A stretch of 64,000 nt of DNA, from the NCBI GenBank assembly GCA_000513055.1, contig AZYB01000002.1, positions 1 through 64,000 of the forward strand. The letters run 5' to 3'. Made by a program: the position numbers and the translations under genes. Source of the DNA: an alpha proteobacterium SCGC AAA288-N07. Its GTDB lineage: Bacteria > Pseudomonadota > Alphaproteobacteria > Pelagibacterales > Pelagibacteraceae. Positions 1-64,000 of this stretch are shown here, one piece after another. The notes under the pieces were generated by a model. It was not told the DNA's origin and searched no databases. It saw only the letters and a list, made by a program, of their open reading frames with translations. The stretch's first letter is position 1. Every line of letters begins with the position of its first letter.

Positions 1-48
1 TGAAGTTCGTTAATAAACCATGAACTTTGATTATCTCATTATTAGTAT

Positions 49-1038
49 TTGTTTCTCTCAAAAAAATTGATGAATGAAATTGTTCCCAAGATAAATATAT
101 CAAAATTAATAATTAACGGTTTGAATTCATCTAAATCCAATAAGGTAATTCAACAAATAAAAAAAGCCTGCCTAGAAGTTGGTTTTTTTACGATAGTTGG
201 TCATGGTATTTCAAGCAAGTTAATTAATTCTACTTTAATTACCTCTAAAAAATTTTTTAATTTACCTATGTATAAAAAACTAAAAGTTGCATCGCAAAGA
301 TGGAATAAAAAAAATTCTAACATTTATAGGGGTTACTTTCCTAGCTTCGTTAATGGAAAAGAAGGTTTAGATATAGGCGATCCAAATCTAGACAGTTCGA
401 TGACTAAAATTCTATCCAAAGATAAATTTGAATGCTTAAATTTAAAAAAAGTTTTAGATGATAAATCAACATTAACGATTAAAAAATATTTTGATTGTTT
501 ATTCAGTTTGGGAGAGCTGTTATTTAAATCTATTGTAAAAAGTTTTGAAGCAGATCTTAATATTGTGAATAAAGCTTTTGTAAGACCTAAAACATTAACT
601 ACATTAAGATTTAATTACTATCCTAAACAAAGAAAACCAATTGAAATCTCGACACAGGATGGAGAAAAGTTAGGATGTGAGACACATGTAGATAGCGGAA
701 TCATGACAATTCTTTATCAAAATAAAAAAGGAGGATTACAGGTGCAAAATAGGGATAATTTTAAATGGTATAATGTTCCCTATAACAAAAATTCTTTCGT
801 AGTCAATACCGGTTTGGCTCTTGAACGGTTAACTAATGATAAATTTAAAGCTACCAACCATAGAGCTATTTACAATTGTGAGAAAAGAATTTCAATTCCC
901 TTTTTCTTTGAGCCCAATTATGATTTTGTACTCAATCCGGCATTATTAAAAATTAAAAAAAAACCGTTATACAAAATAAATAATTACGAAACATTTTTAG
1001 CACAATCTTTGAAAAAGTTTGTTGAATACAAAAGATAA
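49..1038 (+). CDS. 2-oxoglutarate/Fe(II)-dependent oxygenase, isopenicillin N synthase-like
   Basis: N-terminal 'ACLEVGFFTIVGHGIS' and 'HVDSGIMTILYQ...GGLQVQ' Fe-ligand region typical of the family; start could be the ATG at about 70. Confidence 0.85.
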   Translation: MFLSKKLMNEIVPKINISKLIINGLNSSKSNKVIQQIKKACLEVGFFTIVGHGISSKLINSTLITSKKFFNLPMYKKLKVASQRWNKKNSNIYRGYFPSFVNGKEGLDIGDPNLDSSMTKILSKDKFECLNLKKVLDDKSTLTIKKYFDCLFSLGELLFKSIVKSFEADLNIVNKAFVRPKTLTTLRFNYYPKQRKPIEISTQDGEKLGCETHVDSGIMTILYQNKKGGLQVQNRDNFKWYNVPYNKNSFVVNTGLALERLTNDKFKATNHRAIYNCEKRISIPFFFEPNYDFVLNPALLKIKKKPLYKINNYETFLAQSLKKFVEYKR

Positions 1039-1086
1039 ATTTTAATAGTATTCCAATATAATTTTGTTTGTATAATATATAATTAG

Positions 1087-1464
1087 ATGTATGAGCTAGC
1101 AGCAAATTTAACATTAATTATACATTTAGCTTTTATAATTTTTGTTGTGTTTGGAGCGTTACTATTTTTTGTATCAACAAAAATTATTTATATTCATTTA
1201 CCAACATTAGTTTGGGGAATATATATAGAATTAACACATTCCGTTTGTCCTTTAACGCATCTTGAAAATTGGTTTTTACAGAAATCCAACTTACCTGTGT
1301 ATTTTGAAAGTTTTATTCAACACCATCTAGTACCTATTATTTATCCAAATAATCTAACCGAAGATTTTCAGATATTCCTAGCAGTAGTTCTAATGATTGT
1401 GAATTTAATTATATATGGATTGATAATTAGTAAATCAAAAAAAAATAACATCCCTCCTAAATGA
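1087..1464 (+). CDS. DUF2784-like small membrane protein
   Basis: ORF with TM segments and 'THSVCPLTHLENWF' characteristic of DUF2784. Confidence 0.7.
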   Translation: MYELAANLTLIIHLAFIIFVVFGALLFFVSTKIIYIHLPTLVWGIYIELTHSVCPLTHLENWFLQKSNLPVYFESFIQHHLVPIIYPNNLTEDFQIFLAVVLMIVNLIIYGLIISKSKKNNIPPK

Positions 1465-1478
1465 TTTGGGAGGGATGT
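1448..1478. terminator. Intrinsic, possibly bidirectional terminator
   Basis: 10-bp perfect stem ACATCCCTCC / GGAGGGATGT followed by an AT-rich tract; lies between two convergent ORFs. Confidence 0.7.
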
Positions 1479-1502
1479 AAAATTTATTACTTTTAAAGTT
1501 AG

Positions 1503-1565
1503 TTAGGCGTTATTCCAAATCCAATTAAGAATTATATAACCAGCCATTACATACGCTATCCACAT
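1503..1565 (-). CDS. Putative 20-aa hydrophobic microprotein MWIAYVMAGYIILNWIWNNA
   Basis: ATG-to-TAA ORF read manually; AAAAGGAG Shine-Dalgarno 5 nt upstream of ATG (TTGAT spacer); strong terminator follows. Confidence 0.55.
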   Translation of the reverse strand: MWIAYVMAGYIILNWIWNNA

Positions 1566-1682
1566 ATCAACTCCTTTTATAAATTTATTTAATAAATGAG
1601 TTTAAATATTTAAGCAACAGTTTTTTGTTATATGTTTAGTGCAACTTGACGTTAGTCAGATAATCTAATCTAATGATAATAT

Positions 1683-2534
1683 ATGGGAATTGTCATAGAA
1701 GTTTTTTTGCCCTTAGCTTTGGCCTTCATTATGTTTGTATTGGGGTCAGGACTTACAGGTAATGATTTTTTAAGAGTTGTAAAGCAACCTCGTGATTTTT
1801 TTGTAGGAGCTTTTTCTCAAATTATTTTGCTGCCAGTTATCGCATTCATTCTTGTAAAAATATGGTCTATTGCACCAGAATTAGCAATTGGAGTTATGAT
1901 TATTGCAGCAGCCCCAGGTGGTGTAACATCCAACCTATTAACTTCTTTTGCAAAAGGTGACGTGGCTTTATCAATATCACTTACGGCAATTATTAGTTTG
2001 TTGAGTGTCATTACAATCCCATTTATAGTTCTAACCTCAGCAAATTTGCTAGACGCATCAAATATTACCCAAAATATCTCATTAATAAGCATGTCACGAG
2101 ATATGTTTTTAATTGTTACAGTGCCAGTTATATTAGGTATGTTGTTTAGAAGATTTGCTTCAAGAGCAGCATTAGGATTTGAACCAATAGCAAAAAAAAT
2201 ATCTATTATTCTTTTTATACTTGTTTTATTGGGTGCAATTTTAGCACAAAGAGAAAATGTTGTTTCTTATTTTGTACAAGCAGGTCTGATAACTTTAGTA
2301 CTCAATGTAGTGATGATGGTTGTAGCATATTTTGTCGCCCAGTCACTTGCTTCAGGAACAGAACAAAAAAAATGTATTACAATTGAGTGTGGATTACAAA
2401 ATGGAACCCTTGCAATATTTGTAGCAACATCAATTTTTGGCGGAGGCATGTACGTCATTCCTGCAGCTACTTACAGTTTAATAATGTTTGCTACTTCTTT
2501 GATATTTGTATTTTTAGTTAGAAAAACTATTTAA
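1683..2534 (+). CDS. Bile acid:sodium symporter family (BASS) transporter
   Basis: Multi-TM protein with 'AAPGGVTSNLLTSFAKGDVALS' and 'IECGLQNGTLAIFVA' motifs. Confidence 0.85.
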   Translation: MGIVIEVFLPLALAFIMFVLGSGLTGNDFLRVVKQPRDFFVGAFSQIILLPVIAFILVKIWSIAPELAIGVMIIAAAPGGVTSNLLTSFAKGDVALSISLTAIISLLSVITIPFIVLTSANLLDASNITQNISLISMSRDMFLIVTVPVILGMLFRRFASRAALGFEPIAKKISIILFILVLLGAILAQRENVVSYFVQAGLITLVLNVVMMVVAYFVAQSLASGTEQKKCITIECGLQNGTLAIFVATSIFGGGMYVIPAATYSLIMFATSLIFVFLVRKTI

Positions 2535-2690
2535 ACTAAATAATTTAAGTTTGAAACATACCCAATCCATCAAGATATACATAATATGGTATTTAAATAT
2601 TTTTCTTAACTACATTTAGATATTATTTTTTCTTAATGGAGTTTTTTAATTTGTTGATGAATCAATATTTATGAAACATTATATCCTTAT

Positions 2691-2712
2691 TCAAAAGTTA
2701 TCAGACTTTTGA
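2691..2712. promoter_or_regulatory. 8-bp inverted repeat in the aapJ leader
   Basis: TCAAAAGT-TATCAG-ACTTTTGA, 38 nt upstream of the aapJ ATG. Confidence 0.35.
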
Positions 2713-2750
2713 GTTTATTGTTAACAATAAAAAATAAGAGGATAATAAAA

Positions 2751-3791
2751 ATGTATAAATACATTAAACAACTAACTTCTTTGTTAGCCGTATTTGTAGT
2801 TTTATTTGCATTTGCAAATGAAGCAATGGCAGCAAAGAAATCAAAAACTTTGAAGAACACTATTAAAAAGGGTTTTGTAAGATGTGGTGTTTCTCAAGGT
2901 CTTCCAGGATTTTCTAATGCAGATGCATCTGGAAACTGGTCAGGGGTTGACGTTGATGTTTGTAGAGCTGTTGCTGCTGCGGTGCTAGGTGATGCAAGTA
3001 AAGTAAAATTTACTCCACTAAGTGCTAAAGAAAGATTTACAGCTTTAACATCAGGTGAAATCGACATTTTATCAAGAAATACTACATGGACTTTGTCTCG
3101 TGACGCTGACATTGGTTTAACTTTTGTTGGAGTAAATTTTTACGATGGTCAAGGTTTCATGGTCAGAAAAGATTCTGGCATAACTTCTACTGACCAATTT
3201 AAAAGTGGTCTTTCTGCTTGTGTAAATATTGGAACTACAACAGAGCTAAATATGAGAGACTTTTTTACTTCAAAAGGTATTTCGTACGAGCCGGTTGTGT
3301 TTGAAAAAGCAGACGAAGTTGTTGCAGCTTACGATTCAGGAAGATGTGATACGTATACAACTGATAAATCTGGTCTAGCAGCTCAAAGAACTAAAATGAA
3401 AGATCCAGATGCTCATATAGTATTACCTGAAACGATTTCAAAAGAACCTTTGGGTCCTGTTGTTCGTCAAGGTGATTCAGTTTGGGAAGACATAGTTCGT
3501 TGGTCTCTATACGTTATGATTGAAGCTGAAGAGTACGGTATTAATTCTTCAAATGCTTCTGCTATGAAAGCTTCAGAAAATCCACAAATTAAAAGACTTG
3601 TTGGAGCTGAAGGTGAATTAGGAGCGGCTTTAGGAATAGGCAATGATTGGAGTTTTAACATTATTACACAAGTTGGTAATTATGGTGAAAGCTACAAACG
3701 TAATATCGCAGATACTGGTATATTACCTGATAGAGGTCCTAATGAGCTTTGGACAAAAGGTGGTATTCTTTACGTAGCACCAGCTAGATAA
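2751..3791 (+). CDS. aapJ: General L-amino acid ABC transporter substrate-binding protein
   Basis: Signal peptide ending '...ANEAMA'; 'VRCGVSQGLPGFSNADASGNWSGVDVDVCRAVAAAVLGD' typical of AapJ/BztA; followed by permeases and ATPase. Start moved to the ATG at 2751. Confidence 0.93.
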   Translation: MYKYIKQLTSLLAVFVVLFAFANEAMAAKKSKTLKNTIKKGFVRCGVSQGLPGFSNADASGNWSGVDVDVCRAVAAAVLGDASKVKFTPLSAKERFTALTSGEIDILSRNTTWTLSRDADIGLTFVGVNFYDGQGFMVRKDSGITSTDQFKSGLSACVNIGTTTELNMRDFFTSKGISYEPVVFEKADEVVAAYDSGRCDTYTTDKSGLAAQRTKMKDPDAHIVLPETISKEPLGPVVRQGDSVWEDIVRWSLYVMIEAEEYGINSSNASAMKASENPQIKRLVGAEGELGAALGIGNDWSFNIITQVGNYGESYKRNIADTGILPDRGPNELWTKGGILYVAPAR

Positions 3792-3820
3792 TTGTATTTA
3801 ATTAAATAGTTATTAAAAAA

Positions 3821-3848
3821 GGGCTAGATTTTTCTAGCCCTTTTTTTT
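3821..3848 (+). terminator. Rho-independent terminator after aapJ
   Basis: GGGCTAGA..TCTAGCCC stem followed by T8. Confidence 0.85.
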
Positions 3849-3863
3849 ATCTTGAATAATTCA

Positions 3864-5060
3864 ATGGATATAAAAAATACAACCAAAGGTTTTACTAATT
3901 TTTTCTCTGGAAGTTCAACATTTGGGAAATATTTTCCTCAAACATTGACGGTCTTTTTCATAATATTTATTTTTGGATATTTTGCCTATAACGCCCAAGT
4001 TAATATGGATAACAGAGGTATTGACTTTGGGTTACGTTTTTTAGGTGAGGAAGCATCATTTGATATTCAATTTTCATTGATAGAATATAGTGGAGCAAGC
4101 ACATATGCTAGAGCATACTTAGTTGGAGTTCTAAATACTATTTTAGTCGCTGCTATAGGTATATTTTTTGCAACAATCTTAGGTGTTGTAATTGGTATTT
4201 CCAGACTATCTTCAAATTATTTAATTTCAAAAGTTGCGGAATGGTATATCGAGATATTCAGAAATATCCCTTTATTACTTCAGTTATTTTTTTGGTATTT
4301 TGCTGCGCTAAGAGCGTTGCCGTTACCTAAAGAAGCAATTAATTTTTTTGATACAGCTTATTTGTCAGTAAAGGGACTTTATATTCCAAAGTTTATTTGG
4401 ACAAATTTTTCTGTTCTCTTTTATTCAATAATTGCATCAATTGTTGCAATAATTTTTGTATTTAAATATGCAAGAAAACAGCAAGAAGCCACAGGTAAAC
4501 AAATACCAAAGTTTTTTATATCTTTAGGAATATTTACTATAGTTCCTCTATTAACCTTTTTAATAGGTGGTGTTTCTCTAAGTTTTGAATATCCTATTCT
4601 TACACAGCTATCGAAAACTATTTTTAATTACATAGGTGGTGTAGCTATAATTCCAGAATTGATGGCTCTGGCTGCAGCATTATCGCTATACACTGCTACT
4701 TTTATCGCCGAATGTGTCAGAGCGGGAATAATGGGTGTTACTAAAGGGCAAAAAGAGGCGGCTGCATCTATAGGTTTGACACCAGGGCAAATACTTAGGT
4801 TGGTTGTAATGCCACAAGCGTTGAGGATAATTATTCCACCGACAACTAATCAATACTTGAATTTAACAAAAAATTCATCTCTTGCGGCGGCAATTGCATA
4901 TCCAGACTTAGTTTTGGTTTTTGCAGGAACAGCAATGATGCAAACAGGAAGAGCAATTGAAATTATCTCAATTACTATGCTTACTTATTTAAGCATAAGC
5001 ATCGTAATCTCAATTTTTATGAACTGGTATAACACAAAAATGGCAATTAAGGAAAAATGA
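3864..5060 (+). CDS. aapQ: Amino acid ABC transporter permease
   Basis: His/Glu/Gln permease motif 'EAAASIGLTPGQILRLVVMPQALRIIIPP'; operon context. Confidence 0.9.
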   Translation: MDIKNTTKGFTNFFSGSSTFGKYFPQTLTVFFIIFIFGYFAYNAQVNMDNRGIDFGLRFLGEEASFDIQFSLIEYSGASTYARAYLVGVLNTILVAAIGIFFATILGVVIGISRLSSNYLISKVAEWYIEIFRNIPLLLQLFFWYFAALRALPLPKEAINFFDTAYLSVKGLYIPKFIWTNFSVLFYSIIASIVAIIFVFKYARKQQEATGKQIPKFFISLGIFTIVPLLTFLIGGVSLSFEYPILTQLSKTIFNYIGGVAIIPELMALAAALSLYTATFIAECVRAGIMGVTKGQKEAAASIGLTPGQILRLVVMPQALRIIIPPTTNQYLNLTKNSSLAAAIAYPDLVLVFAGTAMMQTGRAIEIISITMLTYLSISIVISIFMNWYNTKMAIKEK

Positions 5061-6322
5061 TTAAGAGATTAAATTTTTTAGGAACACCTAGTAGGGATAA
5101 ATTAAATCTATTTATCTCAATAGGAGTTTTCCTTTTTGTATTAGGTATAGCTGATGTGATACTCAATTCTTTTTTCGAAATAAATATTACTTCTATTTTA
5201 CCAAGGTTGTTTAATTATTTTACACCACTAATTTTTGGTTTTATTGGTCTTCATTATATTAGAATTGAATTTTCAGGAAATAGAATATTGGATAATTTAA
5301 ATAAAAATATAAATTCAAATTGGTTCAATGCTGTATTATCTTTGTTGATTATCTTCGTTCTAATTCAAAATATCCCACCTTTATTAAATTGGTTATTTTT
5401 TGATGCAAATTTTGTAGGAGAAACAAAAGAAGAATGTACAGGTAGTGGTGCTTGTTGGATTTTTATTAAGACTTGGTTTCCGCGTTTTATATATGGGTTG
5501 TATCCAAATGCTGAAATTTGGAGGATTAACCTTACTTTTTTAATGTTAATTGCACTAGTAATCTCCGGATTTTTTGTGCCTCCTAAAATTAAAAAATATA
5601 TAATTATTTTTCTTTTATTTATTTTTCCGTTCATCGCTATTAATTTAATTTCTGGTGGAAATTTCGGATTGGAATGGGTTGAGACTACTGCATGGGGAGG
5701 ACTTTCTCTTACATTTATTATTTCAATTTTTGCTCTTCTATTTTGTTTCCCAATAGGAATGTTTTTAGCCTTGGGAAGAAGATCTTTAGCTCCAGTTATT
5801 AGATATTCATCAATAGGCTTTATCGAATTTTGGAGAGGCGTTCCTTTAATTACAGTTCTATTTATGGCTTCAGTAATGATGCCAATGTTTTTACCTGATG
5901 GAACATATATGGATAAGCTTGTAAGAGTTATAATTGCCATTACACTTTTTGAAGCTGCTTACATGGCAGAAGTAATACGTGGTGGTCTACAAGCCTTACC
6001 TAGGGGGCAATATGATGCTGGAAAATCTCTTGGAATGGGTTATTGGAGAATGCACTTACTTGTAATTTTACCTCAAGCATTAAAACTCGTTATTCCTGGA
6101 ATTGCTAATACCTTTTTGGCTCTAGTAAAAGATACTCCTCTTATTTTAGTTGTGGGGTTACTTGAGTTAGTAGGAATGATAGATATGGCCAAGAGCAATC
6201 CTGATTGGCTTGGTTTTGCTACAGAAGGATATATATTTGCAGGTATTGTTTTTTGGATTATCTGCTATTCTATGAGTAGATATAGTCAATCTCTAGAAAG
6301 AAAATACAAAACAGACAGATAA
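5057..6322 (+). CDS. aapM: Amino acid ABC transporter permease
   Basis: 'DAGKSLGMGYWRMHLLVILPQALKLVIPG'; ATGA overlap with aapQ. Confidence 0.9.
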   Translation: MIKRLNFLGTPSRDKLNLFISIGVFLFVLGIADVILNSFFEINITSILPRLFNYFTPLIFGFIGLHYIRIEFSGNRILDNLNKNINSNWFNAVLSLLIIFVLIQNIPPLLNWLFFDANFVGETKEECTGSGACWIFIKTWFPRFIYGLYPNAEIWRINLTFLMLIALVISGFFVPPKIKKYIIIFLLFIFPFIAINLISGGNFGLEWVETTAWGGLSLTFIISIFALLFCFPIGMFLALGRRSLAPVIRYSSIGFIEFWRGVPLITVLFMASVMMPMFLPDGTYMDKLVRVIIAITLFEAAYMAEVIRGGLQALPRGQYDAGKSLGMGYWRMHLLVILPQALKLVIPGIANTFLALVKDTPLILVVGLLELVGMIDMAKSNPDWLGFATEGYIFAGIVFWIICYSMSRYSQSLERKYKTDR

Positions 6323-6329
6323 TTAAATT

Positions 6330-7064
6330 ATGTCAGATCAAATTATACAAATGGAAAATGTGAATAAGTGGTTTGATGACTTTCAAGTTCTAAAAGATAT
6401 AAATCTTGAAGTTAGACAGAAACAGAGAATCGTAGTGTGTGGACCATCTGGATCGGGAAAATCTACTTTAATTAGATGTATTAATAGATTGGAAGAACAT
6501 CAGAAAGGAAAAATTGTAGTTGATGGAATTGAGCTTTCTGAAAATACAAAAAATATTGAACAAGTAAGAGCTGAAGTTGGAATGGTTTTTCAACAATTTA
6601 ATTTATTTCCACATTTATCAATTTTAGATAATTGTTCATTGGCACCTATATGGGTAAAAAAAATACCAAAAAAACAAGCAGAGGAACAAGCATTAAAAGA
6701 ATTAGAAAAAGTTCAAATATTAGATCAAGCTAAAAAATTTCCAGGCCAATTATCTGGAGGACAACAGCAAAGAGCTGCTATTGCAAGAGCTCTGTGTATG
6801 GAACCGAAAATTATGCTTTTCGATGAACCTACCTCAGCTTTAGACCCAGAAATGATCAAAGAAGTTTTGGACGCTATGGTTAATTTGGCAAAAGCTGGAA
6901 TGACTATGATTGTAGTTACTCACGAAATGGGCTTTGCAAAAGAAGTTGCTGATGAAGTTATTTTTATGGATGAGGGCATGATTGTTGAAAAAGCAGCCAC
7001 CAAAGAATTTTTTGCAAATCCTAAGAGCGATAGAACTAAACTCTTTTTAAGCCAAATCCTCTAA
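6330..7064 (+). CDS. aapP: Amino acid ABC transporter ATP-binding protein
   Basis: Walker [10 protein letters not shown], signature LSGGQQQR, Walker [15 protein letters not shown]. Confidence 0.95.
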
Positions 7065-7097
7065 CATTAGCGAAGATACGTTTATGCTTTAATATAA

Positions 7098-7778
7098 ATG
7101 TTTAAGAAATTATTATTATTATCAATTATTATTCAATTATATTTTAATTCAGCTTTTGCCCATGCTTTACATTATCAAAAATTAAATAAATTAGAATTTG
7201 ATATTTACAGAAATAATAAACTAGTTGGCCATCATATTTACCTTTTTAATAAAAAAAATAAATACTTCACTGTAAAAAATAAAATCGATTTTAAAATAGA
7301 AATATTAGGCGTCGAAATATATAGCTATTCTTCTGAAGGCATAGAAAAATATATAAATGGAAAATTAGATAGTTTTTCTTCTAAAACTAATCACAATAAA
7401 AAAAAAAAGTATTGTAAAATTTATAAAAAAGAAAATAAATTTTTTATAGAAGGCTCTTCATACAAAGGTATTACGCCAGAAAAATTTATGATTGGAACAT
7501 GGTGGAATCATGAAATAGTTAAATCTAAAATTCAAATTAGCTCAGCATCTGGAAGAATAATTGAACAAACAGTCAGCTTTATTGGTAAAGAAACTGTAGA
7601 AATCAATAATGTAAAATATACAGCATTAAAATTTAATTTTTTTTCATCAGACCCCAGTTTGTCAAAAGATAAAAAATTAAACACTAATATTTGGTATGAC
7701 GAAAAATCTTTGACGTGGTTAAAAGCTTCTTTTGATAAGAATGGATATTGGGAATATAGATTAAAATATATTGACTAA
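7098..7778 (+). CDS. Secreted DUF6134-like protein
   Basis: Signal peptide and 'FDIYRNNKLVGHH...' opening typical of this family. Confidence 0.55.
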   Translation: MFKKLLLLSIIIQLYFNSAFAHALHYQKLNKLEFDIYRNNKLVGHHIYLFNKKNKYFTVKNKIDFKIEILGVEIYSYSSEGIEKYINGKLDSFSSKTNHNKKKKYCKIYKKENKFFIEGSSYKGITPEKFMIGTWWNHEIVKSKIQISSASGRIIEQTVSFIGKETVEINNVKYTALKFNFFSSDPSLSKDKKLNTNIWYDEKSLTWLKASFDKNGYWEYRLKYID

Positions 7779-7831
7779 TTTAATTAATTAATTTTTTTAA
7801 ATACAGCGATGGCTTTTTTTTAAGATCTGTC

Positions 7832-7857
7832 AACAATAAAATTCATATGTTATTGTT
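7832..7857. promoter_or_regulatory. Inverted repeat AACAATAA-N10-TTATTGTT upstream of the XRE regulator
   Basis: Perfect 8-bp inverted repeat 90 nt upstream of the HTH gene start. Confidence 0.35.
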
Positions 7858-7946
7858 AATTTTACATTAAAAAATTTCTAATTTTATACTTGCAATAATA
7901 TTAATTTTAAGGTTGAATTTGTTTTTTTCTAATTGAGGGGTCTAAG

Positions 7947-8330
7947 ATGGTAGAAGATTTTAATAAGCATTTAGGTAATATGTTGAAAATGCGCAGACTA
8001 GCCTTGGGTTTGACGCAGACTAAGGTTGCAAAAGCAATTAATGTTACTTTTCAACAAATTCAAAAATATGAAAAAGGAATTAATGGAGTTAGCTCAACAA
8101 GACTATTGCAATTATCAAATTATTTAAAAGTTCCAATAAATTATTTTTTTGATAACTTTGCTGAATATTTAAATAAATCAAATAAAAATAATGAAGACGG
8201 TATTTCAGTTAATTTCAGTTTTCTTCTGAATATTTATTCAGATTTAACACCAGAGCAAAAAACTAAACTTAAGAAACTAATGAGCAACGAAATTGACAAT
8301 GTAAATACAGTAAACACAAAATTAGGTTAA
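7947..8330 (+). CDS. XRE-family helix-turn-helix transcriptional regulator
   Basis: 'MRRLALGLTQTKVAKAINVTFQQIQKYEKGINGVSSTRLLQLSNYLKVP' HTH_3. Confidence 0.92.
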   Translation: MVEDFNKHLGNMLKMRRLALGLTQTKVAKAINVTFQQIQKYEKGINGVSSTRLLQLSNYLKVPINYFFDNFAEYLNKSNKNNEDGISVNFSFLLNIYSDLTPEQKTKLKKLMSNEIDNVNTVNTKLG

Positions 8331-8334
8331 CTAT

Positions 8335-8410
8335 TGGCTCCTCGGGCAGGACTCGAACCTGCGACCAATTGATTAACAGTCAACTGCTCTACCAACTGAG
8401 CTACCGAGGA
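8335..8410 (-). tRNA. tRNA-Asn (GTT)
   Basis: Full cloverleaf; anticodon loop CTGTTAA; encoded CCA; GGTTCGAGTCC T-arm. Confidence 0.96.
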
Positions 8411-8461
8411 ATGTAATAATTACTCAAGATACTTTTTTTTTATTACAACTCAAGTTTTTTA

Positions 8462-8535
8462 TGGAGGCCACGCCCAGAATCGAACTGGGATACAAGGATT
8501 TGCAATCCTCTGCGTAACCATTCCGCCACGTGGCC
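8462..8535 (-). tRNA. tRNA-Cys (GCA)
   Basis: Cloverleaf; anticodon loop TTGCAAA; encoded CCA. Confidence 0.95.
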
Positions 8536-8591
8536 AAGTTTAAATAAATTCAATCTTTGTTTTTTAATAAATTATTATATGTTTGTATATA

Positions 8592-11231
8592 ATGCAAAAT
8601 CCTAATTACAACCATTTAAATATAGAAAAAAAAATTTACGAATATTGGGAGAAAAACAAATTTTTTAAGCCTAAAAGAAGTAAGAAAAAATATTTTTCCA
8701 TTGTAATACCACCACCTAATGTAACAGGAAATTTACACATGGGTCACGCATTAAATAATTCATTGCAGGATTTGTTAGTGCGTTTTTATAGAATGAATGG
8801 CTATGAAACTTTATGGCAACCAGGTACAGATCATGCTGGTATAGCAACTCAAGCAGTTGTTGAAAAAAAATTATCAGAAAAGGGAATCAGTAAAAATCAA
8901 TTAGGAAGAGACAATTTTGTTAAAGAGGTTTGGAAATGGAAAGAAGAATATGGAAATCAAATTCTTAATCAACTTAAAAAGTTAGGATGTTCATGTGACT
9001 GGTCACGTAATAGATTTACAATGGATGAAAATTTATCCAAAGCAGTAATAAAAACATTTGTTCAGCTTTATAAAAAAAAAATAATTTATAAAGATACAAA
9101 ATTAGTTAATTGGGATACAAAATTAGAAACTGCAATATCAGATTTGGAAGTTGAACAAAAAGAAGTTCAATCAAATCTTTATTATATAAAGTACAAAATT
9201 GATGGAGAAAATAATTTTCTAACAATAGCTACCACAAGACCGGAAACAATGCTTGGAGATACAGCTGTGGCTGTTAATCCAAAGGATGAAAGATATAAAA
9301 ATTATATTGGGAAAAAAATAATTGTACCAATTGTAGAAAGAAAAGTGAAAATAATCGCAGATAAATATGTTTCTATAAACCAGGGTTCGGGTGTACTTAA
9401 AGTAACCCCTGCCCATGATTTTAATGATTTTGAAATTGGAAAAAGGCACAAACTTGAATTTATAAATATTTTTGAAAAAAATGGTAAATTAAATAGTGTA
9501 GCTCCAAAAGAGTTAATAGGAGTAGATCGTTTTATAGCTAGAAATATAATTGTGAAAACACTTAAGGAAAAAAATTTATTAGAGAAAATTGTAAATATAA
9601 AAAATGCTTTACCTTTTGGAGATCGTTCAAGCTCAATTATAGAACCTTTACTAACGGAACAATGGTTTGCCGATGCAAAATTTTTAGCCAAAAAAGCTAT
9701 AGAAGTAGTTAAAAAAAAAAAGACTATTTTTTTTCCAAATAATTGGTCAAAAACTTATTTTCAATGGATGTATAATATACAACCTTGGTGTATCTCAAGA
9801 CAATTATGGTGGGGACACAGAATACCAGCTTGGTACTCGAAAGATAAAAAAATTTTTGTTGCTGAAAATGAACATCAAGCAAATAAAATTGCCAAAAAAT
9901 ACTATAAAAAAAATGTTGAATTAAAAAGAGATGAAGATGTACTAGACACATGGTTTTCATCTGCTCTTTGGCCGTTTGCTACATTGGGGTGGCCAAAAAA
10001 AACTTATGAGTTAAAAAGATTTTATCCGACATCTGTACTTGTAACTGGATTTGATATCATTTTCTTTTGGGTTGCCAGAATGTTGATGATGGGAAATCAT
10101 TTAATTAAAAAGGAACCTTTTTCTAAAGTTTATGTTCATGCTTTAGTAAGAGATGAAAAAGGTCAAAAAATGTCTAAATCGAAAGGTAATGTTATTGATC
10201 CGCTTGACATAATTAATAAATATGGTGCTGACTCATTAAGATTTACTTTAATTTCAATGGCTGTTCCAGGAAGAGATATAAAATTTTCGGAAGATAGAGT
10301 AAAAGGTTATAGAAATTTTATTAACAAAATTTGGAATGCAAACAATTTTTCCAAACTAAATAGTTGCAAGCTTTCAAAAAAATTTAATATTAAAAAAACT
10401 AAAATTGATGTGAACAAATGGATATATTTTGAATTAGTTAAAACTAGCAACGAAGCAAAAAAGTATATATCAAATTTCAGATTTGATGAAGCGGCAAGAG
10501 TAATTTATCAGTTTGTTTGGCATTCTTATTGTGACTGGTATATTGAATTTTTGAAGCCAATTTTTAATTCTAACAATAAAAAAAATATTAAAGAGTCTCG
10601 TAATATGTCTTCTTTTATCCAATCAAATATATTAATTCTTTTACATCCATTTATACCATTTTTTACTGAAAGTCTTTGGCAAGATTCTAAATTCAACAAT
10701 TATTTTAAAATACCATTGATGTTTAAAAATTGGGATATAAAATCTCAATCAACTTTTAGTAAAAGTTATAAGAAAATTGATTGGCTAATCGATCTTGTAA
10801 CAAGCATAAGATCAACTAAAGTTGACTTAAATGTATCTCCAGGGTCATTTATCGATATTTCTACCGACGAATTAAATTCCAATAAAATAAGTATTATAAA
10901 TGATAATTTAGATGTATTTAAGAGAATAGGAAGAATTTCAGATATAAGTCATTCAAAATTAAATAAAAATGGAATAAAAATAATTGTTGGTGGACAGACT
11001 GTAACACTTTATTTTGATCAAAATTTGGATTTGAACGAACAAAAACAAAAAATATCCAACAAAGTTAAAGATTTAGATCAGAAAATAAATGGAATAAATA
11101 GCAAGTTAAAAAACAAATCTTTTTTAGAAAATGCTCCAAAACAGATAGTGCAAAAGGAAAAGAAAGCTCTAATAGAATATAAAATTGAACTTAAAAAGTT
11201 GAATAGTATTTTAAATAGTATTAAAAATTAA
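8592..11231 (+). CDS. valS: Valine--tRNA ligase
   Basis: '[21 protein letters not shown]', '[12 protein letters not shown]' and C-terminal coiled coil. Confidence 0.97.
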
Positions 11232-11233
11232 TT

Positions 11234-12949
11234 ATGAAATTCGATAAATCTAAACTACCAAGTAGACACGTTTCTGTAGGTGTCAAAAGTTCTGGGCATC
11301 GCTCAATGTATTATGCCATGGGTTTAAAAAAAGAAGATATTGAAAAACCTTTCATTGGTGTTGCAACTACATGGAATGAAGCTGCTCCTTGTAATATAAC
11401 TCTTTCTAGGCAGGCTCAGTCAGTAAAAAAAGGAGTTAAAGCGGCCGGAGGAACACCTCGTGAATTTACAACCATTACTGTTACTGATGGTATTGCAATG
11501 GGCCATGCTGGAATGAAATCATCTTTAATTAGTAGAGAAATAATAGCTGATTCTGTAGAACTAACAATGAGAGGACATTGCTACGATGCCCTTGTGGGAT
11601 TAGCTGGATGTGATAAATCGCTACCCGGTCTTATGATGGTTATGGTTCGATTAAATGTGCCTTCAGTTTTTATTTATGGCGGATCAATATTGCCAGGAAA
11701 TTTTAAGGGCAAAGATGTGACCATAGCAGATGTTTTTGAAGGTATAGGAAAACATTCTACTGGGGCAATGAGTAAAGAAGATTTATTTGAATTAGAAACA
11801 TTAGCTTGTCCATCCGGGGGTTCCTGTGGTGGTCAATTTACAGCCAATACTATGGCATGTGTTTCTGAAGCATTAGGTCTAGCATTACCAGGTTCAGCTG
11901 GCACACCAGCAGTATATGAGGAGCGCGATAAATTTTCTGTTTCAAGCGGAGAGGCTGTAATGCATTTATTAGAAAAAAAAATTAGACCCAGAGACATAGT
12001 TACTCGTAAATCTTTAGAAAATGCAGCAGTCGTAGTAGCTGCGTCTGGCGGATCTACTAATGCTGCTTTGCATCTACCTGCAATTGCAAATGAAGCAGGT
12101 ATTAAATTTACATTAGAAGATGTAACAAATATTTCAAAAAAAACACCCTATATTGCAGATCTTAAACCTGGCGGCAAATATGTTGCAAAGGATTTATATG
12201 AAATAGGCGGTGTCCCAATTTTAATAAAAGCTTTACTAGAAGGAGGTTTTTTACATGAGGATTGTATGACTGTTTCAGGAAAAACAATTGGTGAAAATCA
12301 TAAGGATATTATCTTTCCATCTGATCAAAAAGTAATTTACAAAACTTCTAAGCCATTAAATCCAACTGGAGGTTTTGTTGGATTAAAAGGAAATTTGGCA
12401 CCGGAAGGAGCTATTGTAAAAGTTGCTGGCATGAAAAGAAAAAAATTTAAAGGTAAGGCAAAATGTTTTGATAGTGAAAAATATGCATTGGATGCGGTTC
12501 TAAAAAGAAAGATCAAACCTGGAGATGTAGTTGTCATTAGGTATGAAGGACCAAAAGGAAGTCCAGGTATGCCAGAAATGTTATCTACTACCGCAGCTAT
12601 TTATGGACAGGGATTGGGTGAAGAGGTTGCTCTAATAACAGACGGCCGTTTTTCTGGAGCAACACATGGGTTTTGTGTTGGTCATGTTGGCCCAGAAGCA
12701 GCTAATTGCGGAGCTATAGGTTTAATTAAGAATGGTGATATCATAGAAATAGATGCTGAAAAAGGTTCGTTAAAAGTTCAGTTAACCAACAAAGAGTTGA
12801 TTAAACGAAAAAAAAAATGGAAACCAAAAAAGACTGAATATAATTCAGGAACATTGTGGAAATATTCTCAGTCTGTCGGTCCAGCATTTAATGGAGCAGT
12901 TACACATCCTGGCGCTTCTAAAGAAAAAAAATCTTACGCTGACATATAG
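11234..12949 (+). CDS. ilvD: Dihydroxy-acid dehydratase
   Basis: '[11 protein letters not shown]', '[16 protein letters not shown]', '[11 protein letters not shown]'. Confidence 0.97.
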
Positions 12950-12955
12950 TTAATA

Positions 12956-14161
12956 ATGAAAATAAAACCAGTTATTATGTGCGGCGGGGCAGGCACAAGG
13001 CTGTGGTCACAATCAAAAAAAAATATTCCAAAACAATTTATTAATTTTGGTGGTTGGACTTTATTTGAAAAAACTCTTCAAAGGATAAAAAATTCAATAT
13101 TTGATTATCCTATAATAAGTACGAATATAGCTTATGTAAATTTAGTTAGGAAATATCTACTAAAATCTAAAATTAAAAAATTTAAAATAATTTTAGAAAC
13201 TTCTAAAAAGAACACAGCACCTTCAATATTGTCGTCTGCTTTATTAAAAGAAATTCCACATAATCAATCTATGATTTTCTTATCAGCGGACCATTTAATT
13301 GAAAAAATTAAAAAATTTAACAAGTCAATTATGTTAAACAAAAAATTTCTAAACGAAAACAATATTTTTATTTTTGGTATTAAACCGACTACACCATCAT
13401 CTGAATATGGTTATTTTTTAACAAAAAAAATTTCAATAAATATTAATAAAGTCGATAGATTCATTGAAAAACCTAACGTAAATATAGCAAAAAAAATTAT
13501 AAAAAAAAAGGGTTATTGGAATTCAGGAATTTTTTTTGCAAGAAAAGACTCAATAGTAAATAATTTTAAAAAGTACCAGCCTAAAATATTCAAGCTATGT
13601 AATGATGCGGTAAATAAATCAACAATATATAAAAATGCTTATCAATTAAATGGAAATTCATTTAATAAATTAAAAGAAAAATCATTTGATTATGCAATTT
13701 TAGAAAAAGCAAAAAATATTAACGCTATTAAATTAAATATTCCATGGTCAGATCTAGGTAGCTGGAAAGAAATTTCTATGATTTTCTACAAAAATAAAAC
13801 CAACTACTATAATAAACGGAATGTTTTTAATAGACCTTGGGGTAAATATATTAACCTATATTCAGGAAATGGTTTTCTGGTAAAGGAAATTGTGGTTAAT
13901 CCAAAATCATCTATCAGTTTACAAAAACATCGTCACCGATCTGAACATTGGACAATTGTATTAGGTAGGCCTAAAATTACAATTAATAAAAAAAAATTTT
14001 TTATAAAAACAAATGATTCAATTTTTATTCCAAAAGGTTCAATTCATAGAATTGAAAATATTTACAAAAATCCTGTCAAAATTATTGAGATTCAAATTGG
14101 ATCAATTTTAAGAGAAACTGATATAATTAGATATAAAGATATTTATGGGAGAACTAATTAA
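12956..14161 (+). CDS. manC: Mannose-1-phosphate guanylyltransferase / mannose-6-phosphate isomerase (type II, ManC-like)
   Basis: 'VIMCGGAGTRLWSQSKKNIPKQF', 'FIEKPN', C-terminal cupin 'RPWGKY...SLQKHRHRSEHWTIVLG'. Confidence 0.88.
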   Translation: MKIKPVIMCGGAGTRLWSQSKKNIPKQFINFGGWTLFEKTLQRIKNSIFDYPIISTNIAYVNLVRKYLLKSKIKKFKIILETSKKNTAPSILSSALLKEIPHNQSMIFLSADHLIEKIKKFNKSIMLNKKFLNENNIFIFGIKPTTPSSEYGYFLTKKISININKVDRFIEKPNVNIAKKIIKKKGYWNSGIFFARKDSIVNNFKKYQPKIFKLCNDAVNKSTIYKNAYQLNGNSFNKLKEKSFDYAILEKAKNINAIKLNIPWSDLGSWKEISMIFYKNKTNYYNKRNVFNRPWGKYINLYSGNGFLVKEIVVNPKSSISLQKHRHRSEHWTIVLGRPKITINKKKFFIKTNDSIFIPKGSIHRIENIYKNPVKIIEIQIGSILRETDIIRYKDIYGRTN

Positions 14162-14163
14162 TA

Positions 14164-15282
14164 ATGGAAAAAAATAGAAATTTGAAAAAAAAAAAACATT
14201 TGAAATTAGGTTTTATAGGTGGTGGTATAAATTCCACAATTGGCAAGATCCACTACCTTGCAAGTAAACTTGATGACAATTGGAAACTCGAATCTGGTTT
14301 TTTTAGCAGAGATCAAAAAGACAATATTAAAAGTGCAAAAGAATTTGGCGTTCCATTAAATAGAAACTACAATAAATTTGAATTATTTCTCAAAAAAGAA
14401 AAAAAATTATTAGATGCCGTTTCTCTGATAACACCTCCTGAAACTCACTTTTATTATTTAAAAAAATTACTTGAAAAAAATTTTTTTGTTATTTGTGATA
14501 AACCATTAGTAGTTAGTTCTACAGAAATTAAAAAAATAAAGAAAATTAAAAATTATCGAAATTTAAGAATTACCTATAATTATACAGGATATCCTATAGT
14601 TAGAGAATTAAAAAAAATTATTTCTGAAAAAAAGCTTGGAAAAATTAAAAAAATTTTATTTGAAATGCCTCAAGATGCACTTACAAATAATTCAAGGAAA
14701 AAAATTAAAATTAAAAACTGGAGATTAAAAGATAGGCATTTGCCAAATATTTGTTATGACCTAGGATCTCATTTATTTAATTTAGCTAATTTTCTACTTT
14801 TAGAAAATCCAAGTAGTGTATTTGGTAATTACTTTAATTCTTCAGGAATTAAAAATATTCATGATAATGCCATGATTATGCTAAAATATAAAAGCGGCAT
14901 CAATGGCTTTTTATGGTTTGGTAAATCTGCAGTAGGTTATAGAAATGGATTAAAACTTAGAATATTTGGAAAAAAAGGCTCATTAACATGGCACCAAATG
15001 AAACCAGAAGAATTTGAGCTATCTAAATTAGATGGTTCTATAATAAAATACGACCTATCGTCTAGCAATCTACAAAAAAATAATAAGGAATGTATAAGAT
15101 ATAAGCTTGGACACCCATCGGGTTTTATAGAAGCATTTGCTAATTCCTATAACGACATATCAAATTATTTTCAATCGAAAAGAACAGATTATACATTTGG
15201 TGTTAATGAGTCAGAGGATATTACTTTTTTATTAGAAAAATCTTTCGAGTCTCATAAAAAAAAAGCGTGGGTAAATGTATAA
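14164..15282 (+). CDS. Gfo/Idh/MocA family oxidoreductase
   Basis: Rossmann 'LGFIGGGINSTIGKIHY'; 'VSLITPPETHFYYLKKLLEKNFFVICDKPL' (EKP-like motif). Confidence 0.85.
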   Translation: MEKNRNLKKKKHLKLGFIGGGINSTIGKIHYLASKLDDNWKLESGFFSRDQKDNIKSAKEFGVPLNRNYNKFELFLKKEKKLLDAVSLITPPETHFYYLKKLLEKNFFVICDKPLVVSSTEIKKIKKIKNYRNLRITYNYTGYPIVRELKKIISEKKLGKIKKILFEMPQDALTNNSRKKIKIKNWRLKDRHLPNICYDLGSHLFNLANFLLLENPSSVFGNYFNSSGIKNIHDNAMIMLKYKSGINGFLWFGKSAVGYRNGLKLRIFGKKGSLTWHQMKPEEFELSKLDGSIIKYDLSSSNLQKNNKECIRYKLGHPSGFIEAFANSYNDISNYFQSKRTDYTFGVNESEDITFLLEKSFESHKKKAWVNV

Positions 15283-15291
15283 TTTTTACTG

Positions 15292-16260
15292 ATGAAAATT
15301 TTGATATATGGGGCAGGTGCAATTGGGTGCCATTTGGCTTATTGTTTAAATGATAATAATCATATTACATTATTGGCAAGAGGGCAGCACTATAGAGAAA
15401 TAAAGAAAAATGGCTTGATTGTTAAAATATATAATAACAAAAAATTACTTAAGAAAAAAAAATTATTAATTAATGAAAATTTAAAAATATTTGATGATTT
15501 TATAAAAATTAAAAATATTAAATATGATGTAGTTTTTATAACTGTAAAAATAAAAGATTATAATTCAATCTTAATAAATAATATTAAAAAAATTATTAAA
15601 CCCAACAGCGCAATAATAACTCCATGTACTGGATTTTCCAATTGGTGGTTTGAAAAAATTTTTAATAAGAAAAATAAAAAAGGTTTTAACATAAAAAATG
15701 TAATTGCCATGACAATGTGGCTCTCATCTAAAATTGAAAAACCCGGATCAATATGCGTTAAACATATTCAAAGAGGATATCCAATGAAAGAAGTAAATAT
15801 TTCCTCAAAAAATAAAACAGATTTTCTAAGAAAAAACATTAAAAAACATTGCAAATCACCAATAATAAAAAATGCTGAAAGTGAAATATATATTAAAACA
15901 ATTAATGCTTTTGCTTTTAACTTGGTAGCTCTAATTACAGGATTTACTAATAAAGAATTAAAAAAAGATGCAGACTCAATTGAAAAAATAAAAAAAACAA
16001 TGAATGAATTTGATTTAATTATCAAAAGCTTAGGCATAAAAATATATCAATCTATTGACAGTCGAGTTGAACAAACTTTAATGAGCAATGAACATACAAT
16101 GAGCATGCTGAATGATCTCAACAATAGAAGAAAAATTGAAATAAAGTATTTATGGAAAAATCTTGAGATCTTTTTAAAACTATCTAATCGAAAAGCACCA
16201 TTTACCAATTCATTATATAATTTATTGTTGAAAAAAATAAAAAATAAAAATGTTTTATAA
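15292..16260 (+). CDS. Ketopantoate reductase-like (ApbA/PanE family) oxidoreductase
   Basis: 'MKILIYGAGAIGCHLAYCLNDNNHITLLARG' and PanE C-terminal region. Confidence 0.8.
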   Translation: MKILIYGAGAIGCHLAYCLNDNNHITLLARGQHYREIKKNGLIVKIYNNKKLLKKKKLLINENLKIFDDFIKIKNIKYDVVFITVKIKDYNSILINNIKKIIKPNSAIITPCTGFSNWWFEKIFNKKNKKGFNIKNVIAMTMWLSSKIEKPGSICVKHIQRGYPMKEVNISSKNKTDFLRKNIKKHCKSPIIKNAESEIYIKTINAFAFNLVALITGFTNKELKKDADSIEKIKKTMNEFDLIIKSLGIKIYQSIDSRVEQTLMSNEHTMSMLNDLNNRRKIEIKYLWKNLEIFLKLSNRKAPFTNSLYNLLLKKIKNKNVL

Positions 16261-17305
16261 TAAAATAAATAAAATTTTTAAAAAAAATAACAACGATGTT
16301 TTTATTGTTGGTGAGATTTCAGCTAACCATAATGGTAAAATAAAAAATATATATAAAATAATTAACCAAAATAAAAAGATTGGATTAGATGCAATTAAAG
16401 TTCAAATATATAATCCAAATAATATTACGATAAATTCTAATAAACCAGATTTTTTATTAAAAAAAAATAATCCATGGAACAAGTATAAAAATTTATATAA
16501 CTTATATAATAAAGCCCAGACACCAAAAAATTGGTATCCAAAAATTCTTTCAAAATGTAAAAAAAATAATCTAATTTTATTTTCTTCAGTTTTTGATAAC
16601 GATACTATAGATTTTTTAGAAAAATATAATTGTCCAATTTATAAAATTGCATCTCCAGAAATAACTGATATTCCTTTGTTGAAAAAAGTTGCTAGAACAA
16701 AAAAACCAGTAATTATTTCTAGTGGCTTATCAAAATATTCAGATCTTAAACTTGCTATATCAACATTAAAAAAAAATGGATGCAAAAAAATTATATTGCT
16801 TAAATGTACTTCTAGTTATCCTGCGCCAATAAGTGAATTGAACCTAAAAACTATGAATAACTATAAAAAAAAATTCAATATAGAAATCGGATTTTCTGAT
16901 CATTCAAAAGGAAATTTAGCAGCAGTTGTTGCCGCAGCCAATGGAGCAAAAATTATAGAAAAACATATTTTGTTGAATAGAAAAGAAAAAACTGTCGATA
17001 GCTTTTTTTCTTCTGATATTCATCAATTTACAAAATTAGTTAAAAATATAAGGAGTGTTGAAAAAATTTTAGGTAAAGTTAATTATGCAATTACAAAAAG
17101 TTCAAAAAAGAATATTTCAGGAAAAAAATCTATTTATGTTTTTAAAGATATAAAAAAAAATGAGAAATTTTCTAAATCAAACATTAAATGTGTTCGCCCA
17201 CATTTTGGGTTACATCCGAGATATTTCAATTCCGTAATTGAAAAAAGATCAAAAAAAGACCTTTATAAGGGAGATAGATTAAAACTAGAGTATGTAAAAA
17301 AATGA
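16250..17305 (+). CDS. N-acetylneuraminate synthase family protein (NeuB/PseI/LegI-like) with C-terminal SAF domain
   Basis: 'FIVGEISANHNGKIKNIYKII', 'YKIASPEITDIPLLKKVA', 'IGFSDHSKGNLAAVVAAANGAKIIEKHI', SAF 'VRPHFGLHPRYF'. Confidence 0.9.
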   Translation: MFYNKINKIFKKNNNDVFIVGEISANHNGKIKNIYKIINQNKKIGLDAIKVQIYNPNNITINSNKPDFLLKKNNPWNKYKNLYNLYNKAQTPKNWYPKILSKCKKNNLILFSSVFDNDTIDFLEKYNCPIYKIASPEITDIPLLKKVARTKKPVIISSGLSKYSDLKLAISTLKKNGCKKIILLKCTSSYPAPISELNLKTMNNYKKKFNIEIGFSDHSKGNLAAVVAAANGAKIIEKHILLNRKEKTVDSFFSSDIHQFTKLVKNIRSVEKILGKVNYAITKSSKKNISGKKSIYVFKDIKKNEKFSKSNIKCVRPHFGLHPRYFNSVIEKRSKKDLYKGDRLKLEYVKK

Positions 17306-17559
17306 AGAAAGAAAAAGAAATTGCTAAATTTATTATTCTTAGATTAAAAAAAATTAATCAACTAAAATTTTTGAAAGTTAGAGCAATCGAAACTATCAAT
17401 ATATTAACTGATGAACGCATTGATTCTCTTCAATTAATGAATTTAATAGTTTCCATAGAAACAAAATTTAATATCAAGTTAAATCAGCAAAGTTTTTTTG
17501 ATAGAAAAAAATTAATACTTAAAGACTTAATTAAAATTGTATCAAAAAAAATTAAATAA
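17302..17559 (+). CDS. Acyl carrier protein-like protein
   Basis: 85 aa helical protein with phosphopantetheine-type site 'ERIDSLQLMNLI'; ATGA overlap with the synthase gene. Confidence 0.75.
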   Translation: MKKEKEIAKFIILRLKKINQLKFLKVRAIETINILTDERIDSLQLMNLIVSIETKFNIKLNQQSFFDRKKLILKDLIKIVSKKIK

Positions 17560-19007
17560 TGAAAAATCTTTATTCGATTTTTTTAAATAACCTAAAAAAA
17601 AATAATTATATATATCAAAATGGAAAATCTTTTACTTTTAAGGAAATTAACAATTATGTGATCATAATTTCTAGATTTATTCATGCTCATAAAAAAATTA
17701 ATAAAATCTTAGTAATAAGTGAAAATCAGATAGATAATATTGCTGTAATGCTAGCTGCAGCAAAACTAAATAAAACAATTATTCCTTTAAACATTGGCCT
17801 GCATATAGATCAGATCATAAAAATTAGAAAAATTATAAAACCAGATATAGCAATACTATCAAAAAATTTTTTACATTATAAAAAATATTTTTTTAAAAAG
17901 GTTATTTTTTTTGAAAATATTTTAAATATCAAGGAAAAAAATTTATTTTCTCCCACGGTAAATAGTTCCAAAAATAAAAAATTTATTATAACATTTTCTT
18001 CTGGTACCACTAGCCAACCTAAACCAATAATATTTTCCCAGAATACAAAATATTATAGATTTCAACATATTAAAAAAACATTTGATGTAAAAAATAAAGA
18101 TGTAATTTTAAATTTCTCAACTCTTGATCATTCTCTGGGGCAGAGGATTTTTCTGTTAGCACTTTTAAATGGAAATTCATTAATTTTTCAAAAAAAATTA
18201 AATATTTATCATCTAAAAAAATTAATAAAAAAATTTAATATATCATTCTCAATACTACCATCTAATTATCTCAAAATTCTCAAAAAGTATATTTTATCCA
18301 ATAAAATAAAAATAAAAAAAGTTGTTTCTGCGGCATCAGGCATTTCGCTGGATGAAAAATTAAGTTTTTTTAATTCTAAAATTAAATTTTATGAAATGTA
18401 TGGCGCATCTGAAATTGGAACGATTACTAGTCTTTCAAAATCTGATGGTATAAAAAAATTTAAATCAGTAGGAAAAGTTTTAAATGGGGCTAAAATTAAA
18501 ATTTTAGATGATAACAGAAAAACACTTAATCACTATAAGGTTGGTGAAATTAGCTGCAAAACAAATTTAAAATTTGAAAATTATTTTAATAATAAAAAAC
18601 TAACTAGCAGATCTTTTTACAAAGGCTATTTTCTAACAGGTGATCTTGGATATCTTGATAACAAAAAGTATTTATATTTCGTATCAAGAAAAAGAGATTT
18701 AATTATTACAAGTGGATTAAACATATATCCAAGTGATATTGAAAATAAAATAAGCAAACTAAAAAATATTAAGGAAGTTGCAGTAATTGGCCTAGAAGAT
18801 GAATATTATGGAGAGGTAGTGTCCGCTGTTTGTGTATTAAAAAAAAAAAGCAACAACTATGAAACGAAAATAAGAGGTTTTTTATTAAAAAGCTTAGCTA
18901 CTTTTCAACAACCCGTGAATTATTTTTTTGTAGAAAAATTACCAAAAAATTCACTTGGAAAAGTTTTAAAATATAAATTAAGAAAAAAATTTCACAAAAA
19001 AATTTAA
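17559..19007 (+). CDS. AMP-dependent synthetase/ligase (ANL superfamily)
   Basis: 'FSSGTTSQPKPIIFS' P-loop, 'EMYGASEIG', 'YFLTGDLGYLD', 'RKRDLIITSGLNIYPSDIE', C-terminal Lys motif 'NSLGKVLKYKL'. Confidence 0.88.
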   Translation: MKNLYSIFLNNLKKNNYIYQNGKSFTFKEINNYVIIISRFIHAHKKINKILVISENQIDNIAVMLAAAKLNKTIIPLNIGLHIDQIIKIRKIIKPDIAILSKNFLHYKKYFFKKVIFFENILNIKEKNLFSPTVNSSKNKKFIITFSSGTTSQPKPIIFSQNTKYYRFQHIKKTFDVKNKDVILNFSTLDHSLGQRIFLLALLNGNSLIFQKKLNIYHLKKLIKKFNISFSILPSNYLKILKKYILSNKIKIKKVVSAASGISLDEKLSFFNSKIKFYEMYGASEIGTITSLSKSDGIKKFKSVGKVLNGAKIKILDDNRKTLNHYKVGEISCKTNLKFENYFNNKKLTSRSFYKGYFLTGDLGYLDNKKYLYFVSRKRDLIITSGLNIYPSDIENKISKLKNIKEVAVIGLEDEYYGEVVSAVCVLKKKSNNYETKIRGFLLKSLATFQQPVNYFFVEKLPKNSLGKVLKYKLRKKFHKKI

Positions 19008-20557
19008 TGAAAAAAATATTAATAAGAACAAATTTTGATGAGAAAATAGGTCTAGGTCATATAATGAGAATGTTTTATTTTGCAAGTTATTTAAAAAAAA
19101 AAAAATTTATAATTTATTTAGCATTAGATAGAAATATAAATAAATTTTCAAATTTTTTACGTTTGAAATTTTCTTTCTGTAATATTATTTATATTTACGA
19201 CAAGACTAAATTTAATAATCAATTAGAAGATGCAAATAAGATAAAAAAAATTGTAAATGGATTTAATATTACTCATATAATTATTGATGATTACAGAATT
19301 AACAAAACATGGGAAAAATTTTTTTTTAAAAAACAAAAAATTATAGTTTTTTCAGATTTAGATAACAAAAAACACCTATGCGATTTTATAATCGATTCAA
19401 GATGGCTAGGTAAATTTACCCACAGTAGATATAAGGGAAATCTACCAAAAGTTACAAAAAAACTTTTAGGACCTAAATATGCAATTATTAATCATAACCT
19501 AAAAAAAACTATAAAAAATAAAAAATTTATTATTACTTTCTATCTAGGTGGTGGAGGAAATTTTAATATGATCAAAAATACTATTATAAGTTTATCTAAA
19601 TTAATTAATGAAAAAAAATATAAAAATATTTCAATATATTTAATTGTTGGACCAACAATAGTTAATTTTAAAAAAAAAAACCTAAAAAAAAAACATATAA
19701 GAGTTATTAAAAATAGTTATGATATTTCAAAAATATTACAAAAAACAAGTTTTTTTGTAGGAGTTTCAAGTTCAATAATTTATGAACTGAACTATTTAGG
19801 TATACCATCATTAATTTTTCCAACAACCTCCAACCAAATAAATAAAGATAATGACCTAGAAGATATGGGTTTTTATTTTAATATGGAAAAATCAAATTTA
19901 ATATACTCTAAAAAAATTAGTCAGTTTATATTACAAATATATCATAAATATATAAGAATAAAAAAATTAACTAAAAAAAGAAAAATCGAAGTTGACAATA
20001 AAGGTGTAGAAAGAATTTATAGTATAATTTTTAAAAATAAAAAAATATTTAAAAAAATCATTTTCAAAGATCCAAATTATAATAGTATTTCAATTGTAAG
20101 AGATAATTTAGTAAATTATTATTTAAATTGCAGAAATCTAAAAAGCAATAGGGATAATAGTGTGAATAGAAAATTAATTAAAAAAATAGATCATTATTTA
20201 TGGTGGTTTCTTAATAACTTTAAACACTACTATTTTGCAAAAAATAATAAGATAATTATTTTTTTAAGTCATAAACTCATAAAAAGGGAAAACTATTTCA
20301 TTGGTAGCTGGTTTAAAACTTTTGAAAAAGTTAGTATTTTAGATATTTTAAAAGTACTTAATTGGCAGCTTAAAAATATGAAAAAAAAATATAGATGGTT
20401 AGCGGTAATAAAAAAATCGAATAAATTAGTTTTTAAAATTAATACTTATTTAAAATTTAAAAAAATAAATCCTATTTATGATTCTAAGAGCATTAATTTT
20501 TTGGTAAACCATTATAAAATAAAAAATAAAAGTAATTATTATTTTTTAGAAAAATAA
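19007..20557 (+). CDS. PseG-like UDP-sugar hydrolase/glycosyltransferase with about 170-aa C-terminal GNAT-like extension
   Basis: 'LIRTNFDEKIGLGHIMRMFYFASYLKKK' (PseG GxGHxxR), 'DDYRINKTWE', 'FVGVSSSIIYELNYLGIPSLIF'; extension aligns by eye to GNAT layout (weak). Confidence 0.7.
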   Translation: MKKILIRTNFDEKIGLGHIMRMFYFASYLKKKKFIIYLALDRNINKFSNFLRLKFSFCNIIYIYDKTKFNNQLEDANKIKKIVNGFNITHIIIDDYRINKTWEKFFFKKQKIIVFSDLDNKKHLCDFIIDSRWLGKFTHSRYKGNLPKVTKKLLGPKYAIINHNLKKTIKNKKFIITFYLGGGGNFNMIKNTIISLSKLINEKKYKNISIYLIVGPTIVNFKKKNLKKKHIRVIKNSYDISKILQKTSFFVGVSSSIIYELNYLGIPSLIFPTTSNQINKDNDLEDMGFYFNMEKSNLIYSKKISQFILQIYHKYIRIKKLTKKRKIEVDNKGVERIYSIIFKNKKIFKKIIFKDPNYNSISIVRDNLVNYYLNCRNLKSNRDNSVNRKLIKKIDHYLWWFLNNFKHYYFAKNNKIIIFLSHKLIKRENYFIGSWFKTFEKVSILDILKVLNWQLKNMKKKYRWLAVIKKSNKLVFKINTYLKFKKINPIYDSKSINFLVNHYKIKNKSNYYFLEK

Positions 20558-20577
20558 ATTTTTAAGAAGAAAATAAA

Positions 20578-21351
20578 TTAATTAATTTTACATTCAATAG
20601 GAGTGTGATCTGAAGGTTTAATTTTAGATCTGGGTTGTTTATTTATATTTACAAATTTAATATTATTTAAGAGATTATTTGATACTAAAAAATGATCAAT
20701 CCTCATTCCGTAATTATTTTGCCAAGATCTAGCCTGGTAATCCCAAAAAGTATATTCTTTTTTATCATTATTGAAGTATCTATAAATATCATGAAAGCCT
20801 AGGTTAATTAATTCTCTAAATTTTTTTCTAATTTCTAATTTAAATAAAGCATCATCTTCATATTTTTTGTAATCGTACACATCAATTTTATCTGGGATAA
20901 TGTTGAAGTCTCCTCCAATAATAATATTACCATAATCTACTATAGTTTTCTTTATGCGCTTTATTAATAAATCTAGCCATTCTTTTTTGTAACTATATTT
21001 TTCCGTTTCAACTGGATTGCCATTAGGCACATATATATTTATTAGCTTGATTGTTTTTGTATTTATTTTTGTATCACCCTTTATTATTCTTGCTTGATCT
21101 GGTTTGTTGCTCAGGAAATCAAAGTCAATATTTTCAATTTTTTTTTTTGATAAAAAAGCTACACCATTATAGCTTTTTTGGCCCAGAACATATGATTTGT
21201 AACCAACCTTTTCGAATTCATTAAATGGAAAGTTTTTTTCTTCAGTTTTTATTTCTTGCATCATCAGTATATCCGGTTTTGATGATTTCAAATAAATTAA
21301 AATATTTTCTATTCTCGCTCTTACTGAGTTAACATTCCACGATGACAATAC
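20578..21351 (-). CDS. xthA: Exodeoxyribonuclease III
   Basis: 'SSWNVNSVRARIENILIYLKSSKPDILMMQEIKTEE', 'IIGGDFNIIPDKIDV', 'RIDHFLVS', 'PSDHTPIE'; start moved to MVLSSWN. Confidence 0.93.
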   Translation of the reverse strand, partial: VLSSWNVNSVRARIENILIYLKSSKPDILMMQEIKTEEKNFPFNEFEKVGYKSYVLGQKSYNGVAFLSKKKIENIDFDFLSNKPDQARIIKGDTKINTKTIKLINIYVPNGNPVETEKYSYKKEWLDLLIKRIKKTIVDYGNIIIGGDFNIIPDKIDVYDYKKYEDDALFKLEIRKKFRELINLGFHDIYRYFNNDKKEYTFWDYQARSWQNNYGMRIDHFLVSNNLLNNIKFVNINKQPRSKIKPSDHTPIECKIN

Positions 21352-21353
21352 CA

Positions 21354-21671
21354 TTAAATAGAAAATGATATTCCACAACCGCAAGATGATTTGATTTTAG
21401 GATTAGATATTTTAAAAGAAGTTCCCATTAGCTCAGAAACATAATCTACTTCTGAACCTCTTAAAAGTTCTAACGAACTCTTATCAATGAGAATATTATT
21501 TATTTTTTTGTCTTCTTGATCAATATTTTTATCAAAAGAAAAATCATATTTGAAACCAGAACAACCTCCGCCTAATACAGATAATCTAAAGAAGGTACCA
21601 GGTTCTTTTTTAGACACGAGCCAATCAACTTGTTTTATTGCTTTTTCGGTAAATTTTATTTCATTAATCAT
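21354..21671 (-). CDS. erpA: Iron-sulfur cluster insertion protein ErpA/IscA family
   Basis: 'RLSVLGGGCSGFKYDFSFD' and 'SSCGCGISFSI' Cys motifs. Confidence 0.9.
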   Translation of the reverse strand: MINEIKFTEKAIKQVDWLVSKKEPGTFFRLSVLGGGCSGFKYDFSFDKNIDQEDKKINNILIDKSSLELLRGSEVDYVSELMGTSFKISNPKIKSSCGCGISFSI

Positions 21672-21712
21672 TATTTTACTTACATAACATAATATAATAT
21701 TTAGTTAAAATA

Positions 21713-22846
21713 ATGCAAAGGTATAAAAAAAAATATCTAAATTTAAAAATTTCGATAAGTAAAGGTAGATTATATAAAGAAAAAGAAAGTGATCTTAGAA
21801 CGCCCTTCCAAAGAGACAGAGATAGAATCGTTCATAGTGCATCATTTAGACGCTTAAAACACAAAACGCAGGTTTTTGTTAATACAGATGGAGATCATTA
21901 TAGAACTAGACTAACTCACTCAATGGAAGTTTCACAAATATCAAGAACAATAGCTAGAGCTTTAAATTTAAATGAAGATTTATGTGAAACATTAAGTTTA
22001 GCACATGATTTGGGTCACACGCCCTTCGGTCATGCTGGAGCAGAAGTCCTCGATGATTGTATGAAAAATTATGGTGGTTTTGATCACAATATACAAACTT
22101 TAAGAATAGTTAATGTTTTAGAAGAAAAATATTATAATTTTAAAGGATTAAACCTAACTATTGAATCATTAGAAGGATTAATAAAACATAATGGCCCGTT
22201 GCATGATACTGATAGATTTAATAAAATTTTGGGATTAAATACTTTTAAAAAAAAAATAAATTTTAAAAGATTTCCATTTTTAGAATCACAAGTTTCTTCT
22301 ATTTCAGATGATATAGCTTACAATAATCACGATATAGAAGATGGGATAGCAGCAAACTTATTCACTATTAAGGAAATTACAGAAATACCCTTTTTTAAAA
22401 AAATATATAAAAAACATAGTAAAAATGTAAAAAAATTTAGTAATAAAATAATTATTTCGCAAGTAATTAGAGAATCAATCAATCAAATGGTTGTAGATAT
22501 TGTAGAAAATACTAAAAAAAATATTAATAAATATAAAATAAAATCTTTAAATAATATATATATTTGTAACAAACCTATTGTTTGTTTTTCAAGTAAAATG
22601 AAAGAAATAGATAGCCAAATCAAATTTTTTTTGAGTCATAATATGTATAATAATAAATACATTTTAAAAAAGACAAATGAAGGAAAAAAAATAATAAAAA
22701 ATTTGTTTAATAGCTTAAAAAAAAATCCAAAAAAATATATTAGAAATGATTTATTCAAAACTGGTATAAAAGAAAGAGTAATTGCAGATTTTATTGCGGG
22801 AATGACCGACAGATTTGCCATTAATTTAAATAGAAATTTTGAATGA
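21713..22846 (+). CDS. dgt: Deoxyguanosinetriphosphate triphosphohydrolase-like protein
   Basis: 'SASFRRLKHKTQVF', 'RTRLTHSMEVSQISRTIAR', 'LAHDLGHTPFGHAGAEVL' HD motif. Confidence 0.93.
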   Translation: MQRYKKKYLNLKISISKGRLYKEKESDLRTPFQRDRDRIVHSASFRRLKHKTQVFVNTDGDHYRTRLTHSMEVSQISRTIARALNLNEDLCETLSLAHDLGHTPFGHAGAEVLDDCMKNYGGFDHNIQTLRIVNVLEEKYYNFKGLNLTIESLEGLIKHNGPLHDTDRFNKILGLNTFKKKINFKRFPFLESQVSSISDDIAYNNHDIEDGIAANLFTIKEITEIPFFKKIYKKHSKNVKKFSNKIIISQVIRESINQMVVDIVENTKKNINKYKIKSLNNIYICNKPIVCFSSKMKEIDSQIKFFLSHNMYNNKYILKKTNEGKKIIKNLFNSLKKNPKKYIRNDLFKTGIKERVIADFIAGMTDRFAINLNRNFE

Positions 22847-24574
22847 ATATATTTTCAATTTATTTAGAAAAAATTAAGAAATTACTAATTGATCTAGAAA
22901 AACTACAAAAAATAAAACTTTCTAATAATTTCAATAGTTTAACTATTGAATTAACCCCAAAAGAATTACAAGGCGACATTTCATGCAATGCTGCTTTATT
23001 GTTATCTAAAATAAACAATAAAAAGCCGAAAGATATTGCAACATTACTTAAAGTAAATATGATTGAAAAATTTCCTGAGTTCAAAAATATATTTATTGCT
23101 GAACCTGGTTTTTTAAATATTGAATTTACTGATAATTTTTGGCAGAATTTTTTAACTAAATTGTTAAATCTAAAAGAAAATTATGGATCAAGTTTTTCTG
23201 AAAAAAAAAAATACAACGTTGAATTTGTTTCCGCTAATCCCACAGGACCATTGCATGCTGGACATTGTAGAGGAGCAATATTAGGCGATGTAATAGTAAA
23301 TTTACTAGTTTTTAACGGCAATGAAGTTATTAAAGAATACTATGTTAATGATCAGGGAAACCAGATAAAAAATTTTACTTTATCTGTTTATTTTAGAATA
23401 ATTGAAATTTTGCATAATAAAAAGTTTCCAGAAAATAAAAATGAATTATATCCAGGTAAGTATATTGTGGATATTGCAAAAAAAATTATTGATAAAAAAT
23501 TGATTAATGAATTCAATAATTTTGAAAAAATTTATAAACAACTAAAAGAATTTTCTATAAAAGAATCTATAAAATTAATTACAATGAACTTGAATTTGCT
23601 AGGAATACACCACAACCATTTTGTTTTTGAAAGTCAGCTATATAAAAATGGCGAAATAGAAAGTACTGTTGAAAAATTAAAAAAAAAAAACCTTGTTTAT
23701 TATGGAAAGATTGAAGCACCAAAGTCTGAAGAAAAAAATAATTGGGAAGAACGAAAGCAACTTCTATTTAAATCATCTTTATATGGTGATGATAAAGACC
23801 GCCCATTGCAAAAAAAATGATTTGTCATGGACATATTTTGCTGGAGACTTAGCCTATCATAATAATAAAATTAAGAGAAATTTTGATATATTAATAAATG
23901 TTTTGGGTGCTGACCACACGGGTTATATTAAAAGAATAAATGCTGGAGTAGAAGCGCTCTCAAACAAAAAAGTAAAATTAAGCTGCAAAGTTAGCCAACT
24001 GGTTAAGCTGTTAAAAGATGGAAAACCTTTTAAAATGTCGAAAAGAAAAGGCGACTACATAACAGTCGAAGATCTTATTCATGAAGTAGGAAAAGATCCT
24101 GTTAGATTTATTATGTTAAGTAGAAGTAATGAAGTTGAATTAGATTTTGATTTTAAGAAAGTTACTGAAAAAACAAAAGATAATCCAGTTTATTATGTTC
24201 AATATTGTTATGCAAGAATTTGTTCAGTTTTCAGAAATCTTAAAAAAGACTTAAACGAAAAAATTAACTTTGATAAAGAAGAATTGAAAGTAAATTTTTA
24301 TGAGAGACAAATAATTAAAAAATTATCTGAGTGGCCAAAATGCGTATTTATTTCAACTCAGAAAATGGAACCTCATAGGATTCCTGTTTATTTATATGAG
24401 TTAGCAACTTTGTTTCATTCTTATTGGAACTTGGGAAAAGATAACGTTTCTTTTAGATTTATTAATGATGGTGAACCAGCAAGTTTAACAAAATTAATTA
24501 TTTTAAAATGTATTTCACTTGTGGTCAAATCCGGAATGAATTTGATTGGGGTTAATGCTCCAAATAAAATGTGA
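22843..24574 (+). CDS. argS: Arginine--tRNA ligase, interrupted by +1 frameshift at A8 (23810-23817)
   Basis: ORF1 ends '...GDDKDRPLQKK*'; the +1 frame continues 'NDLSWTYFAGDLAYH...GKPFKMSKRKGDYITVEDL'; removing one A restores one ORF. Confidence 0.92.
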
Positions 24575-24831
24575 TGCTCAAAGAAATAAAGTATGCAGTT
24601 TATTTATTCACAATATTTTTTTTTATTTTTTTTGTTGTTAATTTTTATTTATCTGAAAATAATATTAAGAGGAACAACAAAGTTATTTATCAATACCAAA
24701 ATGAACTAGATAAAAAATTTAATAATTTACCTATAATTAAAAATGATACAAACGATATTATTGAATACACAGATGAAATTGAGATATTAAAAAACAAGAA
24801 ACAAAGGAAATTTTGGGATTTGATAAAATAA
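24571..24831 (+). CDS. Small single-TM protein in the argS-nagZ position (possible SPOR-protein remnant)
   Basis: 86-aa ORF overlapping argS by ATGA; one N-terminal TM. Confidence 0.6.
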   Translation: MMLKEIKYAVYLFTIFFFIFFVVNFYLSENNIKRNNKVIYQYQNELDKKFNNLPIIKNDTNDIIEYTDEIEILKNKKQRKFWDLIK

Positions 24832-25783
24832 ATGAAAAATAGAAAAGCATTTATAACTGGCATTAGCTCAACATATTTGAAAAAAAATGAAATTAATTTT
24901 TTAAAAAAAAATAAACCTTGGGGTGTAATCTTATTTGAAAGAAACATACATAGTTTTGATCAAACAAAGACATTGATAAATCAAATTAAATTTTGTTTTC
25001 GCGATAAAAAGTATCCAATCCTGATTGATGAAGAAGGTGGTAGAGTTACAAGGTTAAAAAAAATTATTGATACAAGTAAATTTTCCTCAAAATTTTTTGG
25101 TGAATTATATATAAAAAGCAGGAAAAATTTTTTTTTTCAATATAAAATTTATATAAACTCCATCTCTCAAATCTTAAATGATCTTGGTATTAATATTAAT
25201 ACTGTACCAGTTTTAGATGTAGCCAGATATAAAACAAATAAAATATTAACTAATCGTGCTTTTTCAAATAAAGTTAATATTGTTTCTAAACTTGGAGATT
25301 ATTGTATCAAGTTGTATTCAAAAAATAGAATTGGTACAGTTATTAAACATATTCCAGGACACGGTCTAGCAACTAAAGATAGTCACTTTAGTACCCCTAT
25401 AGTTAATGAAAAAAAAAAAAAACTTAATAAACACTGATTTTTTAGCATTTAAAAATAAAAAAACTTTTTTTGCAATGACTGCTCATATTATTTATTCTCA
25501 ATATGATCCAATCAATACTGCAACGCATTCCAAGATAATTATAGATAATATAATAAGAAAAAAATTGAAATTTGATCATCTTCTAATGTCCGATGACATA
25601 TCTATGAAAGCTCTGAGGCATGGCCTTAAAGAAAATGTTATTAAATCTCTGAAAGCAGGATGTAATCTGATCTTACATTGCAATGGAAATATCAATGAAA
25701 TGAGATTGATTGCAAATAATGTACCAAAAATAGATGATTTTATTATAAAAAAAACATCACAATTTTATAAATTTCTAATATAA
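24832..25783 (+). CDS. nagZ: Beta-N-acetylhexosaminidase (GH3), interrupted by +1 frameshift at A14 (25409-25422)
   Basis: 'PILIDEEGGRVTRL', 'VIKHIPGHGLATKDSH' in frame 1; 'MTAHIIYSQYDP...LLMSDDISMKAL' in the +1 frame. Confidence 0.9.
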
Positions 25784-25792
25784 AATTATTGT

Positions 25793-26533
25793 ATGCTTGA
25801 TAATGATTCTAATAATTTTGAAATAAATTTATCTAATTATTCAGGACCTTTAGATGTATTATTAGATTTAGCTAAATCACAAAAAGTTGATTTAGCAACA
25901 ATTTCAATATCAGAATTAGCTGACCAATTTAATGTATTTGTAAATAAAGCAAAAAAACTTAATTTAGATTTAGCTTCTGAATATTTATTGATGGCTACTT
26001 GGTTAACTTACCTAAAATCTAAATTACTATTACCAGAAATCGAAGATGATGATTTCAAAGTTCTAGAAGTAGCGGAAAAACTAAAATTACAATTAAAAAA
26101 ATTAGAATTAATTAGAATTCTTTCAGATCAAATGTTAAAAAGAAAAAGACTGGGAGTAAGTATTTTTGCTAGAGGAACGAAGGGTGGAATTAGATCAATT
26201 CATAATACAAATTATTCAGTTACATTGTATGAAGTATTAAAATCTTACTCTAATCATGTAATGAAAAAAGACTTTATGAGAATTAATATACCTAGATTAC
26301 CTCTGTTTACCACTGAAGAAGGAATAAAAAGAATCAAGGCATTTATTAGTAAACTATCTGAGTGGAAAAATTTAACAGAATTAATTCCAAAAGATTTCGG
26401 AAAACCTGAAGTTTTAAAAAAATCTGGTTTAGCTGGCATCTTTTCAGGATCCCTGGAACTATCAAAAGAGGGTAATATTGAAATAAAACAAAATAGACTC
26501 TTTGATAATATATTTATAAGGCGGAAAGAATGA
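25793..26533 (+). CDS. scpA: Segregation and condensation protein A
   Basis: 'YSGPLDVLLDLAKSQKVDLATISISELADQF', 'LLMATWLTYLKSKLLLP'. Confidence 0.94.
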   Translation: MLDNDSNNFEINLSNYSGPLDVLLDLAKSQKVDLATISISELADQFNVFVNKAKKLNLDLASEYLLMATWLTYLKSKLLLPEIEDDDFKVLEVAEKLKLQLKKLELIRILSDQMLKRKRLGVSIFARGTKGGIRSIHNTNYSVTLYEVLKSYSNHVMKKDFMRINIPRLPLFTTEEGIKRIKAFISKLSEWKNLTELIPKDFGKPEVLKKSGLAGIFSGSLELSKEGNIEIKQNRLFDNIFIRRKE

Positions 26534-27222
26534 AAAATAAAAGTAAAAAAAACAATATAATTAACTTCCCTTCCAATATATCAGAATCTGAAAGAGAAAT
26601 TGAAGCTATTCTTTTTGCAGCAGAAGAGCCGCTTGATATCGAAAGTATTGAATCTAAAATTAAAAAAAAAAAAAATACTGTCAAATTATTAGAAAAACTG
26701 AAGCTACATTATTCTAAAAGAGGAATAAATTTAGTTTGTATAGCTGGTAAATGGTCTTTTAGAACTGCTGAAAACCTTTCTGATTTAATGTCGCAACAGA
26801 AATCAATTCAAAAAAAACTTTCAAAAGCCGCCATAGAAACGCTTGCGATTATCGTTTATCACCAACCGGTTACTAGAGCTGAAATTGAGGAAATCAGGGG
26901 TGTATCTTTTGGGACAAACACACTTGAGATTTTATTGGAGCTAAATTGGGTTAAGCCTCACGGTAGAAGAGATGTGCCTGGTAAACCTATACAATATGTA
27001 ACAACGGAAGATTTTTTAAGTCACTTTAACTTACAAAAATTGTCAGATTTACCTAATGTTGAAGAATTAGCATCCGCTGGCTTGATAGATAGTGGAAATA
27101 TAGATTCATCAATATTTGGAACTAAAACTTTTATTAAGGAGAAACAAGAAGAAGAAAAAGAAAATAATTATTCTAACATAGACGAAATGTTAGGTGGAAC
27201 CTTGGAATCCGAAGAAGAATGA
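26530..27222 (+). CDS. scpB: Segregation and condensation protein B
   Basis: 'EIEAILFAAEEPLDIESI', 'ETLAIIVYHQPVTRAEIEEIRGV', follows scpA. Confidence 0.94.
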   Translation: MKNKSKKNNIINFPSNISESEREIEAILFAAEEPLDIESIESKIKKKKNTVKLLEKLKLHYSKRGINLVCIAGKWSFRTAENLSDLMSQQKSIQKKLSKAAIETLAIIVYHQPVTRAEIEEIRGVSFGTNTLEILLELNWVKPHGRRDVPGKPIQYVTTEDFLSHFNLQKLSDLPNVEELASAGLIDSGNIDSSIFGTKTFIKEKQEEEKENNYSNIDEMLGGTLESEEE

Positions 27223-27266
27223 AAAGATTACTTTAATAAAAATTAAAAATTGTATATAAATTACTT

Positions 27267-27464
27267 ATGAGTATCGGCATTTGGCAAATTGCTATAGTAG
27301 TAGTTCTGGTGGTATTACTTTTTGGTAGAGGAAAAATCTCTAGTCTGATGGGAGATGTGGCAAAAGGAATTAAAAGCTTTAAAAAAGGTATGTCCTCCGA
27401 TGTTACCGAGGATTCAGAATCTAAAAATATAACTAACGATAATTCAGATTCCAAAAAAGAATAA
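27267..27464 (+). CDS. tatA: Twin-arginine translocase TatA
   Basis: '[40 protein letters not shown]'. Confidence 0.93.
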
Positions 27465-27474
27465 ACGTTAATAA

Positions 27475-27702
27475 ATGCCACAAATCGGCTGGTTTGAAAT
27501 TCTTTTAATCGTGGTGGTGTCAATTTTGGTTATTGGACCAAAAGATTTTCCAATTATGTTAAAAAAAATTGGTTCGTGGATTAGCTCAATTAAAAAATAT
27601 TTTAATGAACTTCAAAGCGAAGTTTCATTGTATGAACACGAAAATGATAAAGAGAACAATTTAAATAAAAATAAAGCTAGAGATACGAAAGATGAAAAAT
27701 GA
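27475..27702 (+). CDS. tatB: Twin-arginine translocase TatB
   Basis: 'MPQIGWFEILLIVVVSILVIGPKDFPIMLKKIG'. Confidence 0.9.
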   Translation: MPQIGWFEILLIVVVSILVIGPKDFPIMLKKIGSWISSIKKYFNELQSEVSLYEHENDKENNLNKNKARDTKDEK

Positions 27703-28457
27703 CAGTCAAAAACAAGGGAGTTTTGTTAGTCACTTAACTGAATTAAGAAAAAGAATAATTCATAGCTTCTATTTTTTAATTTGTTTTTTTATAATTAGCT
27801 TTTATTTTTCAGAAGAAATTTATAGCTTTTTGGTACAACCTTATGCTGATGCTGTTCAAAATGATAGTCAGGAACGTAGATTAATTTTTACAGCTTTGCA
27901 GGAAACTTTCATAACTTATTTAAAAGTTTCTTTTTTTGCTGCTTTTTTTGCTTCAAGTCCATTAATTCTGATTCAAATTTGGAAATTTGTAGCACCAGGC
28001 CTGTATGATAATGAGAGAAAAGCTTTAATGCCTTATCTTATAGTAACGCCATTATTATTTTTCCTTGGAGGTTTACTTGTTTATTATTTGATAATGCCTT
28101 TAGCAATAAAATTTTTTCTATCTTTTGAAACAACCTTACAAGGCAACAGTTTACCAATTCAATTAGAAGCGAAGGTAAATGAATATCTTTCTTTAATAAT
28201 GAAACTAATTTTTGCCTTCGGTATAAGTTTTCAGCTACCTGTAATCTTAAGTTTATTAGCTAGAGTAGGTTTTATTGATTCTGAGTATTTAAAAAAAAGA
28301 AGAAAATATGTTGTTGTGATTATTTTTGCAGTTGCTGCAATTTTAACGCCACCAGATCCTGTAACACAAATAGGGTTAGCAATCCCATTACTTATATTAT
28401 ACGAAGTATCAATATGGTCAGTAAAAATTATAGAAAAAAAAATAAAAGAAAAAGAAC

Positions 28458-28465
<8 letters not shown>
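27692..28465 (+). CDS. tatC: Twin-arginine translocase TatC
   Basis: 'FVSHLTELRKRIIHS', six-TM pattern, 'FAVAAILTPPDPVTQ'. Confidence 0.95.
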
Positions 28466-29718
<1,253 letters not shown>

Positions 29719-29778
29719 TATTAAGATTGTTTATTTTTATTTAAATAGTATAAATAATTTAATTTTTAAGGAGATATA

Positions 29779-30069
29779 ATGTCTGGATCAGGATCGGGAA
29801 TTACACAATTCATACCTTTAATTTTGATTTTTGTGATCTTTTACTTTTTTTTAATAAGACCACAACAAAAAAAAGCTAAGGCACATAAAGCAATGGTTGC
29901 CGCCTTGAAAAGAGGAGATGAAGTGATCACTTCAGGAGGCATTGTTGGTAAAGTTGAAAGAATACTAGGTGAAGATAAATTAGAATTATTAATTTCAGAA
30001 AATGTAAATGTTCAGGTAGTTCAATCAACTATACAAACCGTGTTAAACAAGCCTAATACAAAAAAATAA
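29779..30069 (+). CDS. yajC: Preprotein translocase subunit YajC
   Basis: 'FFLIRPQQKKAKAHKAMVAALKRGDEVITSGGIVGKV'; AAGGAG RBS. Confidence 0.95.
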   Translation: MSGSGSGITQFIPLILIFVIFYFFLIRPQQKKAKAHKAMVAALKRGDEVITSGGIVGKVERILGEDKLELLISENVNVQVVQSTIQTVLNKPNTKK

Positions 30070-30078
30070 CAATATTTT

Positions 30079-31635
30079 GTGTTATATTTTTCTAAACTAA
30101 AAATAATTTTTATATATTTACTAATAATTTTTCTATCATATTTTACAATTTTAAATTTTTTATCTCCAAATTTTAAATTTCTAAATAAAAAAATTAATCT
30201 TGGATTAGATTTACAAGGAGGTTCATATTTATTGTTAGAAGTTGATAGCAATCCAATAGTATTACAAAAACTTCAAAGTAAATTTTCTGATTTAAAGAAA
30301 TATTTTAAAAATCAAAATATTGAAATCAGTGATATTAAAATTGAAAACAATCAGATCCAGTTTCAAATAGAAGACTCCTCGATAAATACTTTTATAAACG
30401 CTTTTACTAACGAAAATGACAATTCGTTAAATAATTATTTAAATCAATACAAAGCTTTTGAATTTGATCATACAATTGATAATAACAAGATTTTTATTAA
30501 TTATTCTAAGTACGGAATTATTGAAATAAAAAATTCAACAATTGATCAAGCATTAGAAATTGTCAGAAGAAGAATAGATGAGGTTGGAACTAATGAGCCA
30601 AATATTTTAAAGAGAGGTAATGAAAGAATCTTAGTTGAACTTCCAGGTTTAGATGATCCCAAAAGAATTAAAAATTTACTAGGTAAAACTGCAAATCTTT
30701 CGTTTAGATTTATAACAGATCAAGATTCAAGCGATTTTGGATCTGAAAAAATGTTTTTTGAGGATGGAATCGAGGAAGCAATAGTTAGTAAAAGAATAAT
30801 ATTAAGCGGAGATAATTTAATAGATGCACAACCAAGAATGGATAATCAAGCTAATCAAACTGTTGTAACTTTTTCAATGGATAGGTTGGGCACAAAAAAA
30901 TTTGCAAAAGCTACAATAGATGGTGTTGGAAAAAGACTTGCTATAATACTTGATAATAAAATTATTAGTGCCCCTGTTATTAGAGAGGCAATAACTGGTG
31001 GAAATGGTCAAATATCTGGAAATTTCACTTTTCAATCTGCTACAGATTTAGCTTTATTATTAAGATCTGGTGCTCTTCCAGCACCATTATCAATAATTGA
31101 GGAAAGAACCGTTGGTCCTGATCTTGGAAAAGATTCTATTGATGCAGGTACAATTGCTCTGATCATTGGCTTTATATTGGTAAACATATTTATGTTATTA
31201 AGATATAAATTATTTGGTTTAATAGCTGATCTTACCCTAGTAGTTAACCTTTTTCTTTTAGTGGGTATATTAACAATTTTTGAAGCAACTCTTACATTAC
31301 CTGGTATTGCCGGGATAATATTAACAGTTGGTATGGCAGTTGATGCAAATGTTTTAATATTTGAAAGAATAAAGGAAGAAATGAAGGTTGAAAAAAATAA
31401 CCTTATAGCTTTTGATGGAGGTTACAAAAGAGCTAGAACAGCAGTATTAGATGCAAATATTACAACTTTAATAGCTGCTGTTATTTTATTTTTCTTTGGC
31501 TCAGGTCCAGTCAAAGGATTTGCAATAACTCTCGGAATTGGAATTGTATCAACTTTGTTTTCCGTTTTTTATTTTGCGAGGCATTTGACATCTGTTTATG
31601 TATCAAAAAACAAAGATAAAACTATCACATTATAA
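30079..31635 (+). CDS. secD: Protein translocase subunit SecD
   Basis: 'INLGLDLQGGSYLLLEVD', 'VGMAVDANVLIFERIKEE'; GTG start. Confidence 0.96.
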   Translation: MLYFSKLKIIFIYLLIIFLSYFTILNFLSPNFKFLNKKINLGLDLQGGSYLLLEVDSNPIVLQKLQSKFSDLKKYFKNQNIEISDIKIENNQIQFQIEDSSINTFINAFTNENDNSLNNYLNQYKAFEFDHTIDNNKIFINYSKYGIIEIKNSTIDQALEIVRRRIDEVGTNEPNILKRGNERILVELPGLDDPKRIKNLLGKTANLSFRFITDQDSSDFGSEKMFFEDGIEEAIVSKRIILSGDNLIDAQPRMDNQANQTVVTFSMDRLGTKKFAKATIDGVGKRLAIILDNKIISAPVIREAITGGNGQISGNFTFQSATDLALLLRSGALPAPLSIIEERTVGPDLGKDSIDAGTIALIIGFILVNIFMLLRYKLFGLIADLTLVVNLFLLVGILTIFEATLTLPGIAGIILTVGMAVDANVLIFERIKEEMKVEKNNLIAFDGGYKRARTAVLDANITTLIAAVILFFFGSGPVKGFAITLGIGIVSTLFSVFYFARHLTSVYVSKNKDKTITL

Positions 31636-32537
31636 TGTTTAATTTAAAACCAGATATTCCTTTTATTAATTATTTTAGACTATTCAATATAATCTCATTA
31701 ATATTAATTTTAATTTCCCTTGGATCAATTTTCTATAAAGGACTTAATTTTGGTGTAGATTTTAAAGGAGGCACTTTAATAGAGCTTAGAGTAGAGAATA
31801 AAGAGATAAGAATTTCTGAAGTAAGAGAAGCTTTTCTCAAAATGAATCTAGGCGATGTTAATGTCAAAAAATTTGGAAAAGAAGGTGACTATTTAATTAA
31901 ATTTGAAAAAACTAAAAGCAATGATGAAAATTTTATAGAAAATATAAAAGATAAATTATTTAAAAATATGGGAGGTAATTTTAATTTTAGGAGAGTTGAA
32001 AATGTAGGTCCTAAAGTTAGTGCCGAATTATTAAGGGCTGGCTTAATAGCGATAGTATTGTCTCTAACTGCTATGCTAATTTATATTTGGATCAGATTTG
32101 AATGGCAGTTTAGCTTAGGTGCAATTATAGCTTTGGTTCATGATGTAATTATTACGATTGGTTTTTTTTCTATTTTACAATTCGAAATAAACTTATCAAT
32201 AATAGCAGCTGTTTTAACAATAGTGGGTTATTCTATGAATGATACAGTTGTTATTTTTGATCGAGTAAGAGAAAATTTGAAAAAATATACATCGAAAAAA
32301 ATTGAAGAAATTTCTAATCTTTCTATTAATGAAACACTTTCAAGAACTATAATAACGTCTTTAACCACTCTTCTAGCTTTACTATCTATTTTCTTTTTTG
32401 GTGGAACAATATTGCACGGCTTTTCTTTTGCTATGATTTTGGGTGTTATTTTCGGGACTTATTCTTCAATATTTATAGCAAATCCAATACTAATAAAGCT
32501 GAAGGTTAATCAAAAGTCTGTTCTAAAAGAAGATTAA
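31635..32537 (+). CDS. secF: Protein translocase subunit SecF
   Basis: 'GLNFGVDFKGGTLIELR', 'VGYSMNDTVVIFDRVREN'. Confidence 0.96.
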   Translation: MFNLKPDIPFINYFRLFNIISLILILISLGSIFYKGLNFGVDFKGGTLIELRVENKEIRISEVREAFLKMNLGDVNVKKFGKEGDYLIKFEKTKSNDENFIENIKDKLFKNMGGNFNFRRVENVGPKVSAELLRAGLIAIVLSLTAMLIYIWIRFEWQFSLGAIIALVHDVIITIGFFSILQFEINLSIIAAVLTIVGYSMNDTVVIFDRVRENLKKYTSKKIEEISNLSINETLSRTIITSLTTLLALLSIFFFGGTILHGFSFAMILGVIFGTYSSIFIANPILIKLKVNQKSVLKED

Positions 32538-32542
32538 ATTAA

Positions 32543-33142
32543 TTAATATAAATTTTGAGCTGCTACCATAGATAATAACATAGGTAGTGATAATAATGTA
32601 TTCACTCTAGAAGCCAACACAGCTTTTTTTAACGATATAGGTTTCTCTTCAGGTGTAGCATCTACAATTCCTAGTACTTTTTTCTGATTTGGCCAAATGA
32701 TAAACCAAACATTGAAAGCCATGATTAGACCCAGCCACATTCCAATACCTATAGCTGTGTTCTTTCCACCACCATTTCCTATTCCTAAAGCTAAAGCTTG
32801 ATGAACATAACCATTTAAGTAAGCAACTATAAGTCCAGTCACTATTGTTGATAAAGCAGCCCACCTAAACCAGAATAGAACTGCAGGGGCTATTACCTTG
32901 GTAATAGCTGGCTTTTGTTCATCTGTAAATTTTGGCATACTTGGTATTTGAATAAAATTTAAATACCATAACAAGCCTATCCACATTACTCCCGAAATTA
33001 CGTGAAAATATCTAAATAACCAGCTCCAGAAAAGTCTATCAAAAGATAGATCTCCACCAAAAAACAGACCCAAAAACAATAAAACACTAATAGCAATTGA
33101 TAAATGAATTGTCTTTGGTAAAGACTGAAGTATGTTAATCAT
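32543..33142 (-). CDS. Urate hydroxylase PuuD N-terminal-like membrane protein
   Basis: 'RYFHVISGVMWIGLLWYLNFIQIP', 'WPNQKKVLG' typical of the PuuD/COG3748 membrane domain. Confidence 0.75.
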   Translation of the reverse strand: MINILQSLPKTIHLSIAISVLLFLGLFFGGDLSFDRLFWSWLFRYFHVISGVMWIGLLWYLNFIQIPSMPKFTDEQKPAITKVIAPAVLFWFRWAALSTIVTGLIVAYLNGYVHQALALGIGNGGGKNTAIGIGMWLGLIMAFNVWFIIWPNQKKVLGIVDATPEEKPISLKKAVLASRVNTLLSLPMLLSMVAAQNLY

Positions 33143-33181
33143 GATTCTTTGATAATTATACCATATCTCCGAAAGAAAAGA

Positions 33182-36058
33182 CTATGCAATTTTCTTATAA
33201 TTTTTCTTTAACATTTCCTTTAAAAAGTCACCCGTATAACTAACTTTTGAAAGGCTGATTTTTTCAGGATTGCCTTCAGCAATAATTTCTCCTCCTTTAA
33301 CACCTCCTTCAGGACCCATATCTACTATCCAATCAGCGGTCTTAATCACATCTAAATTATGTTCAATTACTATAACTGTATTACCTAAACCAACAAAAGT
33401 TTGTAAAATTTCTAAAAGTTTTTTTATATCATGAGAATGAAGTCCAGTCGTAGGTTCATCAAGTATATACATTGTTCTTCCAGTCGAACGTTTAGATAAT
33501 TCTTTTGCTAATTTAATTCTTTGAGCCTCTCCACCAGATAAGGTAGTGGCTTGTTGACCTATTTTAATATAGCCTAACCCAACTTTTTTAAGTGTAAGTA
33601 ATTTTAACCTAATACTTGAGATATTTTCAAAAAAATCACAACCTTCATCAACGGTCATATTTAATATGTTTGATATATTTTTGTCTTTAAATTTTATTTC
33701 TAAGGTTTCCCTGTTATATCTACTTCCTTTACATTCATCACACGCTATATAAACATCAGGCAAAAAATGCATTTCATATGTAATAACACCATCACCTTCG
33801 CAGGCTTCACATCTTCCACCCTTAACATTAAATGAAAATCTACCTGGCTTATAACCTCTTGTTTTTGACTCCGGCAGATTTGTAAACCAATCTCTAATTG
33901 GACCAAAAGCGCCAGTATACGTAGCAGGATTAGATCTTGGTGTCCTTCCGATCGGTGATTGATCAATATCAATGACTTTGTCTATCATTTCAATTCCTTT
34001 ATATCCTTTAAAAGGTTTAGGAATTTTACGAGATTTATTATTATTTAAAGTTAAGTTTAAAGCATTAAATAAAGTTTGTAAAATCAGAGTAGATTTACCA
34101 CTACCAGATACACCGGTAACACATGTAAAAGTTCCTAATGGAATTCTTAAATTAATATTTTTTAAATTATTTCCTGTAGCACCAGAAATTTCTAAAAACC
34201 TTCCGTTCTTTGCTGTTCTTCTAATTTTTGGAACAGGTATGCTCTTTTTTCTAGATAAATAATTTCCAGTAATACTTTTTTCGTTGTTGATAATATCTTC
34301 CAATTTCCCTTGAGCCACTACATATCCGCCATCTTTTCCAGCTTCGGGACCTAAATCGATAATATGATCAGCGCTTTCCATCGTTTCAATATCATGTTCA
34401 ACTACAATAACAGTGTTTCCTAAATCTCTTAATCTCTTAAGAGCATTAATTAGTTTAATATTATCTTTTTGATGAAGACCTATAGAAGGTTCATCTAATA
34501 CATATAAAACACCAGTCAAACCGGAACCAATTTGTGAAGCTAGTCTTATTCTTTGTCCCTCTCCTCCAGAAAGAGTTCCTGATTCTCTCGATAAAGATAA
34601 ATAGTCTAAACCAACATTTAATAGAAAATTCAATCTTTCATTAATTTCCTTTAGTATATGTTTTGCAATTTTTTGATCTCTTTGCTCTAGTTTGTTATCT
34701 AGAGATTGAAACCATTTTTTTGCTTCAGTAATTGATTTTTTTGTTATTTCACTTATATTTTTTTTATCAATTTTTACGCAAAGAGCTTCATCTTTTAGAC
34801 GTTGTCCGTTGCATCTTTCACAATTTGACTCAGTTTGATATTGAGCAATTTCTTCTCTCTTCCAGTCACTATCAGTTTCCAAATATCTTCTTTCTAGGTT
34901 ATTAATTACACCTTCAAAAGTTTTTTTATTAGAATATTTCTCATAACCATCATCATATGTAAATTTAATTTCTTCATCATCAGAGCCATACAAAATTATT
35001 TCTTTTATTTTTTTTGATAAATTATTCCATGTTGATGTAAGAGAAAATTTATAATGCTTTGCTAATGATGATAAAGTTTGAGCATAATATAAAGATGTAC
35101 TTTTTGACCACGGCTCAATGGCTCCATCAGACAAAGTTTTTTTACCATTTGGCACGACAAGGTTTGGATCAACATTTAAATTTGCTCCAATTCCTTCACA
35201 TTCTTCACAAGCACCATAAGGACTGTTAAATGAAAAAAGTCTCGGTTCAATTTCTTCTATTGTAAAACCACTTTCTGGACATGCAAATTTAGAAGAAAGA
35301 GTAATTTTTTCAATTTTTCTATATTTTTTTGGCAAAGTTTCGTTTTCATATTCAACAAAAAGAAGACCACCAGATAAATTAAGTGAAGTTTCAATGCTAT
35401 CAGCTAGTCGATTTCCAAGATTTGAATTTATAACTATCCTATCCACTAAAATTGAAATTTCATGTTTGGTTTGTTTATTTAGTTCAGGAACATCATCAAT
35501 ATTGTATAAGGTCCCGTCTACTTTAATTTTTTGAAAACCTCTTTTTTTATAATTTAATATTTCTTTTTTATACTCTCCCTTTCTACCCCTTACTATTGGT
35601 GAGAATAAATAAATTGTACTTTTTTTAGGAATCTCTAATATTTTGTCTACCATTTGAGAAACAGTTTGAGATTTAATTGGTTTTCCTGTGAAAGGAGAAT
35701 ATGGAATCCCTACTCGTGCATACAAAACTCTCATATAATCATAAATCTCTGTTACGGTAGCGACTATTGATCTTGGATTTTTTGGTGTATTTTTTTGTTC
35801 AATAGAGATTGCCGGGCTTAATCCTTCTATGAGATCGACATTTGGCTTTTTCATTTTATCTAAAAATTGCCTAGCATAAGCAGATAAACTTTCTACATAT
35901 CTTCTTTGACCCTCGGCATATACTGTATCGAATGCTAGAGATGATTTTCCTGACCCAGAAAGCCCTGTAATGACCACAAACTTGTCTTTTGGTATTTCTA
36001 GAGAAATATTCTTTAGGTTGTGTTCTTTAGCCCCTTTTATAACGATTTTTTTTATCAT
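33182..36058 (-). CDS. uvrA: Excinuclease ABC subunit A
   Basis: Two ABC domains, zinc-finger CxxC motifs, '[11 protein letters not shown]', '[12 protein letters not shown]'. Confidence 0.98.
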
Positions 36059-36156
36059 AAATATTGCCCCATAAATCTAATGTATTAATTTTCCAAACAA
36101 ATTATGTTATATTTTAAACTTATTATAAATCAAAAAATTATATTCATTAAATAATA

Positions 36157-36615
36157 ATGTCAGGCAGTTTAAATAAAGTTTTGTTAATTGGTAGATTGGG
36201 CGCAGATCCTGAAATTAAGCAAATGGTGAATGGTAAAAATGTCGCTAGATTAAGTTTGGCAACAAGTCAGAGCTGGAAAGATAAAAATACAGGTGAAAAA
36301 AAGCAAAAAACAGAATGGCATAGAGTTGTGATTTTCAATGAAGGGTTAGTTAACGTTGTGCAGCAATATCTAAAAAAAGGTTCTCAAGTTTATATTGAAG
36401 GACAATTATCTACAAGAAAATGGAAAGATGAACAATCAGGTATAGATAAGTACTCAACTGAAGTTGTTATTCAAGGTTATAATTCATCTTTAACGATGCT
36501 AGGTGGAAGAAGTGAAATTGAAAATAATAATAAAAATATAAGTACTTTATCAAAAGATAAAGATGAAGGAACATCTGCCTCCAGTGATCTAGACGACGAG
36601 ATTCCACCATTCTAG
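36157..36615 (+). CDS. ssb: Single-stranded DNA-binding protein
   Basis: '[17 protein letters not shown]', acidic C-terminal tip 'DLDDEIPPF'. Confidence 0.97.
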
Positions 36616-36619
36616 AATT

Positions 36620-39223
36620 ATGCAAAAAACTGAGGTAATTAATAAACCAAAATATAAACCTGCTATTTTATATGATGAGATGAGCTCGTCGTATTTATCT
36701 TATGCGATGAGTGTTATTATTAGTCGAGCACTTCCAGATGTTAGGGATGGTTTGAAACCAGTTCATAGAAGAATTATTTATGCAATGTATAAAGGTGGAT
36801 TTGATTGGTCTAAATCATTTAGAAAATCGGCAAGAATAGTTGGAGATGTTATTGGTAAATATCATCCACATGGCGATCAAGCTGTTTATGATGCTTTAGT
36901 GCGTATGGTACAAGATTTTTCTATGAGCGTACCTTTAATTGATGGACAAGGAAACTTCGGATCTATTGATGGTGATGCCCCAGCAGCAATGAGATATACT
37001 GAAACTAAATTATCTAAAATTTCACAGTACCTTATAAATGATATTGAAAAAAATACTGTAGAATTTAAGAGTAATTATGATGAAACAGAAAAAGAACCAA
37101 CAGTGTTACCTTCCCAATATCCTAACTTACTAGTTAATGGTGCCGGAGGTATCGCCGTTGGTATGGCTACAAGTATTCCTCCACATAATTTAGGTGAAGT
37201 TATTGATGCAACAAAAGCTCTTATAGAAAATAAAGATATAACGAATAATCAATTAATGAAATTCATACCTGGGCCAGATTTTCCTACAGGAGGAAAAATA
37301 ATTGGCAAAGATATAATTAAACAAGGATATAATAAAGGTAGGGGTTCTTTTAAAATTCGCGGAGATATAGAAGTAGAAACTTTAAAAAATGGAAAGGACA
37401 GGCTTATAATTAAATCAATACCTTATCAAGTAAATAAATCTATTTTAAATGAGAGAATAGCGGAGTTAGCTAGAAATAAAAAAATAGAAGGGATTACTGA
37501 TATAAGAGATGAATCAAATAGAGAAGGTATAAGAGTTGTAATTGACTTAAGAAGAAATGTTGAGCCTGAAACAATCAAAAGGCAGCTTTATAAATTTACC
37601 TCGGTAGAAAATTCTTTTGGATTTAACTCATTGGCTATTGTTGAAAATAGACCAAAAACTTTAAGTCTCAAAGAGTTTATAGGTTATTTTTTATCTTTCA
37701 GGCAAGATACTGTAATTAAAAAAACAAAATTTGATTTAAAAAAAGCTCAGGACAGAACACATATCTTAATTGGCATATCTGTGGCTGTTGAAAATTTAGA
37801 CAAAGTAATAAAAATTATTAAAAATTCTACAACTCCTGAAACTGCAAAAAATAAGCTATTAGATTTAAAATGGAAAGTTATAAAAAGTTCAAAACTTATC
37901 AGATTAATTGAAAATAAAAATATTAAAAACACCTATAGCTTAAGTGAAGCACAGGTTTTGAGCATTTTAGAATTAAAACTTCAAAAATTAACTGCATTGG
38001 GAATTAATGAAATAGATACTGAAATTAAAAAATTATCCAATTTAATAATTAATTATAAAAAAATTATAAATTCTAAAAAAGAATTAATGAATGTTATTAA
38101 AAATGAATTAAATTTAATTAAAGAAAAGTTTTCTGTTCCTAGAAGAACCAAAATCATCGATGCTAATCTCAATTATAATATTGAAGAGACCATACAAAAA
38201 GAGTCTGTAGTAATCACCATCACTCTTAAAGGATATATAAAACGTGGCCCACTAACTAGATTTAAACAACAAAAAAGAGGAGGGAAAGGTAAAACTAGCA
38301 TAAAAACTAGAGACGAAGATTCCGTAGTACAGATATTTTCTGTAAATTCACATACACCTGTCTTGTTTTTTTCCACACAGGGGTTGGTTTATAAGATTAA
38401 AGCTTGGAAGATTCCAGAAGGCACGCTAGCATCAAAAGGAAAAACATTATTTAATATTTTACCTTTAAAAAACCATCAATCTATTAGCGCCATTATGCCT
38501 TTACCAGAAAGTGAACTTGAGTGGAAAAAACTGCGCATTGTTTTTGCAACGAGCAGAGGAAAGGTAAGAAAAAATAGTTTAGAAGATTTTTTAAATATTC
38601 AATCTACAGGCAAGATTGCAATGAAATTAGATAATGATGACATAATTATTGGTGTTAAAATATGTAGAGATGACCAAGATATTATTTTAAGTACCAAGTT
38701 AGGAAAGTGTATTCGCTTTATGTCAAAAAAATTAAGAATATTTAAAGGAAGATCTTCAAAAGGAATTAAAGGTATTCAATTACCCGAAAATGATTCGATC
38801 ATTTCTTTATCTGTTGTTAATAGTATTAAAATAAATGGAAAAATGGCTAAAGATTCACTTAAAAACGGAAACATCAAGAAAAATAAATCATCAGAAATAG
38901 CTGCGATGCAAAAATACATACTTTCAATAACAAAAAATGGTTATGGCAAAAGAACCTCTTTTTATGAATATCGAGTTACTAATAGAGGGGGAAAAGGCAT
39001 TATTGGAATTAAAAATTTACCTAGAAATGGTGATGTCGCAGCATGTTTTCCAGTAGATGAAGGTGATCAAATATTAATTTCTACTGATAAAGGTAGAATA
39101 ATAAGGTGTGCTGTTAAGGAAATCAGAACAGCTGGCAGAAATACTCAAGGAGTAAGAATTTCTAAAGTTTCAGGAGATGAAACTATTGTTTCAGCAATAA
39201 AAATTGATGATAATTTGATTTAG
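36620..39223 (+). CDS. gyrA: DNA gyrase subunit A
   Basis: '[26 protein letters not shown]', QRDR '[16 protein letters not shown]'. Confidence 0.97.
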
Positions 39224-39225
39224 CA

Positions 39226-39717
39226 ATGAAAGTAGCAATTTATCCAGGCACATTTGATCCAATTACTTTTGGACATGTTGATTTGATCAAAAAAGGTTTA
39301 AAGGTTGTAGATAAAATCATCGTAGCAATTTCGAATGTTGTGCATAAAGACCATTTGTTTTCTATAGATGAAAGAAAGTTATTAATTAAAAACGCATTAT
39401 ATAAAGATTTAAAAATTAATAAAAAAAAAGTAAAAATAATTTCTTTTAACACTCTTACAACTTCTTTATGTTATAAATATAAAGCTAATTTAATATTGAG
39501 AGGTTTAAGAGCTGTATCAGATTTTGAATATGAATTTCAGTTAGCTGGAATGAATAAAAAGCTTGACTATGATATTGAAACAATCTTTTTAATGGCAGAT
39601 ATTAACAATCAAGTTATTTCTTCAAGTCTCGTTAAAGAAATAGCGCAATTAGGTGGAAATATGACTAAATTTACTACAAAAAGTACTATTAAAGCTTTGA
39701 AAAGGAAATTAAGCTGA
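39226..39717 (+). CDS. coaD: Pantetheine-phosphate adenylyltransferase
   Basis: 'MKVAIYPGTFDPITFGHVDLIKKGL', 'LILRGLRAVSDFEYEFQ'. Confidence 0.96.
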   Translation: MKVAIYPGTFDPITFGHVDLIKKGLKVVDKIIVAISNVVHKDHLFSIDERKLLIKNALYKDLKINKKKVKIISFNTLTTSLCYKYKANLILRGLRAVSDFEYEFQLAGMNKKLDYDIETIFLMADINNQVISSSLVKEIAQLGGNMTKFTTKSTIKALKRKLS

Positions 39718-40268
39718 AAATATTTTTTTGTTTTATATTTATATTATTATTATCAACTCAATTATTCGCAGAGGAGAATATCATGATTATGAAATTGAAA
39801 GACGGCGAAGTGAAGATTAAACTTTTTTCTGAAATTGCACCCAATCATGTGAAAAGATTTAAGACTCTTGCAGATTCACATCAATATGATGGCGTGGTTT
39901 TTCATAGAGTAATAGATGGGTTTATGGCTCAGAGTGGCGATATAGAATTTGGAAACTCTACAAATGATAAGTTTGATTTAGCTAAAGCAGGTACCGGTGG
40001 TTCTGATTTGCCTGATTTGAAAGCTGAATTTAGTAACATTTCCCATGAAAAAGGAATCCTGTCCATGGCAAGATCAACTGATCCAAATAGTGCAAACAGT
40101 CAGTTTTTTATTTGTTTTGCTGATGCCCCTCATTTGGATAGAAATTACACAGCTTTTGGCAAAGTTATTGAGGGGATGGAATTTGTAGATAGGATTAAAA
40201 GAGGAGAGGGTTCAAGTGGATCTGTTAGTAACCCTGACAAAATTATTAGCCTAAGTAGTTTGCAGTAA
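39714..40268 (+). CDS. Cyclophilin-type peptidyl-prolyl isomerase; proposed CTG start giving a signal peptide (internal ATG at 39783 is the ORF-track start)
   Basis: Cyclophilin motifs 'DGVVFHRVIDGFMAQSGD', 'SMARSTDPNSANSQFFICF'; in-frame upstream extension reads LKIFFCFIFILLLSTQLFAEENI. Confidence 0.85.
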   Translation: MKIFFCFIFILLLSTQLFAEENIMIMKLKDGEVKIKLFSEIAPNHVKRFKTLADSHQYDGVVFHRVIDGFMAQSGDIEFGNSTNDKFDLAKAGTGGSDLPDLKAEFSNISHEKGILSMARSTDPNSANSQFFICFADAPHLDRNYTAFGKVIEGMEFVDRIKRGEGSSGSVSNPDKIISLSSLQ

Positions 40269-40282
40269 TTTTCTAGTTTACC

Positions 40283-41395
40283 ATGACATTAAAAAAGTTT
40301 TCTTTTAATGTTATTAAAGAAAACAATTATGCTAGATGTGGTCAAATTATAACTCCACATGGCTTAGTGGACACTCCTTCTTTCATGCCAGTTGGTACTC
40401 AAGGAACAGTTAAAGCAGTATTTCTTGAAAATTTAATTGCATCAGGAACACAAATGATTTTGGCTAATACGTATCATTTAATGTTGAGACCTGGGGTAGA
40501 TAGAATATCTTCTCTAGGTGGATTACACCAATTTATGAACTGTAAACTTCCAATTTTAACAGATTCAGGTGGGTTTCAAATTATGTCTCTGTCAAAATTA
40601 ACTAAAATTAATAAAGATATTGGGGCAATATTTAAATCCCATATTGATGGAAAGGAATTTATATTAAGCCCAGAAGAGAGCATCAAACTTCAAAAAAAAT
40701 TTAATTCGGATATTGTTATGGTTCTAGACGAATGTCCAAAAATTACCAATGACAAAAGTATCATAAAAAAGTCAATGGACTTATCTCTGGAATGGGCCTT
40801 GAGATCAAAAAATGCTTTTAAATCAAATTCACATAAAGGACTTTTTGGTATTGTGCAAGGAGGGTTATACAAGGATTTAAGAGTTGAGTGTTTAGAAAAA
40901 CTAATCAAAATAAATTTTGATGGGTTTGCAATAGGAGGATTGGCAGTTGGTGAAACTCAGGATCAAATGTTTAGTATTTTAGATGCAGTTAAAGATTACA
41001 TTCCTAGAGATAAACCTCGCTATTTAATGGGAGTAGGTACACCTTCGGATATTTTAGGCGCTGTAAAAAGAGGCATTGATATGTTTGATTGTGTTTTGCC
41101 TACAAGATCAGGCAGAACAGGATTGGCATTTACTTGGAATGGTAAAATTAATATTAAAAATTCAAAATATAAAAAAGACAATTCTCCCTTAGACGATATG
41201 GTAACATTGTGTAATTTGAACAAATATTCAAAAAATTACTTAAACCATTTGTTTAATACAAATGAAATTCTAGGTTCAATGCTGTTAACTATTAACAACA
41301 TTAACTTTTATCAACAATTGATGAAGCAAATCAGAGAAAATATAAAAAAAGGAACATTTGATGATTTTCATGATAAATATATAAATATAATTTAA
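40283..41395 (+). CDS. tgt: Queuine tRNA-ribosyltransferase
   Basis: 'GTQGTVKAVFLENLIASGTQMILANTYHLMLRPG', 'DSGGFQIMSLS'. Confidence 0.96.
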   Translation: MTLKKFSFNVIKENNYARCGQIITPHGLVDTPSFMPVGTQGTVKAVFLENLIASGTQMILANTYHLMLRPGVDRISSLGGLHQFMNCKLPILTDSGGFQIMSLSKLTKINKDIGAIFKSHIDGKEFILSPEESIKLQKKFNSDIVMVLDECPKITNDKSIIKKSMDLSLEWALRSKNAFKSNSHKGLFGIVQGGLYKDLRVECLEKLIKINFDGFAIGGLAVGETQDQMFSILDAVKDYIPRDKPRYLMGVGTPSDILGAVKRGIDMFDCVLPTRSGRTGLAFTWNGKINIKNSKYKKDNSPLDDMVTLCNLNKYSKNYLNHLFNTNEILGSMLLTINNINFYQQLMKQIRENIKKGTFDDFHDKYINII

Positions 41396-41454
41396 TTTAT
41401 AAATATATTTTTATAATTGAATGTTATCTAAAAAAAGCATAAAAGTTTTTTTAC

Positions 41455-41530
41455 GGGCCGTTAGCTCAGTTGGTAGAGCACTTCCCTTTTAAGGAAGGTG
41501 TCATTGGTTCGAATCCAATACGGCTCACCA
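41455..41530 (+). tRNA. tRNA-Lys (TTT)
   Basis: Cloverleaf; anticodon loop CTTTTAA; acceptor GGGCCGT/ACGGCTC; encoded CCA. Confidence 0.95.
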
Positions 41531-41558
41531 AATCCATTGTTTAACATCCTACTTTGTA

Positions 41559-42167
41559 ATGAATAAAATATTTTTATATGTGTTTCTCGTTTTAATAATT
41601 TGTAATAATATCCAAGCACAAAGTTTGTTACCCGAATGCAAGGGGAACAAAAAAGATATTTTAAAATTCTCAAAAAAATATTTTAAAAGTACGATCAATT
41701 GGGTAAATTGCTATGGTACTGCTATTGGTCCAAAAGGTCAAAAATATACTGGTGAATTTTACTACGGAAAATTTCATGGACAAGGAATATTCAGACACAA
41801 AGATAGAGAATATATTGGTCAATGGAAAGATGGAAAAAAACACGGACAGGGAACATACTTATTTGCCAATGGAGATCAGTATGTCGGTGAATGGCAAGAT
41901 AATAAATATTTTGGGCAAGGTACTTATATATATTCTAATGGCGATAAATATGTCGGTGAATGGAAAAAGAATAAATATAATACACCAGATAAGCTAACAG
42001 AACGTCACGGTTATGGAATTTTAACATTTGTCAATGGTGATCAGTATGTAGGTGAATGGAAAAAAGGTTTACGACATGGAAAAGGAACTTTAACTTATGT
42101 AAATGGAAAAATCGAAGAAGGAATTTGGAAAAATGATAAATTTATTGAATCAAGTAAAAAAAAATAA
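41559..42167 (+). CDS. Secreted MORN-repeat protein
   Basis: Signal peptide then about five to six 'YVGEWxxGxxHGxGTxxxxNGDx' repeats. Confidence 0.88.
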   Translation: MNKIFLYVFLVLIICNNIQAQSLLPECKGNKKDILKFSKKYFKSTINWVNCYGTAIGPKGQKYTGEFYYGKFHGQGIFRHKDREYIGQWKDGKKHGQGTYLFANGDQYVGEWQDNKYFGQGTYIYSNGDKYVGEWKKNKYNTPDKLTERHGYGILTFVNGDQYVGEWKKGLRHGKGTLTYVNGKIEEGIWKNDKFIESSKKK

Positions 42168-42259
42168 TGAGAGTACATTCATTTATTCAGTAAAATTAAG
42201 GAAAATTAACATAGATTAACCTACCTGACTTAAAGATATTTATGGTATAAGATTGTCAT

Positions 42260-43900
42260 ATGGAAAAAACTCAAGTCGTTTTAGTAGGGCTTTATACTTA
42301 TTTTAATGTCCCTGTGCGTATATTGCATCCTTTAGTTGATAGATTAGAGGGTGTTAAAGCTCATACTATATTTTATAAAAACTATGACACAAATGTATTT
42401 AGTCTTCCAACAGCTAGAGAAGAAGAAATTTTTGTAGAAACAATTACTCAATTGAAACCTACAATTGTGGGGATTAGCCTTCTTTCTCCGTATGTATTAA
42501 TTGCTAAACGATTAACAGAATTAATAAAGAAACATACTTCAGCCATGGTTGTTTGGGGAGGTGTTGGTCCAACTTTAAGTCCCGAAGATCATATTAAATT
42601 AGCGGATGTAATAACTATTGGTGAAGGAGAAAGAGCTTTTGAAGAATTAGTTGAATCCGTAAGAGATAAAAAAGAATATCGAAACATTAAAAATCTTTGG
42701 GTTAAAGATGGAACAAAAGTAATAAAAAACCCTCAAGGTCCATTAGTACAAGATTTAGATAATTTACCTTTTGCCGAATATGGAAACGAAAATATGTATT
42801 TTATAGAAAATAATAAATTGTCAAGAGAAGATCCTGAGCTTGACCATTCTATATTGTATATACAGTCATCACGTGGCTGCCCTTACAGTTGTTCTTTTTG
42901 TATTGAAACTATGTATCATGAAAAATTTAAGGATTTAGGAAAATTTGTAAGAAGAAGAACTGTTGGAAACATAATAAAAGAAGTTCATATGCATTTAAAT
43001 AAACCTAATAATAGAAAAAAAAGAGTTTATTTTATTGATGAAGTTTTTGGTTCTGCGCCAAATTTTATTGATGAATTTGCTCCACGTTGGAAAAAAGAAG
43101 TAGGTTTACCATTTGAAGTTTTGTACCATCCAAAATCTTTGAAACTCAGAGTAATAGACAGACTTGTCGAAGCAGGTGTTACCGAAGTAAATTTTGGTAT
43201 ACAAACAGGCTCAGAAAAGATCAGAAACGAAGTTTTTACAAGACCCGGAAGTAATGCTGAAATCATTGAATTAACCGGGGCCTTAGGCAAAAATAACATA
43301 GGAATAAAATATGATTTGATTTTAGATAATGATTTTGAAACAAAAGAAACATTAAAAGAGTGTATCGATTTAATATTTCAATTACCAAAGCCCCTAAGTT
43401 TCAATATATATTCACTCCAACATTTTCCTGATTATCCTATGACTAAAATGGCAATTAAAGCAGGCCATATAACCGAAAAAGAATTAGGTGACTGGCCGGA
43501 AATGATGAAACGAACCACAACAAACATGAAATTTATTCCAAGATTAATGAAAAGAAAAAACACAAAAACTAGACAATTACAAAGGCTCAATAACATTATA
43601 TGGATGCTATGTCATGATTATGCAACAAACTCACTAGTAAAAAAAGCTGTTTTTGGCAGATCTATACTTTCAAAAATATTGTTTCATTATATTAATTTTA
43701 AATCTGTATTGATGTGGAGAATATATGGAGAAGGTGGCTGGTTACATTCTGCCAGTTTTAAACTGAAAGTTGTTTCCTATCCATTAGCAGCGATAAAAAT
43801 GTTTTTAAAAGGAGATTGGAAAGAATTATCTTATAAATTAAACAAAAGAACTCTCTCTCCTATAAGAAAGTATATTAATACAGGGGATTTTTTAAAATAA
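42260..43900 (+). CDS. B12-binding-domain radical SAM protein
   Basis: N-terminal Rossmann-like B12 fold region 'VVWGGVGPTLSPE...IGEGERAFEELVE'; 'SSRGCPYSCSFCIE' CxxxCxxC. Confidence 0.88.
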   Translation: MEKTQVVLVGLYTYFNVPVRILHPLVDRLEGVKAHTIFYKNYDTNVFSLPTAREEEIFVETITQLKPTIVGISLLSPYVLIAKRLTELIKKHTSAMVVWGGVGPTLSPEDHIKLADVITIGEGERAFEELVESVRDKKEYRNIKNLWVKDGTKVIKNPQGPLVQDLDNLPFAEYGNENMYFIENNKLSREDPELDHSILYIQSSRGCPYSCSFCIETMYHEKFKDLGKFVRRRTVGNIIKEVHMHLNKPNNRKKRVYFIDEVFGSAPNFIDEFAPRWKKEVGLPFEVLYHPKSLKLRVIDRLVEAGVTEVNFGIQTGSEKIRNEVFTRPGSNAEIIELTGALGKNNIGIKYDLILDNDFETKETLKECIDLIFQLPKPLSFNIYSLQHFPDYPMTKMAIKAGHITEKELGDWPEMMKRTTTNMKFIPRLMKRKNTKTRQLQRLNNIIWMLCHDYATNSLVKKAVFGRSILSKILFHYINFKSVLMWRIYGEGGWLHSASFKLKVVSYPLAAIKMFLKGDWKELSYKLNKRTLSPIRKYINTGDFLK

Positions 43901-43979
43901 ATTAAATAACCCTTGCTCATATAAATAATGGCATATTCTTTATATTTATTAACAATATAGTTGTTTAGAATAATATTGA

Positions 43980-44813
43980 TCAATAAGTTATGGCTGAAAT
44001 GGGTGGATAAGTTAATATTATTTCTGGAATCCAATCATTAATTTGCTTTATTCTTCTAGTAGTTGATGGATGTGTACTCATCCATTCAGGAGGTTCTTTT
44101 CCTTTGTTTGTTTCTTTCATTCTTTCCCAAATTTTGGCTGTTTCTCTAATATCAAATCCTGCTAAAGAAGAAAAAACCAAACCAAGATAATCTGCTTCGC
44201 TTTCCTGTTTTCTATTAAATGGGTTATTAATTCCAAAATGAGTTAACATTCCAGCAACATCAACACCCGCAGTTCGTGAAATTCCAGAAAGCTTACCACC
44301 AGAAGCAATATCTGCAATTTGAGTTGTCACATTAATTAAGGTACTTCTGCTTGCACGTTCAACAGAATGCTTGGCAACAGCATGAGCTATTTCATGTCCC
44401 ATCACAGCTGCCAGTCCATGTTTATTTTTGGTTACTTCTAAAATACCAGAATAAACTGCTATTTTACCACCTGGCATACACCAGGCATTTTTAATTTTTT
44501 TGTTTTCTACCAATATATACTCCCAATTAAAATTTGCAGTAGGATCAACCATATCGTTTTGATAAAAGTACTCACTTACCGCTTGTTCTATTCGACTACC
44601 AATTTCTTTTATTTCGTTTAGTTGATCTAAATCATCACTTAATTTTTCTTTACTTTTAACTTTTTCATATATTTGTGCAGCCTGTCTATTCAAAGTTGAT
44701 TCTGGAATTATTTTTAGTTGTCTTCTTTCAGTAATAGGCACTGTGCCGCATTGAGAAAGCAATAAACCACAGCAGCTACAACCAAAATATTCAAGAAATT
44801 TTCTTCTATTCAT
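43980..44813 (-). CDS. M48-family metalloprotease, probable Tat lipoprotein
   Basis: 'VMGHEIAHAVAKH' (HExxH), 'ESEADYLGL'; N-terminus 'MNRRKFLEYFGCSCCGLLLSQC'. Confidence 0.9.
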   Translation of the reverse strand: MNRRKFLEYFGCSCCGLLLSQCGTVPITERRQLKIIPESTLNRQAAQIYEKVKSKEKLSDDLDQLNEIKEIGSRIEQAVSEYFYQNDMVDPTANFNWEYILVENKKIKNAWCMPGGKIAVYSGILEVTKNKHGLAAVMGHEIAHAVAKHSVERASRSTLINVTTQIADIASGGKLSGISRTAGVDVAGMLTHFGINNPFNRKQESEADYLGLVFSSLAGFDIRETAKIWERMKETNKGKEPPEWMSTHPSTTRRIKQINDWIPEIILTYPPISAITY

Positions 44814-44935
44814 TTATTTTATCAAATGTTAATTTATTATAATAATAAACTATTTTATATATTAAAATGCCCCATTTATCAGTTTATAATTTTAGTAAAT
44901 TTTATTAGTTATTAGTTAAAACAATGCTTAAAAAA

Positions 44936-45541
44936 ATGAAGACTTCAATAACATCAAAATTAAGAAATTATTTTATTGCAGGAGTGTTAGTTTTAATTCC
45001 AATTGGGGTAACTTTGTATTTAACATTATTTTTTATTAAAATTTTTTCTAAAGTTTTACCTCAAGAAATTAATCCAAATAATTATCTTCCGTATTCCATT
45101 CCTGGTTTAGAGATTGTTATTTCAGTAGTCGTAATAACATTGATTGGTTGGTTATCGTTATCCTTTTTAGGGAGAAAATTAGTAAATTTAGTTAATGATA
45201 TCTTTAAAAGAATACCTTTTTTAAGAACAATTTATTTTTCTATAGGTCAAATGACCCAAAGTTTTGCACAAAGTACAAAAAATAGAAAAAAGAGCGTTGT
45301 TTTAATTGAATATCCTAGGAAAGGAACATGGGCCGTTGGTTTTGCAACACAAGATAACAAGGGAGAAATCGCATCAAAGACAAATAAAGAATTGGTAAAT
45401 GTTTTTGTTCCAACCACACCAAATCCAACTAGTGGTTTCTTATTAATGTTTCCAAAAAATGAAATAATATACTTAGATATGACTTTTGAAGATGCTTCTA
45501 AATTTATTGTTTCAGCCGGTACCTCCAATCCAAAGGAATAA
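44936..45541 (+). CDS. DUF502 membrane protein
   Basis: 'LRNYFIAGVLVLIPIGVTLYLTLFF', 'VFVPTTPNPTSGFLLMFPKNEI'. Confidence 0.9.
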   Translation: MKTSITSKLRNYFIAGVLVLIPIGVTLYLTLFFIKIFSKVLPQEINPNNYLPYSIPGLEIVISVVVITLIGWLSLSFLGRKLVNLVNDIFKRIPFLRTIYFSIGQMTQSFAQSTKNRKKSVVLIEYPRKGTWAVGFATQDNKGEIASKTNKELVNVFVPTTPNPTSGFLLMFPKNEIIYLDMTFEDASKFIVSAGTSNPKE

Positions 45542-45545
45542 ATAA

Positions 45546-47610
45546 TTAATTATTTATTTCATTAATAATGTCAGCACGATCATATAGCTTTAATAAAGTT
45601 TCATATTTATTAAAGAGTTTTTCATCAGTTTCAATTTCTTTAATGTTTTTTTCTCCTAATTTAAATAAATCATCATGATGAATAGGGTCAGCAAATTTAA
45701 ATTCTTTTATTCCACTTTGTTTATAACCTAGCATGTCTCCAAAACCTCTTATTCTCATATCTTCCTCAGCAATTTTAAAACCATCATTTGTGGATTTTAA
45801 TATTTTTATTCTTTTTTTAGCATTGTTGCTTAAATTTTTCTTATAGAATAATATGCAGGTACCTTGTTTATTACTTCTTCCAACTCTTCCTCTTAATTGG
45901 TGAAGTTGTGATAATCCAAATTTATTTGAATTTTCAATAACAATCACGTTTGCATTAGGAAAGTCTATTCCAACTTCAATAATAGTGGTTGAAACAAGTA
46001 TTTGAATATTTTTATCTAAAAATTTTTTTAAAATAATTTCTTTTTGATCTTTATCAAGAGATCCATGTATTAATCCAACCTTATTTGGAAAAATTTTATT
46101 TAAATAAGTAAATTTATTTTTTGCTGCTTCATAGTCAAGTTTTTTTGACTCTTCAATTAACGGGCAAACCCAAAAAATTTGATTACCCATCTTGGTTTCT
46201 TTTTTTATAAATTCAATTACCTCATTTATTTTGATCTCTGGTTTACTTAATGTTGATATATCTTTTCTATAAGAAGGTTTTTCAATTAATCTTGATACAT
46301 CCATATCTCCGTAAATTGTCATTATTAAAGTCCGAGGAATTGGTGTAGCTGACATTAATAATATATCACAATCATCACCCCCTTTTTTTGAAAGCTCCAT
46401 TCTTTGTTTAACGCCAAATTTATGTTGTTCATCAATTATAATTAGACCTAAATGGTTAAATTCTGTATTTTTTTGAAATAAAGCATGTGTACCAAAGATA
46501 ATATTTATTTTATTTTTCTTTAACTCACTAATTATTTTCTTCTTTTCCAAATAAGTTGATTTCCCTATTAAAAAACTAGTTTTTATGTTTGTTTTATTAA
46601 ATACTTTGTTGGCAAGCAAATAGTGTTGCCTAGACAAAATTTCTGTAGGGGCCATAAACGCAACTTGATATCCCGATTCCATTACATTAGCAGCTGCTAT
46701 TAATGCTACTATGGTTTTTCCCGAACCAACATCTCCTTGCAGGAGTCTAAACATTTTTGATTGAGAATATAGATCTTTATTTATTTCATTAATAATATCA
46801 TTTTGGTTCTTAGTTAGTTGGAAACGAAAATTATTAATTATTTTCTTGCTTAAATTATTTATGAATTTTTTTGGTTTTTTTTTTATTTTTTTTATTTTTT
46901 TTCTTATTTGAGATAAAACAATAAGACTTGATAATATTTCATCATAAGCCAATCTTCTAAAATAACTTGAATTAAAATCTTGTTTAACTTTTAAATTGTG
47001 CAAATAAAATATAGATTCACGCCAGCTTTTATTGTCAAGACTTTTCATGATATTTTCATCATGCCATTCTAGCAAAAAGGGCAGTTTTTTAAGCACTTGT
47101 TCAATAATGTTTCTATAAATCTTTTCAGTAATTCCTTCCGTTAATGAATATCTAGGAATAACTTTTTTAACAAAATCTTCTTTTTCTAAAGGAACTATGT
47201 AATCTGGGTTAACCATTTGGTATTTTTTATTATAAAAGTTAACCTTGCCACTTATAATTACATATTGATTCAAAGGTAGTATTTTTCTTATATATCCCTC
47301 TCTACTATTGAAGAACACTATATCAATTTTTCCAGTCAAATCTTCACATCTGGCAGTATTTGGTAAATTTCTAATCCTTGGAATATTATATTTTTTAACT
47401 TGTACTTTTATAGTACAAATTTTACCAATTTCTAATTTATTAATATTTATTAAGTTAGACCTATCCACAAATGTATGTGGTAAATGCCACAAAACATCAA
47501 ATAAAGTTTCAATTTTTTTTTTCTTTAATAATTTTTTTAGTTTTTGGTCCAACTCCTCTAAGTGTAGAAATATTTTTTAATAAAAATTCATAACTTTTAG
47601 AATGACTCAT
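45546..47610 (-). CDS. recG: ATP-dependent DNA helicase RecG, interrupted by +1 frameshift near the N-terminus (T10 on + strand, 47513-47522)
   Basis: Main ORF has 'LLQGDVGSGKTIVAL', 'IIDEQHKFGVKQR', 'QLRGRVGRS'; upstream frame supplies 'MSHSKSYEFLLKNISTLRGVGPKTKKIIKEKK'. Confidence 0.93.
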
Positions 47611-47643
47611 TTACATATATTATATACCTATTTTAAATGAACT

Positions 47644-47898
47644 ATGAATAATATTGATCTACTAAAAAAGAAAATTTTATATCGATCTAAATATCGGGGC
47701 AGAAAAGAAGTAGAATTATTGTTAAGTAATTTTGTAAAAAAATATATTAATGTTTTTAGTATCGATGAATTAAAACAATTGCATGATTTATTGAATTTTG
47801 ATGATGATAGTTTATTTAAGCTGTATTTAAATAACAAAGGCGAAATTAAAATTCCAAATAATAAAGTTTCGGACCTTTTAAGGAATTTTAAAAATTAA
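47644..47898 (+). CDS. sdhE: Succinate dehydrogenase assembly factor SdhE-like
   Basis: 'KKKILYRSKYRGRKEVELLLSNFVKKYI' (RGxxE-type motif); divergent to recG. Confidence 0.8.
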   Translation: MNNIDLLKKKILYRSKYRGRKEVELLLSNFVKKYINVFSIDELKQLHDLLNFDDDSLFKLYLNNKGEIKIPNNKVSDLLRNFKN

Positions 47899-47906
47899 TA
47901 TTTTTT

Positions 47907-47996
47907 TGGCGGAGAGGGTGGGATTCGAACCCACGAATGAGTTGCCCCATTGCTGGTTTTCAAGACCAGTGCTTTTAACCGCTCAGCCACCTCTCC
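47907..47996 (-). tRNA. tRNA-Ser (TGA)
   Basis: Class II tRNA with long variable arm; anticodon loop CTTGAAA; encoded CCA. Confidence 0.95.
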
Positions 47997-48208
47997 ATAA
48001 TATAGTAATTTAGGGACATTAATATATTTTTTAAGAATTTTACACAATTAGAATATTGATTTGCATTGTTTATTTGTAATTATCTTGCAAATTGGAAATT
48101 AAAAACAGGAATATCTGTAAATCAATGATTAAACAAAAAGTATATAAGCAAATTTTTATATATATATGAAAAGATATAAGATTTTACGAAAATTATTTGA
48201 ATAAAGAT

Positions 48209-50108
48209 TTATATTTTATTTCTTTTGTAAAAAACCCATTCATGTATTTCTTTGTGTCTTGAATAATTATCTAAAATATATTGATAGGCATAGGGAAGTC
48301 TTTCAGAGGCATTTATGCCTCCAGAGAAATCTTGAGGACCATGCAAAAGAATATAATTGGGCTTTGAAATATTAAGTTCGTTAATGAATTTTTTTTGATT
48401 TGTTTTTGAACCAAGTCCCCAAATAAAAAAGTATTTTGTACAAGTGGGTTTTTCAACAAGATATGGAATTGCAGCATCATAGTTAAAAATCTGTACACAT
48501 TTATCGTCTTTAGTAATAAATTTATAATAATTTACTACATTTAAAAGTTTATCATCTAAATAATAATCATTCGGTGTATTGATAAATCTATTATATCTGG
48601 AATAGAAAGTTTTTATATTTTCTATATTTATTATTGGCCTAGTTGGGAAATATGCTTTAGGGCTATAGCCAATACTATATTTAGAAACTAAAAATAAAAA
48701 AAATATCTGAGCAATCATAATAGTTATAAAAATTGATTTATTAAATTTTTTATTAAACTGATTAAAGAAATTTTTCTTAATTTGTAAAATTTTATTAATA
48801 AAAAATATACTTAAAAAAATTAAAGGAAAACCAAAAGACTCCCTCATATGCGGTCCGTCAGACCTTGATAAAGCTTGAGAGTATGAAACAACAGAAATTA
48901 TAAAAACAAAAGATAAAAGTATTTTTGTTTGATTAGAGAATTTCTTGTCATTAAACACGAATAAATAAACCAAAATTAAGCCACAAATTAAAATTGAAAT
49001 AATAGTTTTGGTAGCTCTCCAAGAATTAGGTTCATCGGAAAATGGGACTGGATGAATTATTCCATCAATAAACCCATGATTTAATAAAATTGAAAAACTA
49101 TTATCTATAAAAAATTTAGCTTCATTTTGGGAGTTTATTGAAAAGAAAATAATCCAGCCTAAAAAAAAACCGGTAACAAGAAAAATATTTTTTTTTATTT
49201 CTCCTCTAAAAATAAAAAGTAAAAATAATAAGAAAAGATTTAGATTTAAATATGCTCCTCTATCTAACCCCCAGAGAACTGATAGAACAGACATTGACCC
49301 TAATACAAAAGCAAAAAAATTTGAAAAATTTTTATTATCAATAACTTCTATTAAAAAAATTAAAAATATAACCAAAGGTAAATCTCGATAAAGCAATAAA
49401 TGAGTTTCCCAAATATTAAAATTACTTAGGCTTAGGAATACAAAACTTAGTATCAAAAAAGATAAAATCTTTTTATTTTCCTCAAAGATAAATTTTTTAG
49501 TTATTTGATATGATAAAAAAAGTAGAGTTATTTTAAAAATAAGATTTAATACCAATACTTGAAATCTTGCAGCGCCAATCGTTTCTATACCTAGTAATTG
49601 CCATGTAAGAGATGTTACAAAAAGTTCAAGAAATACTCCAACCGTAATGTATGAACTGCTCCAATACCCGCCATTTATAAAGTTATTAAACGCAGGAGTA
49701 AGTGATTGGCCTTCATGGTAAAGATCAATTGGCTTATCTGGAAAGTTTATTGAAAAAAATTCAAGAATAACATAGATAAAGAATATAATAAAAACTACTT
49801 TCCTTTTGTTTTTTTTTTCATTGATTTTATTTAATTGATTATTTTGAAATAAGTTATTTTTTATATTTTTTTAATGAACTTTTAACAATAAATTTGCAAC
49901 AGAGAAGGGCTACAAATATTGGAATAAAAATAAATATTAAATACCTCAAAACATCATTAACCGGGTTATAGCTGTGTATTGAATATTCTCCAATAATTTC
50001 TAGAGGATTTTCAAATGGTAAATAAATTTTATTCCACAAGAATGTTGTTAAAATGACTGAAGTAATAATTAAAATAAATGAAATAAAAACTTTAATATAA
50101 TTTTTCAT
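48209..50108 (-). CDS. Large integral membrane protein (glycosyltransferase-like), split by +1 frameshift at T6 (49857-49862)
   Basis: ORF 49854-50135 ends 'KSSLKKYKK*'; removing one base joins it to 'NNLFQNNQLNKINEKKNKRKVVFIIFFIYVILEFFSINFPDKPIDLYHEGQS...' and the 448-aa ORF. Confidence 0.7.
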
Positions 50109-50152
50109 TATTTGATATAAATTGTATACATCCAAAGATTAAATATATTAAA

Positions 50153-51568
50153 ATGTTTATATTAAACAGAAGAAATATTCTTTTGGTTTCAGTATTTTTT
50201 ATTTTAATTGGTATTTTCTTAAGAATTTACCAGTTAAATTTTGAAAATTATTGGCTCGATGAAACAATAGATTTTTGGATATCCGATCCAAATATTTCTT
50301 TTAATGAACTCTTTTTAAGAAGAGAACTTATTAATGATCAGACACCTTATTTATTTCAACTATTATTAAAATTTTATTTGAAAATTTTTGGATATGAACC
50401 AGAAATAGGAAGACAACTTCCCGTCATTTTTGGCGTGCTATCAATTCCTCTTATGGGCATTCTTTCTTACCAGGTTTCGAAAGATAATTCTTTTTTACTA
50501 ACTATTTTTTTAGTTAGTATAAATATATATTTAATTAAGTATTCGCAAGAGACCAGAACATATACGTTAGTTTTCCTTTTGAGTGTAATCAGCTTAATTT
50601 TTTACTATAAAATAATATATTCCGATTTATTTTTTTCTAAAAAAATTTATTCTTTTATCCTTTTTGTAATTTTTTCAGTTTTAGCTTTATCCTCACATCC
50701 TTTTGTATTTATTATTTTTTTTTCACAAATCGCTTATTATATTTACTCATTTTTTATGTTTAAAAATAAAAATTTTTTATTTCTACTATCAATTCCATTT
50801 ATCATAATCATTTATCTATTAATAAATTATAATTATTTAATATCTCAATTTGAATATAAAGAATATTTTTTAACACATGAAAATTGGAAGTTTTATTATG
50901 ATTATTATTTTTCAAGATTTTTTGGCTCAAAAATTATGGGACTAATTTATTTAGTCTCATTAATTTTTTTAATATTCCATTTTAGAAAGAAGATATTATT
51001 TACCTCCAATAATTATTTACCACTCATATTTATATTGTTCTTCTCTTATATAATTCCTTTATTTTATGGATTAATTAAGTTACCAGTTCTTACTGATAGG
51101 TATATTATATTTGTTTTAGTATCAATTTTAATACTAATATCATCACTAATTTTAAAAATAGAAAACCAAAAGTTAAAAATTTTCTTACTTATAATTATTT
51201 TAGCACCAACTATTATAAATAATTATATAGAAATCAAATATAGAAAAAATACAAAACCTGAATTTACTAAACTTTTTAATAATTTGGAAAAACACAAAAT
51301 AAAAAAACTTACTTTGCATGCGCCAAAAGTAATTAATGAAATTATTGAAAATTATATTTTATCTGTCAAAGATTATAAAAACAAAAATTTTAATATTTAT
51401 AATATTTATAATATTCCATCTGATATAAAAATGTTATGGGTAATTTGTTACGAACCTTCTATGAATTTTAATTGTAGTTTTTCAAATGATAGCCAAAAAA
51501 ACTGGATTTTAAATGAAACAAGGCAACTGTATTTAGTAAAAGCTCAGCTTTATGAAATAATAAAATAA
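50153..51568 (+). CDS. GT39/ArnT-like membrane glycosyltransferase
   Basis: 'RIYQLNFENYWLDETIDFW' (acidic first-loop motif), many TMs, 'YSQETRTYTL'. Confidence 0.7.
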   Translation: MFILNRRNILLVSVFFILIGIFLRIYQLNFENYWLDETIDFWISDPNISFNELFLRRELINDQTPYLFQLLLKFYLKIFGYEPEIGRQLPVIFGVLSIPLMGILSYQVSKDNSFLLTIFLVSINIYLIKYSQETRTYTLVFLLSVISLIFYYKIIYSDLFFSKKIYSFILFVIFSVLALSSHPFVFIIFFSQIAYYIYSFFMFKNKNFLFLLSIPFIIIIYLLINYNYLISQFEYKEYFLTHENWKFYYDYYFSRFFGSKIMGLIYLVSLIFLIFHFRKKILFTSNNYLPLIFILFFSYIIPLFYGLIKLPVLTDRYIIFVLVSILILISSLILKIENQKLKIFLLIIILAPTIINNYIEIKYRKNTKPEFTKLFNNLEKHKIKKLTLHAPKVINEIIENYILSVKDYKNKNFNIYNIYNIPSDIKMLWVICYEPSMNFNCSFSNDSQKNWILNETRQLYLVKAQLYEIIK

Positions 51569-51634
51569 ATGGATATAAAAAAAATATACTTGTTATTATT
51601 CAAGATATTAAATAATTAAAATATTTTAAATTTT

Positions 51635-52522
51635 ATGGATATATATATTCATCAACATGGCAAAATCGGTGACGTGATACTTTGCAATGGCCTTGTAAGA
51701 TATCTCTTAAAAAAAAAATTTAGAAATAATAAAATATATATCTTTTGTAGAAGTCGCCATCTCAAAGCTATAAAATTCATGTATAGAGACCAAAAAAGAA
51801 TAAAATTAATTCCTTTTAACGAAAATCCAAAACTTAAAGATGAAAAATTACTTGCTAAATATGAAGTTAATAAAACAGAAAATATTATTCAAAAAATAAA
51901 ATTAAAAAAAAAGATAAATTTTATTAGAATAGGATTTGAAAACTATCACAAAACAAAAGAATTAAATCCCGACAAAGATTTTCCATGGCCTTGCGACATA
52001 GTTTTTTATAAACAGTTCAATGTTCCTTTTAAATACAGGTTTTTAAATAGCTATTGGAAACGAGATAGAAAAAATGAGAGAAAATTATTCAGGAAATTGG
52101 TTGGTAATTACCAACCGTATGCATTTATACATGATGACAAAGATAGAAATCTTATAATTGATGAAAAAAATATAAATCCGGATCTAAAAATAATTAGAAA
52201 TGATAACAAAGAGCTTATATTTAATTTTAGTCTAATCTTGGAGCGAGCCAAGGAAATCCATATTATGGAAAGTTCTTTTAGGCAAATTATAGAGGTTCTT
52301 AATACTGATAACATAAAACTTTATCTTTATAAAAGTAGAGGAGGAGAACATTCGGTTGAGTTATTTAATAGAAAGAAAAAAAAATGGATAGGAACATCTA
52401 AAAAGTGGAATATAGTAAAAAAAAATATTGATTTAAATAAAAAGAAAAAAAATTTTATTGATCATATTATATTTCTTGTTTCAAGGCTTAATCAAAAAAT
52501 TATTTATCGTTTAAATCTATGA
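51635..52522 (+). CDS. GT9-like / glycan-associated hypothetical protein
   Basis: 'HQHGKIGDVILCNGLVRYL' resembles GT9 N-terminus; otherwise unrecognised. Confidence 0.45.
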   Translation: MDIYIHQHGKIGDVILCNGLVRYLLKKKFRNNKIYIFCRSRHLKAIKFMYRDQKRIKLIPFNENPKLKDEKLLAKYEVNKTENIIQKIKLKKKINFIRIGFENYHKTKELNPDKDFPWPCDIVFYKQFNVPFKYRFLNSYWKRDRKNERKLFRKLVGNYQPYAFIHDDKDRNLIIDEKNINPDLKIIRNDNKELIFNFSLILERAKEIHIMESSFRQIIEVLNTDNIKLYLYKSRGGEHSVELFNRKKKKWIGTSKKWNIVKKNIDLNKKKKNFIDHIIFLVSRLNQKIIYRLNL

Positions 52523-53397
52523 ATTTACATTTATGAACATAATTCTCAATTTTTAAAGCCTCGTCTCGTGAATGGAATCTTGAAGATTTTTTGAAACTTT
52601 TTGTAGCAGATAATATTTCAAACTTTTCTGAAAAATTTTTTTTTACATAAAAAGCATTAGTACCAGAGCTGTCTATTGCTATAAGATCAAAATTATTTGA
52701 GTTTAAAAGATTTACGTATGAATGAAGTGATGCACCAAAATAGTAATCATATTCATATGTAAAATCTTTACTATAAGGTATTACCTTTTGTGTAATATTT
52801 CCTATCCAGGGATTATATTCACTGCATAAGACATTTACATTATTAATATCAATTTTTTCTAATACCCAGTAGTCATTTCCATCTATGTCAATTGATAAGA
52901 AGTCTATATGATTATTTTTAATATTAGAAAAAATAACTTCATTTATATTTTCTCTATTAATTTTTTCATTTATTACTTTTACATTATTTTTTGGGTAAAA
53001 GAATTTTAAACATCTTTCTATTTTTAAGCATTTGTCCTCATCTGCATCTATTAGAATTCCATTCCAACCATTTTTTATTAAATTTAATGAATTACATTCA
53101 AAGAAATCGAAGCCTAACTCAACAAAAAATTTATTATGTGAAATTTTAGAAAAAAATATGCTCAATTATTCCATCTTCATTATTTTGAGATGTAATTCTA
53201 TATTCAAAATGATTAATTTTATCTAATTTATCGGAAAATTTATCTTTCTTTTTTTGTTTATTTATTTCCTTTCTGAATTTTTTCATTACTGATAAAAATA
53301 AAAAAAATGAATATGTTTTTTTAGATAAATTTTTTTGCACATATTTTAATATGTAACTCACTAAATCCTTTTTGATTTTTCTTCCTATTCCAAACAT
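52500..53397 (-). CDS. FkbM-like methyltransferase, split by +1 frameshift at A7 (53150-53156)
   Basis: Upstream 'ITSQNNEDGIIEHIFF*' and downstream 'SKISHNKFFVELGFDFFECNSLNLI' are contiguous after deleting one base; 'IDFLSIDIDGNDYWVLEKI'. Confidence 0.75.
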
Positions 53398-53414
53398 TAT
53401 TTTAAAATTTTTTT

Positions 53415-54170
53415 CTAATATTTATTTTTTTTAATTTGATTTAAATAGTGAAATACTATTGAAGCAGTATTAGATATATTGAGGCTTTCAACATTATTAT
53501 TTATATTTATTTTTAGTATGAAATCGGAATTTTTTTTTGTTTGATATTTTAATCCATAACCCTCTGAACCAAATAATAAAACATTTTTTCCATCCCAATC
53601 ATGTTTTGTAAAATCTTTATTACATTTGGCATCAAAAGCATTTATCCAAAAGTTATTTGATTTTAAATACTTTAAAGCTGTGTTAATATTTGATACCTCA
53701 AATATATTTAACAACTCATTACATCCACTAGCACTTTTGTAAAGAAGTTTACTTTCACTTGGAAAAGATCTTTCTTCAATAATCATCCCATCAATATTAA
53801 ACGATGCAGCACTTCTTATTATAGATCCTATATTTCTAGGATCTGTAACTCCTTGAAGAGCAACAAATGTAATATTTTTTTTGTCTGAATTTTGATTGAT
53901 ATATTCTTTTATTTTTATTTCTTCCAAATGTTCAATCTCTGCAATCAGGCCTTGATGTGAGATTTGGTCTTTGGAACATAATTTATCCAAATCTTTTCTA
54001 GTTTTATATAAAACCTTTATATTTTTTAATAAATTCTTATCTTGGTTTTCCCTATTTAATTTTTTTTTTGATTCTTCTGTTAAAAAGATCCTTAGAACTT
54101 TTCTCCTTGGATTTTTTATAGCTTCAGTTACAGCATGTTTTCCAGCGATTAAAAAAGCCGATTTTTTCAT
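53415..54170 (-). CDS. rlmB: TrmH-family rRNA 2'-O-methyltransferase
   Basis: 'VALQGVTDPRNIGSIIRSAASFNIDGMII', 'LLFGSEGYGL', 'VESLNISNTASIVFH'. Confidence 0.92.
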   Translation of the reverse strand: MKKSAFLIAGKHAVTEAIKNPRRKVLRIFLTEESKKKLNRENQDKNLLKNIKVLYKTRKDLDKLCSKDQISHQGLIAEIEHLEEIKIKEYINQNSDKKNITFVALQGVTDPRNIGSIIRSAASFNIDGMIIEERSFPSESKLLYKSASGCNELLNIFEVSNINTALKYLKSNNFWINAFDAKCNKDFTKHDWDGKNVLLFGSEGYGLKYQTKKNSDFILKININNNVESLNISNTASIVFHYLNQIKKNKY

Positions 54171-54223
54171 GATATTTCTATTATTTTCCACTAATATCAT
54201 ATTTTTTTGAATAAAATCATTTA

Positions 54224-54252
54224 TTGCATTTATTTAAGAACATGCTTATAAA
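54224..54252 (+). promoter_or_regulatory. Sigma70-like promoter for tRNA-Tyr/tRNA-Gly/tuf
   Basis: TTGCAT-N17-TATAAA about 50 nt upstream of tRNA-Tyr. Confidence 0.5.
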
Positions 54253-54301
54253 ACCTTGTTGTTGAAAGCTTTTTTGAAAAAGGGGTTACCCCTACTACTA
54301 C

Positions 54302-54387
54302 GGAGGGGTACCAAAGCGGTCAAATGGGGCGGGCTGTAAACCCGTTGACTTCGGTCTTCGAAGGTTCGAATCCTTCTCCCTCCACCA
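54302..54387 (+). tRNA. tRNA-Tyr (GTA)
   Basis: Class II tRNA; anticodon loop CTGTAAA; encoded CCA. Confidence 0.96.
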
Positions 54388-54442
54388 CTCAAGAAAGTTT
54401 AATACAACATATATAAAAAGAGTGTGATACGTTTGGGATGTT

Positions 54443-54516
54443 GCGGGTGTAGTTCAATGGTAGAACACCAGCCTTCCAAGCTGGTTGTGAGGGTTCGATT
54501 CCCTTCACCCGCTCCA
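54443..54516 (+). tRNA. tRNA-Gly (TCC)
   Basis: Anticodon loop CTTCCAA; acceptor GCGGGTG/CACCCGC. Confidence 0.96.
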
Positions 54517-54559
54517 AGTTGTTATTATAAAGAAAATTAAGTATTATTGAGGTATTAAA

Positions 54560-55753
54560 ATGGCAGAGAAAAAAAAATTTGAGAGAAATAAACCGCACGC
54601 TAACGTAGGCACTATAGGACACGTTGATCATGGCAAAACTACTTTGACGGCGGCAATAACAAAAGTTTTGTCTGAAAAAGGTGGTGCTGAGTTTATAGCT
54701 TATGATCAAATTGATAAAGCCCCTGAAGAAAAAGAAAGAGGAATAACTATAGCAACAGCTCACGTAGAGTATGAAACAGATAAAAGACACTATGCTCATG
54801 TAGACTGCCCAGGACACGCAGACTATGTTAAAAATATGATAACCGGAGCTGCACAAATGGATGGGGCAATTTTAGTTGTTAGCGCAACAGACGGACCAAT
54901 GCCTCAAACAAGAGAACATATTCTATTAGCAAATCAAGTTGGTGTTAAAGCTATTGTCGTTTACTTAAATAAAATAGATCAAGTTAAAGATAAAGAATTA
55001 GTAGGCTTGGTTGAAGAGGAAATAAGAGAATTGTTAACATCTTATAAATTTCCTGGAGATAAAATTCCAATCGTTAAGGGATCTGCTTTAGCTGCCGTTG
55101 AGGGAAAAGATGAAGCAACAGGAAAAAATTCAATTCTTGAATTAATGAAAGCAATAGATGAACATATTCCTCAACCACAAAGGCCCAAAGACAAACCTTT
55201 CTTAATGCCTGTTGAGGATATCTTTACAATATCGGGTCGAGGAACAGTTGCAACAGGCCGTGTTGAACAAGGAGTTGTTAAAACTGGTGAAGAACTTGAA
55301 ATAGTAGGAATAAAAGAAACCAGAAAAACAGTTTGTACTGGTGTAGAAATGTTTAGAAAAATTTTAGATACTGGAGAAGCGGGAGATAATATTGGAGCTT
55401 TACTAAGGGGAGTCGAAAGAGAAGATGTTGAAAGAGGACAAGTGCTAGCTAAACCAGGTTCAGTGACTCCACATACTAAATTTGAAGCACAAGCTTATAT
55501 ATTAAAAAAAGAAGAAGGTGGGAGACATACTCCTTTTTTTTCAAAATATAGACCGCAGTTTTATTTCAGAACAACTGATGTAACGGGAGAAGTTGAGCTT
55601 GCAAAAGGTACAGAAATGGTGATGCCGGGAGATGATGCAAAATTTACTGTTAAACTAATTACTCCAATAGCTATGAGCGATAAATTAAACTTCGCAATCC
55701 GTGAGGGTGGAAAAACTGTTGGAGCAGGTGTGGTTACAAAAATTTTAGAGTAA
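54560..55753 (+). CDS. tuf: Elongation factor Tu
   Basis: '[21 protein letters not shown]', '[26 protein letters not shown]'. Confidence 0.99.
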
Positions 55754-55760
55754 GCTCTTT

Positions 55761-55836
55761 AGGAGTGTAGCTCAATTGGTAGAGCACCGGTCTCCAAAAC
55801 CGGAGGTTGTGGGTTCGATCCCCTCCGCTCCTGCCA
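55761..55836 (+). tRNA. tRNA-Trp (CCA)
   Basis: Anticodon loop CTCCAAA; between tuf and secE as in many bacteria. Confidence 0.96.
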
Positions 55837-55852
55837 AATTAAGAAAGATACT

Positions 55853-56044
55853 ATGATTAGTCCATTTAAATTTATACAAGGAGTTAAGAACGAGGCCTTC
55901 AGGGTTTCGTGGCCCACAGGAAAGGAAACATTAACTGGATCAGTAATGGTTGTCTTGCTAGCTGTAGTTGCCGCTATTTTTTTTTTAATTTTAGATCAAA
56001 TACTTAAATTCTTATTGAATTTTGCACTAAATATAAATTTCTAG
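55853..56044 (+). CDS. secE: Preprotein translocase subunit SecE
   Basis: 'FIQGVKNEAFRVSWPTGKETLTGSVMVV'. Confidence 0.95.
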   Translation: MISPFKFIQGVKNEAFRVSWPTGKETLTGSVMVVLLAVVAAIFFLILDQILKFLLNFALNINF

Positions 56045-56047
56045 ATT

Positions 56048-56578
56048 ATGAAAAATTGGTACATAGTTCAGTCATATTCAAACTTTGAAAAAAAGGTTGC
56101 AATTGCAATTAAAGAAGAAGTTACAAAAGCAAAATTAGAAGATAAACTTGAAGAAGTACTTGTACCTACACATGAAGTAACTGAGGTTAGAAGAGGTAAA
56201 CGAGTTCAAAGAAAAAAAAAATATTTTCCTGGATATGTTTTAGTTAAAATGGATATGAATAATCAGATATATCATATAATAAAGAATATAAAAAAAGTAA
56301 GCGGTTTTTTAGGCCAAAAAGGAAACCCGCTTCCCGTTTCTGAAAAAGAAATAGAAATAATTAAAGGTCAAATAAAAGATGGTGTAGTTCAAACAAAATC
56401 CTTTATAAGTTACAATATCGGTGAAAAAGTTCAGGTTATTGACGGACCTTTTGCGTCATTTAATGGTCTTGTCGAAGAGATTGATGAAGATAAATCTAAA
56501 ATCAAGGTTTCAGTTATGATTTTTGGAAGACCGACTCCGGTTGAACTAGAATTTAACCAGGTTGAAAAAGTACAATAA
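56048..56578 (+). CDS. nusG: Transcription termination/antitermination protein NusG
   Basis: '[17 protein letters not shown]', '[14 protein letters not shown]', KOW '[22 protein letters not shown]'. Confidence 0.97.
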
Positions 56579-57006
56579 TGGCAAAAAAAGAAATTAAAGA
56601 ATATTTAAAGCTGCAAATTAAAGGTGGACAAGCAAACCCAGCTCCGCCTATAGGTCCTGCGCTTGGACAAAGAGGTATCAATATAATGGAATTCTGTAAG
56701 GCCTTTAATGAAAAAACAAAAAAGTTTATGGGTAATCCTGTTTCAGTAGTAATTACTATTTATAAAGATAAAAAATTTGATTTTATTATAAAATCACCTC
56801 CAGCTTCTCACTTTATCAAGCAAGCAGCAAAATTAAAAAGTGGATCTAAAGAGCCAGGAAGAGTTATCACAGGTTCAATTACAATGAAGCAAGCAGAACA
56901 AATAGCCAAAGAAAAAATGAAAGATCTTAATGCCTTCGAATTAAAGGAAGCTACTAAAATTATATGTGGATCTGCACGCTCAATGGGTATTGAGGTTAAG
57001 GAGTAA
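56578..57006 (+). CDS. rplK: 50S ribosomal protein L11
   Basis: '[33 protein letters not shown]'. Confidence 0.98.
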
Positions 57007-57011
57007 ATTTA

Positions 57012-57698
57012 ATGATTTCTAAAAGATACAAAGCATTACCCAAAGAAACTAAAAAGTTAAAACATGATAAGATTGAAAATTTATTAAGAACTATTAAAAA
57101 AAATTGTACTGCAAAATTTGACGAATCTATTGATGTTAATTTTCAACTAAATTTAAAACAAAAAAAAAGTGAAATAAATATAAGGTCTGTTCTAAATTTA
57201 CCAGTGGGCAAAAGTAAAAAAATCAAAGTTGCTGTTATTTGTGAAGAGGGAAAATTAGAAGAAGGAAATAAGAGTGGAGCAGATGTAGTTGGCTCTGAAG
57301 AATTAATTAATAATATTTCTTCAGGAAAAATCAATTTTGAAAAACTTATAGCTACACCAAAAATGATGGCAAAATTAGGCAAACTTGGAAAAATTTTAGG
57401 CCCCAAAGGATTAATGCCAAACCCAAAACTTGGAACTGTTACAAATGATATTATTAAAACAGTGAAAGATATAAAATCTGGTCAAGTAGAGGTCAAAAAT
57501 GATAAAGATGGAAATGTTAGTTTATCTATCGGTAAAAAAAGTTTTTCAGATGATAATTTAATTAAAAATTTTAACGCCGTTCTTGATACTATTATAAAAG
57601 AGAAACCTGATGGAGTTAAAGGCAATTTTATTAAAAGTTCATTCATTACCTCAACTATGGGAGTATCTTACAAAGTTAATCTTATGAAAAATATTTAA
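57012..57698 (+). CDS. rplA: 50S ribosomal protein L1
   Basis: 'GKLGKILGPKGLMPNPKLGTVT'. Confidence 0.98.
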   Translation: MISKRYKALPKETKKLKHDKIENLLRTIKKNCTAKFDESIDVNFQLNLKQKKSEINIRSVLNLPVGKSKKIKVAVICEEGKLEEGNKSGADVVGSEELINNISSGKINFEKLIATPKMMAKLGKLGKILGPKGLMPNPKLGTVTNDIIKTVKDIKSGQVEVKNDKDGNVSLSIGKKSFSDDNLIKNFNAVLDTIIKEKPDGVKGNFIKSSFITSTMGVSYKVNLMKNI

Positions 57699-57702
57699 TT
57701 TT

Positions 57703-58218
57703 ATGTTAAACAAAGATCAAAAAAAAAATTATATAAGTGAAATGAAAGCATTTCTTAATGCTAGTGATTCCGTTCTAGTAACTCATTATCAAGGTTTAAC
57801 TGTTAATCAACTAGATGAGCTACGAGCAGAAATGAGAAAACATGGTATAATTTTTAAAATTACAAAAAATAGGATTACAAAGTTAGCTCTAAAAGATACT
57901 AAATGTAAAGATATTGCAGATTTGTTCTCAGGACCTACCGCTGTTGCATTATCAAAAGATGGAATTTCTTCAGCAAAAATCTTGAGTAAATTTTCAAAAG
58001 ATAATCAAAACTTAAAGATTCTTGGTGGATTAATGGGTAAAGATATTCTTAAACGAGAAGATGTTTTAAAAATAGCTACCTTACCTACATTAAACGAGGC
58101 TAGAGCTAAAATTACTAGTATTTTACAGTCTCCTGCACAAAAATTGGTAAGTATTTTACTTGCGCCTGGCTCAAAAATTGCTATTTTGGCGCTCGAAAAG
58201 AGCAAACAATCAACATAG
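57703..58218 (+). CDS. rplJ: 50S ribosomal protein L10
   Basis: Position and '[30 protein letters not shown]'. Confidence 0.96.
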
Positions 58219-58225
58219 AAAATTT

Positions 58226-58597
58226 ATGGCCGATTTAAATAAAATAATTGAAGATTTATCAAAATTAACAGTAGTAGAAGCAGCTGATCTCTCAAAACAA
58301 TTAGAGGAAAAATGGGGAGTATCAGCAGCTACAGCTGTAGCTGCAGCACCGGCAGCAGGTGGAGCAGCAGAGCCAGCCGAAGAAAAAAGTGAATTTACAA
58401 TTATGCTTACTTCAGCTGGAGATAAAAAAATTAACGTAATAAAAGAAATTAGAACATTTACAACATTAGGTTTGAAAGAAGCTAAAGATTTGGTTGAAGG
58501 TGCGCCAAAGGAAGTAAAATCTGGTGTTAATAAAAAAGAAGCAGAAGAAATTAAGAAAAAATTGGAAGCTGCTGGAGCCAAAGTAGAATTAAGATAA
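58226..58597 (+). CDS. rplL: 50S ribosomal protein L7/L12
   Basis: '[25 protein letters not shown]', '[17 protein letters not shown]'; true start is ATG at 58226. Confidence 0.97.
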
Positions 58598-58609
58598 CAA
58601 AATTTTTAA

Positions 58610-58632
58610 AATCTGGTTTTTAAAATCAGATT
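58610..58632 (+). promoter_or_regulatory. Hairpin in the rplL-rpoB spacer
   Basis: AATCTGGTTTTTAAAATCAGATT: near-perfect palindrome (one G.U). Confidence 0.5.
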
Positions 58633-58638
58633 CAATAA

Positions 58639-61600
58639 ATGCAACTATCGTTTACTGAAAAAAAAAATATCAGGAAAAATTTTGGAAAATTAAAGGAAAC
58701 TTTATCAATTCCGAATTTAATAGAAGTTCAAAAAAATTCATATAATGAATTTTTAAACAGAAATATTCAAAATGATAAAGACTCAATACAAAAAGGCTTA
58801 GATAGAGTTTTTAAAAGTATATTCCCCATTGAAGATTTAGCTGAAAAAGCAACACTAGAATATGTTTCTTATCGATTAGAGAAACCAAAATATGGTGTAG
58901 AAGAATGTATTCAAAGAGATTTAACTTATTCATCAGCTCTAAAACCTACTTTAAGACTGGTAGTTTACGAAATTGATCAAGAAAATAATACAAAAGAAAT
59001 ATTATCTGCCAAAGAACAAGAAGTTTATATGGGAGAAGTTCCAATGATGACACCCAGCGGAACATTTATAGTCAATGGCGTTCAAAGAGTTGTTGTAAAT
59101 CAAATGCATAGAAGCCCTGGTGTTTTCTTTGATCATGATAAGGGAAAGACCCACGCTAGTGGTAAATTATTATTTAACTGCAGAGTAATTCCAAATAGAG
59201 GATCGTGGTTAGATTTTGAGTATGACATAAAAGATTTATTGTATTTCAGAATTGATAGAAAAAGAAAATTACATATTTCAACTTTATTACAAGCATTAAA
59301 ATATAATAAAAAGGAAATAGCAGATTTATTTTATGAAAGTCAGGAATTTAAATATAATTCTAAATTGAATAAATGGAAAACAGTTTTTGATCCAGAAATT
59401 TATAAATTTAAAAAAATTTCTGAGGAAATAATTGATGTAAAAAATAATAAAATAGTTATTAAATCAGGATCTAGAATTGATTTTTCAGTAGCGCAAAAAC
59501 TTTATGATAAAGGATTAAAAGAAATTTATGTTTCTAACGATGCAATTTATGGAGGATTCTTGCACAATAAAATAAGTTTAAATGCTGAAGAAAGCATTTC
59601 TATAGGAACAGAGATGACGGAAGAAATATTAAATAAAATTATAGAAGATAATATAAAAATGATCTTAATTTCTAAAACTAACTACATTAACAAAGGACCT
59701 TATTTATTAAAAACTATTTTAGCAGATAAAAATAATACTAAAGAAGAAGCATTAACAGATATATATAAAATTTTAAGGCCAGGAGAACCTCCCACAATAG
59801 AAATTGCAGATCAAATTTTTCAAAATTTATTTTTTGGCTCTGATCGCTATGATTTGTCAAGTGTGGGAAGAGTAAAAATGAATTCAAGATTGAATTTAGA
59901 TTGTTCTGATAAAATCACAATACTTAGAAATCAGGATATTATTTCAATTATTAGATTAATGTTAGATCTTCGTGATGGAAAAAATGAAGTTGATGATATT
60001 GATCATCTAGGTAATAGACGAGTTAGATCAGTTGGTGAGTTAGTTGAAAATCAAACACGTATTGGGATATATAGAATGGAAAGAGCAATCAAAGAAAAAA
60101 TGTCTACCTTAGAAATTGAATCTGCAATGCCACAAGATCTCATTAACGCAAAACCATTAACATTAGCTTTAAAAGATTTTTTTGGAACTTCTCAACTTTC
60201 TCAATTTATGGACCAAACTAACCCATTAGCAGAAATAACTCATAAAAGGCGAGTTTCAGCACTTGGTCCTGGTGGATTAACAAGAGAAAGAGCAGGATTT
60301 GAAGTAAGAGATGTTCATCCAACACACTATGGAAGAATCTGCCCTATTGAAACTCCAGAAGGACCAAATATTGGATTGATTAATAGTTTAGCAACATATT
60401 CAAGAATTAATAAATATGGTTTTATAGAAAGTCCTTACAAAAAGGTTGTTGATGGCAAAGTTCTTGAAGATATAAATTATTTATCAGCTATGGAGGAATC
60501 AAAATTCACCATAGCTCAAGCAAACTCTCCAATTGATAAAGATGCTAATTTTATAGAAGATCTAGTTTCTTGTAGAAAATCTCTAAATTTTATTTTGTCT
60601 AAACCAGAAAATATTGATTATATAGATGTATCTCCAAAGCAGCTTGTATCAGTTGCAGCTTCTTTAATTCCATTTTTAGAAAATGACGATGCAAATAGAG
60701 CCCTAATGGGTTCAAACATGATGAGACAAGCAGTTCCCTTAATTAAACCGGAGGCACCTTTAGTTGGAACAGGAATCGAAAGAGATGTTGCACTTGATTC
60801 AGGTGTGACAATTGTGGCAAAAAGGAGTGGCGTTGTTGATAAAATTGATGGAAAAAGAATAGTTGTAAAAGTTACAACTGAAAAAGATCTTAGTCAGTCA
60901 GGTGTTGACATTTACAATTTACTAAAATTTCAAAGATCAAACCAAAATACTTGTATTAATCAAATACCGCTAGTTATGGTTGGTGATAATGTTTCCAAAG
61001 GTGATATTATTGCAGATGGCCCATCTACAAAACTAGGTGAACTTGCATTAGGAAAAAATGTTACCGTAGCATTCATGCCTTGGCTTGGATATAATTTTGA
61101 GGATTCAATATTGGTTTCTGAAAGATGTGTTACAGACGATGTATTTACATCAATTCATATTGAAGAATATGAGTTAATGGCTAGAGATACAAAATTAGGT
61201 ACCGAAGAATTAACAAGGGATATACCAAATGTAAGTGAGGAAGCATTAAGAAATTTAGATGAGTCTGGAATAGTTTATATTGGAGCAGAAGTTAAACCTC
61301 ATGATATTTTAGCAGGTAAGGTTACGCCTAAAGGTGACACCCCAACTGGACCAGAAGAAAAACTTTTAAGGTCTATTTTTGGTGAAAAAGCAGTGGACGT
61401 TATTGATACATCTTTACGTCTTCCAGCAGGAACTGACGGAGTAGTTGTTGATGTTAGAGTATTTAATAGACATGGTGTAGAAAAAGATGAAAGATCTATA
61501 GCAATTGAAAGGTCTGAAATAGAAACAATTCAAGAGGATAAAATAGTAGAAGAAGAGATATTAGAGAAAAATACCAAACAAAGAGCTACTCAAATAATTA

Positions 61601-62712
61601 AAAATTCAGTGCTAAAAGAAAAATTTGAAAACGTCAAACCAGGTCAAAAAATTGAAGAAATGACCTTAAATGATTTGTTAAAAATGTCACTGAAAGATAG
61701 TTCCAAGGACAATAGTCTTTCAACATTAATAGAACAATATAACAAAGTTAGATTGGACATCAAAGAAAGATTCGAAGATAAAGTTGAAAAAATTAGACAA
61801 GGAGATGAACTGTTACCAAGTGTTATGAAAATGGTAAAAATTTTTGTAGCTGTAAAGAGACGTTTAAGACCGGGGGACAAAATGTCCGGAAGACATGGAA
61901 ACAAAGGAGTTATCAGCAAGATTGTTCCTATTGAAGATATGCCATATACAGAAGAGGGTAAACCTGTGGATATTGTCTTAAATCCCTTGGGCGTTCCAAG
62001 TCGTATGAATGTTGGACAAATTTTGGAAACCCACCTTGGTTGGAGTTGTTCGGAACTAGGAGAAAAACTAAAAAAATTAATTAACGAAAATCAAAATAAA
62101 ATAAATTCCAGTAAAAGTATTGCTTCATTATTAATATCAATTTATGGGAAAGATTATTACGATAAGACTATTAAAAATTTGTCATCAATTGAGTTTAATG
62201 ATCTATGTAAAAATTTAGTTAAAGGAGTTCCAATATCTACCCCAGTATTTGACGGTGCAAAAGAAAAAAATGTAACTGATATGCTTAAGTTAGCCAATTT
62301 ACCCACTTCTGGACAAACAATATTGTGGGATGGAAGAACAGGAGAAAAATTCGATAGACTTGTGACTCTTGGTACTATTTATATGTTAAAATTACATCAT
62401 CTTGTTGAAGATAAAATACACGCTAGATCAACAGGGCCATATAGTCTTGTGACGCAACAACCTTTAGGAGGAAAGGCACAACTCGGAGGGCAAAGGTTTG
62501 GTGAAATGGAAGTTTGGGCACTCGAAGCATATGGAGCATCCTATACTTTACAAGAAATATTAACTGTAAAATCCGACGACGTTGCAGGAAGAGTAAAAAT
62601 ATATGAAACGATAGTTAAAGGCGAAGAAAATTTCGAATCTGGAGTTCCTGAATCGTTTAATGTCCTTGTCAAAGAAATTAAGTCTCTAGGGTTAAATATT
62701 GAATTAAAGTAA
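58639..62712 (+). CDS. rpoB: DNA-directed RNA polymerase subunit beta
   Basis: Full-length 1357 aa with '[46 protein letters not shown]'. Confidence 0.99.

Positions 62713-64000
<1,288 letters not shown>

Follow-up and report, generated by a model that had tools for sequence, protein, structure and literature searches.

Why do a nonulosonate synthase, an acyl carrier protein (ACP), an acyl-activating ligase and a PseG-like hydrolase lie side by side in the genome of an uncultured SAR11 ocean bacterium, and which sugar do they serve? The question arises in a stretch of 64,000 nucleotides, here called the window. SAR11 are among the most abundant marine bacteria. We consider it probable that the genes encode the later steps of a pathway to pseudaminic acid, a sialic-acid-like surface sugar of bacteria, in a variant form: an ANL ligase and an ACP would feed an acyl group other than acetyl to a GNAT-fold domain that is fused to PseG and takes the place of the acetyl-CoA-dependent PseH. 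If true, this would help explain surface-sugar variation in SAR11. The fusion is called PseG* below, and the features are as follows.

12,956-14,161, + strand: manC, mannose-1-phosphate guanylyltransferase/mannose-6-phosphate isomerase (TIGR01479, 354.5 bits); backbone, outside the insert
14,164-15,282, + strand: gfo, Gfo/Idh/MocA oxidoreductase (Pfam)
15,292-16,260, + strand: panE-like 2-oxoacid reductase, ApbA/KPR family (PF02558/PF08546)
16,250-17,305, + strand: pseI, pseudaminic-acid-type nonulosonate synthase with C-terminal SAF domain (TIGR03586)
17,302-17,559, + strand: acp, stand-alone acyl carrier protein (PF00550, 22.6 bits, above the cut-off of 20.8)
17,559-19,007, + strand: anl, ANL-superfamily acyl-activating ligase (PF00501 and PF13193)
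19,007-20,557, + strand: pseG*, PseG-like UDP-sugar hydrolase fused to a GNAT-fold domain (TIGR03590, 130 bits, below the equivalog cut-off of 153.55)
20,060-20,554, + strand: C-terminal GNAT-fold DHxxWW domain of pseG* (model pLDDT 91.3)
20,578-21,384, - strand: xthA, right-hand backbone flank, abutting manC in empty-site relatives

The seven co-directional, overlapping genes described in the initial annotation are exactly where it placed them (12,956-20,557, with overlaps of 11, 4, 1 and 1 nt), and Pfam and NCBIfam bear out its family assignments: ManC, Gfo/Idh/MocA, ApbA/PanE-like, NeuB with SAF, PP-binding, AMP-binding and PseG-like. Its view of all seven, ManC included, as one insert did not survive comparison with relatives. 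The backbone order valS-ilvD-manC-xthA-erpA-dgt-argS is conserved; manC adjoins ilvD in each of the eight relatives compared and lies directly beside xthA, as an empty site, in the same-genus genomes G001 and G004 and also in G011 and G012. The insert between manC and xthA therefore comprises six genes, gfo-panE-pseI-acp-anl-pseG* (14,164-20,557). Since manC stays in the backbone and does not travel with the cluster, ManC is rejected as a pathway member, and the suggested GDP-sugar branch is not supported. The cluster had also been called richer in A, Lys and Asn than its flanks, which is true mainly against ilvD (GC 0.37) and not against manC, dgt, argS and valS (0.24-0.27); the six genes span 0.18-0.26, and acp and pseG* alone stand out (0.18-0.19). 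Composition makes a weak case for foreign origin, GC3 and Lys/Asn/Ile content being close to those of manC, dgt and argS. A mobile element was likewise rejected: no tRNA adjoins the insert, comparison of the junctions revealed no direct repeat at its ends, no PseG* homologue was confirmed in IMG/VR, and no plasmid match spanned the whole of PseG*, with at most 26% identity and 77% query cover among the matches listed.

The type of sugar is indicated by the synthase. PseI scores 404.7 bits against TIGR03586 (equivalog cut-off 340.25), has the pseudaminic acid synthase 8h2c as its best PDB match (7e-83) and groups in a tree with the PseIs of other PseG* loci. These results rule out a NeuB-like protein of a non-nonulosonate family and sharpen the nonulosonate cluster originally proposed to a pseudaminic-type one. 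It is the only full-length NeuB in the assembly, which is 66% complete; a second NeuB match (28.5 bits) is a DAHP-synthase-like protein on contig C13. As the one full-length NeuB of the 66%-complete assembly is that of the window, a second, complete set of Pse or Leg genes at another site was discarded. PseB is encoded outside the insert on contig C35 (TIGR03589, 464.7 bits, above the cut-off of 407.75), and two PseF-like domains lie on C13 (130 and 64 bits, below the cut-off of 205.7). PseC was not found among the DegT matches of the 66%-complete assembly, the match on C5 sitting in a deoxysugar cluster. Among relatives, locus L118 carries pseF, pseC and pseB together with pseI-acp-anl-pseG*, and in Pseudoalteromonas luteoviolacea (L113) PseB and PseC, both above their equivalog cut-offs, are encoded beside acp, pseG*, anl and gfo. 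That the apparent lack of PseB, PseC and a CMP-transferase makes the pathway strange is thus not supported.

The feature that sets the locus apart is PseG*. Its whole-protein model (pLDDT 88.8) has C. jejuni PseG 3hbn as top PDB match (1.6e-11), and Foldseek matched the C-terminal domain to GNATs including H. pylori PseH (4ri1) and C. jejuni PseH (4xpk/4xpl). The initial annotation had noticed an extra C-terminal domain, which is present and matches no Pfam family, but had missed its GNAT fold and its probable role in place of PseH. The C-terminal domains of L113, L116 and L122 also have no Pfam match, whereas canonical fusions do match. The D-H-x-x-W-W motif, invariant in 20 homologues, aligned to the EHxxWF of canonical PseH profiles (hhalign E 1.2e-4, but probability 56%), and DHxxWW can serve annotators as a motif for this domain, which Pfam fails to recognize. 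The CoA pyrophosphate loop (Q/R)xxGx(G/A) at β4-α3 is absent from 20 of 20 DHxxWW domains; it, or a close form, is present in nine of nine canonical PseH domains compared. The missing loop motif is no proof that an ACP is used, since H. pylori PseH has itself an atypical P-loop and yet uses acetyl-CoA (PMC4964394).

The 20 loci with a DHxxWW domain come from SAR11, Pseudoalteromonas, another gammaproteobacterium, another alphaproteobacterium and a Flammeovirgaceae genome. Several of the relatives' loci have an rRNA-like stretch, or a masked one of rRNA size, as neighbor. An ANL gene is found in 19 of the 20, against 1 of 27 control PseG loci (Fisher p 5.5e-11, computed on loci that are not independent); canonical PseH occurs in 1 of the 20 and in 16 of the 27. 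SAR11 loci related to one another enter these counts, and in some cases the sequence stops short of where an ACP could be seen. The most likely reading of fold and association is that the C-terminal domain of PseG* replaces PseH, presumably with acyl-ACP as donor. The ACP/ligase pair is the most likely source of the acyl group, as had been suggested from the outset. The sole locus without an ANL, L127, holds instead an ACP, a KAS-III and a MaoC-ketoreductase, which implies that its acyl group is built on an ACP.

The ACP of the window carries the attachment motif DSL (in the context ..ERIDSLQL..), and acp takes the same position in L118, where the order pseI-acp-anl-pseG* is kept with overlaps. 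The ANL retains its core motifs FSSGTTSQPK, YGASEIG and TGDLG and the C-terminal Lys in NSLGK. As for the two reductases, Gfo is 36-38% identical to the Gfo of four Pseudoalteromonas PseG* loci, and a gfo-panE pair beside a PseI recurs in G345:C26 (identities 44%/51%). Gfo may take part in the synthesis or tailoring of either the acyl acid or the sugar, and the PanE-like reductase may produce a 2-hydroxyacid. Sequence comparison favors such a pathway role for the latter over that of the true ketopantoate reductase of the organism, because it scores well under curated cut-offs (NF005089, 109 bits against 223) and its closest SAR11 relative is a gene beside gfo and a PseI.

Taken as a pathway, PseB and PseC, encoded elsewhere (PseB on C35), would yield UDP-4-amino-4,6-dideoxy-β-L-AltNAc. 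The substrate of the ANL would be a small carboxylic acid, which it would adenylate and load onto the dedicated ACP; this is probably a hydroxy acid in whose synthesis or tailoring the Gfo and PanE-like reductases assist. From this acyl-ACP, rather than from acetyl-CoA, the GNAT-fold domain of PseG* would move the acyl group to the 4-amino group of the sugar. By homology, the N-terminal PseG domain would then release UDP, and PseI would join the sugar to PEP. The product would be a pseudaminic acid whose N-7 bears a group other than acetyl, and a CMP-transferase encoded elsewhere may activate it for a surface glycan.

Could the ligase serve CoA instead? Acyl-CoA is a common product of ANL enzymes, and the best PDB matches of this one are CoA ligases. 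The same Pse-type pathway might thus run on acyl-CoA, accepted by the GNAT-fold domain through an atypical P-loop as in the H. pylori enzyme, with the ACP serving another step such as building the acid. We regard this as unlikely: in most loci covered far enough an ACP gene lies between pseI and anl, or directly before anl or pseG*, and L127 has ACP-type machinery only. A different destination of the acyl group, at another position or on another sugar, which would leave the C-terminal domain of PseG* a plain acetyltransferase, finds a parallel in Aeromonas group II islands, where ACP, ANL, luxE and luxC are paired with a separate PseH and a lipo-sugar has been proposed (PMC7874193). It appears quite improbable here, given that PseG* loci, unlike control PseG loci, nearly always hold an ANL and hardly ever a canonical PseH, and that acp, anl and pseG* are overlapping neighbors in both the window and L118.

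A decaying or non-functional acquired fragment would account for a locus that holds the back half of a pathway only, is AT-rich and is absent from close relatives. We think this very improbable, as all reading frames are intact with translational overlaps, catalytic motifs are kept, and gene order is preserved in L118 and, for the gfo-panE pair beside PseI, in G345.

Returning to acyl-ACP as the favored donor, a wider proposition can be made, on which we lean neither way: the DHxxWW domain would represent a family of GNAT-fold enzymes, so far undescribed, that N-acylate amino sugars, gave up the CoA loop for acyl-ACP and act as a fixed socket for interchangeable acyl modules. In this way marine bacteria would diversify their pseudaminic acids at position 7. 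The modules found alongside the PseG*/PseI core are ANL and ACP with gfo/panE; ANL with ALDH and radical SAM; ANL with LuxE/LuxC, FabA-like, FabG and transketolase; and KAS-III with MaoC-KR. The proposed switch to a side group activated on an ACP is seen again in other marine bacteria, where the means of making that group appear to be interchangeable. Many bacterial nonulosonic and amino sugars bear unusual N-acyl groups such as formyl, 3-hydroxybutyryl or malyl (PMC3210612, a marine review). In the literature searched, mostly outside subscription journals, we found no description of an enzyme system by which groups other than acetyl are activated and attached to pseudaminic acid, and no relevant paper on nonulosonate biosynthesis with ACP, ligase and acyltransferase or on SAR11 and nonulosonic acid. 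As a candidate for such acylation the PseG*/ACP/ANL module is compact, and it can be tested because culturable Pseudoalteromonas carry it, beside flagellin genes.

Known systems resemble the cluster in part. It shares with the canonical PseB-C-H-G-I-F pathway of Helicobacter and Campylobacter a PseI equivalog, a PseG-like domain and a GNAT fold in the place of PseH, with PseB, PseC and CMP-transferase in the loci of relatives; there, however, PseH is a stand-alone CoA-type enzyme, whereas here a P-loop-less GNAT fold is fused to PseG, a dedicated ACP and ANL ligase are added and the genes are split over the genome. Alphaproteobacterial PseG-PseH fusions (L153, L157, L161, L165, L166, L169) have the same order of hydrolase and GNAT domain, but there the GNAT part retains the P-loop and is recognized by Pfam (Acetyltransf_3/1), and ANL and ACP are missing from the loci. 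LuxI-type acyl-homoserine lactone synthases are a precedent for GNAT-like N-acyltransferases that take the acyl group from acyl-ACP (PMC8188788), although they use another acceptor and the likeness shown to the DHxxWW domain is one of fold. The SAR11 hypervariable region HVR2 likewise holds surface-sugar genes (PMC2217521), but the site of the insert, between manC and xthA, is a different one. Aeromonas group II polar-flagellin glycosylation islands combine pse genes with an ACP, an AMP-dependent synthetase, a ketoacyl-ACP reductase, luxE and luxC (PMC7874193) and come close to the SAR11 PseG* loci with LuxE/LuxC (L114, L117, L124). By their description, pseG and pseH are separate there and the acyl genes are read as fatty-aldehyde or lipo-sugar functions (PMC7874193); those islands adjoin flagellar genes, whereas the cluster of the window, with ACP and ANL and without luxE/luxC, is flanked by housekeeping genes. 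Pse loci with an ACP and a ligase are thus already known from Aeromonas, and the cluster described here is a further variant.

The last ~170 residues of the PseG-like protein match no Pfam family, and their AlphaFold2 model (pLDDT 91.3) has GNAT topology. A Foldseek search returned 234 PDB matches at E<=0.001, and the 50 listed are GNAT-type acetyltransferases or uncharacterised proteins, including PseH, the acetyl-CoA-dependent N-acetyltransferase of the pseudaminic acid (Pse) pathway, from H. pylori and C. jejuni. The model of the whole protein (pLDDT 88.8) has C. jejuni PseG-UDP as its top match. Twenty homologous C-terminal domains, which share 25-36% identity with that of the window, were aligned and have in common an invariant D-H-x-x-W-W and, further on, an invariant Asn; we call the fused gene pseG*. 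When nine canonical PseH domains are combined into a profile, it aligns with these domains over 139 columns (E 1.2e-4, at a probability of only 56%), placing DHxxWW opposite the canonical EHxxWF.

The canonical P-loop motif occurs in 0/20 PseG* domains and, itself or in a close form, in 9/9 canonical PseH domains; GxA matches in two PseG* loci (L113, L115) arise by chance outside the P-loop position and were not counted. Acyl-ACP does not present the CoA pyrophosphate in the same way as CoA. The P-loop binds this pyrophosphate (PMC4964394), and the absence of the motif hints at an acyl-ACP donor but is not proof because H. pylori PseH also has an atypical P-loop (reviewed in PMC4964394).

The gene neighbourhoods were compared between 20 PseG* loci (the window and those that a motif-led scan yielded among GTDB genomes) and 27 control PseG loci without the domain. 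An ANL-superfamily ligase (anl) is found in 19/20 versus 1/27 (Fisher p 5.5e-11, not corrected for relatedness), the one control being L155, where it lies about 4 kb away; canonical PseH is found in 1/20 versus 16/27. Twelve of the PseG* loci have an ACP next to them or close by, several of the others stopping short of the point where it could appear; in L114 and L117, of the LuxE/LuxC-type SAR11 loci, a same-strand ACP lies about 9 kb downstream. Loci of this type also hold LuxE, LuxC, a FabA-like dehydratase, radical SAM, a FabG-like SDR and a split transketolase; a third type has an extra aldehyde dehydrogenase and radical SAM. The only ANL-less PseG* locus (L127, Flammeovirgaceae) encodes ACP, KAS-III, a MaoC-ketoreductase fusion, a methyltransferase and a HAD-family protein, FkbH-like by resemblance only, a gene set that reads as an acyl group built on ACP. 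The sole control with both ACP and ANL, alphaproteobacterial L155 (G715:C51, 8524-15397), has a canonical PseG-PseH fusion with P-loop, ACP and ANL lying about 3-4 kb off; it is possibly an intermediate state.

In the window, which comes from a SAR11 (Pelagibacteraceae) host, the initial annotation described seven co-directional ORFs at 12956-20557. They lie there, with overlaps of 11, 4, 1 and 1 nt, and curated models confirm their families (ManC, Gfo/Idh/MocA, ApbA/PanE-like, NeuB+SAF, PP-binding, AMP-binding, PseG-like). Its inclusion of manC does not hold: this gene is backbone, since it abuts xthA in four relatives with the order valS-ilvD-manC-xthA-erpA-dgt-argS (G001 and G004, of the same genus, G011, G012), where the site is empty, and is followed in G019, G007 and G036 by genes other than those of the insert. 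The insert proper comprises six genes:

14164-20557, gfo-panE-pseI-acp-anl-pseG*

Neither a tRNA beside it nor a direct repeat at its ends was found. The proposed compositional contrast survives for acp and pseG*, which are very AT-rich; the rest are close to manC, dgt and argS. In G019 (L106, 6255-8311), manC is followed by a gene resembling DNA cytosine methyltransferases and an adjacent one for a 281-aa protein, possibly a restriction-modification pair, then by tuf and ribosomal genes.

The NeuB-like protein is of the nonulosonate class, as proposed, scoring over the PseI equivalog cut-off and not over the NeuB one; among solved structures, a pseudaminic acid synthase (8h2c, 7e-83) comes closest to it. 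When 46 NeuB-family proteins are placed in a maximum-likelihood tree, it falls in a supported clade with 12/13 members from PseG* loci, L044 being counted although its genome's PseG* sits on another contig. Its nearest kin come from acp/anl-type SAR11 loci (L118, L130, L044). Pseudoalteromonas PseIs are placed elsewhere, and the acyl module has therefore been combined with different PseIs. Gfo is common to the window and four Pseudoalteromonas loci (36-38% identity) and the gfo-panE pair recurs in G345 beside a radical SAM gene and PseI, so that the two genes form a real sub-module; as a guess, the PanE product might be a 2-hydroxy acid.

In the pathway we propose, ANL would load ACP, the GNAT-fold domain would move the acyl group from ACP onto the 4-amino group of the UDP-sugar, and PseG, then PseI would act next. 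This would yield a surface glycan bearing Pse whose N-7 group is not acetyl. Of the steps first listed as missing, PseB, over cut-off, was located on contig C35 of the same genome; PseF-like domains lie on C13. PseC was not found in this assembly (955 kb, 81 contigs), in which absences are weak evidence because it is 66% complete. Elsewhere these genes accompany the module. Pelagibacteraceae AH-326-K23 (L118) has the order radicalSAM-pseI-acp-anl-pseG*-pseF, then pseC (404.9 versus a cut-off of 423.5) and pseB; in P. luteoviolacea (L113), PseB (541.6 bits) and PseC (541.8 bits), both over cut-offs, neighbour gfo, anl, pseG*, acp and pseI, and a flagellin gene adjoins. On C35 (L104, 1939-4267), a class III (glutamate-1-semialdehyde-like) aminotransferase follows PseB in PseC's place, possibly a non-orthologous route, since Aeromonas pse islands also contain class III aminotransferases, along with an alpha/keto reductase (PMC7874193).

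Further unusual arrangements were observed. In another SAR11 NeuB locus (L045, 6217-8265), a cytidylyltransferase-like domain and a class III aminotransferase are joined in one protein of 682 aa; genes for a DegT aminotransferase and for a PseI sharing 52% identity with that of the window lie next to it. On C13 (L009), a PseF-like cytidylyltransferase domain is fused to a family-2-like glycosyltransferase (2231-3613). The stretch at 5277-11756 encodes Gfo, DAHP-synthase-like, radical SAM, histidinol-phosphate-aminotransferase-like and shikimate-dehydrogenase-like proteins, as well as a SAM methyltransferase that carries a fused PseF-like domain. It adjoins about 5 kb of masked sequence, which may be an rRNA operon (HVR2-like). 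Its gene content resembles that of an unusual locus, of nonulosonate or shikimate type, for a surface compound or a secondary metabolite.

That nonulosonic and amino sugars can bear unusual N-acyl groups is well established chemically (PMC3210612), and pse loci with ACP and ligase have been described: Aeromonas group II islands contain ACP, AMP-synthetase, LuxE and LuxC, for which the authors suggested a lipo-sugar (PMC7874193). Our literature search gave no description of a P-loop-less GNAT-fold domain in PseH's stead, of such a domain joined to PseG or of its association with several interchangeable acyl modules, and we regard these features as new. For Aeromonas group II, pseG and pseH are presented as two distinct genes (PMC7874193), whereas in PseG* loci the GNAT-fold domain is fused to PseG.
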